NCBI GenBank assembly: GCA_021286705.1
Contig: JAJTBW010000023.1
Location: 1-32,854 of the forward strand
DNA: 32,854 bases
Source: Sphingobacteriia bacterium
GTDB lineage: Bacteria > Bacteroidota > Bacteroidia > Bacteroidales > TTA-H9
Direction: 5' to 3'
Both the position numbers and the translations under genes were made by a program. The notes below the pieces were generated by a model. It searched no databases. It had not been told where the DNA came from and was given only the letters and a program-made list of their open reading frames with translations. This document shows positions 1 to 32,854 of this stretch, one piece after another (the stretch's first letter is position 1; every line of letters begins with the position of its first letter).

Positions 1-38
1 CCTATAAACTCGTGTAAGATAAGAACTATATAGGTAGA

Positions 39-120
39 GGATATAGAGGGGATATAGAGGAGATGTTGAGGAGATGTTGAGGAGATGTTGAGGAGATGTT
101 GAGATGTTGAGAAGATGTTA
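39..120. repeat. 11-bp minisatellite (two unit variants)
   Basis: Two perfect tandem copies of GGATATAGAGG (39-60) run into four perfect tandem copies of AGGAGATGTTG (58-101), then a copy shortened to 8 bp (102-109) and a degenerate copy (110-120). The unit length of 11 bp is not a multiple of three, and no supported reading frame crosses it, so this is a non-coding tandem repeat. The strand is purine-rich throughout. Its function is unknown. Confidence 0.9.
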
Positions 121-272
121 AGATTAAAGATATAAGAGAGATCCTTTAAAAATGCTGATTATTAGAGAATTGGAACATGACTATTTGTGGCTGGCAGGAG
201 AAATGCCCCCATCCACTATCAATTCCAGATATTGGTTTTCAATACCCAAATAATATTGTAAACAGCTATCAT
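121..272. other. No gene seen downstream of the XRE gene
   Basis: This stretch between the minisatellite and the 3' end of the regulator shows no convincing coding signal. A short frame opening at 177 would give about 37 residues and overlaps the end of the regulator, but it has no recognisable features. No clear hairpin terminator was found. Confidence 0.5.
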
Positions 273-815
273 CTAAGCCTTGGGACTTAACAATTCAAAT
301 TGCCCATTGGAATAAACTAGGATAATTTTCTCAACTTTCGCATTTGTAGTTAAGTCAGTACTAAGAGACGGTACATTCGGCAAATTTTGTTCAGGTGCGT
401 TGTCATTGACTTGTTTGGCCACTACTGATTCATGATCGTTATTACGTTGAAAGTTTTCTACCCTGTTTTTCTCTTCCTTAATTACATGGTTCTTCTTTAG
501 ATCAACCATGCTCTGAGTTAATTCTGTAAAAAGGTCAACGGGTGAAGAATCTGCATGATTGGAGGATTTACCAGAAGGTTCGGGTTTGGGTTGCCATGAA
601 GAATCTTTTCTTAACATAACGCCTTTCCCTAGTAAAAGCCAATCTGGATTAATATCAGGAAATTTTTCTAAAACCTTAATTGCAAAATCAAGTCCTGGAC
701 GATTTCGTCCGCTAAGTATATGCGATAAACCTGATCGCTGAATACCTAACTTATCTGCTAACTGACTTGCAGATAAATTATGCACTTCCATTAACTTTTC
801 TATCCTGTTATTCAT
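273..815 (-). CDS. XRE-family HTH transcriptional regulator
   Basis: This 180-residue protein begins with a Cro/C1-type helix-turn-helix (about residues 4-60), with the usual order LSASQLADKLGI, then RSGLSHILSGRNRP, then a segment ending in PDINPDWLLLGKG. That last segment is common in Bacteroidota XRE regulators. The middle (about 70-150) is polar, low in complexity and probably a flexible or oligomerising linker. The C-terminus has a small hydrophobic strand pair (KIILVYSNGQFELLSP) also seen in such regulators. It is divergent from the large TPR-protein gene, and the shared gap contains five palindromic sites, so it likely represses itself and its neighbour (inference). The ATG at 815 lies about 53 bp beyond a -7 box, a sensible leader. 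It could be a phage-derived repressor, but no phage genes are nearby. Confidence 0.9.
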   Translation of the reverse strand: MNNRIEKLMEVHNLSASQLADKLGIQRSGLSHILSGRNRPGLDFAIKVLEKFPDINPDWLLLGKGVMLRKDSSWQPKPEPSGKSSNHADSSPVDLFTELTQSMVDLKKNHVIKEEKNRVENFQRNNDHESVVAKQVNDNAPEQNLPNVPSLSTDLTTNAKVEKIILVYSNGQFELLSPKA

Positions 816-867
816 GTAACCATTGACTTTACATTGCTAAACACAAAGCTAGTTTAAATATTGATTA

Positions 868-875
868 CAAATGTA
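868..875 (-). promoter_or_regulatory. -7 promoter element for the XRE gene
   Basis: On the minus strand this reads TACATTTG, an exact match to the Bacteroidota -7 consensus TAnnTTTG. It lies inside palindrome 1. A start site a few bases further would give a leader of about 46 nt to the ATG at 815. No clear -33 TTTG element was found. Confidence 0.5.
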
Positions 876-1101
876 ACTATTTTATAAGAAATGTGAAATT
901 ACAGACGTAAACAACAGACATTTAAAGCTAAACTAAATATTTAACAGAATAACTTAAAATTACTGAATATTAACAATTATACTAACTCTATTAGTTATAA
1001 TCGATAAATTTTACACATGTAAACAGGAACTTGTTTGATATAATGTTTAGATTTGTTTACGTCTGTAATTCTCTTTTCTTTTCTAAGAATTTTATATTTA
1101 T

Positions 1102-1109
1102 TACATTTG
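1102..1109 (+). promoter_or_regulatory. -7 promoter element for the TPR-protein gene
   Basis: TACATTTG matches TAnnTTTG exactly and lies inside palindrome 5, mirroring the arrangement at palindrome 1. Expected leader to the ATG at 1173 is about 57 nt. Occupancy of the palindrome would block this box. No clear -33 element is present. Confidence 0.5.
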
Positions 1110-1172
1110 TAAACAAACAATAATTGTTATTTTTTCACGTTATTACTGATTGATTGATTCAGACCAACTAAT

Positions 1173-4100
1173 ATGTATAATCTCAAAGCAACAATTATTC
1201 TTAGTGGAATAATACTTTTTACCTCATCCACCCTCCTCTCTCAAAATCCATCAACTGGTTTCCTTAAAGCAAAGCATTTTGCAGATAGTGTTTATAAAAG
1301 GAATGAATTAGAAAACGCTCTGGCAGCTTATAAATATGCTCAAAGGCTAAATCAAAATGATGCTAATGTAAAGGGGCTTATCGAACAGCTCACTGCCAAA
1401 ATTAATGAGATCAAAGGGCAAAAATCACAATCAAATCTCCTTCTAAAACAAGCCAAAGCTGCTATACAAGATGGAAAAGATAGTGAAGCTTTAGAGCTTT
1501 TGGGTAATGCTCAAAAACTCGATCCTAACAATCATGAAATATCTGATTTATACAGTGATGTATATAGTAGGGTAAATAAAAACATAAAGCTAAAGAATGA
1601 CTTTGATAAGCTTATTACTGAATCTAAAAATCAATTAGTTAACCGATATTTTACTGTTGCAGCGGATAATTGTAGTCTTGCCCTTAAAATCTTCCCAAAT
1701 GAAGCCAATGCTGTGGCTCTTATGAAGAAGATTAGTCAAGATAAGGAGGCTGCCAAAAAGGCATACTCTGCCCTACTTGCTCAAGCCGAATCAGAGTACT
1801 CAAAGGTTAACATAACGCAAGCGATTGAGAAATTGAAACAAGCCTCCGGTCTGATGCCCGAAGAAAAATTTCCAACTGACAGAATTAGCGAATTAGAAGC
1901 GGTTCTAAGTTATCAGGATCAACTGGAGCAGGTTTATAAAAAAAGTATCTCTGAAGCGGACAAAGCCTTAGCATCGGGTAATTCAACTCTAGCTGTCAAA
2001 AAGTATCGTGAAGCCATCGATGCTAAGCCAGATGAATCTTATCCTAAGAATAAAATACGTGAGATTGAATCCAGACAGATGGCTGACCAGCAAAAGAAGG
2101 AGCTTTTTGCTCAATCCATGCAAAACGGAATTGCCCTCTTCCAAAAGAATGAATTCGAAAACGCTCGTGAAAACTTCTCTCAAGCTGCTGCACTTAATCC
2201 CATCTCCCAAGAACCCAAATCATGGTTGGCTAAAGTTGATGAAAAATTAAAAATTGAAAAGAAGAGGACAGACGATTTTAAAAGAGAGATTGCTTCTGGT
2301 TACGATCTCCTAAATAAAAGGGAGTGGACAAAAAGTAGAGATGCTTTTCAACGTGCTAAGACTATCATTCCGGAATCTAATGAGCCAGTTACTGGATTGA
2401 CAAAACTTGATTCACTGATATCAATAAATGAGAAAGCATATAACACCGCAATTACTTCGGCAGAGGAAGAACTAAAACGGCAACATTTTATCGAAGCAAT
2501 AGCTCTTTATAAAGAAGCTTTAATTCTTAAGCCAGAGCAAAAAGATCTGAACTTAAGAATCGCATCTATCGAAGCGGAGCTTAAGAAATCGCAAAACATC
2601 ATTACCGCCTTTGAAAAAGCGATGAATGATGGTGATCTTCTTTTAAGTCAAAATAAACTTAATGAAGCCAAAGCCAAGTTTGTTAAAGCTCTTGAATTGA
2701 TACCGAATAACGAAGTTGCCCAATCAAAGGTAAATGAGATTGAGCAGAAGCTTAAACTAATTGCGGCTGAAAACGAACAGGTAGGCCAATTGCTAAAGAA
2801 TGCTGAAGATTACTTTTCAAAAGCTTCATTCACTGAAGCTTTAACTCTCTTTAATCAAGCTCTGGTTATTCAACCTCAAAATGCAGCCATAAAAAGCAGA
2901 CGTGATGAAACAGAACTTCAGCTAAATAAAGCTCAAAACCTTAACTTAACCTATTCTAAAGCTATTGAAGCAGCTGAAATCGCTTTTACAAATAATGATC
3001 TCAACAGCGCAAAACAAAAATATACCGAGGCAAATAAGTTAAAACCGCTAGAGGCATTACCTATTCAAAAGATTGCTGAGATAGATCAGATCATCGCTAA
3101 GAATAAACAGACAACAGCAACGGTTGACCAATTTGTCAAAGATGCTGAGAAGCTAGTCGCTCTAAATAAGCTTACAGAGGCAATTAGTCTCTATGATCAG
3201 GCATTAGCACTAAAACCTGAGCAGAAATCATATATTGATCGTAAGAATGAACTTATTTTAATGGTTGATAATCAGGAAAAAAGTAATGCTGCATATCAAG
3301 CTGCTATCTCAAAGGGCGAAAAGTTAATGACTGAGAATGATTTAACTAACGCTCGTATCTCTTTTGAGCAGGCTTTAAAAGTTAAACCTTCTGAATCGTT
3401 GCCTAAACAAAGAATTGCTGAAATTGATAAGACCATAACTGATCAAAATCAAAAGGAGAATCAATTCAATAACTATCTTAAGTCGATCAATGAGAACATC
3501 CTATCCAAGAATTACCCTTCAGCGATAAAGTACGCTGATCTTGCACTTGCATTAAAGGCCAATAACAAGGAGGTCCAAGATCTTAAAGCAAAAGCGGATA
3601 GTCTTAATAAGCATGAGATTGCTGTTAATAGCAAATTCAACGAATTAATTGATAAAGGTAATTCAGCATTTGTGGCAAAAGATCTTACAGGAGCTCGTGC
3701 CCTCTTTGTAGAAGCAGGGCTTCTGAAACCAACAGAAAAAATGCCTCAGGAGAAGATTGCTCAGATAGATCGCCTTTTAGCTGCCGAGTCAGAAGTCAAT
3801 CAGAAATATATCACCGCTATTCAGACTGCCGATAATGCTTTTAAAACACAATCATTAGATATAGCATTAGCTGAGTATAAGAATGCTTCTTCCATCAAAC
3901 CAAATGAGACCTATCCAAAAGATCAGATCATAAAAGTTACCCAAACCATTGAGACAATTAAAAGGACAGAGAGTCAGTATCAGGCAGCAATTAGTACAGC
4001 AGACCAGGCTTTTAATAGTCGTTCATTTAAATCAGCTATCGAGTACTATCAGACTGCCTTACAGGTTAAACCTGACGCATCTTATCCTACTAATATGCTA

Positions 4101-5840
4101 ACTAAGATTGACTCAATCGAGAAAGCGGAGTTAAAATTACAGACTGAGTACAATGAGTTTATTAGCAAAGGCGATCAGCTTTTCCATGCTAACGATCTTT
4201 CCGGATCTCTGGAAAGCTATTCACAAGCATTAACTCGTAGGCCTGCCGAAGAGTACCCTAAAAATCAGATCATCAAGATTAATGATCTTATCAAAGCAAA
4301 TCAGGTAAAACTTGACCAGGAGATAGCAAACCAGAGTGAGATCGCTAAAACGGCTATGGGCCAAAAACAATGGGATTCAGCTATTGCTGCTTACGAGAAA
4401 GTACTCTCTCTAAAAGCTGAACATTCAATTGCATTAGCAGGTTTAAATGAGGCTAAAAGATTAAAACAAGAGGAGGCTCAACTTAACAGACAGTATGCTC
4501 AACTGATCAAGTCAAGCGACTCACTAATGAACAGATTAGAGTTTGAACAAGCACTTGGATCATATAGAAAATCATTGACACTTAAACCCGGAGAAAGTTA
4601 TCCTAAAGGAAAAGTGATAGAGATTGAACGAATAATCAATGATCAGAAAGCTAAGCAATTGGCCTATGAAACATATGTATCTCAAGCGGCAACATTTAAA
4701 GCTGCCGGCAAACTTGACGAGAGTCTTAAAGCTTATGAGTCAGCCCTTGCCATTAAATCTGAAAATTCAATTTTAAAAGAAATCGGTGATCTTAAAAATG
4801 CCATTCAGATGAGAGAGAACACTCTGAGAACCTTCAGAGTAGCATGTAATGAGGCTTATATAAAGCTCAAAAAAGATGAACTTGAAACAGCTCTAAATGG
4901 CTATATCGCTGCCGATCAGATCTTCTCTACAGATTCGATTAAAGGCAAAATCAACACAATTAGAAAAACAATTGCTAACAGAGCTCAACAAGAAAAGCTT
5001 TATCAGAAATACGTTAAGTCAGGAGATTCACTATTAGCTATTACAGCACCTGTGGAAGCACTAAAGAACTTCCAAAATGCTGAATCATTAAGACCAGGCT
5101 CCGAGTTTGTTCTTTCAAGAATTGCAACAGCGCAGAAGGCAATAATTGATCTCAACAAAGAGAAGGAGAGATATAATCAAATAGTAAGAATTGCCGATAG
5201 TTTACTCAATAATAAGCTTCACTCTGACGCACTTTCCTTCTATGAGCAGGCCCAAAAGAGCAGTTTCCATGATGAGTACATTAATAATCGAGTGAATGAG
5301 ATCAATGATTACTTAAGCCAACCTCAATTCTTACGCGGACTTAACTACTCAACGGTTATGTCTCAAGCACAAAGCAGCCTCTCAAAAGGAGAATATGCCA
5401 AAGCTGCAGATGAGTTTTTACTTGCAATGCAACTAAAACCTGAAGAAAAGCAGCCCTATGAGGGATTAAACAAAATCGTCAACGATCTTAAAGCAAATAA
5501 AACAGTAGCAATTATTAAAAACCCCATTGATATCCCTCAAGGTAAAGAAGGCCAGTTTGAAATTGCTAACGACCTTTACGAAAGAAACACTACTCAATAC
5601 ATCATAGTAACTACCAACATACCCAATGCATCGAACGTTAAGTTAGTTGTAAACTATGGAAACAAAACCGGCAGTAACGGTGGTTTTGTTTATCGTCTCC
5701 CATATAGAGGTAATGAAAGTATCTATATCTTCAAAATAACTGATCAATCTGGATGGAAAACATCTAACGATTGGATGAGTTTTATCTCAGAAAACAGTGA
5801 CATCACGGTTAAAAGCCTCGAAATTACCACAGTAAAATAG
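1173..5840 (+). CDS. Giant secreted TPR-repeat protein
   Basis: The 1555-residue product starts with a signal peptide (Met-Tyr-Asn-Leu-Lys, then a hydrophobic run to about residue 23, cut near LLSQ), so it is exported to the periplasm or cell surface. Residues about 25-1440 are some 25 copies of a 55-60-residue helical unit of the tetratricopeptide type: a helix with A-x-x-x-Y-x-x-A-L, then LKP, then a loop often reading ESYPKxKI, then a helix with EI and a long connecting helix. The last 110 residues or so differ; they are rich in aromatic and beta-type sequence (TQYIIVTTNIP, FVYRLPYRG) and may form a beta-sandwich anchoring or partner domain. Such proteins are scaffolds for protein contacts; no enzyme motif is seen. 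It is monocistronic, divergent from an XRE gene and followed by a strong terminator. The specific role is unknown. Confidence 0.9.
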   Translation: MYNLKATIILSGIILFTSSTLLSQNPSTGFLKAKHFADSVYKRNELENALAAYKYAQRLNQNDANVKGLIEQLTAKINEIKGQKSQSNLLLKQAKAAIQDGKDSEALELLGNAQKLDPNNHEISDLYSDVYSRVNKNIKLKNDFDKLITESKNQLVNRYFTVAADNCSLALKIFPNEANAVALMKKISQDKEAAKKAYSALLAQAESEYSKVNITQAIEKLKQASGLMPEEKFPTDRISELEAVLSYQDQLEQVYKKSISEADKALASGNSTLAVKKYREAIDAKPDESYPKNKIREIESRQMADQQKKELFAQSMQNGIALFQKNEFENARENFSQAAALNPISQEPKSWLAKVDEKLKIEKKRTDDFKREIASGYDLLNKREWTKSRDAFQRAKTIIPESNEPVTGLTKLDSLISINEKAYNTAITSAEEELKRQHFIEAIALYKEALILKPEQKDLNLRIASIEAELKKSQNIITAFEKAMNDGDLLLSQNKLNEAKAKFVKALELIPNNEVAQSKVNEIEQKLKLIAAENEQVGQLLKNAEDYFSKASFTEALTLFNQALVIQPQNAAIKSRRDETELQLNKAQNLNLTYSKAIEAAEIAFTNNDLNSAKQKYTEANKLKPLEALPIQKIAEIDQIIAKNKQTTATVDQFVKDAEKLVALNKLTEAISLYDQALALKPEQKSYIDRKNELILMVDNQEKSNAAYQAAISKGEKLMTENDLTNARISFEQALKVKPSESLPKQRIAEIDKTITDQNQKENQFNNYLKSINENILSKNYPSAIKYADLALALKANNKEVQDLKAKADSLNKHEIAVNSKFNELIDKGNSAFVAKDLTGARALFVEAGLLKPTEKMPQEKIAQIDRLLAAESEVNQKYITAIQTADNAFKTQSLDIALAEYKNASSIKPNETYPKDQIIKVTQTIETIKRTESQYQAAISTADQAFNSRSFKSAIEYYQTALQVKPDASYPTNMLTKIDSIEKAELKLQTEYNEFISKGDQLFHANDLSGSLESYSQALTRRPAEEYPKNQIIKINDLIKANQVKLDQEIANQSEIAKTAMGQKQWDSAIAAYEKVLSLKAEHSIALAGLNEAKRLKQEEAQLNRQYAQLIKSSDSLMNRLEFEQALGSYRKSLTLKPGESYPKGKVIEIERIINDQKAKQLAYETYVSQAATFKAAGKLDESLKAYESALAIKSENSILKEIGDLKNAIQMRENTLRTFRVACNEAYIKLKKDELETALNGYIAADQIFSTDSIKGKINTIRKTIANRAQQEKLYQKYVKSGDSLLAITAPVEALKNFQNAESLRPGSEFVLSRIATAQKAIIDLNKEKERYNQIVRIADSLLNNKLHSDALSFYEQAQKSSFHDEYINNRVNEINDYLSQPQFLRGLNYSTVMSQAQSSLSKGEYAKAADEFLLAMQLKPEEKQPYEGLNKIVNDLKANKTVAIIKNPIDIPQGKEGQFEIANDLYERNTTQYIIVTTNIPNASNVKLVVNYGNKTGSNGGFVYRLPYRGNESIYIFKITDQSGWKTSNDWMSFISENSDITVKSLEITTVK

Positions 5841-5861
5841 AGATACATCAATGATAACACG

Positions 5862-5887
5862 AAAAGGCTGGGATACCCCAGCCTTTT
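5862..5887 (+). terminator. Rho-independent terminator of the TPR gene
   Basis: An 11-bp perfect stem (AAAAGGCTGGG / CCCAGCCTTTT) with a four-base loop, followed by a T-rich run, lies 22 bp after the stop codon. Confidence 0.93.
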
Positions 5888-6645
5888 TTCTTTTCCGGCA
5901 AGCGCTTTTATCCAAAACGGGTGTTCGATACTAACAAAAAGAGTGACCATCCAAAACGATTTGGATACAACAACATTCCCTTACCTACGCTTCTTCACTA
6001 TTTCTACAGAACTGTAATCATGCGATAATAAAAGAGTTAGCTAAAGTAAAAGAAAAATTTCACTAGAATATCGCTATACCTAAAGCGATACATCAACCCT
6101 ATCGTTTATAATGTACTAACTAACAATAAGTTGCCAAGCAACGCTTTTCAAAGACACAACAATAACACTGATTATCAGCTATCTATAAACACTTGAAATG
6201 CAGCAATATAAGAATATGTAATCTATATTACAATTCGATTTTAAAAAAATAATCAACAATATTTGCAGAGTTATCAACTTTCGCTAATTTAGAAACTCAG
6301 GGAAACACTAGAAGAATACTAGTCGCACTTAGAAAAACTACAGGATTGTTTTTTGAGATGGAAACTCCTGAAAACACAAAGTACACTATATTAAACAATT
6401 AGCTATTTATACTCTTAACCACTTAAACGCTCGACAATCGCAGATTAGCACTAACAAGTTATTTTTAAACAAGCAGAATTCACCGAAAGCATATTGAAAG
6501 ATTTGAATAAAACAAGTGCATTTTGGCTTTTTTATTCACTTATTTAGTGTCAAATTTGTTGAAAAGAATGATCAAACTAACGATCATCTAACAGGTGCAG
6601 GATAGCGACTGAAAGCGAAGAAAGTAGGCCGTCAAACTAAAAAGT
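5888..6645. other. 0.76-kb non-coding region upstream of dnaA, possible oriC
   Basis: No coding signal is seen. The stretch is very AT-rich and holds several short repeats: ATCCAAAACG twice (5910-5919, 5949-5958), the second inside a perfect palindrome ATCCAAA-acga-TTTGGAT (5949-5966); TATCGCT / AGCGATA inverted repeats (6069-6075, 6084-6090); and two imperfect 17-bp direct repeats starting GAAACTC (6292-6308, 6361-6377). TTATCCAAA at 5908-5916 is one base from the standard DnaA box TTATCCACA; no exact box was found on either strand. Adjacency to dnaA and the repeat content make an origin possible, not demonstrated. A near -7 sequence CAAATTTG at 6552-6559 could serve dnaA. Confidence 0.35.
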
Positions 6646-8100
6646 ATGTCAACAACGCCAATGGAAAAAGACCACAAGCAGGTATGGGATAACTGTCTAA
6701 GAATCATAAAAGACAATATTAGTCCTGCCAGCTTCAAAACCTGGTTTACCCCTATAGTCCCAGTTAAGTTGGATCGTAATGTTTTAACTATACAGGTTCC
6801 TAGTCAGTTTTTTTACGAGTGGCTTGAAGAGCATTATGTTCTGTTATTAAAAAAGACAATCAAGAAAGAACTAGGCGTTGACGGGCATCTTGAATATCAA
6901 GTTGTGATGGATAATAGTTTTCATAATTCATCCCCATATACTGTAAGAATGCCAGGAGCTAACCGTAAAAGCACAGAAAATGATCCTGTTTCGATTCCTT
7001 TAAACCTCAATGCTGATGGTATATCAAAGGACATCCCAAACCCTTTTGTTATTCCGGGATTAAAGAAAATCAAGATAAACTCTCAACTCAATGATAATTA
7101 CTCTTTCGAGAACTTCATTGAGGGAGAATGTAACCGTCTTGCTCGTTCTGCTGGTTATGCCATCTCTGAGAACCCTGGTAAAACTGCTTTCAATCCTTTT
7201 TTTATCTATAGTAATGCAGGACTCGGAAAGACTCATCTTTCACAAGCAATTGGACTTCAAATAAAGAATAATTTTCCTGATAAAACCGTTTTATACGTTA
7301 CTGCCGACAACTTCATGCTTCAATTCACTGAAGCAGTTCGAAATCACTCTCAAAATGATTTTATTGGATTCTATCAGATGATTGATGTTTTAATCATTGA
7401 TGACATCCAGTTTCTAAGTGGTAAAGCAAAAACCCAAGATATCTTTTTCCACATTTTTAACCATATGCATCAGCTCTCAAAGCAGATCATTCTTACCAGT
7501 GATAAGCCGCCTGTAGAGCTGGGAGGCATTGAACAACGTCTTTTATCACGTTTCAAATGGGGACTTGCTGCTGATCTATCGATGCCAGATCTCGAAACTA
7601 AAATTGCTATTCTAAAAAGCAAAATTTACAATAACGGCATTGAAATCCCTGATGAGGTTGTTGAATATCTCGCAATGAGTATCACCACTAATATCAGGGA
7701 ACTGGAAGGAGGACTAAATAGTCTAATAGCTCATTCTTTACTAAACAAAAAGCCCATCTCCCTTGAGCTTGCTAAAAGGCTAATAGACAAACTGGTTATC
7801 TCAACAGCAAAAGAGATTAGCATCGACTACATTCAAAAAGTTGTTTGCGACTATTTCCAGATACCAGTTGATGTTCTTAATAGTAGAACCAGAAAAAGAC
7901 AAATAGTACAGGCTCGGCAATTAGCTATGTTCTTTGCAAAAGAACATACTTCGGCCTCTTTAGCTAGTATTGGTTTGCACTGTGGAAACAAAGACCATGC
8001 GACTGTGCTTCACGCCTGCAAAACGGTCAATAACCTTATTGAAACAGATAGACAGTTCAAAGGATTCTTTGAGGATATAGAAAAGAGAATAAAACTCTGA
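6646..8100 (+). CDS. dnaA: Chromosomal replication initiator DnaA
   Basis: DnaA binds origin boxes and melts the origin using ATP. The 484-residue product has all four domains: the N-terminal helicase-loading domain (about 10-90, with SFKTWFTPI), a short linker, an AAA+ ATPase with P-loop SNAGLGKTH (189-197), Walker B LIIDDIQFL (249-257) and an arginine-finger stretch RLLSRFKWGL, and the C-terminal helix-turn-helix with signature GNKDHATVLHACK (447-459). Length is normal. Two differences from the most common form are visible: the first P-loop glycine is Ser, and the usual GG(R/K)DH is GNKDH. The gene has its own long upstream region and its own terminator, and is followed by a phosphatase gene as in several Bacteroidota (recollection, not checked). 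An alternative start at Met6 (6661) is possible. Confidence 0.97.
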   Translation: MSTTPMEKDHKQVWDNCLRIIKDNISPASFKTWFTPIVPVKLDRNVLTIQVPSQFFYEWLEEHYVLLLKKTIKKELGVDGHLEYQVVMDNSFHNSSPYTVRMPGANRKSTENDPVSIPLNLNADGISKDIPNPFVIPGLKKIKINSQLNDNYSFENFIEGECNRLARSAGYAISENPGKTAFNPFFIYSNAGLGKTHLSQAIGLQIKNNFPDKTVLYVTADNFMLQFTEAVRNHSQNDFIGFYQMIDVLIIDDIQFLSGKAKTQDIFFHIFNHMHQLSKQIILTSDKPPVELGGIEQRLLSRFKWGLAADLSMPDLETKIAILKSKIYNNGIEIPDEVVEYLAMSITTNIRELEGGLNSLIAHSLLNKKPISLELAKRLIDKLVISTAKEISIDYIQKVVCDYFQIPVDVLNSRTRKRQIVQARQLAMFFAKEHTSASLASIGLHCGNKDHATVLHACKTVNNLIETDRQFKGFFEDIEKRIKL

Positions 8101-8106
8101 GTTGTG

Positions 8107-8132
8107 AAAGGAAAGCGATTTAGCTTTCCTTT
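8107..8132 (+). terminator. Rho-independent terminator after dnaA
   Basis: A 10-bp perfect stem AAAGGAAAGC / GCTTTCCTTT with a six-base loop, followed by a T-rich tract, begins 6 bp after the stop. Confidence 0.9.
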
Positions 8133-8400
8133 TTCTTTTTGGTATTGTTTACATAGAACCCTCTCCTATCCTAATTGAACTTTAACAGATTCACTTTTAT
8201 AGGCTTCTCAAACAAAGTTCAGTTTATTCGAGAGTTCGATATCTATTTTTTTTCAGGTTAAAATGTCAGTAGGGGACCAACCATCTTAATTGTAAATTTG
8301 CATATTACTTAAGGTTATCATCAGCTGTGGAGACTTTGATAAATTAGATAACCACTTTAGCATGGTGATTGATTAAGGCATTTCAAATTAAAATCAACTC
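8133..8400 (+). promoter_or_regulatory. Upstream region of the phosphatase operon
   Basis: No gene is seen. TAAATTTG at 8293-8300 is an exact -7 match, implying a leader of roughly 95 nt to the ATG at 8401. The leader contains an inverted pair GGTTATC (8313-8319) / GATAACC (8347-8353) with a 27-base spacer, which could form a stem or be a protein site. No -33 element was identified. Confidence 0.4.
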
Positions 8401-8853
8401 ATGAAGATTCTAGTCGTTTGTATGGGAAATATCTGTCGCTCACCGATGGCAGAGATCGTTCTTAAAGATAAGGTTCACAAGTATAAAAAAGAGTGGCTAA
8501 TTGAATCAGCCGGAACGATTGGTTTTCACGAGGGAGAAAATGCCGATGAAAGAGCAATTAAAACCTGTTACAAGCATGGTTTAGATCTTTCAAGGCATCG
8601 GGCACGACAGTTTAAGGTTAGCGACTTTGACAATTATGATCATATACTGGTGATGGACAGAACCAACCTTCGTGATGTAAATTCAAAAGCCAGGACAGAA
8701 TATGATAGAAATAAGGTAAGATTCTTTACCCATCTATCAAAAACATCACCTAATAGTGAAGTACCTGATCCCTATTACGAGGGGAACTCTGGCTTTGATT
8801 TGGTTTTTAATCAATTGGATGAAGCTGCAGAATGTTTAATTAAACATCTTTAA
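8401..8853 (+). CDS. Low-molecular-weight protein tyrosine phosphatase
   Basis: This 150-residue cytoplasmic enzyme hydrolyses phosphotyrosine. The catalytic P-loop CMGNICRS (Cys7 to Ser14, the CX5R(S) motif) is right at the N-terminus as the family requires, and the general-acid loop is DPYY starting at Asp123. Length is typical. In bacteria these enzymes often partner tyrosine kinases that control exopolysaccharide, but no kinase or capsule gene is adjacent here, so the substrate is unknown. It probably opens a transcription unit with the PLP enzyme 100 bp downstream and the methyltransferase after that, although the 100-bp gap could hold another promoter. Arsenate reductases share the fold; the DPYY loop favours a phosphatase. 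Confidence 0.95.
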   Translation: MKILVVCMGNICRSPMAEIVLKDKVHKYKKEWLIESAGTIGFHEGENADERAIKTCYKHGLDLSRHRARQFKVSDFDNYDHILVMDRTNLRDVNSKARTEYDRNKVRFFTHLSKTSPNSEVPDPYYEGNSGFDLVFNQLDEAAECLIKHL

Positions 8854-8952
8854 GCCTTACCACCAATCAGTAAGCAAAATTCTACTTCAATTAATTTCCA
8901 GATGGCAGAATAAAATATGATGCACTAACTTTTTAAACAAGATTCAGGATTG

Positions 8953-9924
8953 ATGAGAAACAAGTTATCGGCTCCACCAACTGCTGAAGATATTAGCCTT
9001 GCCTACAAAAGGATTAAATCCTACATCCATGAAACACCGGTGTTCACGAGTGAGCTTATTAATAGGCAGATAGGTAATCAGCTCTTTTTTAAATGTGAAA
9101 ACATGCAGAAAGCCGGAGCATTCAAATCAAGAGGTGTCTTCAATGCACTTTTGCAATTATCAGATGAAGAAAAAAAACAGGGCATCATAACACATAGTTC
9201 AGGAAACCATGCTCAGGCTCTTGCAAGAGCAGCTGGATTGCTAGGAATTAAAGCTATTATAGTAATGCCTTCCAATGCCCCACAGATTAAAAAAGATGCG
9301 GTAAGAGATTATGGAGCCGAGATTCACTTTTGCGAACCAACCCTTAATGCAAGAGAATCTACCGTCAGACAACTGATTGAAAAAACCGGAGCGACCGAGA
9401 TTCATCCCTATAATAACTATGAGGTAATCACGGGACAGGCAACTTGTTTATACGAAGAGACATCAAAAGACATTAATTATGATTACATCTTAGCACCGGT
9501 AGGTGGAGGAGGTCTGTTAAGTGGAACTGCCTTGACTGCAAGCTATTATATGCCGAGAACAAAAGTACTTGGATGTGAGCCAGACAAAGCGGATGATGCC
9601 TATCGATCATTCATATCCAGAAACTTAATCCCTTCTGTCAATCCCAACACGATCGCAGATGGACTACTCACTTCACTTGGCGATAAGACATTTCCAATTA
9701 TTATAGATCATGTTGATTCTATCCTGACTGTCAGTGAAGAGATAATAGTCAAAGCAATGCGACTAATCTGGGAACGCATGAAGTTAGTCATTGAGCCCTC
9801 TTCCGCAGTTCCACTCGCAGTTCTTTTAGAAAAAAAACTTCAGGTAAAAGAACAAAATATTCTCATTATTCTTTCCGGCGGCAATGTAGACCTAACAAAA
9901 CTCCCATGGAATCAGAACAAATAA
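8953..9924 (+). CDS. Threonine/serine dehydratase-type PLP enzyme
   Basis: A fold-type II PLP enzyme of 323 residues. The Schiff-base lysine is in AFKSRG (Lys58), the substrate carboxylate loop is SSGNHAQA (82-89), the phosphate-binding loop is GGGGLLSG (184-191), and a C-terminal ILSGGNVDL gives the serine that contacts the pyridine ring. It lacks the regulatory ACT domain of long biosynthetic threonine deaminases, so it resembles catabolic threonine dehydratase or serine racemase. Likely reactions are threonine to 2-oxobutyrate or serine to pyruvate or D-serine; motifs alone do not decide. A TTG at 8950 directly precedes the chosen ATG at 8953; ATG is preferred. Its 3' end overlaps the next gene by 19 bp, indicating cotranscription. 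Confidence 0.93.
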   Translation: MRNKLSAPPTAEDISLAYKRIKSYIHETPVFTSELINRQIGNQLFFKCENMQKAGAFKSRGVFNALLQLSDEEKKQGIITHSSGNHAQALARAAGLLGIKAIIVMPSNAPQIKKDAVRDYGAEIHFCEPTLNARESTVRQLIEKTGATEIHPYNNYEVITGQATCLYEETSKDINYDYILAPVGGGGLLSGTALTASYYMPRTKVLGCEPDKADDAYRSFISRNLIPSVNPNTIADGLLTSLGDKTFPIIIDHVDSILTVSEEIIVKAMRLIWERMKLVIEPSSAVPLAVLLEKKLQVKEQNILIILSGGNVDLTKLPWNQNK

Positions 9925-10625
9925 AAGGCAAGCTAATATTATTACCTACTCCAATACGAAACATTGAAGATCAGGACTATTTCTGGTATCCAGCTGAGGT
10001 TGTAAGCGACATCAGAATATTTGCCATTGAAGAGATTAAAACAGCTCGACGTTGGCTTAGGAAAGTTGATCCAAGATTCCCAATAGACAGTAGCGAGTTT
10101 CATTTACTTAACGAGCACACAAAGGAAAATGAATTAAGCATAGTCAAGTCGCATCTAGACAAAGGGGCAACAGTGGGACTCATGTCGGAAGCAGGGTTAC
10201 CATGTGTAGCAGATCCGGGTTGGCCATTAGTGAGATATGCTCATGAGAAGAAACACATAATAATACCACATGTTGGCCCTTCCAGTTTGATGATGGCGTT
10301 AATGTCTAGTGGACAAAATGGACAAAACTTCACATTTCATGGATATCTTCCAGTGGATGGAGTTGCTCGGGCAAATAGGCTAAAAGAGTTAGACAAGAAT
10401 GCATGGAGCAGTGGATATTCACAGATCTTCATAGAGACGCCCTATCGCAATCAACAGATGGCAAGCGCAATTGTTAGTAGTTGTAAACCGACGACACTTG
10501 TTACCATAGCACTTTCAATTGACACAAAAGAGCAGATAATACGTACAATGATGGCAAAAGACCTAGAAAAAGAGAGGATATCTCTAGGTAAATCTCCTGC
10601 AGTGTTCATAATCGGCAGACCCTAA
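9906..10625 (+). CDS. RsmI-like SAM-dependent methyltransferase
   Basis: The 239-residue product belongs to the tetrapyrrole-methylase fold, in the branch near RsmI (16S rRNA 2'-O-methylation of C1402). Visible parts are the N-terminal LILLPTPIRNIED strand, the segment ENEL...SHLDKGATVGLMSEAGLPCVADPG (SEAGLP at 94-99, ADPG at 102-105), and the later GPSSLMMALMSSG and FHGYLP elements. Against RsmI the SDAGTP loop is SEAGLP, the early segment reads IEEIKTARRWLRK, and the protein is short because the RsmI C-terminal extension is missing. This matches a second, uncharacterised RsmI-like family that I recall in Bacteroidota rather than RsmI itself, so no symbol is given. It overlaps the upstream PLP gene by 19 bp. 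Confidence 0.85.
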   Translation: MESEQIKGKLILLPTPIRNIEDQDYFWYPAEVVSDIRIFAIEEIKTARRWLRKVDPRFPIDSSEFHLLNEHTKENELSIVKSHLDKGATVGLMSEAGLPCVADPGWPLVRYAHEKKHIIIPHVGPSSLMMALMSSGQNGQNFTFHGYLPVDGVARANRLKELDKNAWSSGYSQIFIETPYRNQQMASAIVSSCKPTTLVTIALSIDTKEQIIRTMMAKDLEKERISLGKSPAVFIIGRP

Positions 10626-10693
10626 ACTACAAACCACTAACATACAAGATATTACACAAATACGAGAAAGAGTAAATAAAAAATGTTTTTTCG

Positions 10694-10701
10694 TATATTT
10701 G
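10694..10701 (+). promoter_or_regulatory. -7 promoter element of the lipid-synthesis operon
   Basis: TATATTTG is an exact TAnnTTTG match, followed by GC as often seen in Bacteroidota promoters. It would start transcription near 10708, with a leader of about 78 nt to the ATG at 10786. No convincing -33 TTTG lies upstream. Confidence 0.55.
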
Positions 10702-10706
10702 CGTTC

Positions 10707-10755
10707 TTTTGCCATAGAAACTGCCATAAACAGTCTTGTTACTCCAGAGGCAAAA
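10707..10755 (+). promoter_or_regulatory. Potential leader hairpin before serine palmitoyltransferase
   Basis: TTTTGCC (10707-10713) is exactly complementary to GGCAAAA (10749-10755), enclosing 35 bases that themselves contain a 4-bp ACTG/CAGT pair. If transcription starts at the -7 box above, the stem would begin at the very 5' end of the mRNA. It does not match a riboswitch class I recognise. Confidence 0.3.
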
Positions 10756-10785
10756 AATTGTTAATTAAACCAAACTTAAGAGCAG

Positions 10786-11973
10786 ATGAAATTACTGCAA
10801 CAAAAACTGGCAAAATACGACATTCCACAGAAGGCTCAACAAATGGGAATTTATCCTTACTTCAGGGTAATTGAATCTGAGCAAGATACTGAGGTACTAA
10901 TTGGTGGAAAAAAGGTTTTGATGTTCGGTTCTAATTCATATTTAGGACTCACTAGCCATCCAAGAGTTAAGGAAGGAGCAATTAAGGCGGTAGAGAAGTA
11001 TGGAAGTGGATGTGCGGGATCTCGTTTTTTAAATGGCACGTTAGACATTCATTTAGAACTTGAAAACCGTCTCGCCAAGTTTGTTGGGAAAGAAGAGACC
11101 ATCGTATACAGTGCAGGCTTTTTAGTTAATCTGGGAGTTATTTCTACAATCACAGGTCGTGATGATTATATTATTCTTGATGAGTTAGTTCATGCATCAA
11201 TTATTGAAGGAAGGCGGTTAAGTTTTTCGCAGGCGTTCAAGTACAAGCACAACGATATGGCTTCACTTGAAAAGGTTCTCAAGCAATGTAAGCCTGATAA
11301 AATCAAACTTATTGTAGTCGATGGCATTTTCAGCATGGAGGGAGACATTGCAAAACTTCCTGAGATTATTGCATTGGCAAAGCAATATGATGCTACAGTC
11401 ATGGTTGATGATGCCCATTCCCTTGGTGTAATAGGGCATAATGGAGCTGGAACTTCGTCTCACTTCGGATTAACTGAGGATACTGACCTGATTATGGGAA
11501 CCTTCAGTAAATCACTTGCTTCAATAGGTGGATTTATTGCTTCTGACAAAGACACAATAAATTTCTTAAAGCATAATAGTCGTTCTCTGATTTTCAGTGC
11601 TAGTATATCACCTGCTTCAGCCGGTAGCGTATTAGCCGCCATAGATGTTATCGAAGAGAATCCAGGCATCATTCAGGATTTGTGGAATAACACAAATTAT
11701 GCTCTGGATGAATTTAAAGCAATGGGCTTTGATACCGGACTGACTGAATCTCCGATAATTCCTTTATTCATCAGGGATAATGCTAAGACGTTCAAGTTTA
11801 CCAAGTTGTTATTAGAAGAGGGTATTTTTGTTAATCCGGTTGTAGCTCCTGCAGTACCTCCTGATTCAACGCTTATTCGTTTCTCATTAATGGCAACTCA
11901 TACCAAAGAACAGATTGACAAAGCCTTGGAAATCTGCCAAAAGATTGGTAAAAAGTTAGATATACTGCATTAA
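10786..11973 (+). CDS. spt: Serine palmitoyltransferase (first step of sphingolipid synthesis)
   Basis: An alpha-oxoamine synthase of 395 residues, predicted to condense L-serine with a fatty acyl-CoA to give 3-ketosphinganine in the cytoplasm. Visible residues are the start SNSYLGLTSHPRV (49-61), GSGCAGSRFLNGT (73-85), the ring-stacking His136 in LVHAS, VDGIFSMEGD (178-187), the PLP-N1 Asp in VDDAHSLGV (207-215), and the PLP lysine in GTFSKSLASIGG (Lys242). Family alternatives are 2-amino-3-ketobutyrate-CoA ligase and 8-amino-7-oxononanoate synthase; the absence of biotin or threonine genes and the presence of acyltransferase, headgroup transferase and inositol genes downstream favour the sphingolipid role, which is well known in Bacteroidota. 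It leads a tightly packed + strand operon. Confidence 0.88.
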   Translation: MKLLQQKLAKYDIPQKAQQMGIYPYFRVIESEQDTEVLIGGKKVLMFGSNSYLGLTSHPRVKEGAIKAVEKYGSGCAGSRFLNGTLDIHLELENRLAKFVGKEETIVYSAGFLVNLGVISTITGRDDYIILDELVHASIIEGRRLSFSQAFKYKHNDMASLEKVLKQCKPDKIKLIVVDGIFSMEGDIAKLPEIIALAKQYDATVMVDDAHSLGVIGHNGAGTSSHFGLTEDTDLIMGTFSKSLASIGGFIASDKDTINFLKHNSRSLIFSASISPASAGSVLAAIDVIEENPGIIQDLWNNTNYALDEFKAMGFDTGLTESPIIPLFIRDNAKTFKFTKLLLEEGIFVNPVVAPAVPPDSTLIRFSLMATHTKEQIDKALEICQKIGKKLDILH

Positions 11974-11996
11974 TCTGAACCTAATACCAGTGAACC

Positions 11997-13151
11997 ATGA
12001 GCAATATTAAAATTGTTGAGGTTTCGAGTAAGAAAGATTTTGACGCCTTTGTCAGTTTTCCAAATAAGCTATACCGAGATTGTCAATATTATGTTCCCAG
12101 TATTCGTAAAGAGGAAGAACAGATACTTACCGCATTTAGTAAACCTGAATTTGGTGGGTGCATAGTAAAATACTGGTTGGCATTTAAAGATAATGACATT
12201 GTTGGCAGAATAGCCGGAATTATAAATCACTCTTACATTAATAAGTGGGGAAAGCGCTTTGCAAGGTTTGGTTGGTTAGACTTTATTGATGACGAGAATG
12301 TGTCCGCTGCATTAATTGAAAAAGCAGAGACTTGGGCAATCAGTGAAGGTATGGAGGCATTAAACGGCCCAATGGGCTTTACTGACTTTGATCCTCAGGG
12401 TATTCTTATTGATGGCTTTGAAGAGATGTCGACTATCGTACAGAGATATAACTTCCCATATTACAGTGTTCATTTGGAGAATCTAGGTTTTGTAAAGGAT
12501 GCTGATTGGGTTGAATATCAGATTGCAGTTCCTAAAAGTATTCCTGTTGAGATTTCAAAATCAGCTGCATATCTAAAAAACAGATATGGTCTTCATGTTC
12601 CGAAACTGACTAGGAAAGAAGAGATAATACCCTATCTTGATGATATCTTCTCTATTCTTAATGAGATTTATAGCCTCATGTATGGTTTTGTACCTATTAC
12701 AGAAGAGCTAAAAGAGTTCTACGTAAGAAAGTATGTTAGTTACATTGATCCAAAGTTGATCGCATTAGTGCTAGATAAGGATAATAAACTTATAGCCTTT
12801 GGGATTACTATGCCGTCAATGAGTCCTCTCTTTAAAAAAGCAAATGGCAGTGCTTTAGCGCTAAAATCATATCTGCTTTTGGGCAATTACCCTAAGAACA
12901 AAATAGTAGATATGTATTTTATTGGAGTCAGACCCAGTTGGCTAAGTAGAGGCTTGAGTGCTGTACTTTTTGATTCCATTGGCACCTCATTAATTGAACA
13001 GCAATTTGAATTTGCTGAGACCAATATGGAGTATGAGAGTAATGAGGCAGTACAATCGCTCTGGCGCCGTTTTGAAAAAAGGCAGCATAAAAAAAGAAGA
13101 TGCTATCTTAAATATTTCATCAATAGCACAAGAATAGAAGATAATATTTAA
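11997..13151 (+). CDS. GNAT-like acyltransferase, candidate ceramide N-acyltransferase (copy 1)
   Basis: The 384-residue protein looks like the long GNAT-type acyltransferase family: an N-terminal half with PNKLYRDCQYYVP (22-34) and IVGRIAGIINH (68-78), a highly conserved centre GPMGFTDFDPQG (124-135), and a C-terminal half with FIGVRPSWLSRGLSAVLFDS, an acyl-CoA-binding-like segment, followed by a basic tail. It is a tandem paralogue of the next gene; the centre aligns with more than half of residues identical. It starts 23 bp after serine palmitoyltransferase. In Caulobacter the ceramide synthase is reported to be a GNAT-type protein encoded near serine palmitoyltransferase (from memory), so N-acylation of the sphingoid base is a reasonable inference. 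No experimental assignment can be claimed, and an unrelated acyl transfer is possible. Confidence 0.75.
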   Translation: MSNIKIVEVSSKKDFDAFVSFPNKLYRDCQYYVPSIRKEEEQILTAFSKPEFGGCIVKYWLAFKDNDIVGRIAGIINHSYINKWGKRFARFGWLDFIDDENVSAALIEKAETWAISEGMEALNGPMGFTDFDPQGILIDGFEEMSTIVQRYNFPYYSVHLENLGFVKDADWVEYQIAVPKSIPVEISKSAAYLKNRYGLHVPKLTRKEEIIPYLDDIFSILNEIYSLMYGFVPITEELKEFYVRKYVSYIDPKLIALVLDKDNKLIAFGITMPSMSPLFKKANGSALALKSYLLLGNYPKNKIVDMYFIGVRPSWLSRGLSAVLFDSIGTSLIEQQFEFAETNMEYESNEAVQSLWRRFEKRQHKKRRCYLKYFINSTRIEDNI

Positions 13152-13156
13152 ACTAT

Positions 13157-14278
13157 ATGCCAATAGAAATCAGGGAGGTTACATCAAAGCGTGAGCTTGA
13201 TCAATTCATTAAACTGCCTTTTGAACTTTACAAAAACAATCCCTATTGGGTTCCACCTATCATCATGGAGGAGAAAATGACCTTTACAAAAGGCAAAAAT
13301 CCTGCTCTTGATTTCTGCGATGTAAAGCTTTTCTTAGCCTTAAAAAACAACAAACCCGTTGGACGAATTGCCTCAATTATTAACCATAAGGCAAATGAGG
13401 TCTGGAAAAGCAAACATGCCCGATTTGGATGGATCGATTTTATAGATGATTATGAAGTTTCATCTGCACTATTCAAAGCTGCCGAGTCCTTTGCTCAGAA
13501 AAAAGGGATGGATGCAATTCATGGGCCATTAGGTTTTACTGATTTCGACAAAGAGGGAATGCTGATTTTTGGCTTCAATGAACTAAGTACAACAGCTACT
13601 ATTTACAACCATCCTTATTATCAAGTTCACACCGAAAAGGCAGGTTATCACAAAGATGCTGATTGGGTAGAATTTGAGATTAAGGCTGATATAACCTTAC
13701 CCGAAAAGCACAAGAGGATTGCTGAATTAGTAAAGCAGAAAAATGGGCTTAGACTACTCAATGCCAAAAGCAAGAAAGAGCTTATACCCTACATTCCCCA
13801 GATCTTTGACCTTATAAATGAATCATATCGTGATATATATGGTTTTGTTCCTGCAAATGCAGAACAAGTAAAATATTACACTAAACTATATTTTGGATTT
13901 GTAAATCCGGAGTTTGTTCCTGTAGTTTTGAATTCAGAAAACAAAGTGGTTGGTGTAGGTATAACAATGCCAAATATTAGTAAGGCATTACAAAAGGCTA
14001 AAGGAAAACTCTTCCCATTCGGATTTATCTATCTACTCCGAGCATTGAAGAAGATGGACACTGTTGATTTTTATCTTACTGCTATTAAACCTGAGTTACA
14101 GAACAAGGGGGTGAATGCATTGTTATTCGCCCAACTTATTCCAACTTATAATAAATACAAGATTATTAAAGCGGAGACTAACATCGAGCTAGAAGAAAAC
14201 CACAAGATTCAAAATATGTGGGAAGATTTTGAAAAAAGAAACCATAAACGTCGAAGAGCGTTTATTAAGCACTTTTAA
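13157..14278 (+). CDS. GNAT-like acyltransferase, candidate ceramide N-acyltransferase (copy 2)
   Basis: A 373-residue paralogue of the preceding gene. It shares the same order of motifs: PFELYKNNPYWVPP (21-34), PVGRIASIINH (67-77), HARFGWIDFIDD (87-98), GPLGFTDFDKEG (123-134), KDADWVEFEI, YGFVPA, and a C-terminal FYLTAIKPELQNKGVNALLF followed by KRNHKRRRAFIKHF. The start codon lies 5 bp after the stop of copy 1. Keeping two copies in one operon suggests either different acyl chain or base preferences, or a heteromeric enzyme (inference). Compared with copy 1 the middle segment around residues 270-310 is less similar. A 53-bp gap separates it from the next gene, without an evident terminator. 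Confidence 0.75.
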   Translation: MPIEIREVTSKRELDQFIKLPFELYKNNPYWVPPIIMEEKMTFTKGKNPALDFCDVKLFLALKNNKPVGRIASIINHKANEVWKSKHARFGWIDFIDDYEVSSALFKAAESFAQKKGMDAIHGPLGFTDFDKEGMLIFGFNELSTTATIYNHPYYQVHTEKAGYHKDADWVEFEIKADITLPEKHKRIAELVKQKNGLRLLNAKSKKELIPYIPQIFDLINESYRDIYGFVPANAEQVKYYTKLYFGFVNPEFVPVVLNSENKVVGVGITMPNISKALQKAKGKLFPFGFIYLLRALKKMDTVDFYLTAIKPELQNKGVNALLFAQLIPTYNKYKIIKAETNIELEENHKIQNMWEDFEKRNHKRRRAFIKHF

Positions 14279-14331
14279 TTCTGTCAGACTGATAGATTTA
14301 AAATCTTCCACAAAAACTACTTTAATTAAGA

Positions 14332-15378
14332 ATGGCAAAAAAAGAAATAATCTACTTCGACCGCAATGAGAATCATTATGGTCCTGCACCAGCCTGTTTT
14401 AAATCGCTGTCTAAGCCTAATTTTAAGAAAATGAGTAATTACTCGCGTGACTTTGCACGTGGGGTGAAAAGTAAATTATCTGAACGTCTAGCTAATGATT
14501 TACAAATTGAAGAATCTAGAATCTTACTAGGTTATGGAGGCGAAGACATCTTAAAACAGGCAGTTCACTGCTATATTAGTAAAGGTGATAAGATACTTAT
14601 ACCAGCTTACTCATGGTGGTACTATAAGGCAATTGCGGATGAAGTAGGTGGCGTAAAAATAGAGTATCCCATTGAAATAAAGGATGATACCTTTACTTAC
14701 AATGTTGATGCTATGATTAAAATATTCGAAAAAGAACAGCCAAAGTTGGCTCTAATCTCCTCTCCAAACAACCCTACGGGTAATGCAATAAGCAAAGAAG
14801 ACCTTATTCGCTTTTTAGATGCAAGTAAGGATATCACAGTGGTAATTGATGAAGCTTACACTTTGTTTGCCGATCCTGATACAAACTATCTTCATGATTT
14901 AGTTGACGCGTACCCTAATTTATTAATCATCAGAACATTTTCTAAGTATTATGCATTAGCTGGTGTACGCGTTGGTTATGCTTTGATGGGAACTAACCAT
15001 GCTCGATTTAATAGATTCTCAGCAAGATATCTTGGATACAATAGAATTTCTGAGAGAATTGCAATTGCAGCATTGGACTCACCAGAATACTATGAAGAGA
15101 TGAGACAAAGTATGCTGGCCGATCTTGACATGTTTTTCAACGAATTCAATAGTCTTAAAGGATTTAAGGCATTCAGATCGCTAGCCAATTTTATCCTTGT
15201 TGAGATACCTGAAGAGATAAAGGTTCCAATGAAGAACTATTTAGTTGAACGGGGGCTGATTGTCAAGTTCATGGATGAAGATAACCTGACTCATCACATT
15301 CGCGTTTCGCTTGGTACGCCTGAAGAGAATAAGCTATTGATGCAAACTATTAAGGAATTTGTAGCTAGCCGGGTTTAA
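14332..15378 (+). CDS. HisC-like class I/II PLP aminotransferase
   Basis: The 348-residue protein is a fold-type I PLP enzyme like histidinol-phosphate aminotransferase: RNENHYGPAP (11-20), SPNNPTGN (144-151), the PLP-N1 Asp173 in VIDEAY, the Schiff-base Lys205 in TFSKYYALAGVRVGYA, and a C-terminal IRVSLGTPEEN with the carboxylate-binding Arg. No other histidine genes are nearby, and the stop codon overlaps the start of a CDP-alcohol phosphotransferase (TAATG), so a role in lipid headgroup supply is more likely than histidine synthesis. One testable idea is production of an amino-phospho-alcohol such as ethanolamine phosphate, as HisC-related CobD-type decarboxylases can do; however, the C-terminal motif here is HisC-like rather than CobD-like. 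The substrate is unknown. Confidence 0.85.
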   Translation: MAKKEIIYFDRNENHYGPAPACFKSLSKPNFKKMSNYSRDFARGVKSKLSERLANDLQIEESRILLGYGGEDILKQAVHCYISKGDKILIPAYSWWYYKAIADEVGGVKIEYPIEIKDDTFTYNVDAMIKIFEKEQPKLALISSPNNPTGNAISKEDLIRFLDASKDITVVIDEAYTLFADPDTNYLHDLVDAYPNLLIIRTFSKYYALAGVRVGYALMGTNHARFNRFSARYLGYNRISERIAIAALDSPEYYEEMRQSMLADLDMFFNEFNSLKGFKAFRSLANFILVEIPEEIKVPMKNYLVERGLIVKFMDEDNLTHHIRVSLGTPEENKLLMQTIKEFVASRV

Positions 15379-16268
15379 TGATAAAAAGCTGGTATAAAGA
15401 ATATAAAAGCTCCTTGAAGGCAATAGAGACAGAGGAACTGCCTGATCTGTTTTTCTATCGTCCTATTGCCTTCTTATTCGTTAAAACAATTCAACGCTCA
15501 AACATAACACCTAACCAGATTACTTTAAGTGCAATGGTACTTGGTATTATTGGTGGGTGTTTTGCTATGGCAGGAGGAAGAGATTCATTTCTGGCAGCTG
15601 GGATTCTTTATATGTTATTTAATATCTTGGATTGTTCTGATGGGCAGTTAGCAAGAATCAAGAAAAACGGGACATTAACTGGTAGGATCATTGATGGGGT
15701 TGCTGATTACATCGTCGGCATCTTTATGTATATGGGATTCCTTATTGGTTATGGTTCAACTTTTTCAGAGCCGTTTTATTGGTGGCTTGCAATTATATTC
15801 ACAGGGGGAAGTAATGTAATTCATAGTATGTTGATTGACCATCAAAGGCTACGGTTTAATCACTTTGCTTTGGGTGAACCATTAAGCAATACCATTGATA
15901 CAGCTAAATTCTCGGAGGAAAGAGAACGTCTTAGAAAAATCAAAGGTCAGCTCTTTAATAGAATCATTCTTACGATATACTTAAACTACGCCAGCAGGCA
16001 AGGAAAAATCGCGAGGGTGGATAATTCGTTTAAAGCTCTTGAGAGTGTCCCTTCTAAGAGTTATTATAAAGCAAACAGGCCACTCATGTGGTGGTGGACG
16101 ATCTTAGGTCCAACAATGCAGATTACTATAATGGCTCTCTCTGCAATTCTATTTATTCCTGAGTTCTATGCCTTCTGGATGATTATTCCTATGAATATCC
16201 TTACGGTCTCCCTTATTTTGATTCAAAAGAAAACAGATAAAGACTTGATTAAGAGAAATGCAAAATAA
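15378..16268 (+). CDS. CDP-alcohol phosphotransferase (complete motif)
   Basis: An integral membrane enzyme of 296 residues that moves a phospho-alcohol between CDP and an acceptor alcohol. The full signature D-x2-DG-x2-AR-x8-G-x3-D-x3-D is present: Asp85, Asp88-Gly89, Ala92-Arg93, Gly102, Asp106, Asp110, preceded by ITPNQITL (43-50). Several hydrophobic segments fit the six-helix fold, with an extra soluble insertion of about 60 residues (about 165-225) before the last helices. It overlaps the gene before by one base and the cytidylyltransferase after by 11 bp. That pairing suggests it uses the CDP-alcohol made by the next gene, with diacylglycerol or ceramide as acceptor (inference), for example to make ceramide phosphoethanolamine or a phosphoinositol lipid. 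Confidence 0.9.
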   Translation: MIKSWYKEYKSSLKAIETEELPDLFFYRPIAFLFVKTIQRSNITPNQITLSAMVLGIIGGCFAMAGGRDSFLAAGILYMLFNILDCSDGQLARIKKNGTLTGRIIDGVADYIVGIFMYMGFLIGYGSTFSEPFYWWLAIIFTGGSNVIHSMLIDHQRLRFNHFALGEPLSNTIDTAKFSEERERLRKIKGQLFNRIILTIYLNYASRQGKIARVDNSFKALESVPSKSYYKANRPLMWWWTILGPTMQITIMALSAILFIPEFYAFWMIIPMNILTVSLILIQKKTDKDLIKRNAK

Positions 16269-17007
16269 ACTTACAGCAGTAATTCCGGCAGCAGGTATGT
16301 CAAGAAGATTAAAAAGCTTGACAGAAAACACTCATAAATCTTTACTTGAGGTTAATGGAAAACCATTACTACTTCGTATTCTCAAAAGTCTTAATGCCTC
16401 AGGAATATCAAATGTTGTAATTGTTACAGGATTTTGCAGTGATAAAATAAAATCGTCTGTTGCTGAATGGAATTTAGGCATTGAAGTTGATTTTGTTCAT
16501 AACCCCGATTATCAGACTACTAACAATATGTATTCACTATTCCTGGCTAGACCATTCCTTGAAAACTCAGGAATGCTCTTACTTGATAGTGATATTCTAT
16601 TTGATGAGCGAATTATTTCACTTCTTTTAGAATCTGGAGAATCAAATGTCATTGCACTGAGAGAATCACCAAACTTGAGTGAGGAAGAGATAAAAGTGAT
16701 CATAGATTCTTCTGGAAACGTAAAAGAGATAAATAAAACAGTTAATCCAAGTGAAGCAATAGGTGAATCAATTGGGATTGAGTTATTTGATATTGAAGCT
16801 ACTAATGCACTTTTTGAAATCATGGATCATCATATAAATAGTCTTAACCAGTTGAATGACTATTATGAGGTAGCCTTTGAAAAGAGCATATTAAAAGGAC
16901 TTCAAATAAAGCCAATAGCTGTTGGTGACCTATTATGTATGGAGATGGATACTCCTGAAGATTTTGAGATTGCTAACGAGTTAGCAAAGAAAATTGACAA
17001 AACGTAA
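16258..17007 (+). CDS. LicC-like CTP:phospho-alcohol cytidylyltransferase
   Basis: A 249-residue nucleotidyltransferase with the N-terminal nucleotide loop IPAAGMSRRL (9-18), a KSLLEVNGKPLL segment (27-38, with His where most relatives have Pro before Lys), NPDYQTTNNMYSL (82-94), a metal-binding DSD (110-112) and the C-terminal MEMDTPEDFE. The TNNMYSL element is characteristic of LicC-type phosphocholine and related cytidylyltransferases rather than sugar-1-phosphate enzymes, so the likely product is a CDP-alcohol. Choline, ethanolamine and inositol phosphates cannot be told apart by eye. The start overlaps the CDP-alcohol phosphotransferase by 11 bp, implying translational coupling and a shared substrate. 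Soluble, cytoplasmic. Confidence 0.85.
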   Translation: MQNKLTAVIPAAGMSRRLKSLTENTHKSLLEVNGKPLLLRILKSLNASGISNVVIVTGFCSDKIKSSVAEWNLGIEVDFVHNPDYQTTNNMYSLFLARPFLENSGMLLLDSDILFDERIISLLLESGESNVIALRESPNLSEEEIKVIIDSSGNVKEINKTVNPSEAIGESIGIELFDIEATNALFEIMDHHINSLNQLNDYYEVAFEKSILKGLQIKPIAVGDLLCMEMDTPEDFEIANELAKKIDKT

Positions 17008-17012
17008 TTCTA

Positions 17013-17810
17013 ATGATCTCCCCGTTTATAACCATAGCCCTAATTGGTCTTCTGGCAGGTTTTGTTTTTTCAATGCCTATTGCCGGACCAATTAGTATAC
17101 TAATCACAAGCAATGCTTTATCTGGGAAACTGCGTTATTGTATATTGGCTGCTCTGGGAGCTTCGTTTGCCGATTTTGTATATGTGTTTTTAGGAGTGCT
17201 AGGCCTTACAGAGACGTATCATTTATATCGACCTTATATCCCTTATGCACTTATACTTGGATCTTTTTTTATTTTTGCGATAGGTATAAAGATATTCAGA
17301 ACCAAAATTAAACTTCCCGCTAGTGACGAAAAAATTGTCAATCAAGGTCGTAATGGATTTCTTTCTGGATTTCTTATTAATTTCCTCAACCCTACCCTCT
17401 TTCTTGGTTGGTTAACCTCTTCTTTTTTAACAATTTCTTTGGTTGCTTGGTTAGGCTTTAACACTGGTGGCCTTGACCAAATGCTAAGAAAGAATGTAGA
17501 AGAGATATCAAAGATATCACCGGTTGATTCAAGTAATACAATAACGAAAGAATTTGCTTTCACCCAGGAAAATACCAATAAACCTAAAGCCGAATCTAAA
17601 CCAGCTTACCCTATCCTAATTAGCACTGTTTATGCCTTCTTTATTTCACTGGGAAGTATCATTTGGTTTTATCTACTATCAATTATCTTAGTTAAGTACC
17701 GTCTTAAAATCAAGCTGTCAACCCTCGGTCTTCTAATTAATGCACTTGGTTTAGTTTTAATTGCTCTTGGATTATGGGTAAGTATTAAAGGGATTAGCTC
17801 CATTATTTAA
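17013..17810 (+). CDS. LysE-family membrane protein
   Basis: The 265-residue protein has about six transmembrane segments and the LysE-type features MPIAGPISILITSNALSGK (20-38) near the N-terminus, GASFADFVYV (49-58), and NGFLSGFLINFLNPTLFLGWL in the middle. A polar loop of about 45 residues (about 150-195) separates the halves. LysE relatives export amino acids and small amines. Here it lies 5 bp after the cytidylyltransferase, at the end of the serine palmitoyltransferase operon, so it may move a headgroup precursor or lipid, but this is a guess from position. The same family appears commonly in Bacteroidota without known substrate. Confidence 0.8.
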   Translation: MISPFITIALIGLLAGFVFSMPIAGPISILITSNALSGKLRYCILAALGASFADFVYVFLGVLGLTETYHLYRPYIPYALILGSFFIFAIGIKIFRTKIKLPASDEKIVNQGRNGFLSGFLINFLNPTLFLGWLTSSFLTISLVAWLGFNTGGLDQMLRKNVEEISKISPVDSSNTITKEFAFTQENTNKPKAESKPAYPILISTVYAFFISLGSIIWFYLLSIILVKYRLKIKLSTLGLLINALGLVLIALGLWVSIKGISSII

Positions 17811-17868
17811 GCCCTCCTGTCTATCTAAGTTCTAACCGAAAGTAACAGAAACACTCCTTTACTTTCAA

Positions 17869-17887
17869 GTATAGATAATTACTATAC
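17869..17887. promoter_or_regulatory. Short palindrome upstream of the second nucleotidyltransferase
   Basis: GTATAG-ataatta-CTATAC is a perfect inverted repeat with 6-bp arms and 7-base spacer, 55 bp before the ATG at 17942. CAAATTTG at 17896-17903 resembles, but does not match, a -7 box. It could be an operator; nothing else supports it. Confidence 0.35.
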
Positions 17888-17941
17888 GAAATTATCAAAT
17901 TTGGCATAATCCATGTGCACTTAAGGGAAACTGAAATTTCA

Positions 17942-18634
17942 ATGAAACTAGCAATTATTGCAGCAGGAGAAGGCTCGCGACTACGACAAGAAGGCATACT
18001 TATTCCTAAACCACTTGTTCAAATCAATGGAATATCCCTAATAGACAGATTGGTTAAGAGAGCTGAGAATAACAATTTTACCTCTGTACATATCATAGTA
18101 AATGCCATTTACCCTGAACTATTTGAGTACGTTAAAGAGATTAAATCTCATATTCCAATTTTTATAAAAGTTAAAACGACAGAAAGTTCAATGCATAGTT
18201 TCTATGAGCTCAGTGATCAATTAGCTGACGAGCCGTTTTTACTTACCACAGTTGACCCCATCTTCAACGAGGATGAATTCAAGACATTTATAAGCTTTTG
18301 TAAGCTACACAAAGAATATGACGGAATAATGGCCGTTACCAAGTATGTTGATGATGAAAAGCCTCTATGGGTTGAGACTAATTCTGAAGGTATTATTCAA
18401 AGTTTTCAGTCTGAACGTAATAATGCAATGGTAGTCAGTGGTGGATTCTACTATTTAACTCCGAAAGTCATGCCTATTCTCCATAAATCAATTGAGGAAG
18501 GGATATGTAAAATGCGTAATTTCCAACAAGCACTTATTAACAACAGTCTTAGACTTAAGGCTTATGAATTTGCAAAAATAATTGATATAGATCACTTTAG
18601 TGATATTCAAAAGGCATCTGATTTTTTAAAATAA
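17942..18634 (+). CDS. Sugar/alcohol-phosphate nucleotidyltransferase
   Basis: This 230-residue protein has the nucleotidyltransferase opening IIAAGEGSRL (5-14) and IPKPLVQINGISLIDRL (21-37), and a metal-site-like LTTVDPIF (101-108). It belongs to the same superfamily as the LicC-like protein at 16258 but is distant from it, and in place of NNMYSL it has SSMHSFYEL (82-90). An upstream in-frame ATG at 17915 would add nine residues, but the domain begins exactly at the ATG at 17942, so that start is used. It is separated from the genes on both sides (131 bp before, 68 bp after), so it may be an independent unit. Position just before the inositol operon makes inositol-phosphate cytidylyltransferase an attractive but unproven idea. 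Confidence 0.82.
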   Translation: MKLAIIAAGEGSRLRQEGILIPKPLVQINGISLIDRLVKRAENNNFTSVHIIVNAIYPELFEYVKEIKSHIPIFIKVKTTESSMHSFYELSDQLADEPFLLTTVDPIFNEDEFKTFISFCKLHKEYDGIMAVTKYVDDEKPLWVETNSEGIIQSFQSERNNAMVVSGGFYYLTPKVMPILHKSIEEGICKMRNFQQALINNSLRLKAYEFAKIIDIDHFSDIQKASDFLK

Positions 18635-18675
18635 TTACTTTTTTCAAGAGAAAAACTCTATAAACCAAAATAGTT

Positions 18676-18699
18676 TTCTATCTTTGCACTAAGATAGAA
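18676..18699 (+). promoter_or_regulatory. TetR operator overlapping the inositol-operon promoter
   Basis: TTCTATCTT-tgcact-AAGATAGAA is a perfect inverted repeat with 9-bp arms, ending 3 bp before the ATG at 18703. It contains TATCTTTG (18679-18686), an exact TAnnTTTG -7 box, with the predicted start site inside the right arm. This is where a self-regulating TetR dimer would be expected to bind; the ligand assignment is inference. Confidence 0.75.
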
Positions 18700-18702
18700 G
18701 CT

Positions 18703-19332
18703 ATGGAACCACTACAACAACGATTCGTAGAGTGCGCAGTTAAACGATTTCTAGCGTATGGGGTCAGAAGTGTTACGATGGATCAGATTGCACAAGATGC
18801 AGGAGCATCTAAGCGGACGGTTTACGAACTTTTTTCAGACAAGGAAGAGCTGGTTAGAGCGTGCATTCAATACTTTGAAGAGACAAGAAGTAACGAAGCT
18901 ACAGCAATTATCGCTGAAAGTGAAAACGTACTTATAGCCTTGTTTAAGATAGCGAACCACCATCTTCAAGTTTTTCAATATATTAACCCATTGTTTTTCC
19001 AAGATATTGAACGATTTTATCCCAACCTATGGAAAGACTGTATATATAGGAATAATATTGAAAAACAAAAAGAGATAAAAAAATTCCTTGAAATTGGTAT
19101 TGAGCAAGGCTTTATCAGGTCTGATATTCATTTAGCAATTGCAGCTCGTGTTTTGCTTGAGCATACCAATCTGGCATTAGCTCCCGACATTATTAGACAT
19201 AGTGAGGATAACAGGAGAATTATATTCGAGAATCTAATTATCAACTATGTAAGAGGTATTTCTACAGATGCTGGGCTGAAATTACTCCAAGAGCTTAATC
19301 AGCAGAGTTTGTTAAAACCCCTTAATAACTAG
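18703..19332 (+). CDS. TetR-family transcriptional regulator
   Basis: The 209-residue protein has the N-terminal TetR DNA-binding domain: FVECAVKRFLAYGVRSVTM, then the helix-turn-helix DQIAQDAGASKRTVYELFSDKEELV (about 27-51). The remaining three-quarters is an all-helical ligand-binding domain that I cannot assign to a ligand. It is the first gene of a compact operon ending with myo-inositol-phosphate synthase, 4 bp before the ATP-grasp gene, and a palindrome on its promoter suggests autorepression of the whole operon. A lipid, acyl-CoA or inositol-derived effector would make sense but is speculation. The leader would be only about 10 nt, so translation must start with little or no 5' untranslated region. 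Confidence 0.92.
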   Translation: MEPLQQRFVECAVKRFLAYGVRSVTMDQIAQDAGASKRTVYELFSDKEELVRACIQYFEETRSNEATAIIAESENVLIALFKIANHHLQVFQYINPLFFQDIERFYPNLWKDCIYRNNIEKQKEIKKFLEIGIEQGFIRSDIHLAIAARVLLEHTNLALAPDIIRHSEDNRRIIFENLIINYVRGISTDAGLKLLQELNQQSLLKPLNN

Positions 19333-19336
19333 TTAA

Positions 19337-20161
19337 ATGAGAATAGCAGCTATCTCTCGTGGGCATAGATATTCCCCAAATCATATTGAAAACGATGCGC
19401 TTATTCTTAAGCTGACCATTGAAAATCTCGAAAAGCAAGGGTTCACAATTGACCTGTTTGGAGAAGATGAAATAAACCTTGATCTACTGAAAGATTATCA
19501 ACTCATCTTTAGTATGATTCGGAGCAGATATGCCCTTGATATCCTAAAGACATTAGAAAAAAAGGGAATTACGATAATAAACAATACCACAGGAGTATCT
19601 AACTGTTATCGAGCGCGGACAGCCGAGATATTACCAGCTAATGGAATACCTTTTCCCAAAAGCGTAGTTGTCAATTGCAATAAAAATCTTCCTGAAATCA
19701 GCCTCCCCTCTATTAACGGTTCATTTAAAGTTTGGATCAAGAGAGGCGATGTACATGCTATTCATAGAGAAGATGTAACTCTTGTATATAGTCAAGATGA
19801 GCTTGCAGGCACTGTTAGAGAATACAACAGAAGGGGTATAAAGGAAGCTGTTATTCAGGAGCAGATCGAAGGTGATGTAGTCAAATTCTATGCGGTCAGA
19901 AATAGTGGTTTCTTTCACTGGTACTATCATCCGGGATCTAGAAAACTTCCATTTGAGGATAAAGAGCTATCGAACATTGCTGCTCGTTGTGCAGAAATAC
20001 TTGATGTTGATGTTTATGGAGGTGATGCAGTGATTGACATACATGGAAACATTTGGATAATAGATTTGAATGACTGGCCAAGTTTTGCACCTATTCGAGA
20101 CACCGCATCAAAGCACATCTCTGAATTAATAGAAAAGAAAATTCTCAGTCCGGTCAATTAG
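19337..20161 (+). CDS. ATP-grasp enzyme in the inositol-lipid operon
   Basis: A 274-residue soluble protein with the layout of RimK-like ATP-grasp ligases: an N-terminal alpha/beta domain (1-85) with MIRSR, a middle part with NNTTGVSNCYRARTAEIL, the ATP-binding segment FKVWIKRGD (Lys135) and VIQEQIEGDVVKFYAV (172-187), and the metal-binding end GGDAVIDIHG (228-237) and IIDLNDWPSF (241-250; Asp243, Asn245). ATP-grasp enzymes ligate carboxylates to amines, but inositol polyphosphate kinases of the ITPK type use the same fold, so either ligation to a lipid headgroup or inositol phosphorylation is possible. It sits 4 bp after the regulator and 24 bp before the CDP-alcohol phosphotransferase. The substrate is unknown. 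Confidence 0.8.
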   Translation: MRIAAISRGHRYSPNHIENDALILKLTIENLEKQGFTIDLFGEDEINLDLLKDYQLIFSMIRSRYALDILKTLEKKGITIINNTTGVSNCYRARTAEILPANGIPFPKSVVVNCNKNLPEISLPSINGSFKVWIKRGDVHAIHREDVTLVYSQDELAGTVREYNRRGIKEAVIQEQIEGDVVKFYAVRNSGFFHWYYHPGSRKLPFEDKELSNIAARCAEILDVDVYGGDAVIDIHGNIWIIDLNDWPSFAPIRDTASKHISELIEKKILSPVN

Positions 20162-20185
20162 AGCAGCACCAAAGATCAAAAAGCG

Positions 20186-21091
20186 ATGAATAATGTAAGC
20201 CAAACATACAAATCTTTAGACACAGAAGAATTCCTTGACATACACTTTTATCGAAAAGTGGGTTATCTCATAGCCAAAGCAAGTGAAAAGGCCTCTATTA
20301 CACCTAATACACTTACCATTATAAGCATTTTTTGGGGCGTATTAGCAGGGCATCTATTCTATTATGAAAACATCTGGATAAATATCGTTGGGATTATTAG
20401 CCTTGTTATTGCAAATTCTTTAGATAGTGCAGACGGTCAATTGGCAAGAATGACCAATAACAAAACTCAATTAGGAAGAATCCTGGATGGCTTAGCAGGA
20501 AATTTCTGGTTCGTAAGCATCTATATCCACTTTGCACTACGTTTACAAAATGAAGGTTATGGGTCATGGATTTGGGGATTTGCAGCTCTAACAGGTTTTT
20601 TTCACATCTTTCAGGCAGCTGTAGCTGATTATTACAGAAATGCTCATCTCTTTTTTATAAAAGGAGTTAGTGGAAGTGAATTTGATAATTCAACAAAAGT
20701 AATAGAGCAGTACAATCAACTCACTTGGAAAAACGACTTTATCAATAAGCTATTCCTTGCTAACTATAAGAACTATGTAAAACAGCAAGAAATACTGACT
20801 AAGAATCTTCAAAGGCTTGTTAGCACAGTAAAAGAACTTTACCCAAACCAACTTCCTGATTGGCTTATTCAAAGTTTTAGAAACGATAACAAGCCCCTCA
20901 TGAAGTACACCAATATTCTCACATTTAACACAAGAGCGATCGTAATCTTTATTTCAGTTCTTACTGGACATCTTATCTGGTACTGGATCTTCGAAATCAC
21001 AGTACTAAACCTAATCTTTATCTATATGGTCATAAGACAAGAGATGATCAGTAAACATCATTTGACGCTTGTACTGAACGCCAAGAATTAG
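20186..21091 (+). CDS. CDP-alcohol phosphotransferase lacking the fourth Asp
   Basis: A 301-residue membrane protein paralogous to the enzyme at 15378: both share the opening TEE..D..FYR, the SITPNTLT element (38-44 here) and a long soluble insertion before the last helices. The signature reads Asp80, Asp83-Gly84, Ala87-Arg88, Gly97, Asp101, but the position of the fourth Asp, the proposed catalytic base, is Gly105 (ILDGLAGNFW). The rest is intact. In this operon it is the natural candidate for making the phosphoinositol lipid from a CDP-activated partner and inositol phosphate or its lipid acceptor. The missing Asp means either an altered mechanism, use of another base, or an inactive partner subunit. 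Confidence 0.87.
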   Translation: MNNVSQTYKSLDTEEFLDIHFYRKVGYLIAKASEKASITPNTLTIISIFWGVLAGHLFYYENIWINIVGIISLVIANSLDSADGQLARMTNNKTQLGRILDGLAGNFWFVSIYIHFALRLQNEGYGSWIWGFAALTGFFHIFQAAVADYYRNAHLFFIKGVSGSEFDNSTKVIEQYNQLTWKNDFINKLFLANYKNYVKQQEILTKNLQRLVSTVKELYPNQLPDWLIQSFRNDNKPLMKYTNILTFNTRAIVIFISVLTGHLIWYWIFEITVLNLIFIYMVIRQEMISKHHLTLVLNAKN

Positions 21092-21094
21092 AGA

Positions 21095-22090
21095 ATGAAA
21101 AAGAAATCACTAAACATAGGGTTTTTTCTGATCGGATTAATCATGTTAGTTTTTCTGGTCTGGGATTTTGGCTTTAAAAACATTGCATCAAATGTAGCCA
21201 AGACTGGTTGGTGGCTTTTGCCGATTACGGGAATCTGGATGGTTATTTACATCATGAATGCTGCAGCTTGGTTTGTAATTCTGGGAAAAGTTAAAGGGGT
21301 TAACTTTAAGACTTTGCTGCAATTAACTATAAGCGGTTTTTCCATTAACTACATTACCCCGGTTGTAGGGTTGGCTGGAGAACCATATAAAGTGATCAAT
21401 ATTCAAAAAAGTATTGGAATCGAAAGAGCTACCTCTTCGATCATCCTTTACAATATGATGCATATTCTTTCGCACTTCTTCTTCTGGATAACTGCAATAA
21501 TCTTAATTACGCTAAGCTCATTCTGGGATATTGTTTTAACGCAATCAACCTACATATCAATGGGGATCGTTTTTTTGGTCTTATGTTTAATGATCTCTGT
21601 ATTTTATGCCTGGCACAAGAAAGGAGTGGTATATTCAATGTTACGTTTTTTCGGGAAATTTCCTTTCCTGAAGAAGATGGTTGAAAATTTGTATAAGAAA
21701 GAAACTACTCTTACAAACATTGAAGATCAAATAATTGACCTATACACTAATAGGCGGAAATCGTTTTACCAAGCTTTAATACTCGAGTATGTTGCTCGTA
21801 TTGTGGGTGCTTTTGAATTCTATTTTATAATGCAAGCTATATCAGTCGATATAGACCTATTCTCATCTATTTACATTTCAGCTGCATCTTCATTAATAGC
21901 CAACCTCTTTTTCTTTATCCCTCTGCAATTAGGAACAAGAGAAGGAAGTCTATGGTTAGTCTATGATAGTCTAAAATTCACACCTGCATTAGGCGTATTT
22001 GTAAGTTTCGTGACTCGAATCCGAGAATTCTTCTGGATACTAATTGGACTTATTTTACTACGAATATCATCTTCAACTTCAAAAAACTAG
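21095..22090 (+). CDS. Flippase-like membrane protein (LPG_synthase_TM family)
   Basis: The 331-residue product is almost entirely transmembrane, with roughly eight segments and the family hallmark SINYITPVVGLAGEPYKVINI (about 84-104), a variant of the P-x-x-x-G-E-x-x-K pattern. Near the end, PLQLGTREGSLW is a second conserved loop. The family includes the membrane part of lysylphosphatidylglycerol synthase and many standalone proteins proposed to move lipids or act on lipid headgroups. It starts 3 bp after the CDP-alcohol phosphotransferase and ends 4 bp before the phosphatase. A role in flipping the inositol lipid across the inner membrane is an inference. No catalytic domain is attached. 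Confidence 0.85.
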   Translation: MKKKSLNIGFFLIGLIMLVFLVWDFGFKNIASNVAKTGWWLLPITGIWMVIYIMNAAAWFVILGKVKGVNFKTLLQLTISGFSINYITPVVGLAGEPYKVINIQKSIGIERATSSIILYNMMHILSHFFFWITAIILITLSSFWDIVLTQSTYISMGIVFLVLCLMISVFYAWHKKGVVYSMLRFFGKFPFLKKMVENLYKKETTLTNIEDQIIDLYTNRRKSFYQALILEYVARIVGAFEFYFIMQAISVDIDLFSSIYISAASSLIANLFFFIPLQLGTREGSLWLVYDSLKFTPALGVFVSFVTRIREFFWILIGLILLRISSSTSKN

Positions 22091-22094
22091 ATTA

Positions 22095-22820
22095 ATGAAC
22101 CAGATTACTACCATTTTATTTGATTTCGGAGGCACCCTTGATACAAATGGGGTACACTGGAGTGAGGCTTATTGGGACGGATATCTATCTGCTAAGGTAG
22201 ACATTCCAAAAACCCAGTATGAAAAAGCATTTGTAAAGGCTGGTGAAGAATTACTTGAAAATCTGATCAATGCGGAAAACACCTTTTACGATACCATCTC
22301 TCTTCAAATTCAACAACAATTAAGCATTCTAAACCAAGAAAAACTAATATCAATTGAGGATATAAAAATCTTTCATAAGCTCATATTAGAATCTTGCTAT
22401 AAAACAGTTCTTTTTAACATGGATAATGCAAGATCTATTTTACAACTTTTAAACAAGCATTATAAGCTGGGCATCGTAAGTAATTTCTATGGTAACATGC
22501 AGACTGTACTGAAAGAATTCAAGATAGACGAGTTCTTTAGTGTAGTAATTGATTCTGCAGTGTTAGGTATCAGAAAACCAGATCCAGAAATTTTCCTTGC
22601 TGCGACCAGGTCACTTCAATGTGATCCCAAAAAAACAGTTGTTATTGGAGACTCATATGACCGTGACATCATGCCAGCCAAATCAGTTGGATTTAAAACA
22701 ATATGGTTGAAATCGCGTAGCTGGAAAGAGGAGACCAGAAGCAAAGATGCCGACCTGATAATTGACAATCTTGAAAATTTGAAACCTATTTTTCTTAAAT
22801 ATTATCAATATAATTCTTAA
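22095..22820 (+). CDS. HAD-superfamily phosphatase, candidate inositol-lipid phosphatase
   Basis: The 241-residue protein shows HAD motif I DFGGTLD (Asp10 nucleophile), motif II SN (129-130), motif III Lys161 in IRKPDPEIF, and motif IV GDSYDRD (185-191), with a helical cap between about 20 and 105. The position two after the nucleophile, usually Asp, is Gly12; some HAD phosphatases with DxGN/DxGG loops also have this and remain active. An in-frame ATG at 22044 lies inside the upstream gene; the one at 22095, 4 bp after that gene's stop, places motif I correctly. Between a CDP-alcohol phosphotransferase and inositol-phosphate synthase, dephosphorylation of phosphatidylinositol phosphate or inositol phosphate is the expected job; Bacteroides thetaiotaomicron has a reported counterpart (from memory). 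Confidence 0.88.
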   Translation: MNQITTILFDFGGTLDTNGVHWSEAYWDGYLSAKVDIPKTQYEKAFVKAGEELLENLINAENTFYDTISLQIQQQLSILNQEKLISIEDIKIFHKLILESCYKTVLFNMDNARSILQLLNKHYKLGIVSNFYGNMQTVLKEFKIDEFFSVVIDSAVLGIRKPDPEIFLAATRSLQCDPKKTVVIGDSYDRDIMPAKSVGFKTIWLKSRSWKEETRSKDADLIIDNLENLKPIFLKYYQYNS

Positions 22821-22823
22821 ATA

Positions 22824-24140
22824 ATGGAAAGAAAACCTGTAAAGCCTACCGGCAAGTTAGGAGTACTTGTTGTAGGAATGAACGGTGCTGTTGCGACAAC
22901 TTTTATTGCAGGCGTTATGGCTGTAAGAAAAGGATATGGAGTACCAGTAGGATCTTTAACGCAGATGGCTACCATTCGTATTGGCAAGCGTGAAGAAAAC
23001 AATTTCCCTAAGATCAAAGACTTCCTTCCTTTATATGACCTCAGCAACATCGTTTTTGGTGGCTGGGATATCAGAGATGAAAGTGCTTATGAAGGTGCTA
23101 AAATTGCTGAAGTTCTTCTTGACAAGGATCTCGATCCTATTAAAGATGAATTGACTGCTCTTCGCCCCATGAAAGCTGTCTTTGATCAAAACTATGTTAA
23201 AAGGTTAGAAGGCACCTACGTTAAAAAAGCTGCTACTAAGGCTGAACTTGTTGAGCAAGTTAGAGAAGATATCCGTTCTTTCAAAGCAAAAAACGGTCTT
23301 ACCGATCTTGTAACCATTTGGTGTGGTAGCACTGAAGTATTTATCAAACCTGCAGAAGTACATGAAACAATTGCAAGTTTTGAGAAAGGACTTGCCGAAA
23401 ACCATGAAGATATTTCACCAAGTATGATTTATGCATGGGCTTCATTACTTGAAAATACTCCCTATATCAATGGAGCTCCCAACCTAACGGTTGACATGAA
23501 GTGTGTTCATCAACTCGCTGAAGAAAAGAGACTACCTATTGCAGGCAAGGATTTTAAGACTGGACAGACCATGGTTAAAACAATCATAGCCCCAATGCTT
23601 AAAATGAGAATGCTTGGCCTTGAAGGCTGGTTCTCTACTAATATTCTTGGCAACAGAGACGGTGAAGTTTTAGATGACCCTATGTCATTTAAAACAAAAG
23701 AAGAGAGTAAGCTCTCCGTAATTGAAAGCATTCTTCAACCTAAATTGTATCCTGAGCTCTATAAGGATTATTACCATAAGGTTAGAATCAACTACTACCC
23801 ACCAAGAAAAGACAACAAAGAGGGCTGGGATAACATTGACATCTTTGGATGGCTAAACTATCCTATGCAAATTAAAATTGATTTCTTGTGCCGCGATTCT
23901 ATCTTGGCTGCTCCTATTGCTCTTGACCTAGTTCTTTTAATGAACTTAGCTCATAGAATAGGCTTCTCAGGAACTCAAGAGTGGTTATCTTTCTATTTTA
24001 AGAGCCCTATGCACTCAGAAAATGTGGTTCCAGAACACGATCTCTTTATTCAGCATATCAAACTGAAAAATACAATGAGAGAGATCATGGATGAAGAACC
24101 TGTCAACCACATTGACGAAAAGATTAAGATGTTTAAATAA
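22824..24140 (+). CDS. myo-Inositol-3-phosphate synthase
   Basis: This 438-residue NAD-dependent enzyme converts glucose-6-phosphate to myo-inositol phosphate. The Rossmann loop GMNGAVATT is at 18-26, the catalytic lysine region GKDFKTGQT at 241-249 with KTIIAPMLKMRMLGL after it, and STNILGNRDG at 271-280. The length falls in the bacterial/Bacteroidota class rather than the longer eukaryotic class. It is the last gene of the TetR-led operon (3 bp after the phosphatase) and is followed by a strong terminator. It supplies the inositol headgroup for phosphatidylinositol or inositol-phosphoceramide. Since eukaryote-type use of inositol for osmolytes or signalling is not indicated by any neighbouring gene, lipid use is favoured. 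Confidence 0.96.
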   Translation: MERKPVKPTGKLGVLVVGMNGAVATTFIAGVMAVRKGYGVPVGSLTQMATIRIGKREENNFPKIKDFLPLYDLSNIVFGGWDIRDESAYEGAKIAEVLLDKDLDPIKDELTALRPMKAVFDQNYVKRLEGTYVKKAATKAELVEQVREDIRSFKAKNGLTDLVTIWCGSTEVFIKPAEVHETIASFEKGLAENHEDISPSMIYAWASLLENTPYINGAPNLTVDMKCVHQLAEEKRLPIAGKDFKTGQTMVKTIIAPMLKMRMLGLEGWFSTNILGNRDGEVLDDPMSFKTKEESKLSVIESILQPKLYPELYKDYYHKVRINYYPPRKDNKEGWDNIDIFGWLNYPMQIKIDFLCRDSILAAPIALDLVLLMNLAHRIGFSGTQEWLSFYFKSPMHSENVVPEHDLFIQHIKLKNTMREIMDEEPVNHIDEKIKMFK

Positions 24141-24147
24141 ATAACGA

Positions 24148-24182
24148 TAGAGGGGTGCCTCTTTTAACTTGGCACCCCTCTA
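24148..24182. terminator. Bidirectional terminator between convergent genes
   Basis: A 12-bp perfect stem TAGAGGGGTGCC / GGCACCCCTCTA with an 11-base loop lies between the stop of inositol-phosphate synthase and the stop of the minus-strand gene. A TATTTT tract follows on the + side. Confidence 0.9.
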
Positions 24183-24213
24183 TATTTTAGTATCTACTCT
24201 CCAAATAAATCAT

Positions 24214-24735
24214 CTATTTCTGTATAATCCGCTCGGTTAATGCTGACCCAGTCTTAATATCAACTCCGGTCAGTTCAACCCATGCTACCTTCATAAAACT
24301 ATCAGGCTTTGCTTGCACAAATATTTTCTGAAGCCAAGCTAATTTACCATTTATAATAATTCTGCTCCTCCATACCTTGCCATCCTTTATCACGATTAAT
24401 TTACGTTCAGGAAAGGCGACAAGCGATACTTCAAAGGAACCATCGCTGAATTTTTTTGAGGAATATCCATAAGCCATTGTTCTTTGAATATAATTCAACT
24501 CACTTCTCTCACCTGGATGATCTGTTCTGTTAATCCAATACACATGAATTGGACTATCCTCGTCGGGATTATTACCCTTTAGATTAACATCATAACAAAC
24601 CAGATTTGCATTCTTCGATCTGGCTATATGAAATAATCTATACGGACTATCATCGCTGTTTGAAAATGTAGCATTCAACTGAGAATATAGGCCTATAAAA
24701 AGAAATAGTAATGTCAGTGTAACCCTGGTCTTCAT
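24214..24735 (-). CDS. Secreted DUF4833-like protein
   Basis: With the start chosen at 24735 the product has 173 residues: a signal peptide (MKTRVTLTLLFLFIGLYSQLNA) followed by a beta-rich domain with RLFHIARSKNANLVCYDV, IHVYWINR, ERSELNYIQRTMAYGYS and VWVEL-like strands, resembling DUF4833 as I remember it. Upstream in-frame ATGs at 24825 and 24777 would prepend 30 or 14 residues, which would bury the signal peptide; a -7 box at 24759-24766 inside that extension also argues for the short form. It is convergent with myo-inositol-phosphate synthase and divergent from the DUF5686 gene. Its function is unknown; export to the periplasm or outer membrane is likely. Confidence 0.8.
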   Translation of the reverse strand: MKTRVTLTLLFLFIGLYSQLNATFSNSDDSPYRLFHIARSKNANLVCYDVNLKGNNPDEDSPIHVYWINRTDHPGERSELNYIQRTMAYGYSSKKFSDGSFEVSLVAFPERKLIVIKDGKVWRSRIIINGKLAWLQKIFVQAKPDSFMKVAWVELTGVDIKTGSALTERIIQK

Positions 24736-24758
24736 TTTGCGTCTATATAATTTGATGA

Positions 24759-24766
24759 CAAAATTA
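24759..24766 (-). promoter_or_regulatory. -7 promoter element for the DUF4833-like gene
   Basis: The minus strand reads TAATTTTG, matching TAnnTTTG, giving a predicted start about 17 nt before the ATG at 24735. It would lie inside the coding region if either longer start were used, supporting the shorter one. No -33 element was seen at normal spacing. Confidence 0.5.
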
Positions 24767-24894
24767 TCTGTTTTCATCTCGCTCTCCCTGATTTTTTCTA
24801 TCAAAGAGACAAAAAAAGAGAACATTTAGACCAACTCACTGTTTTAAAGCTACAAAACTATCTAAGAGTAAAGCAATTAAAGGAATTTCACCTT

Positions 24895-27486
24895 ATGACA
24901 TTTCAAGCATCCGTTACGAAAAGAATCTTGCTTCTTATCTTTGTCTTACTTCCCATTTCAATATTTGCTCAAAGTAAACAAACCTTTATCAAAGGTAAAA
25001 TTACTGATGCTCAAACCAATGAGCCTATCCCATTTGCTAATATCTTTTTCAAAGGTACCACGATAGGTACAACAAGTGATTTTGATGGAAATTACTCGCT
25101 CAAGACAGATAAGCCTCTTGATTCATTAAGCGTATTAGTGATTAATTACAAGGGACGAAGTAAAAAAATAAAAAAAGGAATCGCACAAACAATTGATTTC
25201 CAACTTAAACCTACCTCATTTGACTTAAGTCTTGTTGTGGTTAAAGCAGGTGAAAACCCCGCATATGAGATTATTAGAAAAGCCAGAGAAAACAAAGGGA
25301 ACTTTAACATGAACAATCTTGACGCTTATGAATACAAAAGCTACACTAAGATTGACATCTCATTGGACAAGATCACTGAAAAGTTCAGGAACTCAAAAAC
25401 GATGAAGCCCTTTGCCCCAATTTTTGACTCTCTGCAAAAAGCGGCTGGAGAACATGGGCAAGTAGTACTCCCTTTCTTTATAACGGAACAACTCAGTGAT
25501 GTCTATTACTTGAAGGATCCTAAAAGGCAGAAAACCATTATCAATGGAAACAAAATAACAGGCCTGGTAATAGAAAATTTTCAAATATTTGAACAGTTTA
25601 TAGGTAAGGCTTTTCAAGAATATAACTTCAATGATAATTTCGTTAATATCCTTGAAAGGTCTTTCCTATCCCCTATCGGAGCCGGGTCTCTTTCTTTTTA
25701 CGACTACTACATTCAAGATACGATCCCCATTGATAATGACAGCTGCATTGAACTAAAAGTGAAGCCCAGAAACAATGTTGACCTACTTTTTAGCGGGAAA
25801 ATATGGATATCTAAAAAAAACTATGCACTTAGAAGACTAGACCTTGAGATTCTTCCAACTGCAAATATTAACTTCATCGAACGCTATAAAATCCAACAAG
25901 ATTACGAGCAAATTAAGGATAACCAATCATTTGTACCAGCTAAAACTCGTGTTCTTGTCGATTTACAAGATTTAGGGGATTCTACGGCTGGACTAATTGG
26001 CAAATTCTATATCGCTAATAAAGATTTTATCGTCAATCAACCTAAACCAATTAAATTCTACCAGCAAAATCTGGAAATTGACCCAAATAGTAGAAACAAA
26101 GAAGAAGAGTATTGGCAGGCTGAACGTCGAAAAATGATCACAGACGCAGAATCTGTAGAGCGATCCTATTCTGTCATTGATTCATTAAGAAAGTCACCTA
26201 GAATATCCACAATACGAAAAGCTATTCGTATTCTTTGGGACGGATACTACAACTTTAAATATGTGCAACTTGGGCACTGGTATACCATGTTTGGATATAA
26301 TGACGTAGAAGGTTTCCGGTTCCAGACGACACTACAGACTAATATCGATTGGAGTAAAAAATGGATTTTAAAAGGTCATCTTGCCTATGGCTTCAAGGAC
26401 ACTAAATTAAAATACAATGGTCAAGTTGAGTATTTCCTCGACAGAGCAAAATGGAAAAAAATTGGTATACGACATCAATATGATGTTGAACGACTCGGTA
26501 TTGATCCTGATTTCCTTGAATCGCACGTGTTCCTGAATTGGCTGTTTATCTTCTCTAGTCAGTTTGGCTTTCTACAGAGAATGAGTCTGACTGATCAGAC
26601 ACGTATCTGGTATGAAACAGACCATTGGCGAGGATGGAACAGTAAGTTTATTATAAATCACAAACACTTCCAGCCTATAGGCGACTATACCTTTGCATGG
26701 TATGATGATAACAATAACCTTCATTCTGATTTTAGATCTACTGACTTTACCTTTGTTACAAGCTATTCAGCTAAACGTGTTTGGCTCGTTGAAGATAACT
26801 GGCGCTTTGGTGCAGAGTCTCTTCGTGGCAATGTATGGACCTTTAAGGCTACAATGGGTGTCAAAGATATCCTCGGCAGTGACTTCAACTATACCAAGCT
26901 CTCACTTAATGTACAACGCTTTTGGAACACAGGGTACCTTGGACGATTAGATTACAATATCACTGCCACAAAAGTATTTGGAAAAGTTCCTTACCCACTT
27001 GCCAATATTTTCCAAGGTAATGAGCCTATCTTCTCGTCTGAGAAAAGCTATAACCTAATGAACTTCTTTGAATTTGCAGCCGATGCATCAGTAGAAGCCA
27101 TTATTCTTCACCATTTTGATGGTTTACTTTTTAATCGTATCCCACTTCTTAAAAGACTCAAGCTTCGTGAAGTAGCCGGAGTAAATGTTATCTTCTCAAG
27201 CTATGATAATAAAAACTACATACGTACGTTTGATGAGAATGGTAATCCTGGTGGTGATAACCCCAATGGTCTTCTGGCACCTTCTTACAATGGTAGAGAG
27301 ATGACACCCTTCAGGACGATGTCTTGGGAGAAGCCTTATGTCGAAATCTCTTATGGTATTGAAAATTTATTTAAAGTTGTAAGAATTCAAGCTTTCCATC
27401 GTCTAAATTACCTTGACAGGGGTCCTCTTTCTGATAAAAAGGTATATCCCTTTATGATAAAAGCCTCCTTTATGATTCGACTCTAA
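24895..27486 (+). CDS. CarboxypepD_reg / DUF5686-type outer-membrane protein
   Basis: The 863-residue product has a signal peptide (1-25, ending in FAQ), a carboxypeptidase-regulatory-like beta-sandwich (about 30-110: IKGKITDAQTNEPIPFANIFFKGTTIGTTSDFDGNYSL), then a long DUF5686-like region beginning ENPAYEIIRKARENKGNFN. The C-terminal part, rich in aromatic strands and ending FMIKASFMIRL, looks like an outer-membrane beta-barrel with a standard final strand. Unlike SusC-type receptors it has no plug domain or TonB box that I can see. It is divergent from the DUF4833 gene (159 bp between starts) and ends 10 bp before an ABC transporter ATPase, so the three genes at 24895-29209 are probably one operon. 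The role is unknown; envelope maintenance or transport is a reasonable guess. Confidence 0.88.
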   Translation: MTFQASVTKRILLLIFVLLPISIFAQSKQTFIKGKITDAQTNEPIPFANIFFKGTTIGTTSDFDGNYSLKTDKPLDSLSVLVINYKGRSKKIKKGIAQTIDFQLKPTSFDLSLVVVKAGENPAYEIIRKARENKGNFNMNNLDAYEYKSYTKIDISLDKITEKFRNSKTMKPFAPIFDSLQKAAGEHGQVVLPFFITEQLSDVYYLKDPKRQKTIINGNKITGLVIENFQIFEQFIGKAFQEYNFNDNFVNILERSFLSPIGAGSLSFYDYYIQDTIPIDNDSCIELKVKPRNNVDLLFSGKIWISKKNYALRRLDLEILPTANINFIERYKIQQDYEQIKDNQSFVPAKTRVLVDLQDLGDSTAGLIGKFYIANKDFIVNQPKPIKFYQQNLEIDPNSRNKEEEYWQAERRKMITDAESVERSYSVIDSLRKSPRISTIRKAIRILWDGYYNFKYVQLGHWYTMFGYNDVEGFRFQTTLQTNIDWSKKWILKGHLAYGFKDTKLKYNGQVEYFLDRAKWKKIGIRHQYDVERLGIDPDFLESHVFLNWLFIFSSQFGFLQRMSLTDQTRIWYETDHWRGWNSKFIINHKHFQPIGDYTFAWYDDNNNLHSDFRSTDFTFVTSYSAKRVWLVEDNWRFGAESLRGNVWTFKATMGVKDILGSDFNYTKLSLNVQRFWNTGYLGRLDYNITATKVFGKVPYPLANIFQGNEPIFSSEKSYNLMNFFEFAADASVEAIILHHFDGLLFNRIPLLKRLKLREVAGVNVIFSSYDNKNYIRTFDENGNPGGDNPNGLLAPSYNGREMTPFRTMSWEKPYVEISYGIENLFKVVRIQAFHRLNYLDRGPLSDKKVYPFMIKASFMIRL

Positions 27487-27496
27487 TACTATTTGC

Positions 27497-28399
27497 ATGA
27501 ATTCAATACTTCAAATCGAAGGTCTAAGCAAAAAATTCGGCAAAATTGAAGCCGTTAAAAACCTAAACCTCTCCATAAACCAAGGAGAGGTTTTCGGTAT
27601 TTTAGGTCCTAATGGAAGTGGCAAAACCACCACCCTTGGAATGGTACTAGGCGTAGTCCATCAATCAGCAGGTACCTATAAATGGTTTGGCCAGGAACCA
27701 TCTAATGACATCCGAAAAAAGATCGGATCCGTTCTCGAAACGCCCAACTTCTATCCTTATTTGAGCGCTAGAAATAATCTAAAGCTAGCTGCTAGGATCA
27801 AAGGTGTCGATTTCTCGACCATTGATGAGGTTCTGACTACTGTTGGCCTATTTGAAAGAGCAGAGAGCCCCTTTAGAACATTTAGCTATGGGATGAAACA
27901 GAGACTAGCAATCGGAGCTGCCCTATTGGGTAACCCTCAAGCCCTGATTCTTGATGAGCCAACAAATGGATTAGATCCGCAGGGGATCGCTGAAATAAGA
28001 CAATTGGTAACAAAGATTGCCTCTAGAGGAATTACAATCATCCTGGCCAGCCACCTACTTGACGAAGTTCAAAAGATCTGTTCTCATGTTGCCATAATCA
28101 GAAAAGGTCAACTTCTTTTCTCAGGAGCAGTTGACAGCATACTTGGTACCACCGACAGCCTGGAAATAGGCGCAGAAAATATGGTAGCCCTTCAACAACA
28201 CCTCCTGAATTACCAAGATGTCAAAGAGGTCAAACAAGAAAATGGACTTCTAATCGTGAACTTCTCTCAAAAGCCAAATCCAGCCGATCTTAACCAATGG
28301 CTTACCAATCAAGGTATCTATATTAGCCATTTGGCCTATCGCCAAAGATCATTAGAAAGCCAGTTCCTTGAATTATTAAAGAACCCCTCTAAGAGCTAA
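27497..28399 (+). CDS. ABC transporter ATP-binding protein
   Basis: A 300-residue ABC ATPase with Walker A GPNGSGKTT (37-45), a signature loop degenerate from LSGGQ (FSYGMKQRL), Walker B with D-loop LILDEPTNGLDP, and a switch His in ILASHLLDEV. The last 70 residues form a small C-terminal extension typical of gliding/bacitracin/Na+-export type ATPases (CcmA or DrrA-like). It starts 10 bp after the outer-membrane protein and ends 3 bp before the permease, forming a half-pair that would dimerise. The substrate is not evident from sequence. Confidence 0.95.
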   Translation: MNSILQIEGLSKKFGKIEAVKNLNLSINQGEVFGILGPNGSGKTTTLGMVLGVVHQSAGTYKWFGQEPSNDIRKKIGSVLETPNFYPYLSARNNLKLAARIKGVDFSTIDEVLTTVGLFERAESPFRTFSYGMKQRLAIGAALLGNPQALILDEPTNGLDPQGIAEIRQLVTKIASRGITIILASHLLDEVQKICSHVAIIRKGQLLFSGAVDSILGTTDSLEIGAENMVALQQHLLNYQDVKEVKQENGLLIVNFSQKPNPADLNQWLTNQGIYISHLAYRQRSLESQFLELLKNPSKS

Positions 28400-28402
28400 A
28401 AA

Positions 28403-29209
28403 ATGATTAAACTACTGCAAATTGAGTATAATAAAATCAGCCGATACTGGATCTTCTGGGGAATGGCTATAATCCTTACAGTGGGACTGACTACACTTTA
28501 CTGGGGTATAGAACCTTTCATAAATGAAAATGTTAAAGGCCCTTCGAATGCACCAATCCCTATCCCTCAATTCTCACTTTATGAATTTCCAAACATCTGG
28601 CATAACCTGACTTATCTTGCAGGGATGCGCTTTTTCCTACTCTTCCCTGCCCTACTTATCACTCTGATTGTTACCAATGAATATACTTATAGAACATTAA
28701 GACAAAACGTTATTGATGGTCTAAGTCGTAATGAGATTGTAACTTCCAAGATTATTTTGGTCTTTGTAATATCAGCCTCTCTAGTGGTTTTACTTTTAAT
28801 TAATGGATTCCTCCTTGGACTTAGTCATTCTAAAGACTCCTCTATTCTGTTGGTATTTGAGAAGTTCCACTACCTAGGCGCCTACTTTTTAGAAGTTTTT
28901 GCCTTTGGAATGTTAGCTCTTTTGATAGGTACTCTTGTAAAGAAAGCACTCTTTGCTATAGGAATATTACTTACATACTCCGTTATTCTAGAACCAATAG
29001 CACACCACTATTCACCGGAATGGCTTCAACGAATCTTTCCACTAGCCGCTATTGGGCGGTTAATTGATGTACCTAACAGTGGTCTAATGCGTATGTTTGG
29101 AGTAAACTTCAGAACTTATATCGACTTCTTGGATGTCATAATCGTCTTGGCTTGGACTATCATTTTTGCTCTACTCACCTATCTTATAATCAGAAAGCGT
29201 GACCTATAA
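28403..29209 (+). CDS. ABC-2-type transporter permease
   Basis: The 268-residue membrane protein has about six transmembrane helices: a first one near 15-35 (YWIFWGMAIILTVGLTTLYW), a periplasmic segment (36-75), a second near 76-95, the cytoplasmic coupling stretch TNEYTYRTLRQNVIDGLSRNEIV, and four more. The segment TNEYxxRTxRQNxxDGLSR is typical of the ABC-2 permeases paired with this ATPase class in Bacteroidota. It starts 3 bp after the ATPase gene and is followed by a strong terminator, so it closes the operon. Substrate unknown. Confidence 0.92.
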   Translation: MIKLLQIEYNKISRYWIFWGMAIILTVGLTTLYWGIEPFINENVKGPSNAPIPIPQFSLYEFPNIWHNLTYLAGMRFFLLFPALLITLIVTNEYTYRTLRQNVIDGLSRNEIVTSKIILVFVISASLVVLLLINGFLLGLSHSKDSSILLVFEKFHYLGAYFLEVFAFGMLALLIGTLVKKALFAIGILLTYSVILEPIAHHYSPEWLQRIFPLAAIGRLIDVPNSGLMRMFGVNFRTYIDFLDVIIVLAWTIIFALLTYLIIRKRDL

Positions 29210-29276
29210 ATAGTAGTAAGTATTGAAATCTATGCTTAAAGAATACTCATTGAATTAATCTTTTATAATGTATTGT

Positions 29277-29313
29277 ATGTAAAAGGCTGCCTAAATTGGG
29301 CAGCCTTTTACAT
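29277..29313. terminator. Terminator of the ABC transporter operon
   Basis: A 15-bp perfect stem (ATGTAAAAGGCTGCC / GGCAGCCTTTTACAT) with a seven-base loop, 67 bp after the permease stop. The AAAAGG...CCTTTT core resembles the terminator at 5862. Confidence 0.9.
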
Positions 29314-29575
29314 TTGTCAGTCCTCTTCCCGGCTATTTTTAAGTTATCCCAATTTAATCTCAAACATTTAATACATAAACCTGAAAGCTAACTATTCTAA
29401 TAACGGGTATTATTGCACCTCAATAATTAACCTCTAATCTATACTGTTTTTAGATCAAAATCTATAACTATTTACATCAACTGAGCAAGAAAAATGATCC
29501 ATAAAACCAGAGTGTAACAAAATAATACGTAATTTTGAAGTACAATTTGTTCTTAATTGTCCTAAATATATACAC
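29314..29575 (+). promoter_or_regulatory. Non-coding region and promoter of the CoA-transferase gene
   Basis: No gene is seen between the terminator and the ATG at 29576. TAATTTTG at 29530-29537 is an exact -7 match, with a leader of about 32 nt. The region is AT-rich; no operator-like palindrome stands out. Confidence 0.4.
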
Positions 29576-30871
29576 ATGTATAAGATCATTAGCTTTCAGG
29601 AAGCAGTAAAAGCTATTAAAAGTGGGGATCATATTCTGATACACAGTGTTGCCTGTGCACCCCAAGGATTAATTAACGCTATGGTTGATCGTGGCCGGCA
29701 AGGCGAAATCAAAAACATCACCATTCATCATTTACATACTGAGGGTCCTGCCCCTTATACTGAGCCAGAATTTGAAGGCATTTTCCAATTAGATTCTTTT
29801 TTCGTTGGTCATAATGTGAGGAAGCAGACTCAATCAGGTTATGCTGATTACATCCCTGTATTCCTTAACGAAACACAGAAGCTCATAAGAGATCGTGTTA
29901 TCCCAATGAATGTAGCCATGGTTCAGGTTAGCCCTCCTAACAAACATGGATGGGTCTCTTTAGGAACCTCTGTTGACACCACCCTTGCCGCTATTGGAGT
30001 GGCAGATGTTGTTATCGGTGTCATTAATCCAAACGTTCCAAGAGCATTTGGTGATGCAATGATTCACATTAGCAACCTTACACATGTTTGTGAAGACAAC
30101 ACCCCTCTTACGGAAGCAGCTCCTGGTCCTATTAGTGCAGTTGAATACGCTATTGGTTCTCACGTAGCTAACTTAGTAGAAGACGGTGCTACTCTTCAAA
30201 TGGGTATCGGAGCAATCCCAAACGCTGTTCTTGCTCAACTAACAAACCACAAAAACCTTGGTGTTCACACCGAGATGTTTTCTGATGGATTATTACCACT
30301 CGTTGCTTCTGGAGTAGTTAACGGTAAAAATAAGTGCATTGACAGAGGCAAAATCGTATCAACCTTCCTAATGGGATCTAGGAAACTTTACGATTTCATC
30401 GATGATAACCCAGGTGTTCTGATGAAGGATGTAGGCTATACTAACAGCGTTGATGTGATCTGTAGAAATCCTAAAGTTACATCCATCAACTCTGCCATTC
30501 AGGTCGACTTAACGGGGCAGGTTTGCGCCGATTCTATCGGGACTAAATTCTACTCTGGTGTAGGTGGTCAGATCGATTTTATCAGAGGTGCTGCTCACTC
30601 TCAAGGCGGAAAACCTATCATTGCCTTGCCATCAATGACTGAAAAGGGAATCAGTAAGATTGCTCCTACTCTTAATCTTGGAGCCGGTGTCGTCACAACC
30701 AGAGCCAACATCCACTGGGTTGTAACTGAACATGGCGCAGTTAATCTCTACGGAAAATCTCTGCAAGAGAGAGCTAAACTCCTTATCAGCATCGCAGATC
30801 CCTCACAAAAAGAGATGCTCGAAAAGGCTGCTTTCGAAAGATTCGGACAGCATTTCCTTAACCGATACTAA
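29576..30871 (+). CDS. Acetyl-CoA hydrolase / CoA-transferase family enzyme
   Basis: This 431-residue cytoplasmic enzyme resembles 4-hydroxybutyrate CoA-transferase and acetyl-CoA hydrolase. Typical parts are VQVSPPNKHGWVSLGTSVD (117-135), the CoA-binding MGIGAIPNAVLAQL (209-222), the catalytic Glu233 in VHTEMFSDG that forms the glutamyl-CoA intermediate, and the C-terminal TRANIHWVVTEHGAVNLYGKSL. It probably swaps CoA between acetyl-CoA and an organic acid such as butyrate, propionate, succinate or 4-hydroxybutyrate; the substrate is not readable from motifs. It has its own -7 box and terminator, so it is likely monocistronic. Confidence 0.92.
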   Translation: MYKIISFQEAVKAIKSGDHILIHSVACAPQGLINAMVDRGRQGEIKNITIHHLHTEGPAPYTEPEFEGIFQLDSFFVGHNVRKQTQSGYADYIPVFLNETQKLIRDRVIPMNVAMVQVSPPNKHGWVSLGTSVDTTLAAIGVADVVIGVINPNVPRAFGDAMIHISNLTHVCEDNTPLTEAAPGPISAVEYAIGSHVANLVEDGATLQMGIGAIPNAVLAQLTNHKNLGVHTEMFSDGLLPLVASGVVNGKNKCIDRGKIVSTFLMGSRKLYDFIDDNPGVLMKDVGYTNSVDVICRNPKVTSINSAIQVDLTGQVCADSIGTKFYSGVGGQIDFIRGAAHSQGGKPIIALPSMTEKGISKIAPTLNLGAGVVTTRANIHWVVTEHGAVNLYGKSLQERAKLLISIADPSQKEMLEKAAFERFGQHFLNRY

Positions 30872-30965
30872 TTAAGAATGTCTTAGAAGAATTGACACAA
30901 TATCTTATTATAGATTCTAATAGTTAATCTTCTGAAGGCATTCTATACCTAATAATTAGTGATCA

Positions 30966-31011
30966 AAACGCCAAAAGGTACTCGAAGTATTTCGGGTTCC
31001 TTTTGGCGTTT
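30966..31011 (+). terminator. Terminator after the CoA-transferase gene
   Basis: A long hairpin with arms at 30966-30986 and 30991-31011: 13 perfect pairs (AAACGCCAAAAGG / CCTTTTGGCGTTT), one mismatch, then a shorter paired stretch with a G-T pair, and a four-base loop. Confidence 0.85.
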
Positions 31012-31050
31012 AACATGTATTCAAGTGACCCATCTTAATTAATTACATGC

Positions 31051-31058
31051 TAATTTTG
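31051..31058 (+). promoter_or_regulatory. -7 promoter element before the glycosyltransferase gene
   Basis: TAATTTTG matches TAnnTTTG. It lies only five bases before the first ATG (31063); transcription would then begin at about that codon, favouring the internal ATG at 31087 as the true start. Confidence 0.4.
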
Positions 31059-31062
31059 TATC

Positions 31063-32322
31063 ATGTACCAAACAAATTCTTCTCATATGCTATCTGTTGG
31101 TGTTGCCGTTCCTTTATTCAAAGAGAAGGATTGCATAGAAAGCCTCTTAAAATGCCTATCTAATCAAATCGTCAAACCCTCACTAGTTGCGTTCTGTATA
31201 AATCAACCCGAGATACCGGTAAACTGCCATGTTTTAGATAAAAACAATGACCCAGACTACCTGAACAATCTGAATACCGAATTTATCATTCGTGAAACAA
31301 AGACGCCTTTTCAAATATTGATTGCAGATAACTACTCCCCTGGAAAGAGATGGGATAGAAAACTACACGGAGCCGGTCTTGCCAGAAAAAGTGCCATTAA
31401 TCTGTTATTACAGCAATCTAACCCGCCCGACATCCTTATCTTTATGGATGCCGATACATTCTATCCACAGAATTACATTCAATCTATTCTCAAAAATTTC
31501 ACCGATAAGCCTTCTATCGACGCAATTGCCGCCCCTTACTATCATGATCTAAATAACTATGATCCTATTGATAGAGCAATCCTGCGTTATGAAATACATC
31601 TGCGATGGATTGCCATCAATTCATTACAACAAAGCCTTCCCTTTTCCTTTACCGCTTTCGGTTCAGCAATTTCTTGTCGTACAACAAGCTATCTAAAGTT
31701 TGGCGGGATGTCGAATAACCAAGCGGGTGAGGACTTCTATTTCCTACAAAAAATAGTAAAAAAGGGTATCTTAGCTACATGGAACCCTATCGCCGTTTCT
31801 CCTTCTACAAGGCTTTCAAACAGAGTAATTTTCGGAACTGGTCCCGCATTAGCATCCGGAGCCAACAAGATATCAGAACAGTACCCACTTTTCAACCCAG
31901 GCTCATTTATCGAACTCAATTCGATCTACAACTTTCTAGGTAATTTGGATCAGCGATCAAATCAACTTCTTCAACAAGAATCCTGGACTGAACCACTTAG
32001 TCTTTTACTGCTTATACTGAACAAAGAAAAGATCGTTGATATAGTTACCCAAATAATGAACACCAAGAGACCAAAGCAACAGCTTGTTAAGGAAAAGATA
32101 GATGGCTTAAAATCTCTTCAATACTTAAAAACAAGAGAAGGATTTCACAACAACACTAATGATTTATACCGATCCTATGAAACTATAAAACCCTTACCCA
32201 AGTCCCTTCAAAAAGTTAAGAATCAATTCATGTCCATTTCAACCAACGACCTGAATCGAATCCGTAACATTCTTTATTACCTCGAACTTAAACTTAGATT
32301 CAAAGAATGGCAAACCTTATAA
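31063..32322 (+). CDS. Family 2 glycosyltransferase
   Basis: The 419-residue protein has an N-terminal GT-A fold of the GT2 type: SVGVAVPLFKEKDCIESLLKCL (11-32), the divalent-cation DxD MDADTFYP (128-135), and a GEDFYFLQKIVKKG acceptor/catalytic segment around 225-240. There is no transmembrane anchor, and the last 130 residues are helical and unassigned. Upstream ATG 31063 is used, but the domain begins at the ninth residue (ATG 31087), and the -7 box would put transcription at the first ATG, so 31087 may be the real start. The gene overlaps miaA by 16 bp. The sugar and acceptor are unknown; no polysaccharide cluster is nearby. Confidence 0.87.
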   Translation: MYQTNSSHMLSVGVAVPLFKEKDCIESLLKCLSNQIVKPSLVAFCINQPEIPVNCHVLDKNNDPDYLNNLNTEFIIRETKTPFQILIADNYSPGKRWDRKLHGAGLARKSAINLLLQQSNPPDILIFMDADTFYPQNYIQSILKNFTDKPSIDAIAAPYYHDLNNYDPIDRAILRYEIHLRWIAINSLQQSLPFSFTAFGSAISCRTTSYLKFGGMSNNQAGEDFYFLQKIVKKGILATWNPIAVSPSTRLSNRVIFGTGPALASGANKISEQYPLFNPGSFIELNSIYNFLGNLDQRSNQLLQQESWTEPLSLLLLILNKEKIVDIVTQIMNTKRPKQQLVKEKIDGLKSLQYLKTREGFHNNTNDLYRSYETIKPLPKSLQKVKNQFMSISTNDLNRIRNILYYLELKLRFKEWQTL

Positions 32323-32854
32323 AGCCTTTAATTACTATACTTGGTGCTACAGCAACGGGTAAGACCAAAGTTGCAGCCAATTTGGCGTATCAATTAGATG
32401 GAGAAATAATAAGTGCCGACAGTCGACAGGTATATCGCGGAATGGATATTGGCACTGGTAAAGATCTTGAAGATTACACAGTAAACGGAAACACTATTGC
32501 CTATCATCTTATTGATATCAAAGAGCCGGGATACGAGTATAATATTCACGAATTTGGTATGGATGCCCGAAACGCTCTCGATATTATTAACGAAAAAAGC
32601 AAACAACCTATTCTCTGTGGCGGCTCAGGAATGTATATTGAATCTTTTCTCAAAGGTTGGGCAAGAAAAGAAAGGGGAGTAAATTCTTCCCTTATTGACA
32701 ATCTCTCTAACCTATCCAACAACGAACTTATAGCCATCCTCAACAGACAAACCACACCACACAACACAACAGACCTCATCGATCGAAATCGCCTCTTAAA
32801 AGCCACCGAAATCGCTTTATTGGGCAATTCGGAAGAACAAATACCATCAATAAT
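32307..32854 (+). CDS. miaA: tRNA dimethylallyltransferase MiaA (3' end outside the window)
   Basis: An open frame of 182 complete codons runs to the window edge with no stop. It transfers a dimethylallyl group to A37 of tRNAs reading UNN codons. Visible are the P-loop GATATGKT (13-20), the catalytic Asp38 in ADSRQVYRGMDIGTGKDL, CGGSGMYIE, and NRLLKATEIAL near the edge. IGTGKDLEDY in place of the standard IGTAKP suggests the Bacteroidota variant or second MiaA paralogue. The ATG at 32307 lies inside the end of the glycosyltransferase gene (16-bp overlap), so the two are probably cotranscribed. Confidence 0.93.
   Translation, partial: MANLIKPLITILGATATGKTKVAANLAYQLDGEIISADSRQVYRGMDIGTGKDLEDYTVNGNTIAYHLIDIKEPGYEYNIHEFGMDARNALDIINEKSKQPILCGGSGMYIESFLKGWARKERGVNSSLIDNLSNLSNNELIAILNRQTTPHNTTDLIDRNRLLKATEIALLGNSEEQIPSI

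Follow-up and report, generated by a model that had tools for sequence, protein, structure and literature searches.

Organization of the locus

Within the window (the whole 32,854-nucleotide stretch of DNA analysed), a locus at 10786-24140 carries 14 genes, all on the + strand, with serine palmitoyltransferase (SPT) at one end and myo-inositol-phosphate synthase (MIPS) at the other. These genes and a downstream neighbour are listed with the basis for each assignment.

10786..11973, +, SPT; 680.6 bits against NF047600, cut-off 640
11997..13151, +, GNAT1, candidate N-acyltransferase; without a family of its own, 42% identical to GNAT2 (alignment A3)
13157..14278, +, GNAT2, candidate N-acyltransferase; predicted tandem GNAT, PF00583 in relatives
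14332..15378, +, PLP enzyme of the HisC/CobD fold, third clade, predicted O-phosphoserine decarboxylase; family scores, tree, motif
15378..16268, +, CAPT1, CDP-alcohol phosphotransferase, predicted CDP-ethanolamine:ceramide transferase; PF01066, full motif, fold
16258..17007, +, NT1, LicC-like nucleotidyltransferase, predicted phosphoethanolamine cytidylyltransferase; best profile match to LicC, adjoins PLP
17013..17810, +, LysE-family membrane protein, candidate transporter; PF01810
17915..18634 (start likelier 17942), +, NT2, nucleotidyltransferase, likely inositol-phosphate cytidylyltransferase; PF00483/PF12804
18703..19332, +, TetR-family regulator; PF00440
19337..20161, +, ATP-grasp-like protein of the inositol branch; sub-cut-off RimK matches, relatives' names
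20186..21091, +, CAPT2, CDP-alcohol phosphotransferase, likely of the inositol branch; PF01066
21095..22090, +, LPG_synthase_TM (flippase-like) membrane protein; PF03706
22044..22820 (start likelier 22095), +, HAD hydrolase; PF00702/PF13419
22824..24140, +, MIPS; PF07994 and PF01658
24895..27486, +, DUF5686/CarbopepD_reg outer-membrane-type protein; PF18939 and PF13715

From SPT to MIPS, the gaps between the open reading frames as listed are 23, 5, 53, -1, -11, 5, 104, 68, 4, 24, 3, -47 and 3 bases. Ten of the 13 are thus shorter than 25 bases, in line with an earlier sequence-only reading of this DNA, which had called most genes overlapping or separated by less than that; its gene list was likewise recovered in the ORF list and family scans, all on the + strand, except that it had omitted the LysE-family gene. 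The listed starts of NT2 and HAD are probably too early, with 17942 and 22095, respectively, as the likely starts. Scans of the window for tRNAs and Rfam families gave no match, and counts in a promoter/terminator scan were close to the shuffled level (43 vs. 48.1; 10 vs. 8.6). A neighbour of the DUF5686/CarbopepD_reg type is also named beside published inositol-lipid clusters (PMC9246714, in part).

The locus consists of three adjoining modules: SPT with the two GNAT proteins (module 1); NT2, the ATP-grasp-like protein, CAPT2, the flippase-like protein, HAD and MIPS (module 2); and PLP-CAPT1-NT1 (module 3). Three close relatives (L004, L005 and L107) share the whole gene order, and because it recurs there the arrangement is more than chance. 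Full conservation is restricted to these three. In the stretch read around 40 other Bacteroidales SPT loci, no CAPT, NT or MIPS relatives were found, and L181 held the sole PLP relative (25%). A looser parallel, L139 (G198), brings together MIPS, DUF5686, SPT and GNAT2 with a CAPT of the B. thetaiotaomicron type. The colocalization of backbone and head-group genes proposed from the sequence, for which a gene-order comparison had been called for, therefore stands as contiguity and as an order shared by close relatives, but does not extend to the other SPT loci. With backbone genes adjoining head-group genes in a conserved arrangement, the locus is useful as a candidate list, as had been proposed. 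The joint locus is real; its inositol half has already been proposed, and its PLP-CAPT1-NT1 half is new.

The backbone and inositol modules

SPT scores above the cut-off of NF047600, the model for the Bacteroidetes-type enzyme, and SPT is present in 27 of 30 MIPS genomes vs. 64 of 198 in the background (p 1.2e-12, without correction for kinship). Neither GNAT1 nor GNAT2 matches any Pfam or NCBIfam model, and a sequence search of the PDB with GNAT2 gave no match. The earlier "GNAT-like" label thus lacks a family match for either protein, but it gains from the predicted structure of GNAT2, a tandem GNAT (pLDDT 88.0) that matches PDB entry 7q3a with an E value of 1.8e-14, and from PF00583 in many relatives. 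Lying beside SPT, both genes are acyltransferase candidates. The families found in the scanned ORFs of the window did not include a 3-ketosphinganine reductase, in agreement with the sequence-only reading; in B. thetaiotaomicron this gene is not clustered with SPT either (PMC9278070, in part).

At the other end of the locus, NTP transferase, CAPT and HAD genes lie directly beside MIPS. Among 30 other MIPS loci, NT2 occurs in 15 and CAPT2 and HAD in 17 each, and CAPT2 is 44-53% identical to its MIPS-linked relatives. CAPT2 was classed by its fold family (PF01066) and not by the CAPT motif, of which it lacks the last Asp of the GxxxDxxxD half: this position is Gly in all 27 covering rows, and one residue further on there is Asp in 14, Asn in 6 (including the window's protein) and Phe or Pro in 7. 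In MIPS loci, the ATP-grasp-like protein consistently adjoins NT2 or is fused to it, which adds a constant member to the putative inositol route. As for its label, no Pfam model matched, RimK-type matches stayed below cut-off and a sequence search of the PDB found no match, but its relatives are named ATP-grasp.

Judged by its gene families, the inositol block has the architecture of an alternative inositol-lipid cluster that has been published as putative (Heaver 2022, PMC9246714, in part). For that cluster, an NTP transferase, a CAPT and a HAD were put forward as a set, with the HAD given the step from PI to phosphoinositol dihydroceramide. The block in the window is not of the B. thetaiotaomicron type with which it had first been compared: against the model for the BT_1523-type PIP synthase (NF052561, cut-off 350), the best score was 26.2 in the window genome and 30.2, 25.5 and 27.8 in three relatives (G168, G280 and G343).

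The PLP-CAPT1-NT1 trio

We examined 80 NT1 loci. PLP lies within 4.5 kb of NT1 in 64 and a CAPT in 39; some of the 16 without PLP inside this distance are cut by contig ends. Twenty-two loci have PLP, CAPT1 and NT1 on one strand and in this sequence, and in 20 the PLP-CAPT1 gap is below 30 bases. The LysE-family gene adjoins NT1 in 12 of the 80, and it lies near SPT in L194. The trio also turns up where MIPS is not nearby, in Ignavibacteria, Calditrichota and Bacteroidales. Because PLP and NT1 are found in none of the 30 other MIPS loci, which do carry NT2 (15) and CAPT2 (17), NT1 and NT2 belong to different branches. The cross-genome comparison thereby separates ethanolamine candidates from inositol genes; PLP-CAPT1-NT1 is a separate module, widespread outside the locus, which the sequence-only reading had not set apart.

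In profile searches, the best match of NT1 is LicC (1.5e-31), followed by 6pd1, presumably the aminoethylphosphonate enzyme PntC, and by inositol-1-phosphate cytidylyltransferase (6.4e-13). In CAPT1, the Asp, Gly, Ala and Arg columns of the motif DxxDGxxAR...GxxxDxxxD are invariant in 28 of 28 aligned sequences. Structure comparison with VIA-align, which speaks to fold and not to substrate, ranks AF2299 and IPCT-DIPPS above CPT1/CEPT1. The catalytic Arg, Lys and Asp of NT1 (R17, K27 and D112; roles follow PMC12275187, in part) are invariant in all 20 aligned sequences.

The PLP enzyme scores about 229.3-229.5 bits against the HisC model TIGR01141 (cut-off 276.55) and 128.6 bits against the CobD model TIGR01140 (cut-off 290.55). 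That it is HisC of histidine biosynthesis, among neighbours mixed by chance, is scarcely credible. It is the best HisC match of the window genome (229.5 bits), and the label "HisC-like" is apt to that extent, yet it lies below both cut-offs and its clade stands apart from HisC and CobD-like proteins with support of 100/100. Neither an above-cut-off HisC nor HisD was found in the window genome, G168 or G280, and histidinol dehydrogenase was also not found in G343 and G344; HisD-bearing genomes (G160, G346, G365 and G366) have a separate above-cut-off HisC on the same contig. The PLP-NT1 pairing is also conserved. Because its clade is separate and histidinol dehydrogenase is lacking in the window's family, we conclude that it is not a histidine enzyme, and the HisC assignment was rejected on these grounds together with the sub-cut-off score.

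Proposed pathway, alternatives and known systems

We give about an even chance to the reading that the locus would build a ceramide backbone with two head groups, a predicted phosphoethanolamine from CDP-ethanolamine and a likely phosphoinositol from CDP-inositol. SPT, whose family assignment is clear, would make 3-ketosphinganine; the reductase would be encoded elsewhere, and GNAT1 and/or GNAT2 would acylate the amine. The PLP enzyme is predicted to decarboxylate O-phospho-L-serine to phosphoethanolamine and NT1, from its likeness to LicC, to form CDP-ethanolamine, a soluble route with putative substrates and acceptor, from which CAPT1 would transfer phosphoethanolamine to ceramide. MIPS, again a clear family member, would supply inositol phosphate, from which NT2 may form CDP-inositol and CAPT2 may pass phosphoinositol to a lipid. 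The LPG_synthase_TM and LysE-family proteins are speculative candidates for moving lipids. A CobD-like phosphoserine decarboxylase exists as a precedent.

The trio might instead make a different CDP-amino-alcohol, and thus a different head group, from 2-aminoethylphosphonate, serinol phosphate (from dihydroxyacetone phosphate) or aminopropanol phosphate, which we consider possible but doubtful. Decarboxylation and transamination are not told apart by sequence, the PLP clade carries Lys (63 of 63) where both HisC and CobD have Arg, and the second-best solved relative of NT1 is the nucleotidyltransferase/aminotransferase 6pd1. The phosphonate variant is disfavoured: the PEP mutase family PF13714, itself unspecific (11 of 14 controls match), is above cut-off in 6 of 30 module genomes and full-length in 2, and the window genome has one partial match of 107 positions (31.8 bits vs. 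a cut-off of 31.5). We know of no serinol- or aminopropanol-phosphoceramide as a Bacteroidota lipid. Ethanolamine phosphoceramide, by contrast, is among the two most abundant sphingolipids of B. thetaiotaomicron vesicles (PMC8791184, in part).

The acceptor allows further readings. A bacterial Kennedy-type route onto diacylglycerol, giving PE or a relative, with SPT adjacent only through shared regulation of envelope lipids, appears unlikely. Of 30 module genomes, 28 already have phosphatidylserine decarboxylase and can make ordinary PE without the trio; absence of the decarboxylase therefore failed as support for the trio being the sole ethanolamine route. SPT accompanies the trio in all four such genomes of the Bacteroidales sample (G000, G168, G280 and G160) and in G343 and G361, six of six at 64-100% identity (four are close relatives) vs. 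64 of 198. NT1 by itself is not enriched with SPT in Bacteroidales (9 of 22 NT1 genomes vs. 64 of 198); an initial sample across the class, with NT1 in 15 of 149 genomes, was left out of later comparisons. Outside Bacteroidales, co-occurrence was set aside as uninformative on a ceramide acceptor, as the phylum sample has SPT-like genes (E <= 1e-100) in 224 of its 296 genomes, and all seven SPT-like proteins scanned from trio genomes there score 475-527 on NF047600, below the cut-off of 640. Very improbable is a locus for sulfonolipids, with a cysteate acyltransferase in place of SPT. In Alistipes, the enzyme that opens sulfonolipid synthesis is described alongside SPT, with the same pathway logic (PMC9304779, in part), but here SPT exceeds the NF047600 cut-off, the upstream PALP gene has beta-hydroxyaspartate dehydratase as its closest match (413.9 bits, cut-off 550), and MIPS and SPT co-occur. 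LicD relatives, found in 23 of the 80 NT1 loci (20 of these with PLP; PF04991 confirmed for L068 only), point to glycans as an alternative acceptor.

A wider proposal is made tentatively and at somewhat less than even weight: that a third HisC/CobD-fold branch converting phosphoserine to phosphoethanolamine, with a LicC-like cytidylyltransferase, forms a phosphatidylserine-independent, fully de novo CDP-ethanolamine pathway across Bacteroidota, Ignavibacteria and Calditrichota, its product passing to ceramide via CAPT1 or to glycans via LicD. Of the 64 SPT-bearing genomes in the Bacteroidales sample, only 9 have NT1, so the trio is not the general ethanolamine route; every Bacteroides species tested is reported to contain PE-dihydroceramide (PMC10191378, in part), and with NT1 this rare another general route must exist. 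A search of B. thetaiotaomicron with the eukaryotic ethanolamine phosphoceramide synthase gave no match (PMC8791184, in part), and among the matches listed from partly seen open-licence literature, none described a bacterial ceramide phosphoethanolamine synthase or the trio. The locus supplies three candidate genes for the phosphoethanolamine head group of sphingolipids, and every proposed step is assayable with soluble or single membrane proteins.

Among known systems, the alternative cluster of B. vulgatus and Prevotella (Heaver 2022, PMC9246714, in part) shares NTP transferase, CAPT, HAD and MIPS, as well as LPG-synthase-like and carboxypeptidase-regulatory neighbours, a likeness of architecture and not of B. 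vulgatus sequences. Here, in contrast, the block adjoins SPT, two GNATs and the trio, and ATP-grasp, a word absent from that paper's main text, is constant in MIPS loci. The BT_1522-1526 cluster of B. thetaiotaomicron shares MIPS and a CDP-alcohol transferase (PMC9246714, PMC8791184, both in part) but differs in its BT_1523-type synthase, for which neither the window genome nor three relatives gave a score above cut-off; its SPT, BT_0870, lies away from the inositol-lipid cluster, as the sequence-only reading had stated. LicC/LicD phosphocholine systems share the nearest relative of NT1, and in some loci LicD relatives adjoin PLP-NT1, whereas the transferase here is a CAPT. Whereas 6pd1 is labelled class V, the PLP partner here belongs to the HisC/CobD type (PF00155). 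Finally, the Caulobacter CpgA-D pathway to ceramide phosphoglycerate (PMC12275187, PMC11324152, both in part) also activates a ceramide head group with a CTP-dependent nucleotidyltransferase; its gene set is different and its head group is phosphoglycerate, with the first unit added by the ceramide kinase CpgB, but the formation of CDP-glycerate by CpgD (PMC12275187) provides a precedent for CDP-activated ceramide head groups.

Conservation of gene order

Fourteen plus-strand genes run from serine palmitoyltransferase (SPT; model NF047600, cut-off 640) to myo-inositol-phosphate synthase (MIPS), and the sequence-only reading had proposed that backbone and head-group genes are colocalised here. 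This proved right and biologically meaningful, with the order conserved in three other loci. In L004 (Bacteroidetes bacterium GWE2_42_24) and L005 (Bacteroidales bacterium STD2_97, located in genome G343) it was kept from dnaA to DUF5686, and L107 (genome G280) showed the same order from dnaA up to DUF4833, where the stretch ends. Judged by matching contig positions, L004 appears to be the locus of genome G168; G168 and G280 are of the same family as the window. The genes most relevant to the head groups are:

14332-15378, + strand, PLP enzyme
15378-16268, + strand, CDP-alcohol phosphotransferase CAPT1
16258-17007, + strand, LicC-like nucleotidyltransferase NT1
20186-21091, + strand, second CDP-alcohol phosphotransferase, CAPT2, in the inositol block

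Beyond these loci, a sample of 198 Bacteroidales contained 64 genomes with SPT. SPT loci were read in 40 of them, and none of the 40 carried a CAPT, nucleotidyltransferase or MIPS relative in the stretch read around SPT. A PLP relative was present in one (L181, 25%), and a relative of the candidate N-acyltransferases GNAT1 and GNAT2 in seven. At L139 (genome G198), MIPS, DUF5686, SPT (57%), GNAT2 (50%) and DUF4833 lie together with a B. thetaiotaomicron-type CAPT. Because the order is kept in L004, L005 and L107 and the head-group genes are absent from the 40 other loci, the full joining of the branches is a trait of the window's family, with L139 as one looser parallel.

Several flanking elements were also observed. 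Window positions 8950-10625, 5′ of SPT, hold two genes: one for a PALP enzyme whose nearest match, beta-hydroxyaspartate dehydratase, stays below cut-off, and one for a relative of RsmI-like methyltransferases (87.2 bits vs. a cut-off of 167.9); the pair holds the same position before SPT in L004, L005 and L107. A DUF4833 gene lies on the opposite strand (24214-24825, -), and its relatives share a stretch with SPT or MIPS in L127, L139 and L194. A terminator-like hairpin is found directly 3′ of MIPS (24149-24162), in a scan that as a whole was at shuffle level.

The PLP-CAPT1-NT1 trio

Alignment A1 of NT1 was used to fetch 80 loci, the best 80 of at least 509 relatives. Within these best 80, a PLP gene lay no more than 4.5 kb from NT1 in 64, a CAPT in 39 and a LicD relative in 23. 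The order PLP, CAPT1, NT1 on one strand was found at 22 loci, with a PLP-CAPT1 gap of less than 30 bases in 20 of them, and PLP and NT1 shared a strand without a CAPT1 homologue at 36. The same 80 include Melioribacteraceae, Ignavibacteria, Calditrichota, a Desulfobacterales and an Aminicenantes, as well as Prevotella, Bacteroides and Dysgonomonas; MIPS was present in L004 and L005 only. The occurrence of PLP-NT1 beside LicD suggests use on glycans too.

A LysE-family gene (window 17013-17810) accompanies NT1 in 12 of these best 80 loci, four of which have no PLP gene in the stretch, L020 among them despite full flanks; a LysE-family relative also lies near SPT-GNAT2 in L194 (L194:1119-1958). 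At eight Bacteroidales places (L094, L095, L096-L100, L104) an NT1 relative (27-42% identical) sits inside an open frame of 581-670 aa. In L095:1501-3306, the one frame whose domains were checked, an NTP transferase is joined in one protein with a class I/II aminotransferase domain, which falls together with CobD-like proteins, on a long branch.

The PLP enzyme scored below cut-off against both the HisC (229.3; cut-off 276.55) and CobD (128.6; cut-off 290.55) models. A 38-row tree included four HisC proteins that pass their cut-off and two CobD-like proteins that narrowly miss the CobD one (274.5 and 283.8). The enzyme was placed outside all six, in a clade of 16 rows (support 100/100) shared with PLP enzymes of the trio, LicD-linked and Prevotella kinds. 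The PLP lysine and C-terminal Arg are kept in 63 clade sequences. Position 312 is Lys in all 63 and Arg in 6/6 HisC and CobD-like rows, and the clade carries WWYY at 95-98, two residues of which are an insertion. Histidinol dehydrogenase was absent from the window genome, G168, G280, G343 and G344, and HisC above cut-off from the four genomes G000, G168, G280 and G344. Given the separate clade, the sub-cut-off score and these absences, a role in histidine synthesis is very unlikely. The predicted substrate is O-phosphoserine.

Product and acceptor of the trio

A 20-sequence NT1 profile matched LicC best (1.5e-31), followed by 6pd1 (6.8e-27), which we take to be PntC, and CTP:inositol-1-phosphate cytidylyltransferase (2xme; 6.4e-13). 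Full-length PEP mutase-family matches occurred in 2 of 30 genomes with the module; the window genome has a partial one, which spans 107 positions at 31.8 bits, barely above the cut-off of 31.5. An aminoethylphosphonate route is a less likely reading.

The trio is read as a predicted ethanolamine module, and several observations bear on whether it serves ceramides. Phosphatidylserine decarboxylase, present in 28 of the 30 module genomes, counts against this reading. Of the 64 Bacteroidales genomes with SPT, nine have NT1, with no enrichment, and PE-dihydroceramide is reported for all Bacteroides tested (PMC10191378); therefore another route to PE-dihydroceramide must exist besides the trio. SPT-like genes are common in the phylum (224/296 genomes), and in trio genomes outside Bacteroidales all seven SPT-like proteins scanned fell below the SPT cut-off (475 to 527 bits). 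Of 17 SPT-like genes read in trio genomes of other groups (L226-L242), 14 have a GNAT2 relative (27 to 34% identical) directly after them. This supports the GNAT as an acyltransferase of this lipid class, and says more on that point than on the acceptor of the trio.

The inositol block and known systems

MIPS was present in 30 of the 198 Bacteroidales genomes and co-occurs with SPT (27/30 MIPS genomes vs. 64/198 overall; p 1.2e-12, ignoring kinship). Leaving aside the window genome, G168 and G280, which hold three MIPS places, 30 such places were read. NT2 was found in 15, CAPT2 and the HAD phosphatase in 17, and an LPG_synthase_TM relative adjoining CAPT2 in seven; PLP and NT1 were found in none of the 30. 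In five (L139, L144, L146, L147, L154) the motif of the CAPT ends much as in BT_1523, and the remaining eight, several cut by contig ends, show neither type. The trio and the inositol block are two separate head-group modules.

The two CAPTs differ in their company. CAPT1 belongs to the trio in other phyla too, and CAPT2 shares 44 to 53% identity with CAPTs linked to MIPS. At seven loci, six from Prevotella or Prevotellaceae and one from Bacteroidales, a second set in the CAPT2 clade (33 to 38% identical) lies close to PLP and NT1. The first motif is DSxDG in the window and MIPS-linked CAPT2 rows, and DCxDG in the second set and most of the 36 CAPT1 rows, including that of the window; the exceptions are DLSDG in four Calditrichota and DSADG in three, and one row does not cover the motif. 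Gly takes the place of the final Asp of the canonical motif in all 27 covering CAPT2-clade rows (the window and 26 relatives). It is followed by Asp in 14, by Phe or Pro in seven and by Asn in six, namely the window, L004, L005, L107, L127 and L128.

Two natural fusions were observed inside inositol blocks: NT2 with ATP-grasp (L148:4410-5948, 513 aa) and LPG_synthase_TM with HAD (L127:9915-11630, 572 aa).

The inositol half is already known, as a proposal: the window's block has the same architecture as the alternative inositol-lipid cluster that Heaver et al. put forward (PMC9246714). Of the 15 MIPS loci with NT2, 14 have an ATP-grasp gene that separates NT2 from CAPT2, and in the fifteenth (L148) it is fused to NT2; the term 'ATP-grasp' is absent from the main text of that paper. 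What is new here is the trio itself and the locus in which SPT and the inositol block are its neighbours, which together offer testable candidate genes for a bacterial sphingolipid's ethanolamine head group.
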